Source: an uncultured Holophagaceae bacterium (lineage in GTDB: Bacteria > Acidobacteriota > Holophagae > Holophagales > Holophagaceae). From it: a stretch of DNA of 64,000 bases. The number at the start of each line of letters is the position of its first letter. The first letter of the stretch is position 1. The stretch lies in NCBI GenBank assembly GCA_903913215.1, contig CAIWKE010000020.1:1-64000 (forward strand). The letters are read 5' to 3'. The position numbers and the translations under genes were made by a program. The notes under the pieces were generated by a model, which made no database searches, was not told the DNA's origin, and worked only from the letters and a program-made list of their open reading frames with translations. Shown in pieces: positions 1-64,000 of the stretch.

Positions 1-186
1 ACCCTTCCCAAGCCCCCACTCGGGCCATAGACTCCTTAGTCAGCAACGGCAGCCTCCTCTCCACTTGTTTCTTCGCAAATCCAAGTGAATCAGAGACTGC
101 CGTTGCCCTGTCTATCTACCCCTCAAATCCCGGAAGAACCATTTTTTAAGCCGCGAGTGGGCGCGGGGGGAATCCCCGTACGAGGT
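1..186. other. Left-edge intergenic sequence, no gene recognised
   Basis: This stretch lies downstream of the leftward hexR gene and runs to the window edge. The only open frame reading rightward through it (from 85) crosses into hexR in antisense and has no family resemblance, so I leave it out. A short run of T (about 142-147) and GC-rich self-complementary bits around 150-180 are present, but the T-run is on the wrong side of the stem to be an intrinsic terminator for hexR. I see nothing else in it. Confidence 0.5.
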
Positions 187-1029
187 CTAACCCGGCTCCC
201 GCGTCCCCTTCAGCGCCGCCTTGGCGGTTTCCATGCGGGTGATGGCCTCGGGGCCCTTCCGCAGGGCCAGGGCCACCGTGAGCACGTCGATGATGGTGAG
301 GTGCAGGAGGCGGGACACCATCGGCGCGTAGACCTCCGGATCCTCCTGCACATCCGCGGGTAGCACGAGATCCGCGGCCTTGGCCAGGGGGCTGTCGGAA
401 CGGGTCAGGGCCAGGATGGTGGCCCCGCTGCGCTTGGCCAGCGCCACCACTTCCAACAGGGCCTTGGTACGACCCGAACTGGAGATGACCAGCACCACGG
501 AACCCGGGGGAAGCAGGGCGGCGGCGACCCGCTGCATCTGCGGATCCACGCAGGCCACCGTGGCCGTACCAAGGCGGAACAGCTTCATCTGAGCGTCCTG
601 GGCCGTGACGCCGGAGTTGCCCAGGCCGTAGCACTCGATGCGGCTGGCCCCATGCAGGGCCTCCACGGCATGGGCCACCACGGTCGGCGCCAGGGCCCCG
701 CGGCCTCGGGACAGGCCCGCCGCCGCGTGGTCGAAGACCTTGGCGATGAGGTGGGCCAGGTCGTCCCCGGGCACCAGGCGGGCATGGACGAAGGGGATGC
801 CCGATCCCAGGTCTCCAGCCAGGCGCAGCTTGAAGCTGGGCAGGCCCGCGAACTTGAGGCGCCGGCAGAAGCGGATCACCGTGGGCTGGCTCACTTCCGC
901 CCAGAGCGCCAGCTTCGAGATCGGCGCCGACACCACTTCTACCGGGCGCTGGAGAACCAGTTCCGCCACCTTTTTTTCTGAGGGCGGAAGCTCCGGGAGG
1001 AGGGCCTGGATACGGCTCAGTAACGACAT
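187..1029 (-). CDS. hexR: RpiR/MurR-family transcriptional regulator, HexR-like
   Basis: This is a 280-residue sugar-phosphate sensing repressor. An N-terminal RpiR-type helix-turn-helix spans roughly residues 1-75, with the recognition segment around SQPTVIRFCRRL at 47-58. A C-terminal SIS sugar-phosphate-binding domain spans about 110-260, with the GLGNSG and VISSSGRTK phosphate-binding segments near 135-140 and 181-189. The start codon overlaps the stop of pgl by one base, so it is the last gene of a zwf-pgl-hexR operon. In proteobacteria HexR binds KDPG and controls zwf, edd, eda and gap; the same genes are adjacent here and two HexR-like palindromes lie in the zwf-edd spacer. Family assignment is secure; the HexR name rests on context. 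Confidence 0.88.
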   Translation of the reverse strand: MSLLSRIQALLPELPPSEKKVAELVLQRPVEVVSAPISKLALWAEVSQPTVIRFCRRLKFAGLPSFKLRLAGDLGSGIPFVHARLVPGDDLAHLIAKVFDHAAAGLSRGRGALAPTVVAHAVEALHGASRIECYGLGNSGVTAQDAQMKLFRLGTATVACVDPQMQRVAAALLPPGSVVLVISSSGRTKALLEVVALAKRSGATILALTRSDSPLAKAADLVLPADVQEDPEVYAPMVSRLLHLTIIDVLTVALALRKGPEAITRMETAKAALKGTREPG

Positions 1030-1733
1030 CAGGGCGCCCAGTAGATGGAGACCGGCACCGCGGATTGCCGCAGGATGGCCCGCACCGGGAGGTCTTCCAC
1101 AGGCCCCTCACCCAAGGCCTCTTCCAGCACTTGGCGCTTGGCGGCCCCGGAGATCATGAGCACGATGTCGCGGCTCTGGAGAATGCGATTCAGCGAGAGG
1201 CTCATGCGGGCGTGGGGCGCATAGGCGGGGTTCACCGCCAGCACCGGGTCCGGGGTAATGAGGCCCGCGGCCAGCTCGGCGGAGCCTGGGAACAGCGAGG
1301 CCATGTGGCCGTCCTCGCCCATACCCAGGACCAGGGTGCTGAAGGGACTTGGCAGCTCTAGGAGGCTGGCGCAGAGGCTTGGCGCGGCAGATTCCGGGGT
1401 AGAGTCGCCAGTCCAAAAGGGCAGGAAGGAGGCCATGGCCGCCCGCTGCTTCAGGAGGTGGGTACGGACCAAGGCCTCATTGCTGTCGGCGTGATCTGGC
1501 GGCACCCAGCGCTCGTCCGTGAGGGTGATCACCACGCGGCTCCAGACCAGGGACTGCGTCGCCAGAGCCTGGAAGAGGGCCACCGGGCTGCGCCCGCCCG
1601 ACACCACCAGCACCGCCTGCTCCTGCCGGGCCAGATCCTCCTTAAGGCGCTTAGCCACGTGCTGCGTCAGGGCCGCCGTGAGCTTGGGGGTATCCGTACA
1701 CTCTCGAAGCGAGGGCAAGTCAGTCCTCCTCAT
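1029..1733 (-). CDS. pgl: 6-phosphogluconolactonase
   Basis: The enzyme hydrolyses 6-phosphogluconolactone, the second step of the Entner-Doudoroff/pentose-phosphate entry, in the cytoplasm. The 234 residues match the DevB/SOL-type family: the VSGGRSPVALF segment near 44-54, TDERWVPPDHADSN near 72-85 and a LGMGEDGHMASLFPG catalytic segment. The ATG at 1733 overlaps the end of zwf by 14 bases. A TTG at 1718, one base beyond the zwf stop, has a GGAGG six bases upstream and is a credible alternative start, five residues shorter. The gene lies between zwf and hexR and is almost certainly translated from the zwf mRNA. Confidence 0.93.
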   Translation of the reverse strand: MRRTDLPSLRECTDTPKLTAALTQHVAKRLKEDLARQEQAVLVVSGGRSPVALFQALATQSLVWSRVVITLTDERWVPPDHADSNEALVRTHLLKQRAAMASFLPFWTGDSTPESAAPSLCASLLELPSPFSTLVLGMGEDGHMASLFPGSAELAAGLITPDPVLAVNPAYAPHARMSLSLNRILQSRDIVLMISGAAKRQVLEEALGEGPVEDLPVRAILRQSAVPVSIYWAP

Positions 1734-3180
1734 TCCAGGCCAGACCGTCCCTGGACAGGAGTGCGCTGGAGGCCGCGGGGCCCCAGCTGCCGGCGGTGTA
1801 GAACTTGGGCCGGTCCTCGTTGGCGGCCCAGCTGTCGAGGATGGGCTCCACCCAACGCCAGGCGGCCTCCTGCTCGTCCCGGCGCACGAAGAGAGTCAGT
1901 TTGCCGCGCATGGCGTCCAGCAACAGGCGCTCGTAGGCCTCCAGGCGGCGGGCCTTGAAGGACTCGGCGAAGTCCAGGTTCAGATTCACCGGGTGCAGGG
2001 CCATGGCATCGCCGGGCTGCTTGGCCTCCAGATAGAGGCGCATGCTCTCGTCGGGCTGCATGCGGATGATCAGGCGGTTCGCGCGGTTGGTGTGGTGGGC
2101 CTCACCAAAAATGGGATGGGGCACCGGGCGGAAGTTGACGACGATCTCCGCCAGCTTCTCGGGCATGCGCTTGCCCGAGCGCAGGAAGAAGGGCACACCA
2201 GCCCAGCGCCAGGTGTCGATCTCCGCCTTCACAGCCACAAAGGTCTCCGTGCGGCTGTCCGGCGCCACGCCCGCCTCCTCGGCGTAGCCAATGACGGGCT
2301 GGCTGGCCACGGCCCCGGCCTTGTACTGGCCCCGCACGGTCTTGGTGGCCACGTCCTGGGGGCGGAAGGGCTTGAGGGAGCGCAGCACTTTCAGCTTCTC
2401 GTCGCGCACGGCATCGGGGTCGCTGCTGGTGGGAGGCTCCATGGCCACAATGCAGAGCAGCTGGAGCAGGTGGTTCTGCAGCATGTCCCGCAGTGCTCCA
2501 GTGCCCTCATAGAAGTCGCCCCGGCCCTCCACACCCAACTGCTCGGCCACGGTGATCTGCACGTCCTGCACCCACTCGCGCCGCCACAGGGGCTCAAACA
2601 GCACGTTGCCGAAACGCAGGGCCAGCAGGTTCTGGACGGGCTCCTTGCCCAGGTAGTGGTCGATGCGGAAGATCTGGCGTTCCGTGAAGTGCTGCCCCAC
2701 GGCGTCGTTGATCTCGCGCGACGAATGGAGGTCGTGGCCCAGGGGCTTCTCCACCACCACCCGGGACTGGGTCGTGATGAGGCCGGCCGCGCCCAGGTTG
2801 GCGGACATGGCCGCGAAGAAGTCCGGCGAGGTGGAATAGTAGAAGACCCGGACCCGCTCCGGGTGCTGCCCCAGGGCCTCGGCCAGGGGCCCGTAGCTCT
2901 CCGCCTGAACTGCATCCATGGGGAAGTAGTGGACCCGTTCCGCGAACGCAGCCCAGGTCTCCGCATCAAAAGCGTCCCCCAGAAAGGGACGGCAGGTGGC
3001 CTCGGCCAGGGCCAGGAATCCGGCGCGATCCAACGGCTTCCGCGCTGCGGCCAAGATGCGCGAGGCAGTACTCAGGGTGCCCGTCTTCACCTGCTGATAG
3101 AGGGCCGGCAACAACTTCCGCATGGCCAGGTCCCCGGTCCCGCCGAACAGCACCATATCAACATCGGGCAGGCTCTTCAT
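1720..3180 (-). CDS. zwf: Glucose-6-phosphate 1-dehydrogenase
   Basis: The enzyme oxidises glucose-6-phosphate to 6-phosphogluconolactone with NAD(P)+. The N-terminal nucleotide-binding [11 protein letters not shown] lies near residues 12-22 and the active-site RIDHYLGKE near 172-180. The protein is about 486 residues, the normal family length. I choose the ATG at 3180 because GGAG lies six bases upstream; the ATG at 3192 has no ribosome-binding site and would place the start inside the operator region. It is the first gene of the zwf-pgl-hexR operon and diverges from edd. A HexR-like palindrome at 3194-3208 sits just upstream, where repressor binding would block transcription or initiation. 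Confidence 0.96.
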
Positions 3181-3193
3181 GCGGGGCTCCATA

Positions 3194-3208
3194 CGTAGGA
3201 ATACTACA
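3194..3208. promoter_or_regulatory. Putative HexR operator, zwf-proximal
   Basis: Read on the minus strand the site is TGTAGTATTCCTACG, which fits the proteobacterial HexR consensus TGTARTN4YTACA except at the last base. It lies 14 bases upstream of the chosen zwf start. A second copy of the same pattern lies 29 bases away on the edd side, and a HexR-like gene is the third gene of the zwf operon. The sequence match is seen directly; the regulator assignment is inference. Confidence 0.55.
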
Positions 3209-3219
3209 TTATTTGAGAT

Positions 3220-3233
3220 TGGAACCGCTTACA
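3220..3233. promoter_or_regulatory. Putative LacI-family/cre-type operator in the zwf-edd spacer
   Basis: The 14-mer TGGAACCGCTTACA differs at one position from the perfect palindrome TGTAACCGCTTACA found twice upstream of the maltodextrin operon. It lies between the two HexR-like palindromes. The LacI-family gene at 26107 is the obvious candidate regulator, which would join the maltodextrin and Entner-Doudoroff loci in one regulon. Confidence 0.45.
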
Positions 3234-3236
3234 CAA

Positions 3237-3251
3237 TGTAATATTGTTACG
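3237..3251. promoter_or_regulatory. Putative HexR operator, edd-proximal
   Basis: The site reads TGTAATATTGTTACG, again the TGTARTN4YTACA pattern with the last base changed, as in the zwf-proximal copy. It lies 30 bases upstream of the edd start codon. Having one such palindrome next to each divergent gene suggests coordinated repression of both arms. Confidence 0.55.
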
Positions 3252-3281
3252 TTCCGGCCTGACCGGGAAGGAAGGAAGCCC

Positions 3282-5113
3282 ATGGCCCTGCATCCCCAAG
3301 TGGCCGCCATCACGGAGCGGATCCGCCAGCGCAGCCGCGCCAGTCGCGAGTCCTACCTGGCCCAGATCCGCGAAGCCGCCTCCACCAAGCCGCATCGCTG
3401 TGATGTCTCCTGTGCGAACCTGGCCCACACCTTCGCCGCCGCGGGCACGGATAAGCCTGCACTGCGGGAGGGGCACAGTCCCAACCTGGGCATCGTGACG
3501 GCCTACAACGACATGCTCTCAGCGCATCAGCCGCTGGCCGCCTTCCCCGCCTGGATCAAGGAAGCCGCCCGCGACGAGGGGGCCACGGCCCAAGTGGCCG
3601 GGGGCGTGCCCGCCATGTGCGACGGCATCACCCAGGGCCAGCCGGGCATGGAGTTGTCCCTGTTCTCCCGGGACGTCATCGCCATGGCCACGGCCGTGGC
3701 CCTCTCCCACAACGTCTTTGACGGGGCCCTCTGCCTGGGCGTCTGCGACAAGATCGTGCCGGGCCTCCTCATCGGGGCGCTGCAGTTCGGGCACCTGCCG
3801 GTGATCTTCGTGCCGGGCGGGCCCATGGTCAGCGGCATTTCCAACACCGAAAAGGCCCAGGTGCGCCAGCGGGCCGCCGCGGGCCTGGCTGACCGCGCAG
3901 AACTGTTGGAGGCCGAGGCTCGGTCCTACTCGGCGCCGGGCACCTGCACTTTCTACGGCACAGCCAACAGCAACCAGATGCTCATGGAAGTCATGGGCCT
4001 GCACTTGCCCGGCGCGGCCTTTGTGCCCTCGGGGAGCCCCCTGCGAGAGGCCCTCACGCGCCACGCAGCCACCCGTCTGACCCAGCTGGGCGAGGGCCGA
4101 GCCGACTACACGCCCCTGGGCCTGGTCATCGACGAGCGGGCCGTGGTGAACGGCATCGTGGGCCTGCTGGCCACGGGGGGCTCCACCAACCACACGCTGC
4201 ACCTGGTGGCCATCGCCCGGGCCGCGGGCATCCACATCGACTGGACCGACTTCGACGAACTCTCGGCCTGTGTGCCCCTCCTGGCCCGGGTCTATCCCAA
4301 CGGCCCGGCTGATGTGAACGCCTTCCATGAGGCCGGTGGCACCAGCTTCCTGATCCGCGAGCTGCTGGGCGCCGGGCTCCTCAATGGTGATGTGCAGACC
4401 GTGGCGGGCCCGGGCCTCCAGCCCTACACCCAGGCGCCCAGCCTCGGCCCAGCGGGGCTGATCTGGACCGAGGTTCCCGCCGCCAGTGGCGATGAGGCGG
4501 TCCTGCGCCCCGCCGCCCGGCCCTTCTCGCCGAATGGTGGCCTCCGCCTGCTCCAGGGCAACCTGGGCCGTGCGGTCATCAAGGTCTCGGCCGTGAAGCC
4601 CGAGCACCACCACATCCTGGCCCCAGCGCGGGTTTTCGACAGCCAGGAGGCCCTGCAGGCCGCCTACAAGGCCGGGAGCCTGGACGGGGACTTTGTGGCC
4701 GTGGTGCGCTTTCAAGGTCCCCGTGCCAACGGCATGCCCGAACTGCACCAGCTCACACCTCCCTTGGCGAACCTCCAGGACCGTGGCTGCCACGTGGCCC
4801 TGGTCACGGACGGCCGCATGTCCGGGGCCTCGGGCAAGGTGCCCGCCGCCATCCACGTCTCGCCGGAAGCCCTCGCGGGCGGCCCCCTGGCCAAAGTGCA
4901 GGACGGGGATCTCATCGAACTGGACGCGGAGAGCGGCTTCTTGAACATCAGGGTAGACCCAGCCCAATGGGCCCTGCGCCCCTCGGCCCCACCCCCCGAC
5001 AAGGGCTCCGAACGGGGCTCGGGCCGGGAGCTCTTCGGCCTGTTCCGGGCCCACGCCACGGAAGCCGAGGCCGGAGGCACCTCCTTCGGCGCCAGCTTCG
5101 ATCGGAGTCAGTC

Positions 5114-5117
<4 letters not shown>
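3282..5117 (+). CDS. edd: Phosphogluconate dehydratase (Entner-Doudoroff)
   Basis: The enzyme dehydrates 6-phosphogluconate to KDPG using a [4Fe-4S] cluster; it belongs to the IlvD/Edd family. Family segments seen are [17 protein letters not shown] near residues 107-123, [11 protein letters not shown] near 151-161 and the C-terminal [23 protein letters not shown] region. The ATG at 3282 is chosen because a purine-rich AAGGAAG precedes it and it matches the usual N-terminus; the frame is open 69 bases further upstream but that part overlaps the operators. The product is 611 residues, normal for Edd. Its stop overlaps the eda start (ATGA), so the two are translationally coupled. Confidence 0.96.
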
Positions 5118-6812
<1,695 letters not shown>

Positions 6813-6835
6813 AACGGCAATCCCAGCCTCTGATT

Positions 6836-6905
6836 AACCGCAGAGGACGCAGGGGGCGCAGAGAAAAGAAGGTGTTTCTCTGCGCCCCCTGCGTCCTCTG
6901 CGGTT
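6836..6905. repeat. Perfect 31-bp inverted repeat (hairpin) after gap
   Basis: Arms at 6836-6866 and 6875-6905 are perfectly complementary over 31 bases, with an 8-base loop. The arms are purine/pyrimidine skewed, built around GCAGAGGACGCAGGGGGCGC. It lies between gap and the next gene on the same strand. There is no clear T-run after the right arm, so it is either a factor-independent stop without a tail, an mRNA-stabilising 3' structure, or a copy of a mobile or dispersed palindrome. Similar long perfect hairpins occur at 54468-54534 and, decayed, at 57870-57924. Confidence 0.85.
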
Positions 6906-6958
6906 GAGTCTTTTCTCGGGTGTTCCTCGATATGCTGAGATCACTCTCGGAGTCGCGC

Positions 6959-8431
6959 ATGTTCAAGCCCTTCCTGCTGCTGTCAGCTCTGGCTCTGGTG
7001 ACGATGGGGCTTCCAGCCCAGGCTCAGAGCCTGACAGTGTCCACCGCTGCGACGGAACTGCCCACGGGGGCGCGCTGGCTGCGGCACTTCAACGAGGATC
7101 TGCTCCCCTTCTGGAACTTGCCGGATGCCTGGGGCCAGCCCGAGGGCAACTTCCCCACCTTCCGGGGCAATGACGGACGGGCGGTGGACTGGGCCAAGCC
7201 CCCGGAGGAGCTTGCCGACGGCCCTGGCTGGATCAAGGCGGAGTTCGGCCGGGACTATGTGCGCATGAAGTCCCGCCAGACCTACTTCTACTGCGTGGCC
7301 TACCACCTCACGGGAGATCCCCGCATGTTGGAATTGGCCCGGGCTGGTGCGACCTTCATCCGCACGAAGGGCATCGACCCCAGTACGGGCAGCGCCGTCT
7401 CCTACTGGGAAAAGGGACTGCCCAAACCCGAGCTGCTGGCCCGCAGCAGCCAGGACCTGGCGTATGCGGAGTTGGGTCTGGCGATGTACTACTACCTCAC
7501 CCGGGATGAAACGGTGCTGCGCGACATCCAGAAGCTGAAGCAGCACATCTTCTCCCAATACTGGAACCCGGCCTGGAAGGGCCTGCGTTGGGTCGTGAAG
7601 GAAAACGCCGATCACGAAGAGCAGCGTCAGGAACTGGTGGCCCAACTGGACCAGGTCAACGCCTACCTGCTGCTGTTGACCCCCATCCTGCCACCCCGCG
7701 CGCGCAAGGCGTGGACCGTGGACCTGCAGCTTCTGGCTGAGGTGATGGTGAAGGACTATCACGAGGCGGACCGGCACCTATTCTGGGGCACCATCCACGA
7801 CGCCAAGCAAAAGCGCCTGGGCGCTCGGCACGTGGACTTCGGGCACACGGCCAAGGCCTACTGGATGCTGGAACGCATCGGCCTCCTCACCAAAGACCAG
7901 GCCTTGGTGGACCTGGCCACCACCGGCGCCGCCGCGGTACTGAAGCAGGCCTACCTGCCGGACTCGGGCACATGGGGTTCGCGCCTGCGCCCCGATGGCA
8001 GTGTGGACTCAGGCAAGGAGTGGTGGATCTATGCGGAGCTGGATCAGCTCAGCGCAACTCTGGCGCTGCGAGATCCAGCCAAAGCCGCGCCCCTTGGGCG
8101 CACCGCAGACTTCTGGTTCCGGCGCATGGTGGACCCCGTGGGCCACGAGGTCTGGGGCGGGGCCGGTGGTCCCGACTTCGAGCCCTACCAGGGCCCCAAG
8201 ATCCACCAATGGAAGAGTGGCTACCACTCCGCCGAGCACGCACTGGTGGGCTACCTTACGGCTCAGGCCCTGCACGGTGAGCCAGCCACCCTCTACTTCG
8301 CCCCACCCAGTGCCAAGGCTCTCCTGCGGCCCTACTTCTTCGAAGGCAAGGCCACCGTGCTCAGCACGGCACCGCTGCCAGGCTTTCCCGGCCATGTGAA
8401 GGTCCAAGCCAGCTTTACGGACCTGAAATAG
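6959..8431 (+). CDS. Secreted AGE-like / six-hairpin-type protein of unknown substrate
   Basis: The product is about 490 residues, with a hydrophobic signal peptide ending near AQA about residue 23 when started at the ATG at 6959; an in-frame ATG at 6920 would add 13 residues with no hydrophobic merit. The body resembles N-acylglucosamine 2-epimerase-like (alpha/alpha)6-barrel proteins, with repeated helical pairs and segments such as VDFGHTAKAYWMLERIG and GYHSAEHALVGYL. Known members isomerise sugars such as cellobiose, mannose or N-acylglucosamine in the cytoplasm, so an exported one is unusual. It is convergent with pullulanase, only 9 bases away, suggesting a role in carbohydrate use. Activity is not predicted with confidence. 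Confidence 0.7.
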   Translation: MFKPFLLLSALALVTMGLPAQAQSLTVSTAATELPTGARWLRHFNEDLLPFWNLPDAWGQPEGNFPTFRGNDGRAVDWAKPPEELADGPGWIKAEFGRDYVRMKSRQTYFYCVAYHLTGDPRMLELARAGATFIRTKGIDPSTGSAVSYWEKGLPKPELLARSSQDLAYAELGLAMYYYLTRDETVLRDIQKLKQHIFSQYWNPAWKGLRWVVKENADHEEQRQELVAQLDQVNAYLLLLTPILPPRARKAWTVDLQLLAEVMVKDYHEADRHLFWGTIHDAKQKRLGARHVDFGHTAKAYWMLERIGLLTKDQALVDLATTGAAAVLKQAYLPDSGTWGSRLRPDGSVDSGKEWWIYAELDQLSATLALRDPAKAAPLGRTADFWFRRMVDPVGHEVWGGAGGPDFEPYQGPKIHQWKSGYHSAEHALVGYLTAQALHGEPATLYFAPPSAKALLRPYFFEGKATVLSTAPLPGFPGHVKVQASFTDLK

Positions 8432-8440
8432 GGGTTCTGT

Positions 8441-10696
8441 TCAGGGCTTGCGCAGGATCGCAGAGGTGAAAGGTTGCAGGGTCACGGCGGTGCCGATCAC
8501 GGACACACCTGTGGGGGACGCGATGGAGGTGAGGCCCGCCTTGGCGCCATCAGCCAGTAGCGCCGCACCACCCAGGTCCACATCCGCAGTGAAGGTCTTG
8601 GCCGTAGCATCGGCATTGTGGAAGACATAGTAGGCGGTGAGATTCGTGGCCACGGCCTTGTAGCCGAAAGCCAGCGTGGTGGTGCCCACGCCTACAGGCG
8701 GGATGGCCGTGAGGTTGGCGGCGCGGTTAGCGTCCGGCAACCGGAACGCATCGGTACTCTTGCGGATGGCCGTGAGGCCCTGCACGTAGCTGTACAGCAG
8801 GTAGCCATTGCTGGTGGTAGCGTAGTTCGTGAAGTGGCCACTGATGGGGTCGCTGGAGTAGACATTGGCCCACTTCACCATGTTGATGGCATCCGAGGCG
8901 TTGTAGGAGTTGTCCACGAAGGAGCGGATGTTGTTGGACTTGGTATTGGCGTAGCCGCCGGTCGTCTCCTTGGTGCGGAACATCTCGTCACCCGCGTGGA
9001 TGAAGGCCAGTCCCTGGGAAGTCAGCAGCACCGCATAGCCCACCTGAGCCCGCTTCAGGATGACCCCGTCATCGTAGGCTGTCTTGGTGGCGTTGGTGGC
9101 CATGGCCAGCACATCATAGAGGCAGAGGTTGTCGTGGCAGGTGAGGTAGCTCACGACGTTGTTGGTAGAGCCGGGGGCGAAGGTGGGGCTGGTGTTGGTG
9201 GGCAGTCCGGCGATGTTGGCGAACAGGTTGGCAGGATTCTGGGCGGAGCCAGTCAGGAAGGCCGGTGCCCCGTCGTTGGGATAGCCGTTCTTGAAGATCT
9301 GCCGGTAACTGTCCGAGAACATGGCCACGTTGAGCCCCTTGAACTGGGCTGAGGCGCTCTGGTCCGCGCCCGCGATGGGATCGCCGTTGTAGTCCGTGGC
9401 ACCACCGCTGTAGAAGCCATTCCAGCCTTCGCCCAGGAAGACCACCTTGGGGTTGAGGGCCGCAGCCGCGGCATAGGCGTCCTTGACCGTCTGGGTGTCC
9501 AGAACCCCCATGAGGTCGAAGCGGAAGCCATCCACCTTGTACTCACTCACCCAGTGGACGATGGAGTCCATGATGAGCTTGCGGACCATCTTGGCCTCGG
9601 ACTTCACATCGCGGCTGCCGGCGCCGTTGTTGCTGGTGCTGCGATAGAGGTAGGACTGGAGGCCCGAGTCCCCCAGCACTGCGTTATTGGCCGTGTGGTT
9701 GTAGACCACGTCCAGGATGACGCCCATGCCCTGCTTGTGGATCTCGTTGACGAGGGTCTTTAGCTCATTGATCCGGGCCGTTGGGCTCGTTGGCGAGGCG
9801 GAGTACATGCCCGTGGGGGTGAAGTAGTTCTGGGGATCGTAGCCCCAGTTGTAGTTGGCCCCGGAGGTGATCCGCACATCCAGTTCCCGGGTGCCGATCT
9901 TGGTCTGGTCGTAGGTGTAGTTTTCGAGGGGGCAGAGCAGTTGCACGTGAGTGACGCCGAGCTTCTGGATGTGGGGCAGCAGGTCCACCAGGCCCTTGTA
10001 GGTGCCCCAAGTGTGGCCGGAGGCAAAGCCGGTCAATGCTGAATCCACGGTGAGGTCCCGTACGCCAGCCTCGTAAACGATGGCATCCCGGTTGCCACTG
10101 AAGGCATAGGGGCTCGCGGCGCCGCTGGCATCCTTCATGGCTGAGCCATCGAAGTAGTAGGAGCTACCCGCATAGGCGGTCCACCCGCTGTCTGGCCCGG
10201 TGCTCGCGGGGTTGACGATGGCCCCCTTGCCGATGGTGTCGCCGCTGATGGTGGCGCCGTTGGCGTGAACCCACTGGGCCATGGACTTGGCGTAGGGATC
10301 CAGGACGAATTCGCCACCCACTTTGTAGACGTAGAAATTCTGGCTGGGCAGGGCCACCGAGCCCGTGCTCCAGACGCCACCACTGCCGCGGGTCATGGCG
10401 AGGGTGCCGGCAGGGGCGCTCAGCGAATCGCTCCAGGCCGAATACAGGTTCACCGTGACGGAACTGGCGTTGGGGTTCCAGTAGTTGAAGGTCACATTGG
10501 CGCCGCTGACCAGAGCGCCCAAGGCCGTGCTGGGCACCTTGAAATACGCGGGGTCTGCCGGTGGGGTCGAGTTGGCGTCGGTGTCGATGTTGACGGCGGG
10601 AGGCGTGGGAGTGGAGCTGCTGCTGCCCCCTCCACCACCACAGCCAAGGAGGGCCAACATGCCTGCGCTCAGGGCAAAAATTGTAAATCGGGACAT
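8441..10696 (-). CDS. pulA: Pullulanase-type GH13 lipoprotein
   Basis: The enzyme cleaves alpha-1,6 bonds of pullulan and branched maltodextrin, probably anchored in the envelope. The ATG at 10696 follows AAGGAGGTGCGC; the earlier frame start adds nine residues without a ribosome site. A signal peptide ends in the lipobox LLGC (Cys near 19), followed by a Gly/Ser linker. An N-terminal CBM48-like domain lies near 55-140. The catalytic GH13 domain shows the type I pullulanase mark YNWGYDP near 282, DVVYNH near 329, the nucleophile Asp in GFRFD near 394, the acid Glu in FLGEGW near 423 and TCHDN near 525. It is the last gene of the maltodextrin operon. Confidence 0.93.
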   Translation of the reverse strand: MSRFTIFALSAGMLALLGCGGGGGSSSSTPTPPAVNIDTDANSTPPADPAYFKVPSTALGALVSGANVTFNYWNPNASSVTVNLYSAWSDSLSAPAGTLAMTRGSGGVWSTGSVALPSQNFYVYKVGGEFVLDPYAKSMAQWVHANGATISGDTIGKGAIVNPASTGPDSGWTAYAGSSYYFDGSAMKDASGAASPYAFSGNRDAIVYEAGVRDLTVDSALTGFASGHTWGTYKGLVDLLPHIQKLGVTHVQLLCPLENYTYDQTKIGTRELDVRITSGANYNWGYDPQNYFTPTGMYSASPTSPTARINELKTLVNEIHKQGMGVILDVVYNHTANNAVLGDSGLQSYLYRSTSNNGAGSRDVKSEAKMVRKLIMDSIVHWVSEYKVDGFRFDLMGVLDTQTVKDAYAAAAALNPKVVFLGEGWNGFYSGGATDYNGDPIAGADQSASAQFKGLNVAMFSDSYRQIFKNGYPNDGAPAFLTGSAQNPANLFANIAGLPTNTSPTFAPGSTNNVVSYLTCHDNLCLYDVLAMATNATKTAYDDGVILKRAQVGYAVLLTSQGLAFIHAGDEMFRTKETTGGYANTKSNNIRSFVDNSYNASDAINMVKWANVYSSDPISGHFTNYATTSNGYLLYSYVQGLTAIRKSTDAFRLPDANRAANLTAIPPVGVGTTTLAFGYKAVATNLTAYYVFHNADATAKTFTADVDLGGAALLADGAKAGLTSIASPTGVSVIGTAVTLQPFTSAILRKP

Positions 10697-10733
10697 GCGC
10701 ACCTCCTTGGTAGGTCGATTCACAGCGGGGTGA

Positions 10734-12386
10734 TTACCGGGCGCTGCGCTTGTACATCCGGGTGTAGTACTCCTCCAGCATGCGCTGGACGCCGAAGGCC
10801 TCCCGGGTGCTGCGGATGGATTCCACCATCATGTCCACCCAGGCCTCGTGGCGGTCGTAGTAGGTGGGCAGCACTTCCTCCGCCAGCACCTTCTTGAAGG
10901 CCTTGAAGTCGTGCTTGTCGAGGACCGCTTCATCCTCACTTTCGAAGCCGTCGCCGAACTGCCAACCATTCACACCGTGATTACAGGCCTCGGGCCACCA
11001 GCCGTCCAGGATTGACAGGTTCAGAGATCCGTTCATCGCGGCCTTCATGCCGGAAGTGCCAGAGGCCTCCTTGGGACGGCGCGGATTGTTGAGCCACACG
11101 TCAGAACCCCGGGTGAGCATGCGTCCAATCTCCATGTCGTAATTCTCCAGGAACACGACGCTGTTCGGGTACCGCTTGGTCATGTCGAGAATGTTTTCGA
11201 CGATCTTCTTGCCGTTGTCATCCAACGGGTGGGCCTTGCCGGAGAACACGATCTGCAACTTGCCGCTCTTGAGGAGGGGCTCGATGAACTTGCGGTCCGT
11301 GAAGATGAAGTTGGAGCGCTTGTAGGGGGCGGCCCGGCGGGAGAAGCCGATGAGCAGCTTGTCTGCATCCAGCTTCACGCCCGTACGGCCCTCCACGAAC
11401 TGGATGAGCTTCTTCTTGTTGTCCATGTGCGCCTTCCAGAGCGCGTCCTTGGCCTTCTTGGAACCGGCACAGACCGCGCCCAGATCCAGCATGCGCGGGT
11501 CCACCCATGTGGGGAGGTGGATGGCGTTGGTGATGCCGATGATCTCACTGCGTCCTGAGATGTTCTTCCACATCTTGTTGGAGGTGACCCGGTGCAGGTC
11601 CGCCACGGCGTTGGAGATGCGGGACAACCGAAGGGCGCCCACCGTCATATTGAAGGGGCTGCCGCCCAGCTGTTTGAGCTGGGCCTTGGTCAGGCCCAGG
11701 TTGGCGCCGAGATACATGAAGCGGTCGATGGGGTGAGACTCATTGCCCTGCACGATGGGCGTGTGGGTGGTGAAGACCACCTCCTCCCGGGTCTTGGCCC
11801 AGGCGGCCTCGAAGGTGGCGCCCTTGGCCATGCGCTGGTGGATCAATTCGAAGCCCGCAAAGAGCGCGTGTCCTTCGTTGAAGTGATAGACATCTGGCTT
11901 GATGCGCAGGGCCTGCAGGGCCCGGACGCCGCCAATGCCCAGCACCATCTCCTGCGCCACCCGCTCCTCACCGAACCAGCCGTAGAGCTGCCCAGTAATC
12001 CACCGAGATTCGCCGTCATTCTCTTGGATATCCGTGTCCAGCAGGTAGAGAGAGTCCACGCCAAAGGAATTCACGCGCCAGACCTTGATCTTCACGGGCT
12101 TGCCCTTGATCTCGATCTCCACCAGGACGCCCGTATCCTCAAGGAACTCGTGGTCGCCGCTCTTGTAGGCGTCATAGACCTTGCCGGTCCCGGCATCCAC
12201 CATCTGTTCGCCGTAGCCCTGCTTCCAGCGGATGCCGATGCCCACCAGGGGGTAGCTGTGGTCCTTCACACCCTTGAGGTAGTCTCCGGCGAGAATGCCG
12301 AGGCCCCCCGCGTAGATCTTGAAGGGGCTGTCGAGGGCGTATTCCATGCAGAAATACGCGACCTTGGGCAGTTTCTTGGTGGACAT
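10734..12386 (-). CDS. glgP: Alpha-glucan (maltodextrin) phosphorylase, GT35 short form
   Basis: The enzyme phosphorolyses alpha-1,4-glucan to glucose-1-phosphate using PLP, in the cytoplasm. The 550-residue protein is the short bacterial/archaeal type. Recognisable segments are the N-terminal AYFCMEYAL, YAGGLGILAGDYLK, TTHTPIVQGNE, the SRRAAPYKR sugar/phosphate segment and the PLP-site EASGTSGMKAAMNG. The ATG at 12386 follows GAAGGAGCCTCC and is preferred to an upstream in-frame start at 12419. It sits between malS-like amylase and pullulanase, consistent with intracellular breakdown of imported dextrin. Confidence 0.94.
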   Translation of the reverse strand: MSTKKLPKVAYFCMEYALDSPFKIYAGGLGILAGDYLKGVKDHSYPLVGIGIRWKQGYGEQMVDAGTGKVYDAYKSGDHEFLEDTGVLVEIEIKGKPVKIKVWRVNSFGVDSLYLLDTDIQENDGESRWITGQLYGWFGEERVAQEMVLGIGGVRALQALRIKPDVYHFNEGHALFAGFELIHQRMAKGATFEAAWAKTREEVVFTTHTPIVQGNESHPIDRFMYLGANLGLTKAQLKQLGGSPFNMTVGALRLSRISNAVADLHRVTSNKMWKNISGRSEIIGITNAIHLPTWVDPRMLDLGAVCAGSKKAKDALWKAHMDNKKKLIQFVEGRTGVKLDADKLLIGFSRRAAPYKRSNFIFTDRKFIEPLLKSGKLQIVFSGKAHPLDDNGKKIVENILDMTKRYPNSVVFLENYDMEIGRMLTRGSDVWLNNPRRPKEASGTSGMKAAMNGSLNLSILDGWWPEACNHGVNGWQFGDGFESEDEAVLDKHDFKAFKKVLAEEVLPTYYDRHEAWVDMMVESIRSTREAFGVQRMLEEYYTRMYKRSAR

Positions 12387-12455
12387 GGAGGCTCCTTCGT
12401 CGTGGGCACTGCTCCCCATTCCTGTAGAACGGGGAGTTTGAAAATGATCTCGAAA

Positions 12456-14159
12456 CTAGGGTTTGATGCGCTCTAGGAGGACGTAGCCATCGGCCTGGAG
12501 GCTGACCTTCCCGGCCGCCACGGTGGCAGAGCGGCCGGTGTAGGCGTCCTGGAGGGTCTCCCCGTCGGCAAAGGCGCCGGCGACGGTGAGGTTCACGGGG
12601 CCCTTGGCGCCCATGGCCACAACCACCCGGTCACCACTGACGGGTTCGATGCGGCTGAAGGTGTAGGGGGCCTCGCTCAGTTGCTTGTGCTCGCCATTGG
12701 CCAGGGCCCGGTGACGGGACCGGAAGGTGCCCAGCTTCCGCCAGTGCTCCAGAACCTTGGTGTTGGGGCTGGACCAGTTCATATCCGAACGGGTGGCCTG
12801 CTGCTTGTCCGTGCGAGGTGCGATGCCTTCGGGGCGGGCGGTCTCGTCACCGTAGAAGATCTGCACGCCGCCGGGAGCCAGCAGGAGGGCGGCGCCAGCC
12901 TCAATGAGGTGACTGCGGTCCAGCAGCTCGGTGTCGTGGGAGGAGATGTAGTTCAGCATGTGCACGGACTTGCCGGCCTGGGCCTGGGCATAGCTGCGGA
13001 AGAGCTTCTCGGGCTTGGTGAAACCCTCCTCCTGCTGCTGGAAGTCGAAGTTGATCATGGCGTCGAAGCCGGAATCGATCAGCTTGCTCCGCGTGGGGCC
13101 CACGCCCCAGTACTCGCCCACCATCCAGAAGGGCGCGTCATCCACCTTGCGGGTGGGGTTCTTGGCCTTGAACTCTGCCAAGGCCTTCAGGCCTTCGGCC
13201 TTCAGGGCCACCCAGGCCTCAGGCTCCACGTGCTTCACGGTATCGGCCCGGAAGCCGTCGATGCCGTAGTCGCGGACCCACTGGGTGAGCCAGTTGATGA
13301 GGTAGCCCCGCACGGTGGTGTTGGGCAGATCCACGGCCTTGGTGTCCGCCTTGGCCTTCAGGAACTTCGGCAGCGTTACGAACTCCGTGCTCTCCGTGCG
13401 GAAGTCCGGCAGGTAGGCCAGCTGCATGGTGAGGTCGTCACGACCTCCATCCATGTAGCCCGGCAGGCCAGCGCGCACCCAGGGACGGCCCCACCAGTCC
13501 AGGAACTTGAACGAGTTGTAGTCGATGTAGTTGTGGTAGTTCCGCAGGAGGTTGGCGTCTTTCTCGGAATCGGGCCACAGGATGTCGATCTTAAAATCTT
13601 TGGCAGTCTGGATGTCCAGGTAGCCGGGGTGGTTCATGACGATATCGAAGAGGACCCGGATGCCCTGGCCATGGGCTGTGTCCACAAACTCCCGCAGCTC
13701 CTCGGGAGTGCCCATGTTCTGGTCCAACACTGTGTAGTCCAGGGCGTAGTAGCCGTGGTAGGCGTAGTGTTTGAACTCCTTCTGGCCGCCCTGCACCCAG
13801 CCATGGATCTGCTCGTAGGGTGCCGTGATCCAGATGGCATTCACACCGAGCTGCTGGAACCAGCCTTCCTTGAGCTTAAGGGTCAGGCCTTTGAGATCGC
13901 CGCCATGGAAGGTGCCCACGTCATCCTTGGGCGCTTGTTCCCGCTGCCGCCCATAGGCGTGGTCATTGGCGGGGTTGCCGTTGTAGAACCGATCCGTCAC
14001 CACGAAGTAGACGATGGGGTTTTCGGCGAAGGTGCCGGGCACGGCGACGGGCTTGGGGGCCGCCACGGGTGCCTGGGCCCAGGTGGAGAGGCTGGCCGCG
14101 AGAAGGCCCGCGGCCAGGCAGATGGCGCGGAGGGGTTTGGTGAAACAGGCATGGGGCAT
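12456..14159 (-). CDS. malS: Periplasmic alpha-amylase, MalS-like GH13
   Basis: This secreted endo-amylase cleaves maltodextrins. A signal peptide covers about the first 29 residues, ending at WAQA. The GH13 barrel carries segments strongly reminiscent of Escherichia coli MalS (GH13 subfamily 19): FHGGDLKGL, the APYEQIHGWV stretch and HYAYHGYYALDYT. Catalytic residues are the nucleophile Asp in GFRADTVKH, the acid Glu in WMVGEYWG and the Asp in YISSHDTE. GGAG lies seven bases before the ATG. The 567-residue length is shorter than E. coli MalS, which has extra N-terminal modules. Confidence 0.92.
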   Translation of the reverse strand: MPHACFTKPLRAICLAAGLLAASLSTWAQAPVAAPKPVAVPGTFAENPIVYFVVTDRFYNGNPANDHAYGRQREQAPKDDVGTFHGGDLKGLTLKLKEGWFQQLGVNAIWITAPYEQIHGWVQGGQKEFKHYAYHGYYALDYTVLDQNMGTPEELREFVDTAHGQGIRVLFDIVMNHPGYLDIQTAKDFKIDILWPDSEKDANLLRNYHNYIDYNSFKFLDWWGRPWVRAGLPGYMDGGRDDLTMQLAYLPDFRTESTEFVTLPKFLKAKADTKAVDLPNTTVRGYLINWLTQWVRDYGIDGFRADTVKHVEPEAWVALKAEGLKALAEFKAKNPTRKVDDAPFWMVGEYWGVGPTRSKLIDSGFDAMINFDFQQQEEGFTKPEKLFRSYAQAQAGKSVHMLNYISSHDTELLDRSHLIEAGAALLLAPGGVQIFYGDETARPEGIAPRTDKQQATRSDMNWSSPNTKVLEHWRKLGTFRSRHRALANGEHKQLSEAPYTFSRIEPVSGDRVVVAMGAKGPVNLTVAGAFADGETLQDAYTGRSATVAAGKVSLQADGYVLLERIKP

Positions 14160-14195
14160 TGACAGACTCCGCGGTGATTCAGACCAGGTACTGCA

Positions 14196-14224
14196 CCGCC
14201 CCAGGGGCAGGGCCCCTGGGGCGG
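14196..14224. terminator. Strong GC hairpin between CBM41 gene and malS-like gene
   Basis: Arms at 14196-14208 and 14212-14224 pair perfectly over 13 bases, with a 3-base loop. It lies inside the operon, 9 bases after the stop of the CBM41 gene, and has no T-run on either side. It may partly terminate or stabilise the upstream mRNA, so that distal genes are expressed less. Function is inferred. Confidence 0.6.
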
Positions 14225-14233
14225 CTCAAACAA

Positions 14234-14665
14234 TTACTTCTTGCAGACGTGGTCCTTCAGGGCCTCTTCCTTGGAGAAGTAGATGGCGCGGTCGTTGGTG
14301 ACGACCCAGATGGCCTTGTGGGCATTGCCGTCAAAGGCCATATCCTTGGCGCCCTGCTCCTTGATGTCACCCTTGTGGATGATGTAGTTCACCTGGGCCT
14401 TGGAGCCGGTCTTGAACTCCTCCAGGTCCGCGTGCCAGTAGACGCCAAAGTCGTTGGTGCCCGTGGGCTTCATGGGATTGGGCCATTCGATGTCGGGCAA
14501 GGGCATGTTGGGGCTCTTCCAGAGATGCACACCCCACTTGTCGTACTTGCCATCGCAACGGTGGTAGTTGATCTCGATCTTCCCTTCCGGCGGGGCGGCC
14601 AGGGCAGGCGAGATGGCGAGAGCGATCACGGCGATCGCCTTGAGGAAGGTCTTGCAGAGGCTCAT
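14234..14665 (-). CDS. Secreted stand-alone CBM41 (pullulanase-associated) carbohydrate-binding protein
   Basis: The 143-residue protein has a signal peptide ending near ALA at residue 23 and then one domain resembling CBM41/PUD: IEINYHRCDGKYDKWGVHLW near 29-48, NYIIHKGDIKEQG near 93-105 and KAIWVVTNDRAIYFS near 116-130. In known enzymes this domain is an N-terminal starch-binding part of pullulanases and has no catalytic activity. Here it is alone, between malG and the malS-like amylase, with a good ribosome site (CAGGAG). The pullulanase of this operon lacks a visible CBM41 at its N-terminus, so the binding module may act in trans. Two cysteines remain in the mature protein. Confidence 0.83.
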   Translation of the reverse strand: MSLCKTFLKAIAVIALAISPALAAPPEGKIEINYHRCDGKYDKWGVHLWKSPNMPLPDIEWPNPMKPTGTNDFGVYWHADLEEFKTGSKAQVNYIIHKGDIKEQGAKDMAFDGNAHKAIWVVTNDRAIYFSKEEALKDHVCKK

Positions 14666-14716
14666 GCGTGACTCCTGGGTGGAAGATGGGGGCGAAGGCC
14701 CCCGAGGTGGAAATGC

Positions 14717-15607
14717 TCAGCCCTTGTTGGCGCCGGAGGTGAGGCCGGAGATCATCCACCGTTGGGCGAGGATGAACACGGCGGAGATGGGCAGGCCGGA
14801 CAGGATGGCCGCCGCGGCGAAGTCGCCCCAGAGGTACTTCTGGGCGTAGAGGAACTGTTTGGAACCCACGGCCAAGGTCAGGTTCGGCTGGGTCCGCAGC
14901 AGCACGGAGGCCTGGGGGTACTCGATGATGGCGCCGATGAAGGCCAGCAGGAACACCACCACCAGGATGGGCAGGGACATGGGCAGGAGCACCCGCCAGA
15001 AAGCCTGCCAGGGCGTGGCGCCATCCACGATGGCCGCCTCCTCGATCTCCACGGGGATGGTTTCGTAGAAGCCCTTGATGGTCCAAACATGCAGGGCGAT
15101 GCCGCCCGAGTAGGCCAGCACCAGGGCCCAGTGGCTGTCGATACCCAGGAGGGGGAAGGCGTGGCCGATGCGGGAGAAGATCGCGTGGATGGCAATAAGC
15201 GCCAGGATTGTGGGGAACATCTGCATGAGCGTGAGCCCCAGCAGAGCGGACTTCTTGCCCACGAAGCGCATGCGGGCGAAGGCATAGGCGGCCGTTGTGG
15301 AAAGGAAGAGTGCCACCGTGGCGGAAGCCGTGGCCACCTTCACGGAGTTCCAGAGCCAGCGCAGCACGGGCAGATCCGGGGTGATCATCTGCCCGTCGGG
15401 TCCCGGGGTCGGGATGCCCAGGGCGAAGCGCCAGTGCTCCAGGCTGATGGTCTCGGGGATGAGGCTGCCGGTGGCAAAGTTGCCCGGGCGGAGTGAAATG
15501 GCCACCACGATCAGGAGCGGGAAGATGACCAGGGCACAGAGGCCGATCATAAACACATGGGCCGCGACCACGCGCCAGCGCTGGGATTTGTCGATGACGA
15601 TCGCCAT
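14717..15607 (-). CDS. malG: Maltose/maltodextrin ABC transporter permease MalG
   Basis: This is the second membrane subunit of the MalEFGK importer. The 296-residue protein has about six membrane segments and the EAA loop EEAAIVDGATPWQAFWRVLLP near 187-207 that contacts MalK. GAGGAGG precedes the ATG at 15607. Only 11 bases separate it from malF, so the two are co-translated. The N-terminal basic segment and first hydrophobic helix are of normal family type. Confidence 0.95.
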   Translation of the reverse strand: MAIVIDKSQRWRVVAAHVFMIGLCALVIFPLLIVVAISLRPGNFATGSLIPETISLEHWRFALGIPTPGPDGQMITPDLPVLRWLWNSVKVATASATVALFLSTTAAYAFARMRFVGKKSALLGLTLMQMFPTILALIAIHAIFSRIGHAFPLLGIDSHWALVLAYSGGIALHVWTIKGFYETIPVEIEEAAIVDGATPWQAFWRVLLPMSLPILVVVFLLAFIGAIIEYPQASVLLRTQPNLTLAVGSKQFLYAQKYLWGDFAAAAILSGLPISAVFILAQRWMISGLTSGANKG

Positions 15608-15618
15608 GCTTGTCCTCC

Positions 15619-17148
15619 TCAGCGCCTGTCGTCTTGGGTGATGTTGGTGGCCCGGATCTGGATGATGGAGATGACCGCCACCATGAGGAAGATCACCGCC
15701 GAGATGGCCGCGGCCAAACCGAACTGCTGTCCCGAATCCTCGAAGGCGATGCGGTAGGTGTAGGTGGCCAGAAGGTCCGTGGTGCCTGCGGGGAGGCTGG
15801 TGTTCAGGATGTCGGGCCGGCCTCCGGTGAGCAGGTTGATGAGGACGAAGTTGTTGAAGTTGAAGGCAAAGGACGAGATGAGCAGGGGCGTCAGGGGCCT
15901 GATCACCAAGGGCAGGGTGATCTTGAAGAAGTTGGTGAGAGGCCCCGCTCCCGCCACGGCCGAGGCCTCGTAGAGGTCTGGCGGGATGGCCTTGATGAGG
16001 CCCATGCAGACCACCATCATGTAGGGGAAACCCAGCCAGGTGTTGACGATCAGGATCATGGTCTTGGCCAGGAAGGGATCTGAGAACCAGGAGGGCTTTA
16101 ACCCGAAGAGGCCGTGGAGGATCAGGTTGATCTCACCAAAATTGGCGTTGAAGAGGCCCTTGAAGACCAGGATGGAGATGAAGCCTGGGATGGCGTAGGG
16201 CAGGAAGAGCATGAGCCGATAGACGCTGCGAAAACGGAGAGCCTCCCAATTCAGGAGCACCGCCAGCACCATGCCCAGACTCACGGTGAACAGCACCGAC
16301 AGGAAGGCGAAGGTCACGGTCCAGACGAAGATCTGCAGGAAGGGTTCCCGGATGGCCGCGTCGGTGAAGATGCTGAAGTAGTGTTTCCAGCCGATATCCA
16401 CCTGGAAACCTGGATCCACCGGATCCCCTGAGGGTGTCTCATAGAAGCCGGTTTTCATGTTCGGGCGCAGGAGGCTGCCGTCCTGATGGTTGGTGAGGCT
16501 GCCGTCAGGGTTCCGGGTGTACTGCTGCTTCGACGGTGCGAACTCCCGCAGGCCCGTCATGCGCACTTGGTTCCCGTCAGGCATCTTCACGGTGATGCCC
16601 TTGAGAAAGGCCTGCTGCTCGATGAGGTCCTTCATGGGCATCTCGTCGCCCATGAGGGGGATTCCCAAGGGTTCGGCCTTGATCGTGATGGGCTTCTCGG
16701 GGCCCAGGGTGATGGGTTCGCTGACGAAGACTTTGCCGCTCTCGGCATCTTCCAGACGCAGGCGCCACCGGCGCCCATCCGCGTGCAACTCCGAGGTGTA
16801 GGTCGCTCCCTCGCCCCGGTAGGTCTCTTCCAGGAGGTACTGGGTGGACCGTTGGAAATTGAGCAGGTTCTTGGAGCTGTAGTTCGAGAACCCAATGCGG
16901 ATGGTGTAGAGCATGGGGAAGACGACAAAGATCAGGGCCGCACCGATTCCAGGAAACAGGTAACGATAGGCGTAGGTCTTCGAGGAGGTGTAGATCCAGA
17001 GGAAGCAGGCCAAGGTGACCAGCATGATGCCGGCCAGCAGGCTTTCCCCAGTGGCGTAGACCTGAGTCACCACCAAGAGCCCCGCCAGGCCCACGAGGAT
17101 CATGAGGACGGGGTGCAGGAAACGTTGCAGGACCTTGGGCATGCGCAT
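15619..17148 (-). CDS. malF: Maltose/maltodextrin ABC transporter permease MalF
   Basis: This is the first membrane subunit of the MalEFGK importer. The 509-residue length and the large hydrophilic region near residues 90-260, between early and later membrane segments, match the enterobacterial MalF type with a big periplasmic P2 loop that contacts the binding protein. The EAA loop EASAVAGAGPLTNFFKITLP lies near 395-415. Two ATGs (17148 and 17142) are possible; neither has a strong ribosome site, so reduced translation relative to malE is likely. A strong hairpin lies between malE and this gene. Confidence 0.95.
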   Translation of the reverse strand: MRMPKVLQRFLHPVLMILVGLAGLLVVTQVYATGESLLAGIMLVTLACFLWIYTSSKTYAYRYLFPGIGAALIFVVFPMLYTIRIGFSNYSSKNLLNFQRSTQYLLEETYRGEGATYTSELHADGRRWRLRLEDAESGKVFVSEPITLGPEKPITIKAEPLGIPLMGDEMPMKDLIEQQAFLKGITVKMPDGNQVRMTGLREFAPSKQQYTRNPDGSLTNHQDGSLLRPNMKTGFYETPSGDPVDPGFQVDIGWKHYFSIFTDAAIREPFLQIFVWTVTFAFLSVLFTVSLGMVLAVLLNWEALRFRSVYRLMLFLPYAIPGFISILVFKGLFNANFGEINLILHGLFGLKPSWFSDPFLAKTMILIVNTWLGFPYMMVVCMGLIKAIPPDLYEASAVAGAGPLTNFFKITLPLVIRPLTPLLISSFAFNFNNFVLINLLTGGRPDILNTSLPAGTTDLLATYTYRIAFEDSGQQFGLAAAISAVIFLMVAVISIIQIRATNITQDDRR

Positions 17149-17179
17149 GGGGTGATCCAGTACTCGAGTCGGGGATATC

Positions 17180-17219
17180 CCGGCGGGCGGGACGGGCCAT
17201 CAGGCCCGCCCCGCGCCGG
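17180..17219. terminator. GC-rich hairpin between malE and malF
   Basis: A long, nearly perfect stem forms from about 17180-17198 and 17203-17219 with an ATCA/TGAT loop and a small bulge. It begins 10 bases downstream of the malE stop (on the minus strand) and has no T-run. In E. coli a REP element in the same malE-malF gap keeps the binding protein in excess over the permease; a comparable effect is inferred here. Confidence 0.7.
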
Positions 17220-17228
17220 TAGGTGCTG

Positions 17229-18434
<1,206 letters not shown>

Positions 18435-18486
18435 GTCAGTCTCCTTTTGCGTGGCCCGCAGGCCCAGTGGAACGGTTGGAAGGCGC

Positions 18487-19584
18487 CTAGGCGATCCGTG
18501 GGAGGGTCCGGTCATCCGCGCCGAAGAGGTAGCAGCGCTGTGCCGGGAAACAGAGATGGGCCTCGTCGCCCATGTGGAGGGGATCCTCGGGTTGGGCCTT
18601 CACCGTCAACTGCCCAGCGCCGCCCGGCGAATCCACGTAGAGGAAGACCGTGTCGCCCAAGTGCTCGGCTACGCGCACCGCCGTGCGGGCCCGGCCCTCG
18701 CCGCCGGTGCGGGAGGCCTCCAGGTGCTCAGGACGGATGCCCAGGATCAGCGCCGCGCCGACCGCCTGCCCCGTGGCATCTACCGCCACGGCCACAAGGG
18801 TGCCGTCTTCCAACCGGACCGTGGCCCCGGTGGGCGCAGCCGCGACCAGGGTGCAGGGCAGGAAGTTCATCTTGGGCGAACCCATGAAGCCCGCCACGAA
18901 GCGGTTGATGGGCGCGTTGTAGAGCTCGAGCGGCGCTCCCACCTGCTCGATGCGGCCCTGGTTCAGCACCACGATGCGGTTGGCCAGGGTCATGGCCTCC
19001 ACCTGGTCGTGGGTAACGTAGACCATGGTGGTGCGAAGGTCCGCGTGGAGCCGAGCCAGTTCGACACGCATCTGGACGCGCAAGCCTGCGTCCAGGTTGG
19101 ATAGGGGCTCGTCAAAGAGAAAAACGCCGGGCTTTCTGACGATGGCCCTGCCGATCGCCACCCGCTGACGCTGCCCCCCCGACAGCGCCTTCGGACGTCG
19201 ATCTAACAGAGCTTCGATCTGGAGGATCTGGGCGGCCTTTTGGACCGCGTCCGCCACCTCCACCTTCGAATGCCCGGCGAGCTTGAGACCGAAGGCCATG
19301 TTTTCGGCCACGGTCATATGGGGATAGAGGGCATAGCTCTGGAAGACCATGGCGATGCCCCGCTTGGAGGGGGGAATGTCGTTCATGGGTACGCCGCCAA
19401 TGAGCAGTTCCCCGCTGGTGATCTCCTCCAGGCCCGCGATGCAGCGCAGGAGGGTGGACTTGCCGCACCCCGAAGGGCCCACGAAGACGATGAACTCCCC
19501 GTCCTGGATCTCCAAGTCGACGCCATGGAGAATCTCCATGTCACCGAAGGACTTGCGCAGCGCTTTGAATTGGAGGTTGGCCAT
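18487..19584 (-). CDS. malK: Maltodextrin ABC transporter ATP-binding protein MalK
   Basis: The ATPase of the MalEFGK importer. The 365-residue protein has Walker [10 protein letters not shown] at 36-44, signature [14 protein letters not shown] near 134, Walker [13 protein letters not shown] near 154, the H-loop VTHDQVEAM near 190 and a C-terminal OB/TOBE regulatory domain from about 235, as in MalK/UgpC/MsmK. It may also energise other sugar porters. The ribosome site is weak. It lies upstream of malE in the operon, unlike E. coli, where malK is divergent. Confidence 0.94.
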
Positions 19585-19637
19585 GGGGGAATCCGGGGTG
19601 GAGTCTGATGGAATAGGCTGCAGGAGGTGAGGCTCGG

Positions 19638-21326
19638 TCAGGGCAGGTCGCCATGGAGGGTGGTCTGGAAGCCGGTGCCCGCCAGGTAGAGCACGCGCAC
19701 ACCAAAGGGAGGGATCGCGGTCGCAGTATAGGCGTCCCCGGCCAGGGCCGACACACCCTTGAGGTCACCCAGGACGGCCTGGACAGGGGCCCCGGCTGCA
19801 ACGCCCTTGCTGCTGAGCCCGGGGACCACCACGGTCTGGGCCGCGGCACTGAGGTTGGCCACCACCAGTACCCGCTCGGTGCCCGCAGAACGGAGGTAGG
19901 CCAGGGCCTTGCTGGGGCCGACATCTGTGGTCAGGGTCTGGTAGGCACCGCGCAGGGCGGGGTAGGCCTTGCGGGCCTGGATGAGGTAGCGGCACCAGCT
20001 AAGGATCGATTCGGAATCCGTGGTCTGAGCGCTCACGGCCCCCCAGTCCATGGCCTTGCGCAGGTTCAGGTCGGTGCCCGAGGCGCCGAGCATGCCCACT
20101 TCGTTGCCGTAGTAGATGATGGGCGTACCTGGGGAGAGGAGGTTCAGGGCTTCGGCCAGGATGATCTTGGGCTTGCTGGCGGCGTACTGAGTCCCGGGCC
20201 TTGAGATCAGGTTGTCGTGGTTGGAATCGAAGGAGGCCGCCCGGTACCCACTGGGGTAGGTGGCCTGCTCCAATTCCCAGAGAGAACTCAACTGAGTGGC
20301 GTCCCCTTTGCTGATGGCGTTGTAGGTGGCCCAGGGGGCGCTGAAGTCCAGGGCCATGTGGAACTCGTTGTGGCCGTTGCCGTAATAAGGCGCCACGCCG
20401 GAGGCATCGTTGGTCCAGGCTTCGGCGATCATGACCTTGGCGCTGTGCTTGGCCAGGTCACCGCCCGGATGGGGATGGAGATCCCCGGTGTTGTATTCGT
20501 CCAGGAGGGCGCGGAAGCCCTGCAACTGGGTGTGGGTGTCCGGCTGATCCGCCTGTTGGCCGGGGCCGGTCTCACAGAGGTAGCGCACGGCGTCCACGCG
20601 CATGCCATCAAAGCCCCGGTCGAGCCAGTAACTCTGGACCTTGCGCATTTCAGACTGCACCGCCGGGTTGTACCAGTTCAGATCCGCCAGGCTGTTGGTG
20701 TTGAAGGAGGTGTAGAAGTAGCCGGAGGTCCCGCTCATCCAGACATCCGAGGGCGTACCGCCCCCCCAGGGCAGACCCCAACCCGCAGGCTGGTTCGGCT
20801 TCCAGATGTACCAACTGTCCCGCGTCGCAGACTGGGTGAACCAGACGTGCTGGGTGGATGTGTGGTTAGGGACATAGTCGAAGAGGATCCGCATGCCCCG
20901 GGCATGGACCGCATCGATGAGGGATTTCAAGTCCGCCTTGGTGCCAAAGCGATCGTTCACGGCGTAGTAATCCGTGGTGTCGTACCCGTGCATGTTGTCG
21001 CCCTTGTAGGCGCACTCGAAGACGGGGGAGAGCCACAGGGTGGTCACACCGAGGTTCTGAAGGTAGTCCAGCTTGGACTGGAGTCCGGGCAGATCACCGA
21101 TGCCGTCGTTGTAGACGCCATCCGCGAAAGCCCGGACCCAGACCTGGTAGATCACCGCGTCGTTGTACCAGCCGGGAGCGTTCTCCAACTGCTGGCCGGG
21201 CGCGATTGTCGTCGCATCCGTAGGGTAGTGGAAGCTGCTGGCATCCGCCTTGGGCCCACTGCAGCCCAGCCCGGCCACCAGGAGGGAGGCCAGCAGGGTG
21301 GTGCCGAGAGCCGAGTGGAGTTTCAC
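19638..21326 (-). CDS. GH13 alpha-amylase-type lipoprotein
   Basis: This is a second exported GH13 hydrolase. It starts at a GTG at 21326 preceded by AAGGA. The signal peptide ends in the lipobox GLGC (Cys near 22), so it is probably membrane-anchored. The barrel contains [29 protein letters not shown], the nucleophile Asp in GMRVDAVRY, the acid Glu in MIAEAWTND and FDSNHDN. The sequence looks like the amylase/maltogenic group that acts on short dextrins rather than the MalS group. It sits between lamB and malK; substrate specificity cannot be read from the sequence. Confidence 0.9.
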
Positions 21327-21356
21327 AGCTTGTCCTTTATGACTTCAGCCAGGAAG

Positions 21357-21380
21357 CGGCCCGTCCCGGAGGACGGGCCG
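21357..21380. terminator. Hairpin after lamB
   Basis: Arms at 21357-21366 and 21371-21380 pair perfectly over ten GC-rich bases with a four-base loop, 16 bases beyond the lamB stop on the minus strand. There is no T-run. Partial termination or 3' protection would raise porin output relative to the downstream genes. Function is inferred from position. Confidence 0.6.
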
Positions 21381-21396
21381 TTCTGTCAGGCAGCTC

Positions 21397-22761
21397 TTAC
21401 CACCAGGCCTCAACCTGGGCGCCGAAGGTCATGCCCTGCATGGCGGTGCCGAACTGGCCTTCACCCACCTTGTTCCAGTTGTTGGCGTTCTTGTTCCAGT
21501 CCGCGCGGGTGGCGAAGAGGCGGATGACCGGGCGGCTCCAGAAGGAGGCCTGGGGGCTCCACTGCAGGGCCACGGTGTTCTTGAGCAGCTTGCGGGACTC
21601 GGTCTCGTTGTCAAACTTCAGCTGATCGAGGCCGATCTCGTAGGCCACGCTGAAGTGCTTGGTGAAGAAGTAGACGGGACGGACACCGGCAGAGGTCCAG
21701 GCATTGGTGTTCCCCTTCATGCTGCCCTTGCCGTCCTGCTTGCGGTACTGGACGGTGCCTTGCATTTCGAGGTTGGCCATGGGCTTGATGTAGAAGACAT
21801 CCATGACCTGCCACCAGGTGTTCTCAGTCTTCACATCGGGGTTGTACCAGTTCCAGAAGGTGGAACCATTGCCGTAGGTGGCATAGACGCGGTTGTCGCC
21901 GCCCATGAAGCCAGCCTGGTTGATGATGACGTTGAACTGGGTGCCCTTGTTGTCGTTGGAACCAACAACCGCCGTGCCGCTCTTGTTGCTGGCGTCGTTG
22001 TACTGGATGCCGAGGATCAAAGACCCGCCCGACCAGGGAAGCTTGATGTCAGAGAGGCGCAGATCGTGGGAGCCCACGATGTTGTGGCCGGCCCCGCCCA
22101 CCCACTGGCTGTAGGGATTGACCGCGCCTGCGATGGCGCCGTTGTTCCAGTTGCTGCTGATGTTGCCCGTGTCGTGCTGGATGTAGGCGTAGTGCAGCTT
22201 GGCGCCGCCCAGGTCGATGTTCTCGATGCCCACGCCGTCGCCGCTGTTGTTCCAGTACCACTGATCGCGCATGTGCAGGTCCTGGCGCATGTAGAAGCGG
22301 CGGCCAGCCCAGAGGGAGGCATCCTTGAACGCGCCCGTGGTGCCGAAGATGCCCGTGGCCTCGCCCCAGGCTTCCCGGATCCAGATCTGCTGGTTGGGGT
22401 TCGCGAGCTTGCTGTTGTCCACATTGCCGCCAGCGTCGGTGGACGCGTCACGCACCTGGTAGTACTCGCGGAAGGCGGGGCGGAAGTGCAGCTTGAAGCT
22501 GGTGGTGCCCTTTTCGTAGGCGCGCACATCGACGGCCAACTCAAGATAGTTGTCGGTCTCGTTGCCGAGACGGTAGCCGGGGCCGCCGGTGGGGCTGCCA
22601 CCGGTGTTGGCGAGGAAGAAGGAGACCTGCTCGCCGCCGTTGGAGGAGCGGCCGACGCCGGCGCGCGTGTAGCCGTGGATTTCGACGACGTCCTGGGCGA
22701 GGAGCGGCCCGCAGACCAGCGCCAGGGGGAGCGCGGCCTTGATGAGGGAGAAGGACTTCAT
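21397..22761 (-). CDS. lamB: Maltoporin (LamB family)
   Basis: This outer-membrane 18-strand beta-barrel admits maltodextrins. The ATG at 22761 has GGAGG nine bases upstream and gives a signal peptide of about 22 residues ending LLA-Q; the longer frame from 22905 has no export signal at its start. LamB-type segments are IHGYTRAGVGRS at the mature N-terminus, WAGRRFYMRQDLHMRDQWYWNNSGDGVGIE near 180-210 and a C-terminal aromatic pair for Bam recognition. The mature length (about 430) is normal. It is the second gene of the maltodextrin operon. Confidence 0.95.
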   Translation of the reverse strand: MKSFSLIKAALPLALVCGPLLAQDVVEIHGYTRAGVGRSSNGGEQVSFFLANTGGSPTGGPGYRLGNETDNYLELAVDVRAYEKGTTSFKLHFRPAFREYYQVRDASTDAGGNVDNSKLANPNQQIWIREAWGEATGIFGTTGAFKDASLWAGRRFYMRQDLHMRDQWYWNNSGDGVGIENIDLGGAKLHYAYIQHDTGNISSNWNNGAIAGAVNPYSQWVGGAGHNIVGSHDLRLSDIKLPWSGGSLILGIQYNDASNKSGTAVVGSNDNKGTQFNVIINQAGFMGGDNRVYATYGNGSTFWNWYNPDVKTENTWWQVMDVFYIKPMANLEMQGTVQYRKQDGKGSMKGNTNAWTSAGVRPVYFFTKHFSVAYEIGLDQLKFDNETESRKLLKNTVALQWSPQASFWSRPVIRLFATRADWNKNANNWNKVGEGQFGTAMQGMTFGAQVEAWW

Positions 22762-22834
22762 GGTCTTGCCTCCAGAGAGAGGAGCCGCTGAGCGGCAGGT
22801 TGGGGGGTTGGGTTCAGGAACAGGCGCATGGTCG

Positions 22835-24520
22835 TCAGGCCAGGCGGCCAAAGAAGCCTCCCCAGGGGGGGAGGTGAAGCGTCCGGCCTTCGAGTCGGCC
22901 GGCATTGAGCCCGTGCCCCGCCATGGGCTGGACGGGTGCGGGAAGGGTGTACTGGATCTCTTGGGGACTCAGGTTGAAGGCTGCCAGGATCCGCTCGCCA
23001 TCGGCCTCCCGGCGCAGGGCCAGGATGGGCTCGGGGCTGCGGTAGAAGTGGATTGAGCCGGTGCGTAGTGCCGCAGAAGCCTTCCGCCAGGCCAGGAACT
23101 GCTGGTAGAAGTGCAGCACGGAATCGGGGTTCAGGGCCTGGGTCGCCACGGCACGGCTCAGGTGGTCCGGGTACATGGGCAGCCAGGGTTCCACGGTCGA
23201 GAAGCCGCCCCAGGGCTGTTCCGCGGTCCAGGGCATCGGGGTCCGGCAACCATCCCGACCCTTGAAGTCCGGCCAGAAGGTTATTCCGTAGGGATCGATG
23301 AGGCGGTCATAGGGGACTTCGGCCTGGGGAAGGGCCAGTTCCTCGCCCTGGTAGATGCAGAAGCTGCCCCGGAGGGAACCCAACACAGCCACCAGCAGCT
23401 TGGCAAAGGCGGGGTCGTCGATGCCCTTGCCCCAGCGGGTGACGACCCGCACGCAGTCATGGTTGGAGAGGGACCAGCAGCCCCAGCCGCCGCCGGGCCG
23501 GATCAATCGCTCATAGTCCTGCACCACGGAGCGGATCCGGGCGGCGCTGAACTCCTCCGTGAAAAGGCTGAAGCCGTAGGCCATGTGGAGCTTGTCGCCA
23601 TCGGCGGTGTACTCGGCCATGGTGGCCAGGGCCCCTTCGTCACCCACCTCGCCCACACTCATGACGCCGTACTGGTCCATGAGACTGCGGAGCCGCTTCA
23701 GGAAGGGCAGGTTCTCGGGCCTGCTCTTGTCGTAGCGGTGAATCTGGCAGCCGTAGGGGTTGCCCTCCTGCACGGTGGACAGCTCCAGCTTGTTGTAGCG
23801 GGCGGGGGGATTGTTGCGGAGCTTCCGGTCGTGGAAGTGGAAGTTGCAGGCGTCGAAGCGGAAGCCATCCACGCCACGCTTCATCCAGAAGGCGACCTCC
23901 TCCAGCACCTGGGCCTGCACCGCTTCATGGTGGAAGTTGAGGTCCGGCTGGGACTCCAGGAAGTTGTGCATGAAGTACTGGCGACGACGGGGCTCCCAGG
24001 ACCAGGCGGAGCCACCAAAGACCGACTGCCAGTTGTTGGGGGGCGTTCCGTCCGGCCGGGCCTCCGCCCAGACATACCAGTCCGCCTTGGGATTGGTCCG
24101 GTTGGTGCGGCTCTCCTTGAACCAGGCGTGCTGATCCGAAGAGTGGGACAGCACCTGGTCGATGAGCACCTTGAGCCCCAGGCGGTGGGCCTCGGCGACC
24201 AGCTGGTCGAAGTCCGCCAAGGTGCCGAAGGTCGGGTCCACATCCCGGTAGTTCGACACGTCGTAGCCGAAGTCCTTCATGGGCGAGGTGAAGAAGGGCG
24301 AGATCCAGATGGCGTCCACACCCAGGTCCGCCACATAGGGCAGGTGGGCAGTAATGCCGGGCAGATCCCCCACGCCATCGCCGTTCGTGTCTTGAAAGCT
24401 TCTAGGGTAAATCTGGTAGATGGCCGCGCCGCGCCACCACTCCGGGGCAGACTGCACAGGAGTCGACCCGCCCGGGGCAGGCGTGACTTGGGGGCTGTCG
24501 GAGGCGAGCAAGGGCGACAT
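22835..24520 (-). CDS. Alpha-glucosidase, GH13 oligo-1,6/alpha-1,4 type
   Basis: This cytoplasmic enzyme releases glucose from maltose or maltodextrin. The 561-residue protein has no signal peptide. It carries IYQIYPRSFQDTNGDGVGDLPG near 34-55, DQVLSHSSDQHAWF, the nucleophile Asp in DGFRFDACN, the acid Glu in MSVGEVGDE and SNHDCVRV. These fit the alpha-glucosidase group (GH13 subfamily 23 or close) rather than amylases. It is the first gene of the operon. The ATG at 24520 has only a weak AGGT upstream. A perfect LacI-type operator lies 69 bases upstream of the start. Confidence 0.91.
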   Translation of the reverse strand: MSPLLASDSPQVTPAPGGSTPVQSAPEWWRGAAIYQIYPRSFQDTNGDGVGDLPGITAHLPYVADLGVDAIWISPFFTSPMKDFGYDVSNYRDVDPTFGTLADFDQLVAEAHRLGLKVLIDQVLSHSSDQHAWFKESRTNRTNPKADWYVWAEARPDGTPPNNWQSVFGGSAWSWEPRRRQYFMHNFLESQPDLNFHHEAVQAQVLEEVAFWMKRGVDGFRFDACNFHFHDRKLRNNPPARYNKLELSTVQEGNPYGCQIHRYDKSRPENLPFLKRLRSLMDQYGVMSVGEVGDEGALATMAEYTADGDKLHMAYGFSLFTEEFSAARIRSVVQDYERLIRPGGGWGCWSLSNHDCVRVVTRWGKGIDDPAFAKLLVAVLGSLRGSFCIYQGEELALPQAEVPYDRLIDPYGITFWPDFKGRDGCRTPMPWTAEQPWGGFSTVEPWLPMYPDHLSRAVATQALNPDSVLHFYQQFLAWRKASAALRTGSIHFYRSPEPILALRREADGERILAAFNLSPQEIQYTLPAPVQPMAGHGLNAGRLEGRTLHLPPWGGFFGRLA

Positions 24521-24588
24521 CGGGCGACCTGGGGAGCGAGGCGTTGCAGGAGAGCAAAAGCAGCATTAATTTGCCAGGATTATGGCGT

Positions 24589-24602
24589 TGTAAGCGGTTA
24601 CA
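24589..24602. promoter_or_regulatory. LacI-family operator 1 (perfect palindrome)
   Basis: TGTAAGCGGTTACA is a perfect match to the LacI/CcpA-type consensus TGWAANCGNTNWCA. It is 69 bases upstream of the alpha-glucosidase start and overlaps the putative promoter spacer, so binding would repress the maltodextrin operon. The LacI-family gene beyond glk is the likely binder. Confidence 0.75.
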
Positions 24603-24688
24603 CGAACAGCGTGGGGCATGTTGAAAACCAGGGTTCATCAGGGTTGGCGTCGTGCAAGGTGAACCGAAGGGCCGTCGGGTCTTGATTG

Positions 24689-24702
24689 TGTAAGCGGTTA
24701 CA
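24689..24702. promoter_or_regulatory. LacI-family operator 2 (perfect palindrome)
   Basis: This is an identical copy of TGTAAGCGGTTACA, centred exactly 100 bases from operator 1. Two equally strong sites at roughly nine to ten helical turns suggest cooperative or looping repression, or control of both divergent units. The sequence is seen directly; the mechanism is inference. Confidence 0.75.
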
Positions 24703-24972
24703 AGAGGGTCGCAGGTATGGTCGTCCGCCGTTACAAGGCTGTCAAGCGGGTAATCCAACTTTGGTGGGACTTTTTGCCGAAGCTCACAGCTCCGCCTTCA
24801 TAGCGCGTTTACCTACAGTCAGTTCCAAGTTAGCGGTCTGACCAGTGGTTCCAGAACGTTGAGAAGCGGTGGACGTTCCACCTCTATGCGGGGACCATGG
24901 AGTCTTCTTGGCATCTATTCCGCTGGAACCCAATAGCCATGGCCCTTTATGTTGTTTTGAGGTGATCTTCAC

Positions 24973-26007
24973 GTGATTGCAACCGTTGACAATTCCATCC
25001 TGGTGGCCGATGTGGGCGGTACCAACCTGAACCTGGGCCTCCTGGCCCTGGAGGGTGCCCGGTATCGCCTCCTTCACAAGGAGCGCTTCAATACCCAGGC
25101 TGAGTCCTCCCTCCTGGAGCCCATCCAGCGCTTCCTCAGCTCGGCCCCCCACCTGCGCCCGACCCGCGCCTGCTTTTCCGGGGCCGGTCCCGTCATGGAA
25201 GAGCGCATCCACCTCACCAATGCCCCATGGGACATCGATGGTCCAGCCCTGGCGCGAAGCCTGGGGATCCCGGTGCATTTGGTCAACGACTTCACGGCCC
25301 TCTCCTGTGGTGTGCTGCAACTCGACCTGAGTGACCCTCAGCAGGTGACAGCCCTTCCCCATGGCGACGGCTCCCTGCCCGCCGCCCAGCCCCACGGGTT
25401 GGCCCTGGTGGTGGGGGCTGGCACAGGACTTGGCGTGGGTTTCGTGGTTCCCACACCCCTGGGGCCCCGCGCCTTTCCCAGTGAGGGCGGGCACATCGGC
25501 CTGCCTGTCTTCAACGAGGACAGCTTGGCCCTCTGGCGCCACCTGGCCCGGGGCCTGCCCGGCCCTCCCGGCGCCGAGATGGCTGTTTCAGGCCAAGGCC
25601 TGGCCAATATCTTCCGCTTCCTACTGGATTCCCGGCGCATCCCCTGGACCGCAGAAGCCACCACCATCCTGGGCCTCCCCACAACGGAGCAGCCTGCGGC
25701 CATCACGGCCCGGGCCGATGCAGACCCCGCCTGCGGCCGCACCATGGCCCTCTTTGTGGAACTCTATGCCCGGGTTTGCGCCGAGCTCTGCGCCGTCTTC
25801 CTGCCCACCGGGGGGCTCTTCCTCGCGGGGGGGGTCACTGCCAAGAACCGGGAGCACTTCCTGGCCGAAAACCGCTTCATGGCCCGCTTCGAGCAGAACT
25901 ACCGGGTCCACCTGGACCAGCTCACCCGGCACACCCCGGTCTACCTGGTCCACGACTACAACCTGAGCCTCTTCGGTGCGGCCCAGGCCCCGGACTGCAC
26001 GCCCTAA
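24973..26007 (+). CDS. glk: Glucokinase (Glk family)
   Basis: The enzyme phosphorylates glucose with ATP, preparing sugar released from dextrin for the Entner-Doudoroff genes. The 344-residue protein starts at a GTG with AGGTGA upstream. It has the ADVGGTNLNLGLL phosphate segment near 12-24, VNDFTALSCG near 103-112, VVGAGTGLGVGF near 148-159 and EGGHIGLP near 174-181. These place it in the bacterial Glk family rather than the ROK family. It diverges from the maltodextrin operon and precedes the LacI-type regulator by 99 bases. Confidence 0.94.
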   Translation: MIATVDNSILVADVGGTNLNLGLLALEGARYRLLHKERFNTQAESSLLEPIQRFLSSAPHLRPTRACFSGAGPVMEERIHLTNAPWDIDGPALARSLGIPVHLVNDFTALSCGVLQLDLSDPQQVTALPHGDGSLPAAQPHGLALVVGAGTGLGVGFVVPTPLGPRAFPSEGGHIGLPVFNEDSLALWRHLARGLPGPPGAEMAVSGQGLANIFRFLLDSRRIPWTAEATTILGLPTTEQPAAITARADADPACGRTMALFVELYARVCAELCAVFLPTGGLFLAGGVTAKNREHFLAENRFMARFEQNYRVHLDQLTRHTPVYLVHDYNLSLFGAAQAPDCTP

Positions 26008-26106
26008 ACCTCTTCAAATCTGCTATTCCGCATTGACGACCTCCCGGTTGAACGTTATTCATGGGGAGTAGCTTCTTTTAACCCTCTTCTTCCGCCCCGG
26101 CCCCCC

Positions 26107-27084
26107 ATGAAGATCACCATCGGCGAGATCGCCAAGCAGGCTGGCGTGTCCACGGGCACGGTCAGCCGGGTGATCAACGGCAAGCCCACCGTGGCCGCCA
26201 CCACCCGGGCCACCGTGCTGGAGGTCATGAAGAAGCTGGGCTATGAGCCGGATCCCGTGGCCCGGGAGCTGTCCCGTCGCACCAAACACACCCTGGGCAT
26301 CTGGGTGGGGGCCGGTGAGAACCCGCTCTCGCCCTACTTCAACGTCATCTGGCGGGCCCTGCTGCGGGAGATGCAGCTGCACGCCACCCAGTTTGTGGAA
26401 CTGCCCGTGGACATCACGGCCGTACGCCGGAAGATGGACGCGGTCCTCATGTTCCACTGCGCGGACATCGACCAGCGCCTGGCCACCCTTTGGCGCCGGG
26501 GCGTGCCCGGGGCCCTCATCGGCCACCACCCCGGCATCTCCTGCGTCGCACCCGATGACATCAACGGCGGTCGCCTGGCGGCCCAGAGCCTCTTGGCCAA
26601 GGGCCACCGCGACCTGCTGCACCTCACGGGCAGTGATGAGCACCAGTGGTCCGTGGATCGTGCGGAGGGCTTCCTCCGCGCCGTGGCGGAGCACGTGGGC
26701 ACGCCTGTGCCCACGGTCTTGCGGGGCGGCAGCTCCGTCCTGGGCGGCTACCGGCTCATGTGGGACGCCTGGCAAAAGGGCCACCGTCCCACCGGCATCT
26801 TCTGTGGCACGGACGAGATGGCCGTGGGCGCCCTGGGGGCCCTGGAGGATCTCGGGATTGCCGTACCTGGCGAGGTATCGGTATTGGGCTTCGATGGCCT
26901 CGTGGACCTCTACCCAGGCCTGGCCTCCGTGGCCCAGGACATCCCTGCCATCGCCCACGAGGCCGTCACGCTGGCGCTGGGCGCCATCGACCGCGAGGCC
27001 ATCCGGCACATCACGGTGCCCGTGACCCTCATCGAGGGCCGGACCCTGGGGCCCGCGCCCAAGCGCACCTCGTCGACCGGCTAG
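26107..27084 (+). CDS. LacI-family transcriptional regulator (putative maltodextrin/glucose repressor)
   Basis: The 325-residue protein has the LacI helix-turn-helix IGEIAKQAGVSTGTVSRVINGKP at residues 5-27, a hinge helix near 50-60 and a periplasmic-binding-protein-like effector domain to the end. It follows glk and is probably co-transcribed. No good ribosome site precedes the ATG, but the start is fixed by the family N-terminus. The perfect TGTAAGCGGTTACA sites upstream of the maltodextrin operon are the expected operators, and a near-copy lies between zwf and edd. The effector is unknown; a maltose, maltodextrin or glucose derivative is likely. Its stop overlaps the convergent rsmB stop by four bases. 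Confidence 0.9.
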   Translation: MKITIGEIAKQAGVSTGTVSRVINGKPTVAATTRATVLEVMKKLGYEPDPVARELSRRTKHTLGIWVGAGENPLSPYFNVIWRALLREMQLHATQFVELPVDITAVRRKMDAVLMFHCADIDQRLATLWRRGVPGALIGHHPGISCVAPDDINGGRLAAQSLLAKGHRDLLHLTGSDEHQWSVDRAEGFLRAVAEHVGTPVPTVLRGGSSVLGGYRLMWDAWQKGHRPTGIFCGTDEMAVGALGALEDLGIAVPGEVSVLGFDGLVDLYPGLASVAQDIPAIAHEAVTLALGAIDREAIRHITVPVTLIEGRTLGPAPKRTSSTG

Positions 27085-28367
27085 GCCTTGCGGCACACCG
27101 CGAAGCCCTGAAACCCCTCGCCCTCCCAGCGCAGCGGATGGGGCTGGAAGAGGGCGGTGGTTGAAGCGTCCGCCTCGGCGGAACGGCCCATGCTCGCGGG
27201 CCAGACTTCGGCTGGTTGCAGCTCTGGCCGGGCCTCCGCCAGCCAGTCCCGGTGGAGCACCCCTTCTTCCGGCAGCCAGGAGCAGACAGCGTAAATGAGC
27301 AGCCCGCCCGGGGCTAGGCGCTCCACCGCGGCCAGCAGCAGGCGGCGCTGGAGGCCCGTGAGCCGGGGGAGGTCGCTGTGGTCCACCCAGGGCCATTCTG
27401 GGTGCTTCTGCAGGGTTCCGCTGCCACTGCAGGGGGCGTCCAACAAGATGAGGTCGAAGGTGGCCGCCGTGCTTTCCAGCCAGGCCGCCGCGTCTGCCTG
27501 GACCACCTCGGCCTTGACGCCGCGCTGTGCGAGGGTCTGCCGCAGCCGCTGCACCCGGCGGGGGTGAACCTCCAGGGCCGTCAACTCGGCACCGGGATGG
27601 CGCAGGGCCAGGGCCGTGGTTTTACCGCCGGGGGCGGCACAGGCATCCAGGATGCGGGTGACGGGCCGATCCCAGGCGTAGGCCAACAGGGCCTGGGAGC
27701 TGCGGTCTTGCACCATACCCTCGGCCGCCTCCAGCCAGGGCCGGGGGAAGGGCAGACCCTCCTCCAGGTGCAGGCAGTCCGGCAGCACCGCATCGGGCAC
27801 CAGGCCCTCGGGCAGCTCCCCGCGCAGACTGCGGAAAGTGGGACGGGGAGGCTGCTGCAACCGCGCCCACAGGGTCTCGAGTTCCGCCTCGGCCCCATGG
27901 GGCACCAGGGCGGCTTGGAGGGCCCGATCCGCTGCGGGGCTGCGGTCCAGGGCGGCGGGCAGGGCCTCCAGTTCGGCAGCAAGCCCCTGCCGATCCTTGG
28001 CGGCACGGCGCAGCAGGGCATTGACGAGACCCTTGTGCGGCACGAAGCCCAGCTCGCGGTCCGCGCACAGGTCCACGGATTCGTTCACGGCCGCGTGGTC
28101 ACTGACACCGGGCAACCAGGCCAACTGGGCCAGCCCCATGGCCAGGCTGACGCGGGTGCCCAGGGGCACGCCCCGATCGGGATCCTTCAGCTTGGGCTTC
28201 ACCCAAGCCTGGAGGCGGCCCCAACGGCGCAGGCACAGACCCAGCATGGCCTGGGCCAGCCCGGCGTCCTCGCCGAGATCCCGGTCCCAGATGTCCGGTA
28301 CCCGACCGCCCTCTCCAAACACTTCGTGGAGGGCGTGGGCGACGTGGATACGACCCGGTGTCGGCAT
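27081..28367 (-). CDS. rsmB: 16S rRNA m5C967-type methyltransferase RsmB
   Basis: The enzyme methylates a cytosine in 16S rRNA using SAM. The 428-residue protein has an N-terminal NusB-like domain (about 1-130) and a C-terminal NOL1/NOP2/Sun methyltransferase domain with DACAAPGGKTTALAL near 243-257, LDAPCSGSGTLQKHPE near 313-328 and the second cysteine segment YAVCSW near 370. The start overlaps the preceding stop (TAATG), with AAGGAG upstream, so it is coupled to the CsgG-like gene. Confidence 0.93.
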   Translation of the reverse strand: MPTPGRIHVAHALHEVFGEGGRVPDIWDRDLGEDAGLAQAMLGLCLRRWGRLQAWVKPKLKDPDRGVPLGTRVSLAMGLAQLAWLPGVSDHAAVNESVDLCADRELGFVPHKGLVNALLRRAAKDRQGLAAELEALPAALDRSPAADRALQAALVPHGAEAELETLWARLQQPPRPTFRSLRGELPEGLVPDAVLPDCLHLEEGLPFPRPWLEAAEGMVQDRSSQALLAYAWDRPVTRILDACAAPGGKTTALALRHPGAELTALEVHPRRVQRLRQTLAQRGVKAEVVQADAAAWLESTAATFDLILLDAPCSGSGTLQKHPEWPWVDHSDLPRLTGLQRRLLLAAVERLAPGGLLIYAVCSWLPEEGVLHRDWLAEARPELQPAEVWPASMGRSAEADASTTALFQPHPLRWEGEGFQGFAVCRKA

Positions 28368-29524
28368 TACAGCTCCTTGAGGATTTCCGCCTTCTTGGCG
28401 TCGTATTCCTTCTTGTCCAGCAGGCCGCGCTTGTAGAGCTCCTGGAGCTTCTGGAGCCGCTCCTCGGGACCGGCCTTGGTGCTGACGGGCTGGGCCACCG
28501 GCTTGGGCTCGGGCCTGGACGCGGGCTCAGAGCGGCTCTCGGCCCGGCGCAGGGCCTCCTGCAGGTCGATGGCCTCCCGGCATTCCCGGAGCGCCGTCTG
28601 GAAGATGCTGGCGTCGGACTGCATGTCGAGGGCCGTGCGAAGGTAGGGCAGGGCTTCCTCGTAGTGGCCTAGGGCGAAGTGGATGATGCCCACGTTGTAC
28701 TGGACCCGGGGATAGTACTTGGGCTTCTGGCCAGGGTCGCGCTTGGCCTGGTCGAGGCCGTCCAGAGCCAAGTCCAGGGCCCCTCGGACGTCGCCGGATC
28801 GAAGGCGCTGGTGGGCCTTGGCCATGCCGAAGGTGTCGTCATCGAAGAAGGTCAGCTTCCGCACCTCACTCCAGGAGAGCAGCATGCGTAAAACCTTCAG
28901 CTTGGCGCCATCGAAGGCCAGGCGGCGCACATCCGAATCCCGCGGAAAGGCAGGAAAGCCGTCGTACGAGGTGTTGGCGAGACTGGGTGCGTCCTCCAGG
29001 CGCTGGGCACCAAAGACGCGCCCCGTGCTGAGGTCCACCACCTGTACCGTGGCGCTGAAGTCGAGGCTGGTGATGCTGGTGCGCTTGTGGCGGATGGTCT
29101 CCTGCTTGGTCTTGGGATCGGTACTGCGCTCTTCCTTGCTGGACTGGTTGCGGCTCAGCTCCGAGCGGTTCACGTTCACGATGACGAGCACACTCGGACC
29201 CAGCAACTTGCCCAGCTTGGCGATGGTAGCGGGCTCCACGTAGCCGTTGGCCCCCAGCTCCTGCTCCTTGAGGATGGCGTCCAGGTGCCCGCGATCCACC
29301 ACCTCCACCTGGCGGCTCTGGACCAGGTCCGCCGTGAGGGCATCGGCCAGCTCACGGGAGTTCAGGTCCCGGGAGGGGGCGAAGGCCAGGCGCTCCACCT
29401 TGAGCCCCAGCCCTGGGGGGTGCACCAGGGTCACCTCCACCTTGGGGTTGGCGATTTCACTCCAGAACTGGGCCTGGACCGGCACGGCCAGGAGGGCCAG
29501 GGCGGCGGGAATGAACAAGCGCAT
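28367..29524 (-). CDS. CsgG-like secreted protein with TPR segment and C-terminal SHOCT
   Basis: The 385-residue protein has a signal peptide of about 18 residues ending VQA when started at the ATG at 29524, which has GGAG upstream. Residues about 30-200 resemble the CsgG/curli-assembly fold used by many envelope proteins, with ELADALTADLVQSRQVEVVDRGHLDAILKEQ. Then comes a tetratricopeptide-like region (about 260-320) and a C-terminal SHOCT motif (LQKLQELYKRGLLDKKEYD) in the last 30 residues. There is no lipobox cysteine. The function is unknown; an envelope assembly or stress role is usual for the family. Confidence 0.75.
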   Translation of the reverse strand: MRLFIPAALALLAVPVQAQFWSEIANPKVEVTLVHPPGLGLKVERLAFAPSRDLNSRELADALTADLVQSRQVEVVDRGHLDAILKEQELGANGYVEPATIAKLGKLLGPSVLVIVNVNRSELSRNQSSKEERSTDPKTKQETIRHKRTSITSLDFSATVQVVDLSTGRVFGAQRLEDAPSLANTSYDGFPAFPRDSDVRRLAFDGAKLKVLRMLLSWSEVRKLTFFDDDTFGMAKAHQRLRSGDVRGALDLALDGLDQAKRDPGQKPKYYPRVQYNVGIIHFALGHYEEALPYLRTALDMQSDASIFQTALRECREAIDLQEALRRAESRSEPASRPEPKPVAQPVSTKAGPEERLQKLQELYKRGLLDKKEYDAKKAEILKEL

Positions 29525-29600
29525 GAAAGCTCCGCAAAGGGCTGTCCAGGCTAGCACGCAGGCTGTGGCATCCTGAGCGCAGGCTTCCCAAGGAGCACCC

Positions 29601-30047
29601 ATGGCCCACAGCTACCCCCTGCAGTTGAAATGGACCGGCAATACCCTCGATGGCACCTACAACCGGAACGCCACCGCCACGAACCCGGGCAAGCCCGGCC
29701 TTGCGGTGAGCAGCGCGCCGGAGTTCGCGGGCGACCCCACCCGCTGGAATCCCGAAGATCTGCTAGGCACGGCCCTGGCCACTTGCCACATGCTCACCTT
29801 CCTCGCCCTCTGCGCCAAGGCCAAGGTCCAGGTGCTGGACTATGAGGACCATGCCGAGGCCATCCTCGACACGGTGGACAAGGTCACGCGCATCACTCAG
29901 GTGCACCTGCGTCCCGTCATCCGCGTGCCCCGCGGCACCAGCATGGCCAAGGTCGTGGATCTCTTCGAGAAGGCCCACAAATACTGCTTCGTGGCCAATT
30001 CCATCACCTGCGAGGCCGTCATGGCCCCCCGTGTGGTGGAGGTCTAG
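29601..30047 (+). CDS. OsmC/Ohr-family peroxiredoxin-like protein
   Basis: The 148-residue protein belongs to the OsmC family, which reduces organic hydroperoxides. The two catalytic cysteines are Cys62 in ALATCHMLTF and Cys129 in HKYCFVANSI, and Glu52 in NPEDLL fits the active site. AAGGAG lies before the ATG. It reads divergently from the CsgG-like gene and precedes nrdR by 24 bases. I cannot tell OsmC from the Ohr or YhfA-type subgroup from the sequence alone. Confidence 0.9.
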   Translation: MAHSYPLQLKWTGNTLDGTYNRNATATNPGKPGLAVSSAPEFAGDPTRWNPEDLLGTALATCHMLTFLALCAKAKVQVLDYEDHAEAILDTVDKVTRITQVHLRPVIRVPRGTSMAKVVDLFEKAHKYCFVANSITCEAVMAPRVVEV

Positions 30048-30071
30048 ACCACCCGATGACGAGCTTCTAGC

Positions 30072-30674
30072 ATGCGCTGCCCCTTCTGTGGACACCTCGA
30101 GGACAAGGTGGTGGACTCCCGCGAGTCCCGCGAGGGCGACTCCATCCGGCGCCGTCGGGAGTGCCTCTCCTGCTCCCGCCGTTTCACCAGCTATGAGCGG
30201 GTGGAGGAAGTGCCCCTGGTGATCCTCAAGAAGGATGGCCGCCGGGAACCCTTCGATCGCCAGAAGCTCATGAAGGGGCTGCTGCTGGCCTGCCAGAAGC
30301 GGCCCGTGTCGCTGGCCCGCATCGAGGAACTGGTGGGGGATCTCCAGGCCCGGCTCATGGAGCGCCCGGACCGGGAGATCCGCAGCCGTGACCTGGGCGA
30401 GCTCATCATGGATGAACTGAAGGGCCTGGACCAGGTGGCCTACGTCCGCTTCGCCAGCGTGTACCGAGACTTCAAAGACCTGCCGGACTTCGTGCGGGCC
30501 TTCGAGGGTCTGGTCCACAAGGAGGCGGCCTCGGGCCGCGCCGCACCCAGCACGGTACCCAGCCCGGCCCTCCGCCCCGTGGCGTCCAAGGCCGAGCCCG
30601 CGAAACCACTGGTTCCAGCCCTCTTCCCAGGCGAAACCGTGGATATCGCACCAAAAAAGGGTCGTCGCAAGTAG
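30072..30674 (+). CDS. nrdR: Ribonucleotide reductase regulator NrdR with C-terminal extension
   Basis: NrdR is an ATP/dATP-sensing repressor of ribonucleotide reductase genes. Zinc ribbon cysteines are at 3, 6, 31 and 34 (CPFC and CLSC), followed by an ATP-cone domain from about 49 to 139. The usual family length is about 150 residues; this protein is 200, with an extra Ala/Pro/Lys-rich tail from about 152. No NrdR box can be judged here because no nrd genes are in the window. Confidence 0.94.
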   Translation: MRCPFCGHLEDKVVDSRESREGDSIRRRRECLSCSRRFTSYERVEEVPLVILKKDGRREPFDRQKLMKGLLLACQKRPVSLARIEELVGDLQARLMERPDREIRSRDLGELIMDELKGLDQVAYVRFASVYRDFKDLPDFVRAFEGLVHKEAASGRAAPSTVPSPALRPVASKAEPAKPLVPALFPGETVDIAPKKGRRK

Positions 30675-30702
30675 GGCTACACTGGAGGCTCGAGGTTTCC
30701 CT

Positions 30703-33171
30703 GTGGCCGATGACATTCTCCTGCCCCCATTACCCGAGGAGCAGCCCAAGCTGCCCGAGGAGTTGCCGGTCCTGCCGCTTCGGGACGTGGTGGTCTATCC
30801 CTACGTGATCCTGCCCCTGAGCATCAGCCGCGAAAAGTCCATCCGCGCCGTGGACACGGCCCTGGTGGAGAACCGCATGATCCTGCTGCTGTCGCAGAAG
30901 CAGACAGAGATGGACAATCCACGGCCCGAGGACCTCTACCAGGTGGGCACGGCGGCCCTCATCATGCGCGTCCTGAAGCTGCCGGACGGGCGCATCCGCG
31001 CCCTGGTGCAGGGCCTCCAGAGGGTTCGCGTGGAGTACTTCACTGAGACCGAGAACCTCTTCAAGGCCCGGGTGGAGCCCCTGGCGGAACCCGAGTTGAA
31101 ATCCCCGGACCTGGAGCAGGACGCCCTGCTGCGCAGCGTGAAGCAGACCCTGGAAAAGGCCGTGGCCCTGGGTAAGACCCTGCCCCAGGAGGTACTCGTC
31201 ATCGCCAGCAACCTGGACAATCCCGGCCGACTGGCGGACCTGGTGGCCTCCAACCTGGACCTCAAGCTCCAGCAGACCCAGGAAGTCCTTGAGATCGCCC
31301 ACCCGGGGCTGCGGCTCAAGCGCGTGAACGAGTTGCTGCAGCGCGAGATCCAGCTGCTGGAAGTCCAGCAGAAGATCACCATGGAAGCCCGCGGCGAGAT
31401 GGACAAGAGCCAGCGGGAATACTACCTCCGCCAACAGCTCAAGGCCATTCAGCAGGAACTGGGCGAGGGCTCGGAACTGGGCGAGGAGGTCACCGCCTTC
31501 CGCGAGAAGCTGGCGAAGATGAAGGTGCCCGAGGAGCCCCTGGTCGAGATCGAGCGCAACCTCAAGAAGCTCGAGCGCATGCACCCGGATTCCAGCGAGA
31601 CCGCCGTGACGCGGACCTACCTGGAGTGGATGACAGAGCTGCCCTGGGGCCAGACCACCGAGGACAATCTCGACCTGGTGCAGGCCCAGACCGTGCTGGA
31701 CGAGGACCACTTCGGCCTGGCCAAGATCAAGGACCGGCTGCTGGAATTCCTGGCTGTGCGCAAGCTCAAGCCTGATCTCCGCGGCACCATCCTCTGCTTC
31801 GTGGGCCCTCCGGGTGTGGGCAAGACCTCGCTCGGCAAGTCCATCGCCCGGGCCCTGGGTCGGAAGTACTCCCGCATCTCCCTCGGCGGCGTCCACGACG
31901 AAAGCGAAATCCGCGGCCACCGGCGCACCTATGTCGGCGCCATGCCTGGCCGCATCGTGCAGGCCCTGCACCAGGTCAAGAGCATGAACCCCGTCATCAT
32001 GCTGGACGAAGTGGACAAGATCGGCCGCGATCAGCGGGGTGATCCCAGTGCAGCCCTGCTGGAAGTGCTCGACCCCGAGCAGAACCACACCTTCCGGGAC
32101 CACTACCTGAACGTGCCCCTGGACCTCTCCCAGGTCCTCTTCCTGGCCAACGCCAATGAGTTGGAGCCCATCCACCCGGCCTTCAAGGACCGCATGGAGA
32201 TCATCTATCTCAGCAGCTACACCCTGGAGGAGAAGCTGGGCATCGCCGAACGCCACCTGGTGCCCAAGCAGCTTGAGAAGCATGGCATCACCGGAAAGCA
32301 GCTCAGCATCTCGAAGAGGGCCATCCGCGCCATCATCACGGGCTACACCCGTGAGGCGGGCCTGCGCCAGCTGGAGCGGGAGATCGGCGCGGTCTGCCGC
32401 AAGGTGGCCCGCCGGGTGGCCGAAAAGAAGCTGCGCAAAAAGCTGGCCCTGGATGACGCCAGCATCCACGAGCTGCTGGGCCCCGTGAAGCTCCTCCAGG
32501 ACGAGCGGCTCAAGGCTCCCCGCATCGGCGTGGTCACAGGCTTGGCCTGGACCTCCGTGGGTGGCGACGTACTCTTTGTGGAAGCCCTCAAGATGCCCGG
32601 CAAGGGGCAGCTGATCCTCACCGGCCAGCTGGGCGACGTCATGAAGGAAAGCGCCCAGGCAGCCCTCAGCTACATCCGCAGCCGGGGGGAGGCCTTCCAG
32701 ATCGACCCGGAAGTCTTCCAGAAGCAGGATCTCCACATTCACTTCCCGGAAGGTGCCATTCCCAAGGACGGTCCCAGCGCCGGCCTGGCCATCGCCACCG
32801 TGCTGCTGTCGGTCATCAAGGGCGTGCCCGTTCGAAACACCTTCGCCATGACCGGCGAAATCGACCTGCGCGGCGAAGCCCTGGCCATCGGCGGCCTCAA
32901 GGAAAAGGCCTTGGCGGCCCTACGGTTGGGCATCAAGGAGATCCTCATCCCCCATAGCAACCTCAAGGATCTCGAAGAAATCGATCCCGAGTTGCGCAAC
33001 CAGTTGCATTTTCACCCAGTTAAGCACGTGGAAGAAGTCTTCGAGCAGGCCCTGGTGGGCTGGGTACGCCCCGAGGCCCCCCCGACCCCTCGACAGCCAG
33101 CCAAGGCCAAAGCGAAACCCGCGGCCAAGCCCAAGCCCAAAGCCGTGGCCAAGACGCGGCGCAGGAAATAG
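30703..33171 (+). CDS. lon: ATP-dependent protease Lon
   Basis: Lon degrades misfolded and regulatory proteins in the cytoplasm. The 822-residue protein has the LON substrate domain (about 20-215), AAA+ domain with Walker A GPPGVGKTS near 368 and Walker B VIMLDEVDKI near 430, and the Ser-Lys protease domain with the catalytic Ser in PKDGPSAGLA near 691 and Lys in GGLKEKALAA near 733. The GTG start at 30703 has GAGG seven bases upstream. The last 30 residues form a Lys/Ala/Pro-rich basic tail ending TRRRK, not typical of Lon. Confidence 0.96.
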   Translation: MADDILLPPLPEEQPKLPEELPVLPLRDVVVYPYVILPLSISREKSIRAVDTALVENRMILLLSQKQTEMDNPRPEDLYQVGTAALIMRVLKLPDGRIRALVQGLQRVRVEYFTETENLFKARVEPLAEPELKSPDLEQDALLRSVKQTLEKAVALGKTLPQEVLVIASNLDNPGRLADLVASNLDLKLQQTQEVLEIAHPGLRLKRVNELLQREIQLLEVQQKITMEARGEMDKSQREYYLRQQLKAIQQELGEGSELGEEVTAFREKLAKMKVPEEPLVEIERNLKKLERMHPDSSETAVTRTYLEWMTELPWGQTTEDNLDLVQAQTVLDEDHFGLAKIKDRLLEFLAVRKLKPDLRGTILCFVGPPGVGKTSLGKSIARALGRKYSRISLGGVHDESEIRGHRRTYVGAMPGRIVQALHQVKSMNPVIMLDEVDKIGRDQRGDPSAALLEVLDPEQNHTFRDHYLNVPLDLSQVLFLANANELEPIHPAFKDRMEIIYLSSYTLEEKLGIAERHLVPKQLEKHGITGKQLSISKRAIRAIITGYTREAGLRQLEREIGAVCRKVARRVAEKKLRKKLALDDASIHELLGPVKLLQDERLKAPRIGVVTGLAWTSVGGDVLFVEALKMPGKGQLILTGQLGDVMKESAQAALSYIRSRGEAFQIDPEVFQKQDLHIHFPEGAIPKDGPSAGLAIATVLLSVIKGVPVRNTFAMTGEIDLRGEALAIGGLKEKALAALRLGIKEILIPHSNLKDLEEIDPELRNQLHFHPVKHVEEVFEQALVGWVRPEAPPTPRQPAKAKAKPAAKPKPKAVAKTRRRK

Positions 33172-33255
33172 GACGATTAACCGCTAAACCACTTGGTAAC
33201 AGACACATCCCTTGCCTCGACCAACCGGAGACCTATCCTTCAATGGAGGTTCGCC

Positions 33256-33630
33256 ATGTGGGTCGAGGCTTTCTCCTTGGTGCTGCAGCTCCCGCCCCTG
33301 GCCTTCGGCCCGGCTCGCCCCCCGGAGGCCTTCATTCCACCCCGGGAGTTGATTTGTTCCGTGGGTGAGCTGGGGCGCCCCCCGGCTGAATTCCGGTTCT
33401 CCACTCCGGTAGCCCGCTCCGGGCCAGCCCTCGGCCCCCTGCAACCCGCCCCGGAGACCTACCTCATCAACCGTCCAGTGGACATCCTCCTGCTCCTGTC
33501 CATGGCCTATGCGGGCAAGGCCAGTTGGGATACCACCCCCTGGTCCACCCGGACCTGGGGGGCCGCCGGCGGCGTCGCCCCCGTCCTTATTCCGACCGTG
33601 GCGCCGCCTTCCTGGGTCTTCTCACACTAG
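33256..33630 (+). CDS. Small hypothetical protein
   Basis: A 124-residue frame begins at an ATG with GGAGG eight bases upstream. The product is proline-rich and weakly hydrophobic, with no domain that I recognise and no clear signal peptide. The good ribosome site is the main support; codon composition is GC-rich like its neighbours. It ends 2 bases before a parS-like site. It may be a lineage-specific protein or a chance frame. Confidence 0.45.
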   Translation: MWVEAFSLVLQLPPLAFGPARPPEAFIPPRELICSVGELGRPPAEFRFSTPVARSGPALGPLQPAPETYLINRPVDILLLLSMAYAGKASWDTTPWSTRTWGAAGGVAPVLIPTVAPPSWVFSH

Positions 33631-33632
33631 GG

Positions 33633-33648
33633 GGTTCCACGTGGAACA
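33633..33648. other. parS-like centromere site 1
   Basis: The 16-mer GGTTCCACGTGGAACA contains the perfect 14-bp palindrome GTTCCACGTGGAAC, one base from the ParB consensus TGTTCCACGTGGAACA. It lies in the 18-base gap between two convergent genes, about 14 kb from the dnaA-dnaN origin region. parS sites characteristically cluster around the chromosomal origin. Confidence 0.8.
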
Positions 33649-34965
33649 CTACCGGGTCTTGAGTGAAGCCAGGTACTTGCCGACCAGTTCCGCCTCTTGC
33701 TCGGTGCCCGCGAAGGGGGGCATGCGGTCCAGGTAGGGATTCAGGGCCGGGTCCAGCTCCCGGAGGCCCTGCACGATGAACACATTGTCCTCAGGACTGT
33801 TGGAAGCCGTGAGGGCCCGCAGGCTGCGGTAGCCCTCGCGGGTGTGGCAGGCCAGGCACTGGGCCCGGAAGATGGCCTCACCCCGCGCCAGATCGGTATC
33901 ACCTTTGGAAGCAGCAAAAGCCCGGGCCCAGGCATTCCCCGCCAGGAAGCCTTCCCTCTGGAAGGCCGCCACCTGATCGACGCGAATGCCATTGGAGTAC
34001 ATGACCCCCCGGATGACGAAGGGCTTCCGGGCGACTTCGCGGATCCATTCGAAGCCACCAAAACCCCAACAGGCCAGCAACAAGCCCAACAGAGCCACAG
34101 GCCGCCGGAAGGAGGCCGGGGACAGGCGCGCCCAGAGGGCCAGGAGCCCAGGCACCAGGAAGGCGCCCAATCCAAACAGGGCCCAACGGAAGCCCTGGGC
34201 CAGGCCCGTGCTGCCCTGCAGGTTGCCCAGGACCAGGGCCCGGGTTGGGGCGGGAAAGCTTTGGAAGTAGTACCAGCCCGACAAGGCCGCTGCCAGCACC
34301 CCCCCGCCCACGAAGAGGGCCGAAGGACGGAGGATGCGGGAGCGCAGGGACGGTTCCAAGGGGCAACCCGCCTGGGCCCAAAGCCCCCCCAAGGCCAGTG
34401 CCACGCTGCTGCGCAGCAGGAGGCTGGGCAGATAGGTGGTGTTGAAGAAGCCGTCCCACATGGCGTGACTGGTGGTCCAACCCTGGCCGGGGCTCAGCAT
34501 GAAGGTGATGATGCCGTTGATGACCACCAGGCTGAGCCAGGCGCAGAGGGCATAGAGCCAGGCCACGATGACCCTCTGGTTGGGCCGCAATCGGTGGTAG
34601 GCCAGGACGAAGACCACCAGGGTTGCCATCTCCCCGGCGAAGAGCACCCACTCAATGGCCCAGCCCATGACGAAGGCCCGGATGAGGTGCTGGGTGGCCG
34701 TGGGATTCACGAGGCCGATGGCCACCCAGATGCCGACCCCCGTGCCTGCCCCAAAGATGCTGGAGAGCCAGAGCAGGGCCTTGGCCCGCTGCCACAACCA
34801 GGCCAGCAGCTCCGAATCTGCGGCAGCTTGGGCCCGACGCTCCATGACCGCCAACCAGATCCCCGCCCCCACGACCAAGTGGGCGATGGACACATGGATG
34901 ATGCTGATGAGGCCGATGATCCAACCACTGCCCAAGAAAGGGATGTCCCACACTGGATGGTTCAT
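33649..34965 (-). CDS. Cytochrome bd-like subunit I with fused C-terminal cytochrome c domain
   Basis: The 438-residue membrane protein has about nine hydrophobic segments; the first helix region, IHVSIAHLVVGAGIWL, resembles the haem-binding start of CydA, and GWAIEWVLFAGEMA recalls the next helix. The C-terminal 90 residues are a mono-haem cytochrome c domain with CLACH at 370-374 and a likely axial Met415 in YLDRMPPFAG. Classical quinol bd oxidases lack this domain; c-fused members of the bd superfamily are known. The ATG at 34965 overlaps the upstream gene (ATGA) and has GAGGAG. The electron acceptor is not predictable. A 1209-residue frame that extends past this start is spurious. Confidence 0.78.
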   Translation of the reverse strand: MNHPVWDIPFLGSGWIIGLISIIHVSIAHLVVGAGIWLAVMERRAQAAADSELLAWLWQRAKALLWLSSIFGAGTGVGIWVAIGLVNPTATQHLIRAFVMGWAIEWVLFAGEMATLVVFVLAYHRLRPNQRVIVAWLYALCAWLSLVVINGIITFMLSPGQGWTTSHAMWDGFFNTTYLPSLLLRSSVALALGGLWAQAGCPLEPSLRSRILRPSALFVGGGVLAAALSGWYYFQSFPAPTRALVLGNLQGSTGLAQGFRWALFGLGAFLVPGLLALWARLSPASFRRPVALLGLLLACWGFGGFEWIREVARKPFVIRGVMYSNGIRVDQVAAFQREGFLAGNAWARAFAASKGDTDLARGEAIFRAQCLACHTREGYRSLRALTASNSPEDNVFIVQGLRELDPALNPYLDRMPPFAGTEQEAELVGKYLASLKTR

Positions 34966-36041
34966 GGGCGCTCCTCGCCTTGCACCGACTGGTTGGCCCA
35001 GCGCAGAAGGAGAACCAGCAGGGCCACCAGGCCCGCCAGGCTCAGGGCAAAGAGGCCCGTGGAGAACCAATCCGTGCGATGGGGCAGGGTCTGGACCTGG
35101 AACCCGAAGGCCCCCAGGGCCAAGTCCCGGATCTTGTCCCGCAGGAGGATCATGCCCAGCACTGAGACTCCAGCCAGGCCCAGGGGCGGCCAGACAGCCT
35201 TCGGCTGGGCGCCCTCCTGGCTGGCGGGGATGGCCATGAAGAGGGCCAGGAAGCCGCAGGCCAGGGAGCCCCAGAGCAGGAGGCTGGCCCCGCTGGTGCC
35301 GGCAAGCAAGGGGTCCAGCACCGCGGCCGGCTGTTTCAGCAGCAACCAGGGGCCCCAGGCCAGCTGGCTGAGGGTCGCCCCGATGAACCAGCGCAGCCCC
35401 GCCGACTGGGCGAAGAAGACCTTCCGCCAGGCCCCCCAGGCCGCGAGGAACAGCCCTGCCACGGCCACCATGCTGGCCACCATGTGCAGGTAACGGGGCC
35501 AGAAGGTGGGGTCCGTGTGGTTCATGCGCAGCCCATGGACCGAGGCCGCCGCGTGGGCCGCCCAGGCATCCAGGCGCAAGGAGAGCGTACTGACGTTCAC
35601 CAGCATGAGCCCCACCCCCGCCAGCAGAAGGGCCGAAAGGAGGCCACTGAAGGTCCGCGGTTTCTCCCCACCCCCCACAAAGCGGTAGAGCAGCACATAG
35701 CCGCCCATCAGCAGGAAGATCACCGACAACCAGGGGAAGGCGCTCAATACCGAGGCCGTGTAGAAGAACTGGCCGTAGAGCAGCTGCAGGAAGAGCAGGG
35801 GCGCCACGCCCAGGGTGATGGTGAAAGTGAGGGCCGGGGGCAGTATGGGCCCCAGGCGCCGCAGCAACTCCCGGTCCTGGCTCCGCCCCAGCATTGCGTG
35901 GCAGGCGAGCAGGATCGTGCCGCCCACCGCCAGGTTTACCGCCATGAGGTGCAGGGTGAAGGTGGCCGTGAGCAGGGCCTTCAGCACTCCGGGCGGGAGA
36001 GGCAGGAACAGCGGGTCCGGGACCGGAAGGGGTGGCGGCAT
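34962..36041 (-). CDS. Polytopic membrane protein, partner of the cytochrome bd-like/c protein
   Basis: The 359-residue protein has eight or nine hydrophobic segments and several histidines at membrane edges (TFTLHLMAVNLAVGG near 27-41, RYLHMVASMVAVAG near 202-215) that could bind haem. It is not recognisable as a standard CydB. CAGGAG precedes the ATG at 36041. The stop overlaps the next start, so both are made from one mRNA and probably form a two-subunit respiratory complex. The name rests on context. Confidence 0.7.
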   Translation of the reverse strand: MPPPLPVPDPLFLPLPPGVLKALLTATFTLHLMAVNLAVGGTILLACHAMLGRSQDRELLRRLGPILPPALTFTITLGVAPLLFLQLLYGQFFYTASVLSAFPWLSVIFLLMGGYVLLYRFVGGGEKPRTFSGLLSALLLAGVGLMLVNVSTLSLRLDAWAAHAAASVHGLRMNHTDPTFWPRYLHMVASMVAVAGLFLAAWGAWRKVFFAQSAGLRWFIGATLSQLAWGPWLLLKQPAAVLDPLLAGTSGASLLLWGSLACGFLALFMAIPASQEGAQPKAVWPPLGLAGVSVLGMILLRDKIRDLALGAFGFQVQTLPHRTDWFSTGLFALSLAGLVALLVLLLRWANQSVQGEERP

Positions 36042-36165
36042 ACAGGTGCTCCTGTGGGTTCAACGAGGGCCCGGAAGCCTCGCCACTCCAGGTTAGCGTC
36101 GGATGCGGATTCCGGGCGCGGGGTTCACGCTTTGCTTCGGTAGACTGAGGGTTCGCGAGGTGTGC

Positions 36166-37077
36166 GTGGGTCTGCTTGACGGCTTGTTGAACCAATTCAA
36201 AAAGGGGCTGAAACGCACCCAGGAGCTGGTGCTGGCGCCCATGGGCCGCCTGCTGGGCCTGCGTCGCCTGGACGAGGCCCAACTGGAGGAGCTCGAGGAT
36301 CTGCTGCTCCAGGCGGACCTGGGCGTGAAGGCCGTGGATCAGCTCATGACGCGGCTCCGCACCGAACTGAAGGGCGGCTCCGAGGTGGATCCCAAGGCCA
36401 TCCTTAAGGAAGAACTGCTGAAGCTGCTGCACCAGCGGCCAGCCCTGCCCTTCCAGGCGGCAGGCACCCAGGTGGTGCTGCTGGTAGGCGTCAACGGCGT
36501 GGGCAAGACCACCACCCTGGGCAAGCTGGCGGCCTTCCTGAAACGCCGCGGCGAGGGCGTCCTGGTGGTCGCGGGCGACACCTTTCGCGCCGCGGCCATC
36601 GATCAGTTGGAGCTCTGGGGTCAGCGGGCTGGAGTGCCTGTGATCCGCAACCAGATGGGCGGAGATCCTGCCGCCATCGCCTTTGACGGCGCCACCAGCG
36701 CCAAGGCCAAGGGCACCTCCTGGGTGCTCATCGACACGGCGGGCCGCCTGCACACCAAGGACCACCTCATGAAGGAGCTGGATAAGATCCACCGCAGCCT
36801 CCAGAAGGTGATCCCCGACGCTCCCCACCGGGTCCTGCTGGTGCTGGACGCCACCACGGGCCAAAACGGCCTCCAGCAGGCTGAGGTCTTCGCCCGGACG
36901 GCCGGGGTCACCGATCTGGTGCTCACCAAGTTGGACGGCAGCGCGAAGGGGGGCGTGGTGGTGCCCATCCTGGACCGCCTCCGGCTCCCCATCGCCTTCG
37001 TGGGGGTGGGCGAGGGTGTTGACGACCTCATCCCCTTCGACGCCGAAGCCTTTGTGGACGGCCTTCTCGATGTCTGA
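36166..37077 (+). CDS. ftsY: Signal recognition particle receptor FtsY
   Basis: FtsY is the membrane-associated GTPase that receives ribosome-nascent chain-SRP complexes. The 303-residue protein has the NG domain with G1 GVNGVGKTTTLGKLA near 107, DTFRAAAIDQLELW near 133, DTAGRLHTK near 190 and TKLDGSAKGG near 256. The GTG at 36166 has GAGG five bases upstream; the frame open from 36103 is not needed. No long acidic N-terminal A domain is present, as in short FtsY forms. The stop overlaps the ribD start by eight bases. Confidence 0.95.
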   Translation: MGLLDGLLNQFKKGLKRTQELVLAPMGRLLGLRRLDEAQLEELEDLLLQADLGVKAVDQLMTRLRTELKGGSEVDPKAILKEELLKLLHQRPALPFQAAGTQVVLLVGVNGVGKTTTLGKLAAFLKRRGEGVLVVAGDTFRAAAIDQLELWGQRAGVPVIRNQMGGDPAAIAFDGATSAKAKGTSWVLIDTAGRLHTKDHLMKELDKIHRSLQKVIPDAPHRVLLVLDATTGQNGLQQAEVFARTAGVTDLVLTKLDGSAKGGVVVPILDRLRLPIAFVGVGEGVDDLIPFDAEAFVDGLLDV

Positions 37078-38197
37078 CCTGGCCCTCGTCCCGGCCAGCG
37101 CCTGGGCCCTGGCCACGGGCGGGCCCTGGCCCGAACCGGAGGGCCTGAGCGGTGATGCCCACTTCATGGCCCTGGCCCTCCAGGAGGGCTTGAAGGGGGT
37201 GGGCCTGGCCAGCCCCAACCCACCCGTGGGCTGCGTCCTCGTCCGAGGGGGCCAAGTCCTGGGTGCAGGGGTCCACACCCGGGCCGGGGATCCTCACGGC
37301 GAGATCATGGCCCTCCGCGATGCCGAGGCCCGGGGCGAGGACCCACGGGGTTCCACGGCCTACGTCACCCTGGAACCCTGCTGCCACCAGGGCCGCACGG
37401 GTCCCTGCACTCAGGCTCTCCTACAGGCGGGAGTGGCCCGCGTGGTCGTGGGCGTACGGGATCCCAACCCCCGAGTGGACGGCGGTGGCCTGGCCATCCT
37501 CCGGGCCCAGGGCCTCGACGTTGAAGAAGGCGTCCTAGGTGACGCCTGCAGCCGCTTCCACGCCCCTTTCTTTAAGCTGATTCGCACCGGGCTGCCCTGG
37601 GTGAGCCTCAAGCTGGCCATGGGTTCGGACGGTTCCCTGGGCCCCGTGGGTCAGACCACCTCCGTGACTCCGCCCGAGGTCCAGCGCCTGGCCCACGCCC
37701 TGCGCCGGGCCTCGGAAGCCATCGTGGTGGGCCGCCACACCATCGAGGTGGACAACCCCCAGCTCACGGACCGCTGGCCCGCGCCCACAGCCCCTCACCG
37801 CAGCTTTGCCCGGGTGGTCATGGACGAGCAGGGCCAAGTGCCCCCCACGGCCCGGATTTGGGGTCCCGTGGCGGGTCAGCCCGCCTATCGCGCCGTCACC
37901 GGCGAGCCCATGCCCCTGCGGGGGGTGGAGGACCTACGCCTCCCCCCGGCGGGTCACGGCTGCAGCCTGCGTCACCTCCTGCACGAACTGGCGGCCCTGG
38001 GCGCCGGACGGGTCCTCATTGAGGGGGGCGGCACCCTGGTCCGGGCCTTCCTGGAGCAGGGTCTGGCGGACGAATTCCACCGCTTCCAGTCTGATCAACC
38101 CGCAGGCGGGCCACCCCTGGACTTGCCCCTGAACCCCGCCTGGACCCGGCGAGCCACGGCGAGCTGGCCTGGCGGGCGCTGGGAGGTCTGGCGCTAG
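37070..38197 (+). CDS. ribD: Riboflavin biosynthesis bifunctional deaminase/reductase RibD
   Basis: RibD performs deamination then reduction of the pyrimidine intermediate in riboflavin synthesis. The N-terminal deaminase has the zinc site HGE near 75-77 and EPCCHQGRTGPC near 101-112. The C-terminal reductase (about 180-375) has ASEAIVVGRHTIEVDNPQL and GAGRVLIEGGGTLV. The 375-residue length is normal. The ATG at 37070 overlaps ftsY. No other rib genes are in the window and no FMN riboswitch is expected this close to ftsY. Confidence 0.93.
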   Translation: MSDLALVPASAWALATGGPWPEPEGLSGDAHFMALALQEGLKGVGLASPNPPVGCVLVRGGQVLGAGVHTRAGDPHGEIMALRDAEARGEDPRGSTAYVTLEPCCHQGRTGPCTQALLQAGVARVVVGVRDPNPRVDGGGLAILRAQGLDVEEGVLGDACSRFHAPFFKLIRTGLPWVSLKLAMGSDGSLGPVGQTTSVTPPEVQRLAHALRRASEAIVVGRHTIEVDNPQLTDRWPAPTAPHRSFARVVMDEQGQVPPTARIWGPVAGQPAYRAVTGEPMPLRGVEDLRLPPAGHGCSLRHLLHELAALGAGRVLIEGGGTLVRAFLEQGLADEFHRFQSDQPAGGPPLDLPLNPAWTRRATASWPGGRWEVWR

Positions 38198-38245
38198 GGA
38201 GGTCTGGATACCGAAGGCCTCAGGCCAATAGACGGAAAACGGGAT

Positions 38246-38446
38246 CTACCCCCCGCCCACCAACCGCACGACTTCCAGGCGATCTCCCTCCTGGAGGGGT
38301 GTGGCTCCATGGTCCGCCCGGCGGATCACCTCGCCATTCAGCTCGATGGCGCTGCCATAAGACGGCAGGACCAGCCAGGCCGCCAGATCTGCCAGGGTGG
38401 TCAGCTCGGGTGTGTCTCGTGCCTCGCCGTTGAGCAATAGCCTCAC
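38246..38446 (-). CDS. thiS: ThiS-like sulfur carrier protein
   Basis: The 66-residue protein has the MoaD/ThiS beta-grasp pattern: VRLLLNGEA at the start, SAIELNGEVI near 35-44, LQEGDRLEVVRLVGGG at the end. The C-terminal Gly-Gly is the site of thiocarboxylate formation. The start is a GTG at 38446 with GGAGG upstream, and it overlaps the stop of the Cys/Met PLP gene (GTGA). No thiamine genes flank it. It may serve thiamine synthesis or act as a sulfur donor for the coupled PLP enzyme, as with the HcyS carrier in Wolinella. Confidence 0.82.
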   Translation of the reverse strand: MRLLLNGEARDTPELTTLADLAAWLVLPSYGSAIELNGEVIRRADHGATPLQEGDRLEVVRLVGGG

Positions 38447-39642
38447 CGGGCCTCCGCCGCCGCCTGGAAGCCCTTTTCCAGGTCCGCGATGAGGTCCGGC
38501 TGGTCCTCGATGCCCACCGAGAAGCGCAGGAGGCCGTCGCTGATGCCCAAGCGGGCCTTCACCTCCGGGGCCGTGCGCAGGTGACTCATGCTGGCGGGGT
38601 GCTGGATGAGGCTTTCGACACCCCCCAAGCTCACCCCCCGGGTGATGACCTCCAGGGCCTCGCAGAAGCGCTGCCCTGCCAGGAGCCCCGCCCCCAGCTC
38701 GAAGCCCACCATGGCGCCAAAGCCGTTCACCATCTGCCGGGCGGCCACATCGTGACCCGGGTGCGTGGGCAGGCCGGGGTAATCCACACGGGCCACGTGG
38801 GGCTGCCAGAGCAGCCACTGGGCCAGGGCTTGGGCGTTGTCCGAGGCGCGGCGCACCCGCAGGGCGATGGTCTTGAGCCCCCGGTGCAGCAGCCAGGCGG
38901 CCATGGGATCCAGGGTGGGACCCGTGATCTTGGCCAGGTGCCAGCAGGCCACCACGTCAGCGTCTGATCCCGCGATGACCCCCGCCACCACGTCCGAATG
39001 GCCCGCCAGATACTTGGTGGCCGAGGCGACACTGACGTCGATGCCCAGGCTCAGCGGTTTCGTATGGATGGGACTTGGGAAAGTGTTATCGGCTACGGTG
39101 CGAATGCCAAACTTCTTGCCCAGGGCCGCCACTCCCGCCAGATCTGTAATGGCCAGGGTCGGGTTGGAGGGGGTTTCCACCCAAAGCATCCGGGTTCGGG
39201 GCTGGATAGCCGCTTCCCACTCCGCCAGATCCAGGGTGTTCTGGATCCAGGTGATGCGCAGGTCCCGCTCCACTTCCCAGCGGCGCAGGAGCTGCTCTGT
39301 GCCCAGGTAGATGGCCGCCGGGGCCACCACATGGTCACCGTGCTTGAGGAAGGCCTCAAAGACCAGGGAGAAGGCCGCCATGCCCGAGGCGGTTACCAGG
39401 GAGCGTTCGGCCCCCTCCAGCTCCGCCAATACAGCCTCCACCTCACTGGAATTGGGATTGCCCCAGCGGGTGTAGAAGGCCGGCGGTTCGACACTGGCCG
39501 AGAACTCAGCCCCCTCTCGGTTTTCCATCAACTGGAAAACAGAGGTCTGGAAGATGGGGGTGGTCACGGCGCGGGTGGTGTTGAACTGTTTCCCGGCGTG
39601 GATGGCGGTGGTGGTGGGTCCCCAGGGTTTGGGCATGGGCAT
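38443..39642 (-). CDS. Cys/Met metabolism PLP-dependent enzyme (trans-sulfuration family)
   Basis: The 399-residue protein belongs to the MetB/MetC/MetY/MGL group. PLP is held by Lys210 in SVASATKYLAGHSD; the family tyrosine/arginine site FYTRWGNPN is at 57-65 and TSGMA-like VTASGMAAF near 83-91. Cystathionine gamma-synthase, beta-lyase and O-acyl-homoserine sulfhydrylase cannot be separated by eye; the length is closer to MetB/MetC. CAGGAG precedes the ATG at 39642. Its stop overlaps the start of the thiS-like gene, which suggests shared sulfur metabolism. Confidence 0.88.
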   Translation of the reverse strand: MPMPKPWGPTTTAIHAGKQFNTTRAVTTPIFQTSVFQLMENREGAEFSASVEPPAFYTRWGNPNSSEVEAVLAELEGAERSLVTASGMAAFSLVFEAFLKHGDHVVAPAAIYLGTEQLLRRWEVERDLRITWIQNTLDLAEWEAAIQPRTRMLWVETPSNPTLAITDLAGVAALGKKFGIRTVADNTFPSPIHTKPLSLGIDVSVASATKYLAGHSDVVAGVIAGSDADVVACWHLAKITGPTLDPMAAWLLHRGLKTIALRVRRASDNAQALAQWLLWQPHVARVDYPGLPTHPGHDVAARQMVNGFGAMVGFELGAGLLAGQRFCEALEVITRGVSLGGVESLIQHPASMSHLRTAPEVKARLGISDGLLRFSVGIEDQPDLIADLEKGFQAAAEAR

Positions 39643-39675
39643 CGGGCTCCTGTCACCAGAATAGGCCCGACTTGG

Positions 39676-39963
39676 CTATCGCTTCCAGAAGACGATGGCC
39701 AGGGCCACCACGGCGAAGGTGATGACCGTGATGAGGCGCCAGACCGTGGGCTTGTCATCGGGCAGGTCGAAGGGGCCCCGGTCCTCCAGGGCTGCCCGGG
39801 TCAGCTCATCTTCGGGAGGAGCCACCAGATGGCGGCAGCTCACGCAGCGGAAGGGCTCGCCCGGAGTCTCGATGGCATCCACCACGGAGCTGCCGCAGCT
39901 CTGACAGATGTGAACCAGCCCAGGATGGCAGGCCTCAAGGGCGGAAGGGATCTCGTTGCTCAT
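39676..39963 (-). CDS. Small zinc-ribbon, tail-anchored membrane protein
   Basis: The 95-residue protein has two CxxC pairs (CQSC near 20-23 and CVSC near 40-43) that form a zinc-ribbon, then an acidic linker, and one C-terminal hydrophobic segment (about 75-92). I do not recognise a named family. It lies between gatB and the PLP enzyme, on the same strand and with short gaps, but no functional link is apparent. Confidence 0.75.
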   Translation of the reverse strand: MSNEIPSALEACHPGLVHICQSCGSSVVDAIETPGEPFRCVSCRHLVAPPEDELTRAALEDRGPFDLPDDKPTVWRLITVITFAVVALAIVFWKR

Positions 39964-39984
39964 GTCCCCAGCATCGGGTCAAAC

Positions 39985-41436
39985 CTAGGCATTGGCCAGC
40001 CTATCGCTCAAGACTTCCTGAACAAGGGCCGGGTCCACCTTCCCACCCCCCGCCTTGAGCACCTGGCCCACCAGGAAGCCCCGGAGGCTGTCCTTGCCAC
40101 CCTTGATCTGGGCCACAGGGCCCGGGTGGGCAGCCAGGACCTGGGCCACCAGGGCCTCGATGGCCCCGCGATCCCGTACCTGGGCAAGCCCCTTGGCGGC
40201 CACGATGGCGTCGGCGCTGCCCTCGCCGACCAGGAGAGCTGGGAAGACCTGATCTTTGGCGGCGCCAAAGGAAATGGTCCGGGCCTCCACTAGGGCCACC
40301 AGGCCCGCAAGGCTCTCTGGGCTCAAGGGAAAGGCCTCAATACCGATGCCCCGCTCGTTCAGGGTGCGGCTCACCTCGCCCAGCAGCCAGGCTGCGGCGC
40401 CCCGGGCGGTGCCGCTGAGGCGGGCCAGGGTCTCGAAGTAAGCAGCGAAGGCAGGACTCTGGGCCAGGGTGCGGGCCTCGTCCAGGCCCAGGCCGTGGAC
40501 CTCCACCCACCGCTGGATCTGCCGCTCGGGCAGCTCTGGGAGGCTGGCACGTACGGCCTCGATCTCGGTTGACTCAATGCTGAGGGGGGGGAGATCCGGC
40601 TCGGGGAAGTAGCGGTAGTCCATGGCCGCCTCCTTGGTGCGCTGGGCTCGGGTCTCCCCGGCCAGGGCATCCCAGCCCCGGGTCTCCATGAGCACGGGCT
40701 GGCCCTGGCCCAGCAACCCCGCCTGCCGCTGGATTTCGTGGTCCAGGGCCTGGCGTACGAAGCGGAACGAGTTCAGGTTCTTCACCTCGACCCGAGTGCC
40801 AAAAGCCTCCCCGGAGCGACGCAAGCTCACGTTGGCATCACAGCGGAAGCTGCCGTCCTCCAGGTTGCCATCACAGATGCCCAGTGCCACCACCAGGCGG
40901 TGCAGGGTCTTGAGGTATTCCGAAGCCTCCAGGGCGCTGCGGAGGTCCGGCGCTCCCACGATCTCCAAGAGGGGCACGCCAGCCCGGTTCAGGTCCACGA
41001 GGCTCTGTCCTTCGGCCTCATGATGGCTCTTGCCCGCGTCCTCCTCTAGGTGGGCCCGCTCCAGGCGGATCCGTACGGGACCGGTGGCGCCACGGACGGT
41101 GGGATCACCGGGAATATCCAAATCACCGCCTTCCACCAGGGCCACGGGCCCCTGGGTGATCTGGTAGCCCTTGGGCAGGTCCGGGTAGAAGTACTGCTTC
41201 CGGTAGAAGGTGCTGCGGGGCTGAATGCGGGCCTCCACAGCCAGACCCAGGGCCAGGGCCATGCGGACCGCCTCGGCGTTGAGGGCGGGCAGGGCGCCAG
41301 GTAGCCCCAGGCAGACCGGACAGGTCTGGCTGTTCGGAGGGGCCCCCACCCGGTTGGCGCAGGCGCAGAACATCTTGGACCGCGTACGCAGCTGGACGTG
41401 GACCTCCAGACCGATGACCGCCTCATACCCGCTCAT
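39985..41436 (-). CDS. gatB: Aspartyl/glutamyl-tRNA amidotransferase subunit B
   Basis: GatB is the tRNA-binding kinase subunit of GatCAB, which converts Glu-tRNA(Gln) or Asp-tRNA(Asn) to the amide form. The 483-residue protein has GLEVHVQLRTRSKMFC near 9-24, the zinc cysteines in CPVCLGLPGALP and YPDLPKGYQITQ near 88-99, with the C-terminal YqeY-like tail. gatA and gatC are not in the window. The ATG at 41436 has GGGGG upstream. Confidence 0.95.
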   Translation of the reverse strand: MSGYEAVIGLEVHVQLRTRSKMFCACANRVGAPPNSQTCPVCLGLPGALPALNAEAVRMALALGLAVEARIQPRSTFYRKQYFYPDLPKGYQITQGPVALVEGGDLDIPGDPTVRGATGPVRIRLERAHLEEDAGKSHHEAEGQSLVDLNRAGVPLLEIVGAPDLRSALEASEYLKTLHRLVVALGICDGNLEDGSFRCDANVSLRRSGEAFGTRVEVKNLNSFRFVRQALDHEIQRQAGLLGQGQPVLMETRGWDALAGETRAQRTKEAAMDYRYFPEPDLPPLSIESTEIEAVRASLPELPERQIQRWVEVHGLGLDEARTLAQSPAFAAYFETLARLSGTARGAAAWLLGEVSRTLNERGIGIEAFPLSPESLAGLVALVEARTISFGAAKDQVFPALLVGEGSADAIVAAKGLAQVRDRGAIEALVAQVLAAHPGPVAQIKGGKDSLRGFLVGQVLKAGGGKVDPALVQEVLSDRLANA

Positions 41437-41474
41437 GCCGCCCCCAAGAGCCAGTGTAGCCCGGAGGCCCGCGT

Positions 41475-42221
41475 CTACTGGATGGTGAAGCTGCTGGTGT
41501 CGCGCAGGCGCTGCTTCTCGCCGGCCCCGCTGCCGCTGGAGCTGAATTCTGACTTCACGCAGACCAGGCGGTCCCCAACCTTCTGGTAGGTGTAGGACTC
41601 CTCGCGCTCCTGGCTGAAGCTCGCGACCAGGAAGAAGCGGCCCTTCACACTGGCCTTGGTGCTGGTTGCCAGGGGCACCCCGGCCTCGTCGATCCAGATT
41701 TGGACCGTGCCTGTGAATTCCTTTACATATTTACGTGTCTGCTTGTTGAGCCCCCCAGTGGTCAGGTCGAAGCTGAGGAGCCGGGCGGGGCGGCCGTTCC
41801 AGGTCTCGGCCTTCTCGCCCTGGAAGTTGGCGTGCTCCAGCTCCCCCGCCACGGCCTCCGCAGCGTTGATGCGGTCCGCCACCAGGCGCGGCGTAAGGGC
41901 GTTGAGGCCCATTGTGGTGGGAGTCTTGGCATCCGGATCCTTGCGGGTGGCCCGGCCCTCCTGGCCGAATTTGCTGAGTAGGGCCCGATCCCACATCACC
42001 CGGAGACCCAGGGGGCCATCCTCCACCCAGGCTGAGGCCTGACCCGAAAGCTCCACGGCCTCCTTGCCTTCACCATTCTTGTTCCATCGATTCACAGTCA
42101 GGGTGCCCTTGAGGGGGGTGCTACCCGGGAGACGGGCGAGGGCGGCTTTCAGGTCAGCCACTCCGTCGGCCTGAAGCCCGGACACCAAGAGCAGAAAGAG
42201 GGCGGGCAACAGGGGACGCAT
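41475..42221 (-). CDS. Secreted hypothetical protein
   Basis: The 248-residue protein has a signal peptide of about 18 residues ending LQA-D. The mature part is rich in beta-type sequence with TLTVNRWNKNGEGKEAVELSG and FTGTVQIWIDEAGVPLATSTKA, and resembles outer-membrane lipoprotein-sorting or LolA-like folds only loosely. It has one cysteine near the C-terminus and no lipobox. It lies between gatB and mnmE; I cannot assign a function. Confidence 0.7.
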   Translation of the reverse strand: MRPLLPALFLLLVSGLQADGVADLKAALARLPGSTPLKGTLTVNRWNKNGEGKEAVELSGQASAWVEDGPLGLRVMWDRALLSKFGQEGRATRKDPDAKTPTTMGLNALTPRLVADRINAAEAVAGELEHANFQGEKAETWNGRPARLLSFDLTTGGLNKQTRKYVKEFTGTVQIWIDEAGVPLATSTKASVKGRFFLVASFSQEREESYTYQKVGDRLVCVKSEFSSSGSGAGEKQRLRDTSSFTIQ

Positions 42222-42279
42222 GGTGGCTCCAATGGGCTACAAGGGCAGAGATGCTGGACCTCAAGCAAGGGTTCCAAGA

Positions 42280-43581
42280 TTACTTGCCCAGACAGAAGCC
42301 GCTGAACAGCGCGTCCAGGGCACTATCGGCGCGGTCGTTCCCTGTGAGCCGGGCCAGGAGACCCCAGGCCCCCTGCAGCAGTGAGGCCGGCAGTTCGGGG
42401 GGACAGCCAACCTGCAATTCTGTCAACAAATCCAGCTGTTTGACCAGGTCATCCAGCAGGCCCAACTGTCGCTCCGTGGCCAGGGCGCCCAGACAGGACT
42501 CGGGGGCCAGCCCACCCAATAGTCGCTCCTTCAGGGCCGTCTCCAGGGCATTCAGCTCCCCTTTCAAGGCACTGATGAGGGTTCCTTCAGGTTGTGCCTG
42601 ATCGCCAAAGGTTCGGACCTCCAGGACCTTGGCTAGGAAGGGTGTCAGAACCTCCAGGATCATCACATCAGCGCTTCCATCCATTGCGGGAATCAGGTGC
42701 AGGATCAGGTCCGCAGCCGCCAGGAGGGGGGCCACCCGGGCCACACCCAGGCGCTCCACGGGTTCCGTGGCCTCCCGCAGTCCAGCCGTGTCAAAGAGGC
42801 GCAGGGGCAAGCCCCGCCACTCGCAGCGCACCTCCAGCACGTCCCGGGTGGTGCCGGGCAGCTCGGTGACGATCGCCCGGTCCTCGCCGGCCAAGGCGTT
42901 GAAGAGGGTGCTCTTCCCGGCGTTGGGCCGCCCCACCAGCACCAGGCGCAGGCCCTCGCGCAGGTGGTGGGCCGCCCGGGCACGGGATTGTTCCACGTGG
43001 AACCGGGCACGGAGTGGGATCAGGCAGGTTGACAAATAGCCTATATTCAACAAAATGCCTTCTTCTTCGCCGTAATCCACCGCTGCTTCGGCCCGGGCCA
43101 TCCAGGGTGCCAGAGCCTCCTGGGCCTCCTGGATCCAGGCGGGCTGGGCCCCGGCCCGGGCCTGGGCGAGGCGGACCTGGGTATCCGTTTCAGCTGCCAC
43201 CAGGTCCCGCAAGGCCTCGGCCTCCAAGAGGCCCTGTTTGCCGTTGAGGAGGGCCCGCCGGGTGAATTCGCCCGGCTCCGCCAACCGGATGCCCAGGTGG
43301 CCCAGGTGATCCAAGAGGCGGCGCACCAGGAGGGGATTGCCGTGGACCTGCAGTTCCACCAGGTCTTCACCCGTGTAGCTGGCGGGGCCTGGGAAGTAGA
43401 GCACCAGGGCCTTTTCCCGGAAGCCATCCCAGCAAAGCTGGCGCAGGGAGGCCACCCGGGGTTGGGGCAGGCTCAGGAGTGGGGCCAGTTGGCGGCCTAG
43501 ATCCGGCCCCGAAACGCGCAACACCGCCACTGCCGAGGGCAGCAGCGGTGTGGCGGGGGCGCAGATCGGATCCGGAAGCAC
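42280..43581 (-). CDS. mnmE: tRNA modification GTPase MnmE
   Basis: MnmE with MnmG installs the wobble-uridine carboxymethylaminomethyl group. The 433-residue protein has the N-terminal formyl-THF-binding domain, a helical domain with an inserted GTPase (G1 GRPNAGKSTLFNALAG near 215, G3 DTAGLRE near 262), and the C-terminal CLGK that carries the essential cysteine. The GTG at 43581 lies nine bases beyond the jag stop. It is a little shorter than typical MnmE (about 450). A parS-like site is embedded in the coding sequence and translates as FHVEQ. mnmG and the parAB genes often found beside it are absent. Confidence 0.94.
   Translation of the reverse strand: MLPDPICAPATPLLPSAVAVLRVSGPDLGRQLAPLLSLPQPRVASLRQLCWDGFREKALVLYFPGPASYTGEDLVELQVHGNPLLVRRLLDHLGHLGIRLAEPGEFTRRALLNGKQGLLEAEALRDLVAAETDTQVRLAQARAGAQPAWIQEAQEALAPWMARAEAAVDYGEEEGILLNIGYLSTCLIPLRARFHVEQSRARAAHHLREGLRLVLVGRPNAGKSTLFNALAGEDRAIVTELPGTTRDVLEVRCEWRGLPLRLFDTAGLREATEPVERLGVARVAPLLAAADLILHLIPAMDGSADVMILEVLTPFLAKVLEVRTFGDQAQPEGTLISALKGELNALETALKERLLGGLAPESCLGALATERQLGLLDDLVKQLDLLTELQVGCPPELPASLLQGAWGLLARLTGNDRADSALDALFSGFCLGK
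42989..43004. other. parS-like centromere site 2 (inside mnmE)
   Basis: TGTTCCACGTGGAACC differs from the consensus TGTTCCACGTGGAACA only in the last base and contains the same 14-bp palindrome as site 1. It is within mnmE, about 4.8 kb from the oriC-like region, reading FHVEQ in the protein. In-gene parS copies are known in other genomes. Confidence 0.85.
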
Positions 43582-43590
43582 CGGTTCAGT

Positions 43591-44055
43591 CTACTTGCGG
43601 AAGACCTTCACGGGCTTGAAGGTGCCGGTACCTTCGCTTTCGGTGCCCAGACCCGCCTCGCGGCTGACCACCAGATGCACCCAGCGACGCTCCCGGGCGC
43701 TGAGGGCGCCCAAGGTGTGGCTGCCCAGTTCCCGGGCCCTCTCGGCGGCATACTGGCCCATGGCCATGACCTCCTGCATGCGGAAGAGGCGAGCGCCCTT
43801 TACGTCCAGATAGGCCAGCTTCTGATCTTCGCGCTCACCCTGGGCCTCGTGGACCAGGAACTGGAGGGCATCCAGGGCCACACCCCGGTTGGCGCCCAGC
43901 AGGGCGGCGTCGGGACCGGAGACGGCCACACGGTTGGGGAAGGCCTCCTCATCCCCAGAGGGGGAGAAGCGGGCTTCTACGCTGAGGCCAAGGTGGGTGG
44001 CCCAGCGGGTCAAGAGCTCGGGGACGGATTCCAGACTGGCGCCGCTTTTCCGCAT
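43591..44055 (-). CDS. jag: Jag/KhpB-type KH-R3H RNA-binding protein
   Basis: The 154-residue protein has a KH-like region (about 1-85) and a C-terminal R3H domain with ARERRWVHLVVSREAGLGTESEGTG near 119-143. Jag/KhpB binds RNA and affects cell shape and sporulation in Firmicutes, and commonly follows yidC near the origin. TAGGAG precedes the ATG. The N-terminal Jag domain of longer forms is absent or reduced. Confidence 0.87.
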   Translation of the reverse strand: MRKSGASLESVPELLTRWATHLGLSVEARFSPSGDEEAFPNRVAVSGPDAALLGANRGVALDALQFLVHEAQGEREDQKLAYLDVKGARLFRMQEVMAMGQYAAERARELGSHTLGALSARERRWVHLVVSREAGLGTESEGTGTFKPVKVFRK

Positions 44056-44064
44056 GGTGGGCTC

Positions 44065-45624
44065 CTACAGCGTGATGGGCTGGGGCTCGTAGGTCCGCAT
44101 GATCCACCAGGTCTGTGCCAGGCCGATCATGTTGAACACGAAGTAGTAGATGGCCACGCCCGCGGGGCTGCCGGCGAACATGAAGGTCATCATGGCGGGC
44201 ATCATGACCAGCATCATCTTGCGCTGGGCGGGGTCACCCATGGCCGGAGTCATGGCCTGCTGGGCGAACATCGAGGCGCCCATGAGCACCGGGAAGATGT
44301 AGTAGGGATCCTTCGCGGAGAGATCCACGATCCAGCCAAAGAAGGGGGCGTGGCGCAGCTCATAGACGTTGTTTAGCATGGACCAGAGAGCCAGGAAAAT
44401 GGGCATCTGGAGCAGCATGGGGAGGCAACCACCCATGGGGTTGTGGCCATTCTTCTTGTAGAGGGCCATGAGCTCTTTCTGCATCTCGGCCTTCTTGGTC
44501 ATGTCGCTGCCGAACTTCTCATACTTGGCCTGGATGGCCTTCTGGTGGGGTTCGAAGTCCTTCATGCGGAGCATGGAGATGGTCTGCTTGCCCGACAGGT
44601 GCCACATGAAAGCCACGCGAATGATCAGCGTGAAGACCACGATGGACCAACCCCAGTTGCCCACCACGGCGTGGACCTTCTTGAGGATCCAGAAGAGCAG
44701 GTGGGAGACCGCGCCGAAGAAGCCGTAGTCGATGACGTCTGTGAAGGGCTTCTCGAAGGCAAGGAGGGGCTCGGCCTGCTTGGGTCCGAAGTAGAGGGAG
44801 GCCTCGGCCTGGCCGTTCTCGGGCAGGAGCTGGTAGCCAGCATTGTCCCGGGCCGCCGGGCGGGGCAGCTTCCAGAGGGCGGCGAAGTAGTGATTGCGCT
44901 GGTTCTTGGCGTCCTTTTCCAGGCCCGCGTCCATGCCCAGCCGCTCGGCCGAGGGGGGCAGCACCTTGCGCTTGGCGCCCATGAAGCTGAAGAAGGGGTC
45001 GCTCAGCATTTCGGACCACTTCACGGCGTCCACACCCTTGGTCGACAGCGTGAAGACACGATCCAGCCGCTTCACGGGCTCTTCGGTGGCGGGGTTCACT
45101 ATGAGCTGCAGGGCAGCATTGCGGGGGGTCTTGACCTCCACCTTGAGCACATGACCCTTGGCAGGGACCGTGTAGGTGAGGCTTTCCCCAGCGGCATTCT
45201 CGAAGATGACCCGGGTGTTGGGGCCATCGACCTCGTCCCGCGCCGTCTCAAAGCCAGCGCCATTCAGGGCGCCCAGGCCCGGGAAAGTGTCTGGAAAGAA
45301 GGGGGTTCCGTCGTGGCGCCACACAGCCTGCTTGATGGCGCCCGTGGCCACCTGCCAGGTGAGCACCAACTCGTCGGAGGAGAGGTTGTGGGTGAGGGCG
45401 GCGTCAGCGACCTTCACACCCTCGGCGCCGGCCATGGGCTTGGGCGCAGGGGTCAGGACCACAGGGGCCTGGGCCTTGGCCGTGGGGGCGGAGGCGGGGG
45501 TAGGTGCGCTCTGGACGACCTGGGTCTTGGGGGCGGGTTTCGCAAAGTGCGATGTCAGCCAAATCTGGCTGATCACCAGGACCGCGCTGCCGAGGACGAA
45601 GTAGAGAGTGTTGCGATTGATCAT
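44065..45624 (-). CDS. yidC: Membrane protein insertase YidC
   Basis: YidC inserts and folds inner-membrane proteins with or without SecYEG. The 519-residue protein is the Gram-negative type: N-terminal membrane segment (about 8-24), large periplasmic beta domain (about 70-300), and the C-terminal 60-kDa insertase core with GWSIVVFTLIIRVAFMWH near 331-348, GGCLPMLLQMPIFLALWSML near 404-423 and the following helices. The ATG at 45624 overlaps the rnpA stop (ATGA). The small yidD gene often between them is missing. Confidence 0.95.
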   Translation of the reverse strand: MINRNTLYFVLGSAVLVISQIWLTSHFAKPAPKTQVVQSAPTPASAPTAKAQAPVVLTPAPKPMAGAEGVKVADAALTHNLSSDELVLTWQVATGAIKQAVWRHDGTPFFPDTFPGLGALNGAGFETARDEVDGPNTRVIFENAAGESLTYTVPAKGHVLKVEVKTPRNAALQLIVNPATEEPVKRLDRVFTLSTKGVDAVKWSEMLSDPFFSFMGAKRKVLPPSAERLGMDAGLEKDAKNQRNHYFAALWKLPRPAARDNAGYQLLPENGQAEASLYFGPKQAEPLLAFEKPFTDVIDYGFFGAVSHLLFWILKKVHAVVGNWGWSIVVFTLIIRVAFMWHLSGKQTISMLRMKDFEPHQKAIQAKYEKFGSDMTKKAEMQKELMALYKKNGHNPMGGCLPMLLQMPIFLALWSMLNNVYELRHAPFFGWIVDLSAKDPYYIFPVLMGASMFAQQAMTPAMGDPAQRKMMLVMMPAMMTFMFAGSPAGVAIYYFVFNMIGLAQTWWIMRTYEPQPITL

Positions 45625-45989
45625 GGGGTATCCAGGGCGGGGAGTCGGCGCAGGGCCAGCCGGAGCTGGTTTTCAATGTCCTGGTAACTGAGGTTGGCAA
45701 GGGGCGGGGTGCTGCGTCCAGGACGAACCCACACGATCCAGGGAAGGTCCAGCAGGGGTTCCACACTGGCCAGGAAGGCCATGCGGACCTGGCGGCGGAA
45801 GCGGTTGCGTAGGACCGCGCGGCCCGTCTTCCGGGGCGAGGTGACCAGCAGCAGGGGGCCGAGGCCTTCAGTGCGGCGCCAGGCACGGATGTCCAGCAAC
45901 GACGTCTGCCCCAGCAAGGGCCGGGGCAGGGGGGCGGGAACCACGTGGTCCTTGTGGCGGACCGTGCGAAAGCGGCCCTTGAAGATCAC
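45621..45989 (-). CDS. rnpA: Ribonuclease P protein component
   Basis: RnpA assists RNase P RNA in 5' maturation of tRNA. The 122-residue frame contains the family signature RKTGRAVLRNRFRRQVR near 53-69. The start is uncertain: GTG at 45989 is the only standard start after the rpmH stop, which lies in the same frame 45 bases upstream, but it lacks a strong ribosome site. Coupling to rpmH and to yidC (overlap of four bases) is typical of the origin-proximal cluster. Confidence 0.87.
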   Translation of the reverse strand: MIFKGRFRTVRHKDHVVPAPLPRPLLGQTSLLDIRAWRRTEGLGPLLLVTSPRKTGRAVLRNRFRRQVRMAFLASVEPLLDLPWIVWVRPGRSTPPLANLSYQDIENQLRLALRRLPALDTP

Positions 45990-46034
45990 GGGATACCGAT
46001 CACGGGACAGTACCCGGGCCGGGACAGTGGGGGC

Positions 46035-46169
46035 CTAGAGCGCCAGGACGTGGCGACCCTTGGCGCGGCGGCGCTTGAGCACCAGACGACCATTCTTGGT
46101 CTTCATCCGGCTCAGGAAACCGTGGGTCTTGGCACGGCGACGATTATTGGGCTGAAAGGTCCGCTTCAT
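46035..46169 (-). CDS. rpmH: Ribosomal protein bL34
   Basis: The 44-residue, highly basic protein starts [18 protein letters not shown] and ends RHVLAL, the unmistakable bL34 pattern. GAGGTGG lies four bases before the ATG at 46169. It is the first gene of the leftward rpmH-rnpA-yidC-jag-mnmE cluster. A good promoter candidate lies 50-75 bases upstream. Confidence 0.97.
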
Positions 46170-46215
46170 GATTCCACCTCAGGGGTCCCCTCCCTGGGAG
46201 GAGGACGAACCTTCA

Positions 46216-46244
46216 ACAATACCAGTGAGGTGCTATGGCCTCAA
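46216..46244 (-). promoter_or_regulatory. Candidate sigma-70-type promoter for rpmH
   Basis: Read leftward, TTGAGG (46244-46239) and TATTGT (46221-46216) are separated by 17 bases, four of six matches to each consensus hexamer. It lies 47 bases upstream of the rpmH start in the 214-base gap between rpmH and dnaA. No transcription data exist here, so it is a sequence-based guess. Confidence 0.45.
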
Positions 46245-46383
46245 GGGTAATTCCACACTCCCATCACAGCGCCGGGGTGCTAGATTGAGAATCCCCCCCG
46301 CGAGCCTGGCGTGGCCGGCGTGTGCGCTGCACATTCCGTCGTCCCGGCGTGTCCGCAGTCCGCCCTCCACTGGTGAAAATCTC

Positions 46384-47760
46384 ATGCGCTCCGCAGATCC
46401 CGCCATCCTTTGGGACACCATTCGGCTGGGGCTATCCAAACAGCTCCCCGAGGCCAGCTTCAAGGAGTGGATCGCCCCCTGTGAGCCCCTGAAGATGCAG
46501 GATGAAGCCCTGTGGATCCAGGTACCCAGCGCCGCCGCGAAGCTCTGGATCGAGCAGCAGCTGCCGGAGGAGTTCACGGATGCCCTGGCTCAGGGCAATC
46601 TGGCAGATCTGCGCCTCGAGTTTGTGGTGAGCGGCACGCCCACGGCGGCCCCCAAGCCAAGCCCCAGGCGCAGTGGCACCGGTCCTGCGGCCCCGGTCGA
46701 ACCTGCCGTGTCCTTTCCACACTTATTCAATCGCTACACGCTGGATCGCTTCGTGGTGGGGCCCGGCAGCCAGCTGGCCTTCGCTGCGGCCAAAGCCGTG
46801 GTCGACAACTTCGGCAAAGCCGCCACGCCCCTCAATATGAACCCGCTGTTCATCTATGGCGGCGCGGGCCTGGGCAAGACGCACCTCATGGTGGGCATCG
46901 GCAAGGGCCTGCTGGCGCGGGATCCCAAGCTGCGGGTGGTCTACATCAAGGTCGACAACTTCTTCAACGAACTTACCGTCGCAATCCGGGCCAAGAACAC
47001 TGAGCCCATGCGCAAGAAGTACCAGCAGAATGACGTTCTGCTCCTGGACGATGTCCAGACCCTGGGGAAGATGGAGCGGACCCAGGAAGAAATCTTTCAC
47101 ATCCTTGAACACCTGCTCCAACACGGGAAGCAGATCGTCATCACCTCTGACAAGCCCCCCCAGCGCCTGGAGGGCTGCCACGAGCGCCTCATCACGCGGT
47201 TCAAATGGGGCCTCACCGCAGACATCCAGCCGCCGGACTTCGAGACCCGCATCGCCATCCTCAAGAAGAAGCTGGAAGAAGCGGATTTCCAGGGAGTGCC
47301 CGCCATTCCTGAGGACGTGCTGACTTTCATCGCCCACAAGGCCAAGGGCAGTGTCCGCGACCTGGAAGGATTCCTCACTCGAGTGATCTTCCAGGCCAGC
47401 CTCATCGGCGTCCCGCCCTCTCTGGAGGTGGCCCATGCCGCCTTCCAGGGCCAGAGCGGTGAAGAGCCCATGGCCCCAGTCTCCGCGGACCGCATCTTCC
47501 GCATGACCGCAGAGACATTCAACGTGTCCCACAGCGACCTGCTCAAGAAGCGCTCCCGCCAGCAGGCCATCCTGGTGCCTCGTCAGGTGGCCATGTATTT
47601 GGCCAGGGAAATCGCCTCCCTGCCCTTCACGGACATCGGCCGTGCCTTCTCCATGCATCATTCGACCGTCATGAACGCCATCGACTCCGTGCGAGAGCGC
47701 ATGAAGCGAGATCCGGAATTCCACAGGATGGTCCAAGCCCTCTTGAATAGCATTCATTGA
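46384..47760 (+). CDS. dnaA: Chromosomal replication initiator protein DnaA
   Basis: DnaA binds origin DnaA boxes and opens the duplex. The 458-residue protein has domain I (about 1-85), a short linker, the AAA+ domain with Walker A GGAGLGKTHLM near 158 and Walker B LLLDDVQTLG near 218, and domain IV with the DNA-binding helix-turn-helix ending SMHHSTVMNAIDSV near 424-437. The ATG at 46384 has a weak GGTGA upstream and fits the family N-terminus; the frame is open 216 bases further, into the rpmH promoter region, and that part is rejected. Confidence 0.96.
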   Translation: MRSADPAILWDTIRLGLSKQLPEASFKEWIAPCEPLKMQDEALWIQVPSAAAKLWIEQQLPEEFTDALAQGNLADLRLEFVVSGTPTAAPKPSPRRSGTGPAAPVEPAVSFPHLFNRYTLDRFVVGPGSQLAFAAAKAVVDNFGKAATPLNMNPLFIYGGAGLGKTHLMVGIGKGLLARDPKLRVVYIKVDNFFNELTVAIRAKNTEPMRKKYQQNDVLLLDDVQTLGKMERTQEEIFHILEHLLQHGKQIVITSDKPPQRLEGCHERLITRFKWGLTADIQPPDFETRIAILKKKLEEADFQGVPAIPEDVLTFIAHKAKGSVRDLEGFLTRVIFQASLIGVPPSLEVAHAAFQGQSGEEPMAPVSADRIFRMTAETFNVSHSDLLKKRSRQQAILVPRQVAMYLAREIASLPFTDIGRAFSMHHSTVMNAIDSVRERMKRDPEFHRMVQALLNSIH

Positions 47761-47974
47761 TTACAAACAGTTTGCTTTCTTTTCCACAGGGCGGTCGCCG
47801 ATTGGGTCCACAAACCCCCTCCTGGCTCGCCTCCGAGGCCTTCCAGGGGCCCGCTTCCACCGGGTACCGGCGGCTTTCCACAGCCTGTCGCAGGCAGGGA
47901 AAGTCCGGTAGGATAGAGCTTTCACACGGCTTTCCACAGGTTGCCCCGCTCCTCAGCATCATCAAGGGTGATTC
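47761..47974. other. Probable origin of replication (oriC) between dnaA and dnaN
   Basis: The 214-base gap has three DnaA-box-like motifs in the same direction: TTTTCCACA at 47780-47788, CTTTCCACA at 47874-47882 and CTTTCCACA at 47930-47938. The first matches the consensus TTWTNCACA; the others differ at the first base. The gap is flanked by dnaA and dnaN, genes read away from the rpmH side, and parS-like sites lie on both sides. An AT-rich unwinding element is not obvious; the AT-richest parts are the first 30 bases and the region around the dnaN start. The rpmH-dnaA gap has no comparable cluster. Confidence 0.75.
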
Positions 47975-49108
47975 ATGAATCTTCAGTTACAAGTTTCCAA
48001 AGATCGTTTGGATCGAACGCTGGGGCTCCTGAAGCATGCCCTCGACCGGAGGGTGACTCTGCCCATCCTCCAGCACATCCTCGTGGACGTGCGGCCCAAG
48101 GAAGTGGTCCTGAAGGCCACAGATATGGAACTGGCCTTCGAAGCCACCGTTCCAGGCGAAGGCCAGGGCCAATGGACCATGGCGGTCCCCGGCAAGAAGT
48201 TCATCGAGACTGTGAAGGTCTTCCCCGAGGGCATCCTCAGCCTCGAATGCCCCGACGCGGGCGGGCGCCTCTGGCTGCGGGCTAAGGGCATGAACTCTGA
48301 GCACAACATCCAGCCCGGCGAGGGCTTCCCTGAACTGCCGGCTCCTGGCAAGGATTTGCCGGTGGTGAAGATCCCAGTGCTGCGCTTCAAGCGGGCCATC
48401 CAACTGGGCTCCATCGCGGTGAGCCGGGATGCCACCAAGCCGACCCTTTCGGCCGTTCTGGTGCATCTCTCCAAGAATCATGTGCGCGTGGTCTCTACGG
48501 ACGGTTTCCGGCTCGCCGTGGCCGAGGTTCCGTGCGACACGAGGCTCAAGGAAGAAGTTCGGCTGATCGTACCCAAGCGAGCCCTGGATCTCATCCCCAC
48601 CCTGCTGGGGGACGAGGGCGAGGTGGAACTCTGCTGGGATGGCACCACGCTCTTCCTGGACCAGCCTGGTCTCAAGTTCAGCACCCGCCTGGTCACGGGC
48701 AACTACCCTGCCTACGAGAAGGTGCTCCCGGCAGAACTGCCCAAGCGCGTGATCATGGACCGGGAAGTATTCCTCCGCACCCTGCGCTTCGTGGGCCTGA
48801 AGAAGGACGACTACAACAAAAACGTGCGTCTTTTCTACGAATTCCCCAGCTTGCGCACGGTCTTCCAGCACCCGGACGAGGGCGTCAACCAGGCCACCCT
48901 GCCCTTCACGGGCGAAGAGAACCCCTTCGAGCTGGCCTTCAATATTGACTACCTCACCGAGCTGTTGGAACGGCTCCCCGGCGAGGAAGTCGTCTACCAG
49001 TTCAAGGACGAAGTGGGTCAGGGGGTCTTCATGTCCCCCAGCCTCGAGGACTTCAGCTTCCGCTATGTCCTCATGCCTGTCCGTTTTGCCAACAGCGCCA
49101 CGGCCTGA
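47975..49108 (+). CDS. dnaN: DNA polymerase III beta sliding clamp
   Basis: DnaN forms the dimeric ring that tethers polymerase to DNA. The 377-residue protein has the three-repeat clamp pattern, with KHALDRRVTLPILQHILVDV near 17-36, VRVVSTDGFRLAVAEVP near 169-185 and a C-terminal YVLMPVRF. GGGTGA lies before the ATG. It follows the oriC-like gap and precedes gyrB by 48 bases. Confidence 0.96.
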   Translation: MNLQLQVSKDRLDRTLGLLKHALDRRVTLPILQHILVDVRPKEVVLKATDMELAFEATVPGEGQGQWTMAVPGKKFIETVKVFPEGILSLECPDAGGRLWLRAKGMNSEHNIQPGEGFPELPAPGKDLPVVKIPVLRFKRAIQLGSIAVSRDATKPTLSAVLVHLSKNHVRVVSTDGFRLAVAEVPCDTRLKEEVRLIVPKRALDLIPTLLGDEGEVELCWDGTTLFLDQPGLKFSTRLVTGNYPAYEKVLPAELPKRVIMDREVFLRTLRFVGLKKDDYNKNVRLFYEFPSLRTVFQHPDEGVNQATLPFTGEENPFELAFNIDYLTELLERLPGEEVVYQFKDEVGQGVFMSPSLEDFSFRYVLMPVRFANSATA

Positions 49109-49150
49109 GCCGAGGCCGAACACCGCACTTCACCGCACCCAACCAAGTGA

Positions 49151-51712
<2,562 letters not shown>

Positions 51713-51716
51713 GGCT

Positions 51717-51743
51717 CGGAATTTGGCCGACGGCCAAATTCCG
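51717..51743. terminator. Hairpin after gyrB
   Basis: Arms at 51717-51729 and 51731-51743 are perfectly complementary over 13 bases around a single central A. It starts five bases beyond the gyrB stop. The T-run is missing, though an A-rich stretch follows. With the similar hairpin at 51809-51839 it brackets a parS-like site. Confidence 0.65.
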
Positions 51744-51759
51744 GGTTAGAAAAAGCGTT

Positions 51760-51775
51760 TGTTCCACGTGGAACC
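51760..51775. other. parS-like centromere site 3 (gyrB-gyrA gap)
   Basis: TGTTCCACGTGGAACC, identical to the copy in mnmE, lies between two hairpins in the 139-base gap between gyrB and gyrA. It is about 4 kb from the oriC-like region on the other side from site 2. Confidence 0.85.
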
Positions 51776-51808
51776 CCGGATAGATGCCATCCCCACTGAT
51801 TGAATTTA

Positions 51809-51839
51809 CGGGGATTTTGGCCGCAGGCCGAAATCCCCG
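51809..51839. repeat. Hairpin before gyrA
   Basis: Arms at 51809-51822 and 51826-51839 pair over 14 bases with one G-U wobble and a three-base loop. It ends 12 bases before the gyrA start, so it could affect translation of gyrA. It shares the TTTGGCC/GGCC core with the hairpin after gyrB. Confidence 0.6.
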
Positions 51840-51851
51840 CAGCGAGAACCC

Positions 51852-54452
51852 ATGAACCGTGTAGAGCCCCTCGAAATCGAAAAGGAAATGCGGAAGTCCT
51901 ACTTGGACTACGCCATGAGCGTCATCGTGGGCCGGGCCCTGCCCGATGTCCGCGACGGCCTCAAGCCCGTGCATCGCCGCGTCATGTTCGCCATGAAGGA
52001 GTCGGGCAACGAGTGGAACCGGGCCTACAAGAAGTCCGCCCGCACCGTGGGTGACGTGATGGGTAAGTACCATCCCCATGGCGATTCCGCCATCTACGAC
52101 ACCCTCGTCCGCATGGCCCAGCCCTTCTCCATGCGCCACGTGCTGGTGGATGGTCAGGGCAACTTCGGCTCCATCGACGGCGACTCTGCCGCGGCCATGC
52201 GCTACACCGAGGCCCGCCTTTCACGCCTCGCCAACGAGCTGATGGGCGACATCGACCAGGACACTGTCGACTTCGGGCCCAACTACGACGGCAGCATGGA
52301 AGAGCCCTTGGTCCTGCCCGCCAAGTTCCCCAACCTTCTGGTGAACGGCTCCCAGGGCATCGCCGTGGGCATGGCCACCAGCATCCCCCCCCACAACCTG
52401 CGGGAGTGCGTGGGCGCCCTGGTGACCCTCATCGACCACCCGGAGACGGCCATGGACGGCCTCATGGCCCACATCAAGGGGCCGGACTTCCCAGGCGGTG
52501 GCCTCATGCTGGGCACCGAAGGCGTCATGGACGCCTACCGCACCGGCCGCGGCCGCTGCGTGGTGCGCGCCAAGTCCCACGTCGAACAGATCAAACGGGC
52601 CGGGGACCGGGAGCAGATCGTCTTCACTGAGCTGCCCTACCAGGTGAACAAGGCCACCCTCACCGAGAAGATCGCCGAGTTGGTCCGGGAGAAGAAGATC
52701 GACGGCATCAGTGACCTGCGGGACGAAAGTGACCGCGAGGGCATTCGCCTGGTGGTGGAGCTGAAGAAGAATGAGCCCAGCGACATCGTCCTGAACCAGC
52801 TCTACCAGCAGACCCAACTCCAGAACAGCTTCCCCATCACGATGCTGGCCATCGTGAACGGCCAGCCCCGGGTCTGCACCCTGCGCGAGATCCTCCAGGA
52901 GTTCATCGGCTTCCGCCGTGAGGTGGTGACCCGCCGGACCATGTTCCAGCTGCGGAAGGCCGAGGAGCGCCACCACGTCCTCATGGGCCTCAAGATCGCC
53001 CTGGACCACTTGGATGCGGTCATCAAGCTCATTCGCGCCGCCAAGAGCCCCGAGGAGGCCAAGGCTGGCCTCATGGCCGGGGCCTTCGCCACCGCTGCGG
53101 CCCTCAAGAAGGACCCCAGCCTTTGCCTCTCGGCCGTGCAAGCCCAGGCCATCCTGGACATGCGCCTCCAACGCCTCACGGGCCTGGAGCGGGAGAAGAT
53201 CCTCGATGAGCTGGCCGAGCTTGAGAAGACCATCGCCAAGCTCAAGGCCATCCTGGAGGACGAGAGCCTCCTCCTGAAGGTCATCAAGGAAGAGCTGCTG
53301 GCCGTGGCCGAGCAGTTCGGGAACGACCGCCGCACAGAGATCGTGGGCTACACCGGCGAGATCCGCATGGAGGACGTGGTCCCTGACGACCCCATGGTCG
53401 TCACCATGTCCAAGGCCGGCTACATCAAGCGCACGGACCTGAACGCCTACCGCCGCCAGCGGCGCGGGGGCCGGGGCAAGGTGGGCATGAAGACCAAGGA
53501 CGAGGATTTCGTCGAGCAGCTCTTCATGACCAAGGCCCACGACACCCTCATGGCCTTCACCGACAAGGGTATCGTTTACGCCCTCAAGGTTTATGACCTC
53601 CCTGAGGCCGCCGCCTCCACCCGCGGCAAGCACATCAAGAACCTCATCTCCCTGAAGGACGGGGAGAACGTGGTGACCCTCATGGCCCTGCGGGACTTCC
53701 CTGAAGGCGAGTGCCTGGTCTTCGCCACCAGCGATGGCACCGTGAAGAAGAGCAGCCTCGCGGCCTACTCCAACATCCGGGCCAACGGCCTCATCGCCCT
53801 GAATATCGACGATGACAACGCCCTCGTGGCGGTGCGTCGGGCTACGGGCCAGCAGCAGATCGTCCTGGCCACAGCCCAGGGCAAGGCTATCCGCTTCCCT
53901 GAGGACGACATCCGCGCCACGGGTCGCGCCACCACGGGCGTCCGCGGCATGAAGCTGGCGAAGGGCGACCACATCGTCGATATGGAAGTGGCGGATCCTC
54001 TGCCGGACCTCCCGGAGGGCGTGGAGCCCGACGAGAGCACCGAGGACCACGGCATGCTCCTCACGGTCTGCGAGAAAGGCTTCGGCAAGCGCAGCCTCGT
54101 GCAGGACTACCGCCTCCAGGGCAGGGGCGGCACGGGCGTCATCAACATCCGCGCTGGCGTCCGCAATGGCCGGGTGGTGGGCTTCAAGCTGGTCAAGCCC
54201 GGGGAAGGGTGCCTCCTCATCAGCCAGGAGGGCATGGTCATCCGCTTCCTCATCGACGAGGTCCGCAAGACCGGCCGCAACGCCCAGGGGGTCAGCCTCC
54301 TCAAGCTGGCCAGCCCCGAGGACCGGGTGGTGGGTCTCGCCAAGATTGACGCCAGCGCCATGGCCCTGGACGAGGAAGAGGACTTGGCCGAGGTCGACGT
54401 GGCCCATCCTGGCCCAGATGAAAGCGGCGAGCAGCCTAAGCTGGGGTTGTAA
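51852..54452 (+). CDS. gyrA: DNA gyrase subunit A
   Basis: GyrA is the DNA-cutting and rejoining subunit. The 866-residue protein has the winged-helix breakage domain with catalytic Tyr118 (RYTEARLSR), quinolone-determining [17 protein letters not shown] with Ser79 and Asp83 (E. coli Ser83 and Asp87), both of the susceptible type. The C-terminal beta-pinwheel carries the GyrA box QRRGGRG near 536-542, typical of a gyrase rather than a topoisomerase IV. The tail from about 845 is acidic. It ends at a long perfect hairpin. Confidence 0.96.
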
Positions 54453-54467
54453 ACGACCCAAGAACCA

Positions 54468-54534
54468 ACCACGGATACAAGAAGACCACGAAGAAAAGCC
54501 CGGTGCTTCTTCGTGGTCTTCTTGTATCCGTGGT
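54468..54534. terminator. Perfect 28-bp inverted repeat between convergent gyrA and GGCT gene
   Basis: Arms at 54468-54495 and 54507-54534 are perfectly complementary over 28 bases with an 11-base loop; the arms contain ACCACGAAG. It fills the 81-base gap between two convergent genes and could terminate both. It belongs with the hairpin at 6836-6905 in length and style, and shares CCACGAAG with the decayed one at 57870-57924. Confidence 0.8.
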
Positions 54535-54980
54535 CAATCTATTGATTGTTTCAAGTAAGGTGCCCAATCCCCGCCGGCAATCTCCGTGGCCTCCCGCTCC
54601 AGGCGGGGCAGACGTTCTACGTGGAACAGGTAGACCCATGCCAGGTAGGAGGCCCCCCCCTCCAGGCGCACCGGCAGGATCTCGCGGGTGAAAAGGCCCT
54701 CCTCGACCCCTTCCAGGGGGTCCAGGTCCGCCAGGGCGGAGTCCAGGTCGGCTTCATCCTCGTAGCCCACAAAGTCGCCGCGGACCCAGCCCTGCCCCGG
54801 TGGTGGAGTGTCGGGCTCAGCGGTGGGAACCAGGGCCGGGTAGCCCGCCGCCAGGTGGAAGAGTCGCCCGGCGACCCAGCCCCCCGTGACGCCCTCTGGC
54901 TGGGTCCGCATCAGCCACCCATGGTGTGCCCCGCCCTCCCGGAGCGTCCCATACACAAACAACCCATCCGCAGCCTGCAT
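54534..54980 (-). CDS. Gamma-glutamylcyclotransferase-like (AIG2/GGCT family) protein
   Basis: The 148-residue protein has the family N-terminal LFVYGTLREGG near 7-17 and the later DPLEG segment with the acidic residues. GGCT-like enzymes release 5-oxoproline from gamma-glutamyl amines, but many bacterial members are uncharacterised. A parS-like site lies in the coding sequence, reading FHVER. It overlaps the long hairpin by one base at its stop. Confidence 0.82.
   Translation of the reverse strand: MQAADGLFVYGTLREGGAHHGWLMRTQPEGVTGGWVAGRLFHLAAGYPALVPTAEPDTPPPGQGWVRGDFVGYEDEADLDSALADLDPLEGVEEGLFTREILPVRLEGGASYLAWVYLFHVERLPRLEREATEIAGGDWAPYLKQSID
54613..54628. other. parS-like centromere site 4 (variant, inside GGCT gene)
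   Basis: CGTTCTACGTGGAACA differs from the consensus TGTTCCACGTGGAACA at two positions (first and sixth), one of which breaks the palindrome. It is a weaker candidate but lies in the same origin-proximal zone, about 6.8 kb from the oriC-like gap. Confidence 0.6.
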
Positions 54981-55001
54981 GAGGCCCCCCTGAAAAACAT
55001 A

Positions 55002-55028
55002 CAGCCAAAACGCATGGCGTTTTGGCTG
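55002..55028 (-). terminator. Intrinsic terminator after glyA
   Basis: Arms at 55002-55013 and 55017-55028 are perfectly complementary over 12 bases with a three-base loop. Read leftward, the stem is followed within a few bases by a T-rich stretch (54993-54998). It lies just beyond the glyA stop and is the clearest rho-independent terminator in the window. Confidence 0.8.
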
Positions 55029-55054
55029 CGTGCTGAGTGCTCGTTGGAACAGTT

Positions 55055-56293
55055 TTATTCAGGAATGGGGAACTGGTCCGTGAGGTGGAAGACCTCCTGC
55101 CGGACCCGGGCAAAGGTGCTGTCGTCGGCCCGATGCCGGAGTGTTACATCGAAGAAGCGGGCGATGTGATCCATCTCTTCTTCCTTCATGCCACGGGTGG
55201 TGAGGGCTGGGCTGCCCAAGCGAATGCCCGAGGGCTTGAGGGGGGGGTTGGGGTCAAAGGGGATGCCGTTCTTGTTGGTGGTCATTCCAGCCCGGTGGAG
55301 GCAGTTTTCGGCCTCGTTGCCGAGGAGACCATGGTCGCGAAGGTCCACCAGGAAGAGGTGGTTATCCGTGCCGCCGCTTACGATGCGCCAGCCGCGCTCC
55401 TGGAGGCCCTTGGCCAGGGCATGGGCATTGCGGATGACCTGGCCGCTGTAGGTCTTGAACTCCGGCTGCTGGATTTCGTGCAGGGCCACTGCCTTGGCGG
55501 CGATGACGTGCATGAGGGGGCCACCCTGGACGCCCGGGAAGACCGCGCGATCGATGTCCTTGGCATAGTGGGACTTGCAGAGAATCAACCCGCCGCGGGG
55601 GCCACGCATGGTCTTGTGGGTCGTGGTGGTGACGAAGTCCGCGTGGGGCACGGGGCTGGGGTGGTGTCCCGTGGCCACCAGGCCAGCGATGTGGGCCATG
55701 TCGACCATGAGCATGGCGCCCACTTCGTCGCAGATCTCGCGGAAGAGGGGGAAGTTCCAGGTGCGACTGTAGGCCGAGGCACCGACAACGATCATCTTGG
55801 GGCGGTGCTGGAGGGCCAAACTGCGGACCTCGTCCATGTCCACCCGCTCGTCTTCCTGGCGCACATGGTAGGGCACGAACTTGTAGAGGATGCCGGAGCT
55901 GTTGAGGGGGTGGCCGTGGGTGAGGTGGCCGCCGTGGGCCAGGTCCAGGCCCATGACCGTGTCGCCGGGTTTCAGGGCCGCCAGGTAGACCGCCATGTTG
56001 GCCTGGGCGCCGCTATGGGGCTGCACATTGGCATGCTCTGCGCCGAAGATCTCCTTGGCGCGATTCCGGGCCAAGTCCTCGATGGTGTCCACATTGCTGC
56101 AACCGCCGTAATACCGCTTGCCGGGGTAACCCTCGGCGTACTTGTTCGTGAAGTGCGAGCCCATGGTCTGCATGACCGCGCGGGAGGCATAGTTTTCCGA
56201 GGCGATGAGCTCCAGGTGGTGTCGCTGTCTCTGCACCTCCAGTTCCAGGGCCTGGAAGACAGCAGGGTCAGAGGTTCGGATCACTTCATACAT
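55055..56293 (-). CDS. glyA: Serine hydroxymethyltransferase
   Basis: The enzyme interconverts serine and glycine with tetrahydrofolate and PLP. The 412-residue protein has [12 protein letters not shown] near 26-37, the PLP Lys in [14 protein letters not shown] near 224-237 and the family C-terminus. GGAG lies upstream of the ATG at 56293. It diverges from purB with a 118-base gap. A terminator hairpin follows. Confidence 0.96.
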
Positions 56294-56411
56294 GGTGGGG
56301 AGCTCCAGGTGATGCCCCTATCCTAGCCTCGCTGGCGCAGAGCCACGAGACCCTCTTAGTGAGCAGGATCACAGCTCGGGCCCTGTGCGACACTGAAAGC
56401 ACGGAGATTCC

Positions 56412-57863
56412 ATGTCCTTCCTGCCCCCCCATGATGGTCCCGAGCTGGAGCGTTTCGAGCACCCCCTGGCCACCCGCTATGCCAGCAAGGCCATGGTGCG
56501 CCTGCTTTCCCCGCTCTACCGCCAGCGGGTCTGGCGCCGCCTCTGGATCGCCCTGGCCGAGGCTGAGTCGGAGCTGGGTCTGCCCGTGACGGCCGCCCAA
56601 GTGGCGGAGTTGCGGGCCACCCAGGACCAGGTGGACCTGGAGGCCATCGCGCGGCACGAGGCAGCCCTGCGCCACGACGTCATGGCCGCCATTCACGCCT
56701 GGGGCGAACAAGCCCCCGGGGCGCGGCCCATCATCCACCTGGGCGCCACCAGTTGCTTCGTGACAGACAACGGGGACCTGCTCATCGTGCAGGAGGCCCT
56801 GGCCCTACTGCGCCGCCGCCTGCAGGATGTCCTGGCCGCGCTGGCCACCTTTGCGGCCCAGTGGCAGGATCAGCCCACCCTGGGCTTCACGCACTTCCAG
56901 CCGGCCCAGCCCACCACCGTGGGCAAGCGCGCCAGCCTCTGGATCCAGGATCTGCTCCTGGACCTGGAAGACCTTGACCACCTCATGCGCACCACCCCTG
57001 TGCGGGGCGTGAAGGGCACCACGGGCACCCAGGCCAGCTTCCTGGAATTGTTCGAGGGCGATGGGGCCCAGGTGGAGGCACTGGAACAGCGCTTCTGTCA
57101 GAAGGTGGGCTTCCCGGCCATCCCGGTTTCGGGCCAGACCGCTTCCCGAAAGCTGGAGGATCGCTTCGGCCAGGTGCTCTGCGGCATCGCCGCTTCGGCC
57201 TCCAAGTTCGCCTGCGACCTGCGCCTGCTTCAGCACCTGAAGGAAGTCGAGGAGCCCTTCGAGACCCAGCAGATCGGCTCCAGCGCCATGCCCTACAAGC
57301 GCAATCCCATGCGGTCAGAACGTATCAACAGCCTCGCCCGCTTCGTGCTGGGCCTCATGCCCAGCACCTACCAGACCAGTGCCAGCCAGTGGATGGAGCG
57401 AACCCTGGATGACAGCGCCCACCGCCGCCTGACCATCAGCCAGGGCCTGCTCGCCACGGATGCCATCCTCGTGCTGCTGCGCAACGTGGCCTCGGGCCTG
57501 GTGGTCTATCCCCGCATGATCGAAGCCCGGCTTTCCCAAGAACTGCCCTTCATGGCCGCCGAGGTGCTGCTCATGGAGGCCGTGAAGCGGGGCGGCGACC
57601 GCCAGGACCTGCACGAGCGCTTCCGGGTGGCGGCCCTCGAGGCCGGACGTCGCATCAAGGCCGAGGGCCGGCCCAACGAGTTGCTGCAGCTTCTGGCTGC
57701 GGATCCCGCCTGGGCCATGACCGAGGCCGAACTGGTCGCGCTCTTGGACGCCAAACGCTTCACTGGCCGCGCGGGCGATCAGGTGCGCCAATTCCTGGCG
57801 GGCCCCGTGGCCGCCGCCCTCGCGGATCATCGGCCTGCTGACGAAGCAGCTGTCCGAGTTTAA
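56412..57863 (+). CDS. purB: Adenylosuccinate lyase
   Basis: PurB splits SAICAR and adenylosuccinate in purine synthesis. The 483-residue protein has the fumarase/aspartase signature GSSAMPYKRNPMRSE near 292-306 and the family segments HLGATSCFVTDN near 109-120 and TLGFTHFQPAQPTTVGKRA near 156-174. GGAG lies upstream of the ATG. A decayed hairpin lies in the 91 bases after the stop. The length is normal for the longer lyase form. Confidence 0.95.
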   Translation: MSFLPPHDGPELERFEHPLATRYASKAMVRLLSPLYRQRVWRRLWIALAEAESELGLPVTAAQVAELRATQDQVDLEAIARHEAALRHDVMAAIHAWGEQAPGARPIIHLGATSCFVTDNGDLLIVQEALALLRRRLQDVLAALATFAAQWQDQPTLGFTHFQPAQPTTVGKRASLWIQDLLLDLEDLDHLMRTTPVRGVKGTTGTQASFLELFEGDGAQVEALEQRFCQKVGFPAIPVSGQTASRKLEDRFGQVLCGIAASASKFACDLRLLQHLKEVEEPFETQQIGSSAMPYKRNPMRSERINSLARFVLGLMPSTYQTSASQWMERTLDDSAHRRLTISQGLLATDAILVLLRNVASGLVVYPRMIEARLSQELPFMAAEVLLMEAVKRGGDRQDLHERFRVAALEAGRRIKAEGRPNELLQLLAADPAWAMTEAELVALLDAKRFTGRAGDQVRQFLAGPVAAALADHRPADEAAVRV

Positions 57864-57869
57864 TTAAAA

Positions 57870-57924
57870 GATCCACCACGAAGCAGATCTGCCCAGCCTT
57901 TCCTTTGCGTATTCGTGGTGGATC
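57870..57924. repeat. Imperfect hairpin with ACCACGAA arms after purB
   Basis: Arms at 57870-57882 and 57912-57924 pair perfectly over 13 bases, with a 29-base loop that has lost pairing. The core CCACGAA matches part of the arms of the perfect hairpin after gyrA, so this looks like a decayed copy. It sits 6 bases after the purB stop on the same strand as the next gene. Confidence 0.6.
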
Positions 57925-57954
57925 AGTAGTTGTTTTGATTTCGAAAGGTCTTCC

Positions 57955-58782
57955 ATGCTGAAGCTTGCTGTCATTGGCGCCCAGACCCTCCTGGGACGTG
58001 AACTCGTCGCTGCGCTGGAGGCCCGGGAGGCCTCCATCGTGCCGCTGTCCATCGGGGCCCTCACGGTGGCTGAGGAGGAGGGAGACCTGGTGGTCTTCGC
58101 GCCCAGCCGCCTTCTGCTGGAGGGCCTGGACGGCTTGATCCTCGCGGATACCCCCGACATGGATCTGCTGGAGGGCTTCCCGGGCTGGATCCTGGACCTG
58201 CGCCCCGAGCCGGAGATGCGCATCGAGGCCATGCCCCTGGCGGGTTCCTGGCCCAAGGGTGTGAAGTCCCTGCGCGGCCGTCCGGCCCTGGAACTGGTGC
58301 TCGCCCTCCTGCCCTCGCTGCTGGAAAATCTGGGCGAGGTGGGCGGCACCCATCTGCGCTCCGTGGCCTGGATGGGCGATCGGGGTTTGGACGGCCTCGT
58401 GGAACAGACCCTGGCTGTTCTCAATGGCGAGGATCCGGACCTGACCAAGATGGGCTACCGGCAGGCCTTCGAGGTGGTGCCCGTCACTCCCGTGGCCGGC
58501 AAAGGCCGACTTATGGAAGTGCGGGTTCCCTCCTTCCACGGAGACCTGCTCATCCTCCAGATCCGGGCCGCCGAGGGGAAGACCCTGGTTAAGAAGGAGG
58601 CCCTCCCCGGTGTGAAATGGGTGGACAGTGTGCCCAGCTCTCGGGACGTGGCCATCAGCGCCGACCTGCTGGCCCACCTGGATCTCACGGCGGATGCCAA
58701 GGCTGCGGTGCTGACCCTCGGCTTCGACCCTGTGCTCTGGGGCGTGCTCCGTCCCACCATGCGTGTGCTGGACCTGATGTAA
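57955..58782 (+). CDS. Aspartate-semialdehyde-dehydrogenase-like protein lacking cysteine (probable pseudoenzyme)
   Basis: The 275-residue protein starts with a Rossmann-type MLKLAVIGAQTLLGRELVAAL near 1-21 and has a later FEVVPVTP-type dimerisation segment near 176, like ASADH/Usg proteins. It contains no cysteine at all, so the catalytic Cys of ASADH is absent and it cannot work by the usual thioester route. The length is also short (true ASADH is about 330-370). It is followed by a polyferredoxin gene two bases later, with which it is probably co-translated. Function unknown. Confidence 0.72.
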   Translation: MLKLAVIGAQTLLGRELVAALEAREASIVPLSIGALTVAEEEGDLVVFAPSRLLLEGLDGLILADTPDMDLLEGFPGWILDLRPEPEMRIEAMPLAGSWPKGVKSLRGRPALELVLALLPSLLENLGEVGGTHLRSVAWMGDRGLDGLVEQTLAVLNGEDPDLTKMGYRQAFEVVPVTPVAGKGRLMEVRVPSFHGDLLILQIRAAEGKTLVKKEALPGVKWVDSVPSSRDVAISADLLAHLDLTADAKAAVLTLGFDPVLWGVLRPTMRVLDLM

Positions 58783-58784
58783 CC

Positions 58785-59432
58785 ATGGCCCGGAAGCTCG
58801 ACGAACCCCAGGAACGCGGCGATTTCTTCAAGTCCCTGGGGACCCTCTTTGCCGGCTTCGTGGCCAAGGGCGTCGAGGATGCGGTCGTGAACCTGGGCCC
58901 CAAACTGCTGCGCCCTCCTGGCGCCCTGGATGAGCTGGAATTCCTCACCAAGTGCACCCGGTGCGACCTGTGCATGCGGGCCTGTCCCGAGAATTCCATC
59001 AACGTGGCCGGGGCCAGTGGCGGTCTGGCCCTGAAGACCCCCTTCATTGATCCCCGCTCCGTGCCCTGCTTCCTCTGCACCTCCCTGCCCTGCATCTCGG
59101 CCTGCGAGGATGGTGCCTTGGTCTGGCCCACCCGCAAGCGCAAGGACGGCACCACCGTGGAGGGCCCCCGGGCTGTCCGCATGGGAACTGCTGTGGTGAA
59201 GCCCAGCCGCTGCATCACCTGGGATCATGGCGACCGGGAGGCCAGCGCCTGCCGCCTCTGTGTGGACCGCTGCCCCTATCCCGAGGAGGCCATCCGCATC
59301 GCCCCGCCCGAGGAAGGGGAGCGCATCGGCCACCCTGAAGTCATCGCGGACATCTGCACGGGCTGCGGCCTCTGTGTCTTCTCTTGCCCGGCCGAGCCCA
59401 CGGCCATCATCGTGGCACCGCGCCGCGATTGA
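58785..59432 (+). CDS. Polyferredoxin-like 4Fe-4S protein (NapG/MauM-like)
   Basis: The 215-residue protein has several Cys-rich segments: CTRCDLCMRACP near 57-68, CFLCTSLPCISAC near 90-102, CRLCVDRCP near 154-162 and CTGCGLCVFSCP near 193-204, enough for about four clusters. It has no signal peptide and no membrane segment, so it is probably cytoplasmic or membrane-peripheral. NapG/MauM proteins pass electrons in periplasmic nitrate reduction; no nap gene is nearby. It starts two bases after the stop of the ASADH-like gene, with a weak ribosome site. Confidence 0.82.
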   Translation: MARKLDEPQERGDFFKSLGTLFAGFVAKGVEDAVVNLGPKLLRPPGALDELEFLTKCTRCDLCMRACPENSINVAGASGGLALKTPFIDPRSVPCFLCTSLPCISACEDGALVWPTRKRKDGTTVEGPRAVRMGTAVVKPSRCITWDHGDREASACRLCVDRCPYPEEAIRIAPPEEGERIGHPEVIADICTGCGLCVFSCPAEPTAIIVAPRRD

Positions 59433-59473
59433 CCCCGTCGCGGGGGGGGTCGCTCGCGGGCTAGTGACACTTC

Positions 59474-60400
59474 CTAGGCGATGCTGACGCCTTGCATCTC
59501 GGCCACTTCGTGGGCGTTGAAGCTGGAGCGCACCAAGGGGCCGGCGTACACGGTCTGGAAGCCGAAGGCCTTGGCCTTTGCACCCAGGGCGGCAAAGGCG
59601 TCGGGATGCACATATTCCTTCACGGGGAGTTGGTGCCGCGTGGGGCGCAGGTACTGGCCAAGGGTGAGGATATCCACGCCGACACCCGCGAGGGCCTCGA
59701 AGGTGGTGAGCAGCTCGGCCTCGGTTTCGCCGAGGCCGAGCATCAGCCCGCTCTTCGTGCGAAAGGACGGCCCATACAGGGCTGTTCCCAATTCCTTCGC
59801 GTGCGCCAGCACGCGGAGGCTGCGATCAAACTTCCCCGCGGGCCGAACCTCAGGGTAGAGGCTGGGCACGGTTTCAGTGTTGTGGTTGAACACGGCGGGA
59901 CCCGCTGCCACCACCCGGGCCACGGCGTCAAGGTCGCCCAGGAAGTCTGGCACCAGCACTTCCACCCCCACGCCAGGGTTGCGGCGGCGGATGGCCAGGA
60001 CGGTCTCCGCGAAGTGGGCCGCGCCCCCATCAGGCAAGTCATCGCGGTTCACACTGGTGAGGACGGCGAAGCGCAGCCCCAGGCTGGCCACGCGCTCGGC
60101 GGTGTCATGCGGCTCCTGGGGGCTCAGTGGCCGGGGCTTGCCGCTCTGGATGCTGCAGAAGCCACAGGCCCGGGTGCAGACCTCCCCCATGAGGAGGAAG
60201 GTGGCGGTGCCCTGGGTGAAGCAGTGGGACCGGTTGGGGCAGCGCGCCTCTTCGCAAACCGTGTGCAGGTCGGAGGTCCGGAGGTCCTTCTTCATGGTGT
60301 GGAGGTCGCCCAGCTTCACCCGCTCCTTGGTAATCCACTCGGGAAGGCGGGGGTGCCCCTCCAGGACTTCACGACCGACACGCTTTGAGTAACGGGGCAT
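59474..60400 (-). CDS. lipA: Lipoyl synthase
   Basis: LipA inserts two sulfurs into octanoyl groups by radical SAM chemistry. The 308-residue protein has the auxiliary-cluster Cys set CEEARCPNRSHC near 49-60, the radical-SAM CTRACGFC near 75-82 and the family SVNRDDLPDGGA near 116-127. I choose the ATG at 60400 with CAGGAG upstream; the GTG at 60415 is within that signal. lipB is not in the window. It diverges from the next gene with a 68-base gap. Confidence 0.95.
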   Translation of the reverse strand: MPRYSKRVGREVLEGHPRLPEWITKERVKLGDLHTMKKDLRTSDLHTVCEEARCPNRSHCFTQGTATFLLMGEVCTRACGFCSIQSGKPRPLSPQEPHDTAERVASLGLRFAVLTSVNRDDLPDGGAAHFAETVLAIRRRNPGVGVEVLVPDFLGDLDAVARVVAAGPAVFNHNTETVPSLYPEVRPAGKFDRSLRVLAHAKELGTALYGPSFRTKSGLMLGLGETEAELLTTFEALAGVGVDILTLGQYLRPTRHQLPVKEYVHPDAFAALGAKAKAFGFQTVYAGPLVRSSFNAHEVAEMQGVSIA

Positions 60401-60468
60401 CCAGGCTCCTGACACTCCAGTCTCGCCCGGTGGATGCTCCAGGAACAGGCCTCGATTAAGATGCAGGG

Positions 60469-61389
60469 ATGCCCAAAGCCCTCGACCGCTTGCTGCGCCG
60501 GGAACAGTTTGCCTTCCTGGTCCGGAACCATGCCGGCTGGGACGAGCACCTGAGCCGCGTCCGAGCCTTCCTTGGCGAGGGCCTCCGGGGAGCGGACCCA
60601 GCCCGGCCGGTGCTTATCCTGGGGGCGGGCTCTGGTCTGGAGGTGCCCTGGGAGCTAGCGCCCCCCCGGACCACTGGCTGGGATGCGGATCCCTGGAGTC
60701 GGGTCTGGACGGCCCTGCGGCACCACCAGTGGCGGCCCTGGGTCTTCGAGGACCTCACGGGCGGCCTGGCGGACCTGGAGGCGGCCACCCGGCGCGCTGT
60801 GGCCGAGCCCTGGTCGGGTCGGCGCCGGGACTATCGCGCCGCCGCGGGCCGTCTGGCTGGGCTCCTCCCCTCCTTGCACCCAGAGCCCAGTGCTCTGAGG
60901 GCATGGATCGCCGAGCAGCAGCCCGGCACCATCCTGGTGGCGAACGTCATGGGCCAATTTGGTGTGGTGGCGGAACGACTGGTTGAGGCTCTGTTTGGCG
61001 GGCCGCCCTGGGTTCTGGATCCCGAGCAGCGCGACCCTCTGGCCGAGGCGCTGGAGGCCTGGACCCGCCGGACCCTTACTGTATTCCTGGAGACCCTGCG
61101 GGAGAGCGGCGCGGACCTGTGGCTGGTGCACGACCGCGCCGTGGTGTTCAGCGGGGGGCGATTGACCCTGGGCCCCTGGGAGGAAGCCTGGGCGCGGCAG
61201 TTGCAGGCAGAGTCGGAATTGGAGGTCAGCGATCCCTTGGCAGGACTGGAGGTAGCGGATTTGTTCCGGGGCGGGGGCAAGCTCAGCCATCAGGCGCGCT
61301 GGCTCTGGCCCGTGGGCCCCCAGCAGCGGCACTTGGTGGAGACCCTGGCCTTCCACCCCGATGTCGTGAGAAGAACAAGGTCTGTCTGA
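60469..61389 (+). CDS. Unrecognised protein with a Rossmann-type (SAM-like) nucleotide motif
   Basis: The 306-residue protein has VLILGAGSGLEVPWEL near 48-63, which resembles motif I of class I SAM-dependent methyltransferases, and a possible acidic ribose-binding Asp in TTGWDADPW near 68-76. The middle part is Trp- and Arg-rich, without a diagnostic motif. No signal peptide or membrane segment is seen. It lies between lipA (divergent) and the potassium transporter. A methyltransferase of unknown target is the best guess. Confidence 0.6.
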   Translation: MPKALDRLLRREQFAFLVRNHAGWDEHLSRVRAFLGEGLRGADPARPVLILGAGSGLEVPWELAPPRTTGWDADPWSRVWTALRHHQWRPWVFEDLTGGLADLEAATRRAVAEPWSGRRRDYRAAAGRLAGLLPSLHPEPSALRAWIAEQQPGTILVANVMGQFGVVAERLVEALFGGPPWVLDPEQRDPLAEALEAWTRRTLTVFLETLRESGADLWLVHDRAVVFSGGRLTLGPWEEAWARQLQAESELEVSDPLAGLEVADLFRGGGKLSHQARWLWPVGPQQRHLVETLAFHPDVVRRTRSV

Positions 61390-61508
61390 GCACAACCTTT
61401 CCCCCACGGCCCCTGGGCGTGCCCATAATAGAAACCTTTGAGGTAGACAAGGGATGATGGCGGACGGCGAAGCGTTGGTTGGATTGATCTCGGGGGAAAG
61501 CAGACATC

Positions 61509-63398
61509 ATGGGTAGCTTTCGCAGACTGGTTCTGGGGCGTCGCCTCGCCAGCGAAGAGATCTCCGAGGCACGCATCAACAACCCCATCGCCCTGGCGGT
61601 GTTCAGCTCGGATGCGCTCTCCTCTGTGGCCTACGGCACCGGCGAGATCATGGCCGTGCTGGGCCCCTACATGGTCATGGCCTCCTTCGGCCCGGCCGTC
61701 CTGTCCTGGTCCTGGCCTGTGGCCATCGGCATCGTGCTCCTGCTGAGCATCCTCACGATCAGCTACCGGCAGACCATCTTCGCCTACCCCAGTGGGGGCG
61801 GCGCCTACATCGTGGCCAAGGAGAACCTGGGTGAAGTCCCGGCCCAGGTGGCCGGGGCCTCGCTGCTGGTGGACTACGTTCTCACGGTGGCCGTGAGCGT
61901 GTCCGCAGGCGTCACTGCCATCACCAGCGCCTTCCCCGCTGCGGACCCCTACCGCGTGCTCATCGCCCTGTTCGTGGTGGCCTTCATCGGTACCGTGAAC
62001 CTGCGGGGCGTCAAGGAGAGCGGTGCGGTCTTCGCCGTGCCCACCTATGGCTTCGTGGTCTCAATGTTCTTCATCATCATCCTGGGCTTCTACCGTTACT
62101 TCACCGGCGGTGTGGAGGTGGGTGCCCACCACACCGTGGTGCCGCCTCCCCTGCCGGGTTGGCTGGCAATCTGGGTCTTCATGAAGGCCTATGCCGCAGG
62201 CTGTACCGCGCTCACCGGTGTGGAGGCCATCTCCAACGGTGTCTCCGCCTTTCGGGAACCCACGGCCCACAATGCCAGCAAGACCATGATCTACATGGTG
62301 CTGATGCTGGGCGCCATGTTCCTGGGCATCACCTGGCTGGCCAACCACTTCGGCATCGTGTATCTGGGCGAGGGCGAGTCCCTGCTGTCCATGTTGGAGC
62401 ACCGCATCCTGGGCACGGGCGGCGGCCTGCCCCACGCCACCTACCTGCTCATGCAGGCCTTCACCATGCTGATCCTTTGCCTGGCGGCCAACACCGCCTA
62501 CGCGGACTTCCCCCGCCTGGCCGCCATGATGGCTCGGGACGGCTTCCTGCCCCGGCAGTTCTCCAGCCAGGGGGACCGCCTGGTCTTTTCCAACGGCATC
62601 TTCATCCTGTCCCTGCTATCGGGCCTGTTGCTCTGGCTCTTCAACGCCCGTGAGCACCACCTGATGCCGCTCTACGCCGTGGGCGTGTTCCTGGGCTTCA
62701 GCCTCTCTCAGACCGGCATGGTGCGGCACTGGTTCAAGCTGCGGGGTGCCCGCTGGGCCACCAAGGCCATCATCAACGGCGCTGGCGCCATCACCACCAC
62801 GGTGGTCATGACCGTCATCATCGTCACCAAGTTCTCTCATGGGGCCTGGGTGGTGGTCCTGGTCCTGCCCCTCATGGTCATGACCTTCTTCAACATCCAC
62901 CGCCACTACATCCGGGTGAAGTCGATCCTGGCGGGGAGCCGGGCGGACTTCATCAGCCCCAGGAAGAACCGCGTGGTGGTGCTGGTCTCGGGCATCCACT
63001 CTGGTGTCGTGCAGTCCCTGAACTACGCCAAGCTCATCGCCGAGCGGGGCGAGGTGGAGGCCATCACCGTGGACTTCCCCAACGAGCACGGCCAGGACAG
63101 CGCCGCCCTGGAGAAACTGCGGGCGGACTGGCCCCGCTACTGCGAGGGCATTCCCCTGCGCGCCATCCGCAGTCCCTACCGGAAGATCGTGGAACCCATC
63201 GTGGAAGAGTTGGATCGCATGCGGCGGGTGGAGCCGGAGTACACCATCACAGTCATCCTGCCAGAGTTCGTCACGGGCCACTGGTGGGCCAACATCCTGC
63301 ACAACCAGACCGCCTGGCGCATCAAGACCACCCTGCTCATGAAGCCCAAGACGGTGGTGATCTCCATCCCCTACCACCTGGAACCCATCATCGAGTGA
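61509..63398 (+). CDS. kimA: KimA-like potassium transporter (APC superfamily)
   Basis: The 629-residue protein has about twelve membrane segments and strong resemblance to Bacillus subtilis KimA (YdaO): SSDALSSVAYGTGEI near 33-47, YPSGGGAYIVAKENLGE near 96-112, SLLVDYVLTVAVSVSAGVTAITSAFP near 119-144 and TGVEAISNGVSAF near 237-249. KimA is a high-affinity K+ uptake system bound and inhibited by c-di-AMP. The C-terminal cytoplasmic domain (about 470-629) has the KimA-type fold. Upstream GGGGGAAAG serves as ribosome site. I see no ydaO riboswitch consensus in the 119-base leader. Confidence 0.9.
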   Translation: MGSFRRLVLGRRLASEEISEARINNPIALAVFSSDALSSVAYGTGEIMAVLGPYMVMASFGPAVLSWSWPVAIGIVLLLSILTISYRQTIFAYPSGGGAYIVAKENLGEVPAQVAGASLLVDYVLTVAVSVSAGVTAITSAFPAADPYRVLIALFVVAFIGTVNLRGVKESGAVFAVPTYGFVVSMFFIIILGFYRYFTGGVEVGAHHTVVPPPLPGWLAIWVFMKAYAAGCTALTGVEAISNGVSAFREPTAHNASKTMIYMVLMLGAMFLGITWLANHFGIVYLGEGESLLSMLEHRILGTGGGLPHATYLLMQAFTMLILCLAANTAYADFPRLAAMMARDGFLPRQFSSQGDRLVFSNGIFILSLLSGLLLWLFNAREHHLMPLYAVGVFLGFSLSQTGMVRHWFKLRGARWATKAIINGAGAITTTVVMTVIIVTKFSHGAWVVVLVLPLMVMTFFNIHRHYIRVKSILAGSRADFISPRKNRVVVLVSGIHSGVVQSLNYAKLIAERGEVEAITVDFPNEHGQDSAALEKLRADWPRYCEGIPLRAIRSPYRKIVEPIVEELDRMRRVEPEYTITVILPEFVTGHWWANILHNQTAWRIKTTLLMKPKTVVISIPYHLEPIIE

Positions 63399-63408
63399 AG
63401 GGTTCCAG

Positions 63409-64000
63409 CTAGCGGAGCCTCGTCACGGGCCGCGACAGGAGCTCCTGGCCGCTCAGCAGTTCCGCCAGGGTCTGGTGGCGGGGGCTGAGCACCATGCAGA
63501 GAAAGCTCAAGGGGAAGCAGGCCACGGACAGCAGGTGGACCAGAGAAAAAGTGATGCGCCGCTCCGGGGAATTCTCCGGCAGGGTGACGCCGAAGAGACC
63601 CATGGCCGGGGACTGGCCCGTGAGCACCAGGGGCGCCATGAAGAGCACCCAGGAGACGCCCAGAAGGTAGGGCAGGAGAAAGGGCCAGGCGCCCGTGACC
63701 AGACGACTGGGGGAGACGCCCATCACCAGGGAGGGCAGCAGCACCGCGAGGCCCTGAACACCCAGAAGGATCAGCGCTTCCGTGGCCTCCACTCGCACCA
63801 GGGGCCAGAAGCTGGCGGCGGGCTCCTGACTGTCCAGGGTGGGGCGGGCGGCGGGAGGGGGCTGGGTCAGGGGCTCGGTGGCATCGGTGTAGCTCAGTTC
63901 TTCTGCGCTGACCTCCACGGCCACCGGGGCCACACGCCCCAGGGCTGGGGCGCGCAGGCCCCGGGTGGGCTGCAGGTAGGCGGCCTGATCCAGGGCCGAG
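63409..64000 (-). CDS. RDD-family-type membrane protein, truncated at the window edge
   Basis: The frame is open from 63409 to the window end with no upstream stop or obvious start; a GTG at 63933 gives 174 residues but may not be the real start. Three or four membrane segments, a TGQSPAMGLFGV pattern and the C-terminal LSPRHQTLAELLSGQELL fit the RDD family (TxGqtlGk and lhDllagT). The N-terminal third is proline-rich and not membrane-like. RDD proteins include Na+/H+ antiporter-like and unknown members. The stop is 8 bases from the convergent kimA stop. Confidence 0.65.
   Translation of the reverse strand, partial: SALDQAAYLQPTRGLRAPALGRVAPVAVEVSAEELSYTDATEPLTQPPPAARPTLDSQEPAASFWPLVRVEATEALILLGVQGLAVLLPSLVMGVSPSRLVTGAWPFLLPYLLGVSWVLFMAPLVLTGQSPAMGLFGVTLPENSPERRITFSLVHLLSVACFPLSFLCMVLSPRHQTLAELLSGQELLSRPVTRLR

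Follow-up and report, generated by a model that had tools for sequence, protein, structure and literature searches.

The window is the whole 64,000-nucleotide stretch of DNA from an uncultured Holophagaceae bacterium that was analysed here. It carries a maltodextrin operon on its minus strand, with the gene order lamB, GH13 lipoprotein, malK, malE, malF, malG, CBM41, MalS-like amylase, phosphorylase and pullulanase. The gene of interest encodes a free CBM41 protein and lies within this lamB-to-pullulanase run, as the preliminary description of the locus had it, 51 nt from malG and 74 nt from the amylase gene. In gene order the features are:

21397..22905, minus strand: LamB-type maltoporin
19638..21326, minus strand: GH13 enzyme with a lipoprotein-type signal (LGC, by eye)
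18487..19584, minus strand: MalK ATPase
17229..18515, minus strand: MalE maltodextrin-binding protein (NF007011, 502 bits; start codon not settled)
15619..17148, minus strand: MalF permease with P2 domain
14717..15607, minus strand: MalG permease, directly upstream of CBM41
14234..14665, minus strand: free CBM41 (PUD) protein, 143 aa, with ATG start, Sec-type signal peptide at about residues 1-23 (by eye), domain at residues 30-129, Cys37 and Cys141
14160..14233, minus strand: 74-nt gap 3' of CBM41, containing a GC-rich hairpin of 14 bp without a T run
12456..14159, minus strand: MalS-like (GH13_19-type) exported amylase
10734..12419, minus strand: alpha-glucan phosphorylase (TIGR02094)
8441..10723, minus strand: pullulanase (CBM48, GH13, SpuA_C; lipoprotein-type signal by eye)

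No member of the SusC or SusD families was found by Pfam among the ten operon proteins; the operon has a LamB porin and an ABC importer instead. Among solved structures, the amylase is related to a maltohexaose-producing enzyme (9us5, 479 bits) and to E. coli MalS (8im8, 449 bits), and its alignment to the latter begins only at MalS residue 187. Compared with the domain limits in the MalS paper (PMC10223318), this places the amylase without domain N (residues 1-119) and without the first half of domain C. According to the same source, domain N is a predicted CBM69, presumed to bind polysaccharide and thought to give MalS its affinity for glycogen and amylopectin.

Strong GC-rich hairpins without a T run follow CBM41 (window 14160-14233), malE (17149-17228) and lamB (21327-21396). 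In the 17 of 20 Holophagaceae loci used for this count, stems of at least nine pairs occur within 70 nt downstream of LamB (11/15), MalE (9/16), CBM41 (11/17) and the amylase (9/17), and after none of the genes for the GH13 lipoprotein (0/14), MalK (0/16), MalF (0/17), MalG (0/17), the phosphorylase (0/16) or the pullulanase (0/15). The pattern is weak in Burkholderiales (LamB 5/15, MalE 3/18, CBM41 4/18, MalF 1/18, amylase 1/11). Hairpin-type tuning of mRNA amounts is known from the E. coli malE-malF gap and, by analogy, the hairpins of this operon may do the same. We have left them out as evidence on the role of CBM41, because the pattern is confounded by gap lengths and is also seen after the amylase gene. 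Sites resembling promoters or terminators occurred no more often than in shuffled sequences. Beside the operon, on the plus strand (3213-8431), are putative homologues of edd, eda and gap, together with a gene for an AGE-like epimerase; at several Burkholderiales loci, too, gap is found close to the mal operon.

Family and fold of the 143-residue protein

CBM41 domains bind starch and are as a rule found within enzymes that cut it. The 143-residue protein is a CBM41 by profile and by fold, which bears out the family assignment made earlier from the sequence. The Pfam profile PF03714 (PUD) matches with E 1.7e-20 and 74.1 bits against a cut-off of 25, and the match spans residues 30-129 of the protein and positions 2-96 of the 97 in the profile, hence the whole domain. 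The only other Pfam row, at E up to 0.1, is a zinc finger below cut-off. In a phmmer search of PDB sequences, the CBM41-bearing chains of streptococcal, Bacillus-type and T. maritima pullulanases match at 3.5e-8 to 7e-5.

An AlphaFold model built from 14 aligned sequences (pLDDT 82.5, pTM 0.76) tells the same story. Each of its best nine Foldseek matches is either a CBM41 chain or a pullulanase with such a domain, with 2j43 at 1.8e-7. In a VIA comparison the model aligns with 11 CBM41-type entries at Z 12.3 to 10.9, the best having rmsd 2.8 over 108 aligned residues, and the next family is CBM25 at Z 8.9. The entry 6az5 of E. rectale Amy13K, a chain labelled CBM41, scores only Z 7.9 and falls among CBM25/26.

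In profile, fold and an RxD...W...(H/Y/W)xW framework the protein resembles the CBM41 domains of T. maritima PulA (2j71), streptococcal SpuA/PulA (2j43, 2j44, 2ya1) and Klebsiella PulA (6j33). It differs from them in being free of any enzyme, in having its own signal peptide, in an often present Cys37-Cys141 pair and in K98 and Q104, which are invariant among the free copies. A carbohydrate-binding module in the strict CAZy sense is a module within a carbohydrate-active enzyme, and the protein falls outside this definition, since at the loci read it is a separate open reading frame with its own signal-like N-terminus and stop. The operon's pullulanase (8441-10723) had been described as lacking a CBM41. 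Its Pfam matches are indeed CBM_48, alpha-amylase and SpuA_C, with no PUD at E up to 0.1, and the free protein is the single PUD protein of the window's genome assembly (95% complete).

Gene neighbourhoods in two phyla

A survey of neighbours in related genomes, suggested with the original observation, has now been run, and finds malG directly upstream of the free gene in two phyla. PUD is present in 20 of 77 Holophagaceae genomes, all of them within the 21 that have MalF (E 1e-60 or better). In the one MalF-positive genome without PUD (G400) the contig stops 107 bp past malG. All 20 loci were read and CBM41 directly follows malG in each; in one (G406) the gene is split by a contig end, with both halves where expected. 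The next gene is a MalS-like amylase at 18 of the 18 loci where the contig continues. Full-length copies are about 53-90% identical to the window protein, and two of the loci that keep CBM41 (L036, L059) have no lipoprotein GH13 gene between lamB and malK. In the window's genus, candidate fusions of CBM41 in frames of 388-800 aa were rejected; these are stop-to-stop frames in GC-rich DNA, within which the domain has its own ATG and signal-like stretch upstream and its own stop downstream.

In a wider sample of the phylum, PUD occurs in 21 of 396 genomes, 13 of them Holophagaceae with the free form. The other eight belong to another family and have two or three copies each, in frames of 1158-1298 aa; at two of these loci (L043, L044) PUD lies beside a GH13 enzyme with 25% identity to the window's pullulanase. 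One scan for viral copies confirmed none.

A contig scan with the window protein, which sought query-like sequences and is hence biased to close kin, returned 26 loci, 14 from Holophagaceae and 12 from Burkholderiales (54-64% identity). The latter come from Rubrivivax, Caldimonas, Sphaerotilus, Piscinibacter, Albitalea, Rhizobacter and a Burkholderiaceae genome, and all 12 copies are free proteins encoded directly after malG. Searching a sample of the order with the Pfam profile gave PUD in 17 of 399 genomes (16 above cut-off), ten of which have the free gene after malG; nine of these were newly read (47-59% identity) and the tenth is G438, the same locus as L080. Altogether the free gene directly follows malG at 21 of the 22 Burkholderiales places read, with about 47-64% identity overall. 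The exception, L127:8098-8607 (plus strand) in G557, is an additional free CBM41 with no mal genes around it, whose neighbours include solute-binding-like proteins (by eye).

What lies beyond CBM41 is more variable in this order. Downstream of the 21 malG-linked copies there is a MalS-like amylase in 12 cases, the same one gene later in one, another GH13 enzyme in five, neither in two and a contig end in one, so that seven of the 20 loci with a continuing contig have no MalS-like amylase nearby. A homologue of the window's pullulanase was found at none of the 21 loci, in flanks of up to about 10 kb (downstream only 0.2 kb at L086 and 2 kb at L078).

The free gene is found with those operons that are closest to the window's own. 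MalF is present in 22 of the 399 order-sample genomes, a count in which at most three candidates were scored per genome, and only nine of the 22 have a free CBM41 after malG; the tenth sampled genome with a malG-linked copy (G782) has a contig that starts at malG. Twelve genomes have a MalF of at least 58% identity, and these comprise the nine with CBM41, two without (G522, G694) and one with a partial match (G558), which was not read. Below 58% the gene follows malG in none of ten genomes, four of which were read (L158-L161). At six Burkholderiales loci read without CBM41, what comes after malG is something else, or the amylase itself as at L157; three of them have a MalF of 56-60% identity (G522, G694, G466). 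Since many Burkholderiales mal operons do without it, the gene is an accessory and is not essential to the importer.

Burkholderiales with the free gene often have a second PUD in a long frame. Eight of the ten order-sample genomes with a malG-linked copy also have PUD in a frame of 1032-1222 aa, one of these frames with an in-frame TAG, and in another scan the free gene coexists with PUD in a frame of at least 764 aa in seven of ten Burkholderiales genomes. In G724 (L088/L131) the frame of a CBM41-pullulanase carries an in-frame TAG inside the domain. A sample of Pseudomonadota has PUD in 24 of 398 genomes, and in the 21 of these that lie outside the order sample all PUD domains are in frames of 1073-2047 aa, except two in G1197. 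The frames of these two (L137, L154) are 500 and 461 aa long, and have CBM41 followed by an apparent long coiled coil and a C-terminal transmembrane segment.

A different arrangement was seen in three Burkholderiales genomes, two of the 399 in the order sample and Albitalea terrae. Here CBM41 (79-85 bits) is preceded by a signal or transmembrane segment and followed by a transmembrane-like segment, GGDEF and EAL (L119:6799-8832, minus strand; L121:8426-10357, plus strand; L130:8154-10109, plus strand). These are presumed to be alpha-glucan-sensing c-di-GMP proteins.

Export, sequence constraint and origin

The N-terminus of the protein, MSLCKTFLKAIAVIALAISPALA/APP, reads by eye as a signal peptide of the Sec type, with a site of the AxA kind, in keeping with its earlier description as a free, exported protein. 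We aligned 41 free copies, 19 from Holophagaceae and 22 from Burkholderiales. None of the 41, the window protein included, has a lipobox pattern in its first 40 residues. A Tat-like stretch such as SKRNFLK is seen at the N-terminus of nine (L038, L118, L120, L122-L125, L128, L129). Cys37 and Cys141 occur together in 25 copies, are both missing from 16 and are never found alone, although these are related sequences and not 41 independent events. This covariation suggests a disulfide and therefore an oxidising compartment, which would fit the periplasm and would be compatible with the outside of the cell as well.

Cysteines aside, R36, D38, W44, H47, K98, K102, Q104 and D108 are invariant in all 41 copies, and W49 is kept in 40, with Phe in the other. 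The position of K98 has Lys in only five of 26 pullulanase-linked domains. The invariant residues, and the rarity of K98 in the enzyme-linked domains, indicate a constraint that is particular to the free proteins. In the T. maritima CBM41 a pair of Trp residues forms an aromatic binding platform. Of the two positions, the free copies keep one as W49. The other, the first Trp of the LWIW stretch, aligns with His47, which is His in 41 of the 41 free copies; among the pullulanase-linked domains this position is His in ten of 26 and Tyr in 16.

In a tree of 72 domain sequences the 19 Holophagaceae copies group as a single clade (100/99), nested in a set with 12 Burkholderiales copies (99/88). The remaining Burkholderiales free copies lie outside that set and their placement is unresolved in the tree, which has 116 columns and weak deep forks. 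The nesting suggests a transfer between phyla. A direction from Burkholderiales to Holophagaceae, together with the operon, would fit the tree, the direction being our inference. We also considered whether the free gene had split off from a pullulanase. This is not favoured, as the free gene and large-frame PUD coexist in Burkholderiales, and as the pullulanase-linked domains fall elsewhere in the tree than the free copies, within the limits of its 116 columns and weak deep forks.

Candidate roles in alpha-glucan uptake

The steadiest partner of the free gene is malG, the MalS-like amylase comes second, and the lipoproteins and pullulanase are not constant. A periplasmic glucan binder explains this best. 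On balance, we think it somewhat more likely than not that this soluble, exported protein, most probably located in the periplasm and with a predicted affinity for alpha-glucan, is an accessory of the MalEFGK importer and of the MalS-type amylase. Longer maltodextrins would enter through the LamB-type porin, and the CBM41 protein would bind the long ones and thereby keep them in the periplasm. The bound glucan would be held near MalE/MalFGK and near the amylase, which lacks the presumed glucan-binding N-domain of MalS, and would be fed onward to the amylase and to MalE. The alpha-glucan-binding role put forward at the outset fits the family and fold.

Several points count against the periplasmic binder: His in place of Trp at position 47, the malG-linked copy in only nine of the 22 MalF-positive order-sample genomes, the loci with no MalS-like amylase nearby, and the solitary copy L127. 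Furthermore, LamB would admit only short dextrins, which limits what a glucan binder in the periplasm could meet.

Among known mal proteins, E. coli MalM is a periplasmic protein of the malK-lamB-malM operon. Like it, the CBM41 protein is a small exported non-enzyme of a mal operon; unlike it, it has no MalM family match in the Pfam scan (E up to 0.1) and another gene position. The likeness to MalS, a periplasmic GH13_19 amylase with a presumed CBM69 N-domain (8im8; PMC10223318), is that the neighbouring amylase is MalS-like and that glucan binding and amylase would meet in the periplasm. The difference is that here a gene of its own, from a different CBM family, would supply the glucan binding.

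This leads to an explanation that comes close behind the periplasmic binder, in which CBM41 is the missing glucan-binding domain of the MalS-type amylase, bound as a subunit in trans. Among loci with a continuing contig, CBM41 immediately precedes the amylase gene at 18 of 18 in Holophagaceae and at 12 of the 20 malG-linked ones in Burkholderiales. A subunit in trans would account for this, and for an amylase without the domain that is thought to give MalS its affinity for glycogen and amylopectin. However, the seven loci with no MalS-like amylase nearby would leave the subunit without its enzyme, the amylase right behind malG at L157 does without CBM41, and the domain to be replaced is, in that same source, a predicted CBM69 and not a CBM41. 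Taken by itself we regard this explanation as unlikely.

The periplasmic binder is also to be weighed against action on the surface or outside the cell, the role first proposed for the protein. SusE and SusF of Bacteroides are non-catalytic, multi-domain, starch-binding surface lipoproteins encoded beside SusC/D. The CBM41 protein is likewise a non-catalytic, predicted starch-binding protein of a glucan operon, and could in the same manner catch starch and present it to the lipoprotein enzymes and the porin. In favour are its export, the presence of two lipoprotein-type GH13 enzymes and a LamB-type porin in the operon, and secretin-like matches in the genome. Unlike SusE and SusF, it has a single domain, no lipobox (0/41) and a place beside an ABC importer. 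The gene tracks malG and not the lipoproteins, being kept at L036 and L059, where the operon is without the lipoprotein GH13, and at the 21 Burkholderiales loci with no pullulanase homologue in the cluster. The GspD matches (195.7 and 152 bits) are below the curated cut-off of 351, so a type II system, of which GspD was the sole component sought, is not established in the window's genome. With no lipobox and variable lipoproteins, presentation at the surface is the weaker explanation and seems more doubtful still than a subunit of the amylase.

A glucan receptor that acts as an adaptor and reports to a sensor is improbable. CBM41 is the presumed periplasmic part of the GGDEF-EAL proteins, and two of the three genomes that have these (G557, G435) also have the free protein, but the window's genome has no other PUD protein and the free gene sits in a transport operon, not beside a sensor. 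Least credible of all is a relic of a pullulanase CBM41 that has lost glucan binding: His47 in place of a Trp and the many Burkholderiales mal operons without the gene would agree with it, but the full-length Holophagaceae copies retain about 53-90% identity, seven of the residues invariant in 41 copies (R36, D38, W44, H47, K98, K102, D108) argue against decay, the gene is in all 20 Holophagaceae operons with the position covered, and most of the sampled Burkholderiales genomes with a malG-linked copy have the large-frame domain as well.

The import of maltose and maltodextrin is textbook knowledge, with MalE as the one well-known sugar-binding protein of the periplasm. In the literature searched, no title or abstract was found to describe a free CBM41 in a mal operon or a CBM41 with GGDEF, which is a weak negative as most subscription journals were outside the search. 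A broader idea, which we offer tentatively, is that CBM41 has come into use outside enzymes as a general receptor domain for alpha-glucan, both as a second soluble binder for MalEFGK that moved between phyla with the operon and as the periplasmic sensor of GGDEF-EAL proteins. If true, a second binder tied to malG would add a step between porin and importer, and it would be an example of a starch-binding domain at work without an attached enzyme. In view of the CBM41-GGDEF-EAL proteins, the same domain may also serve some bacteria for sensing starch.
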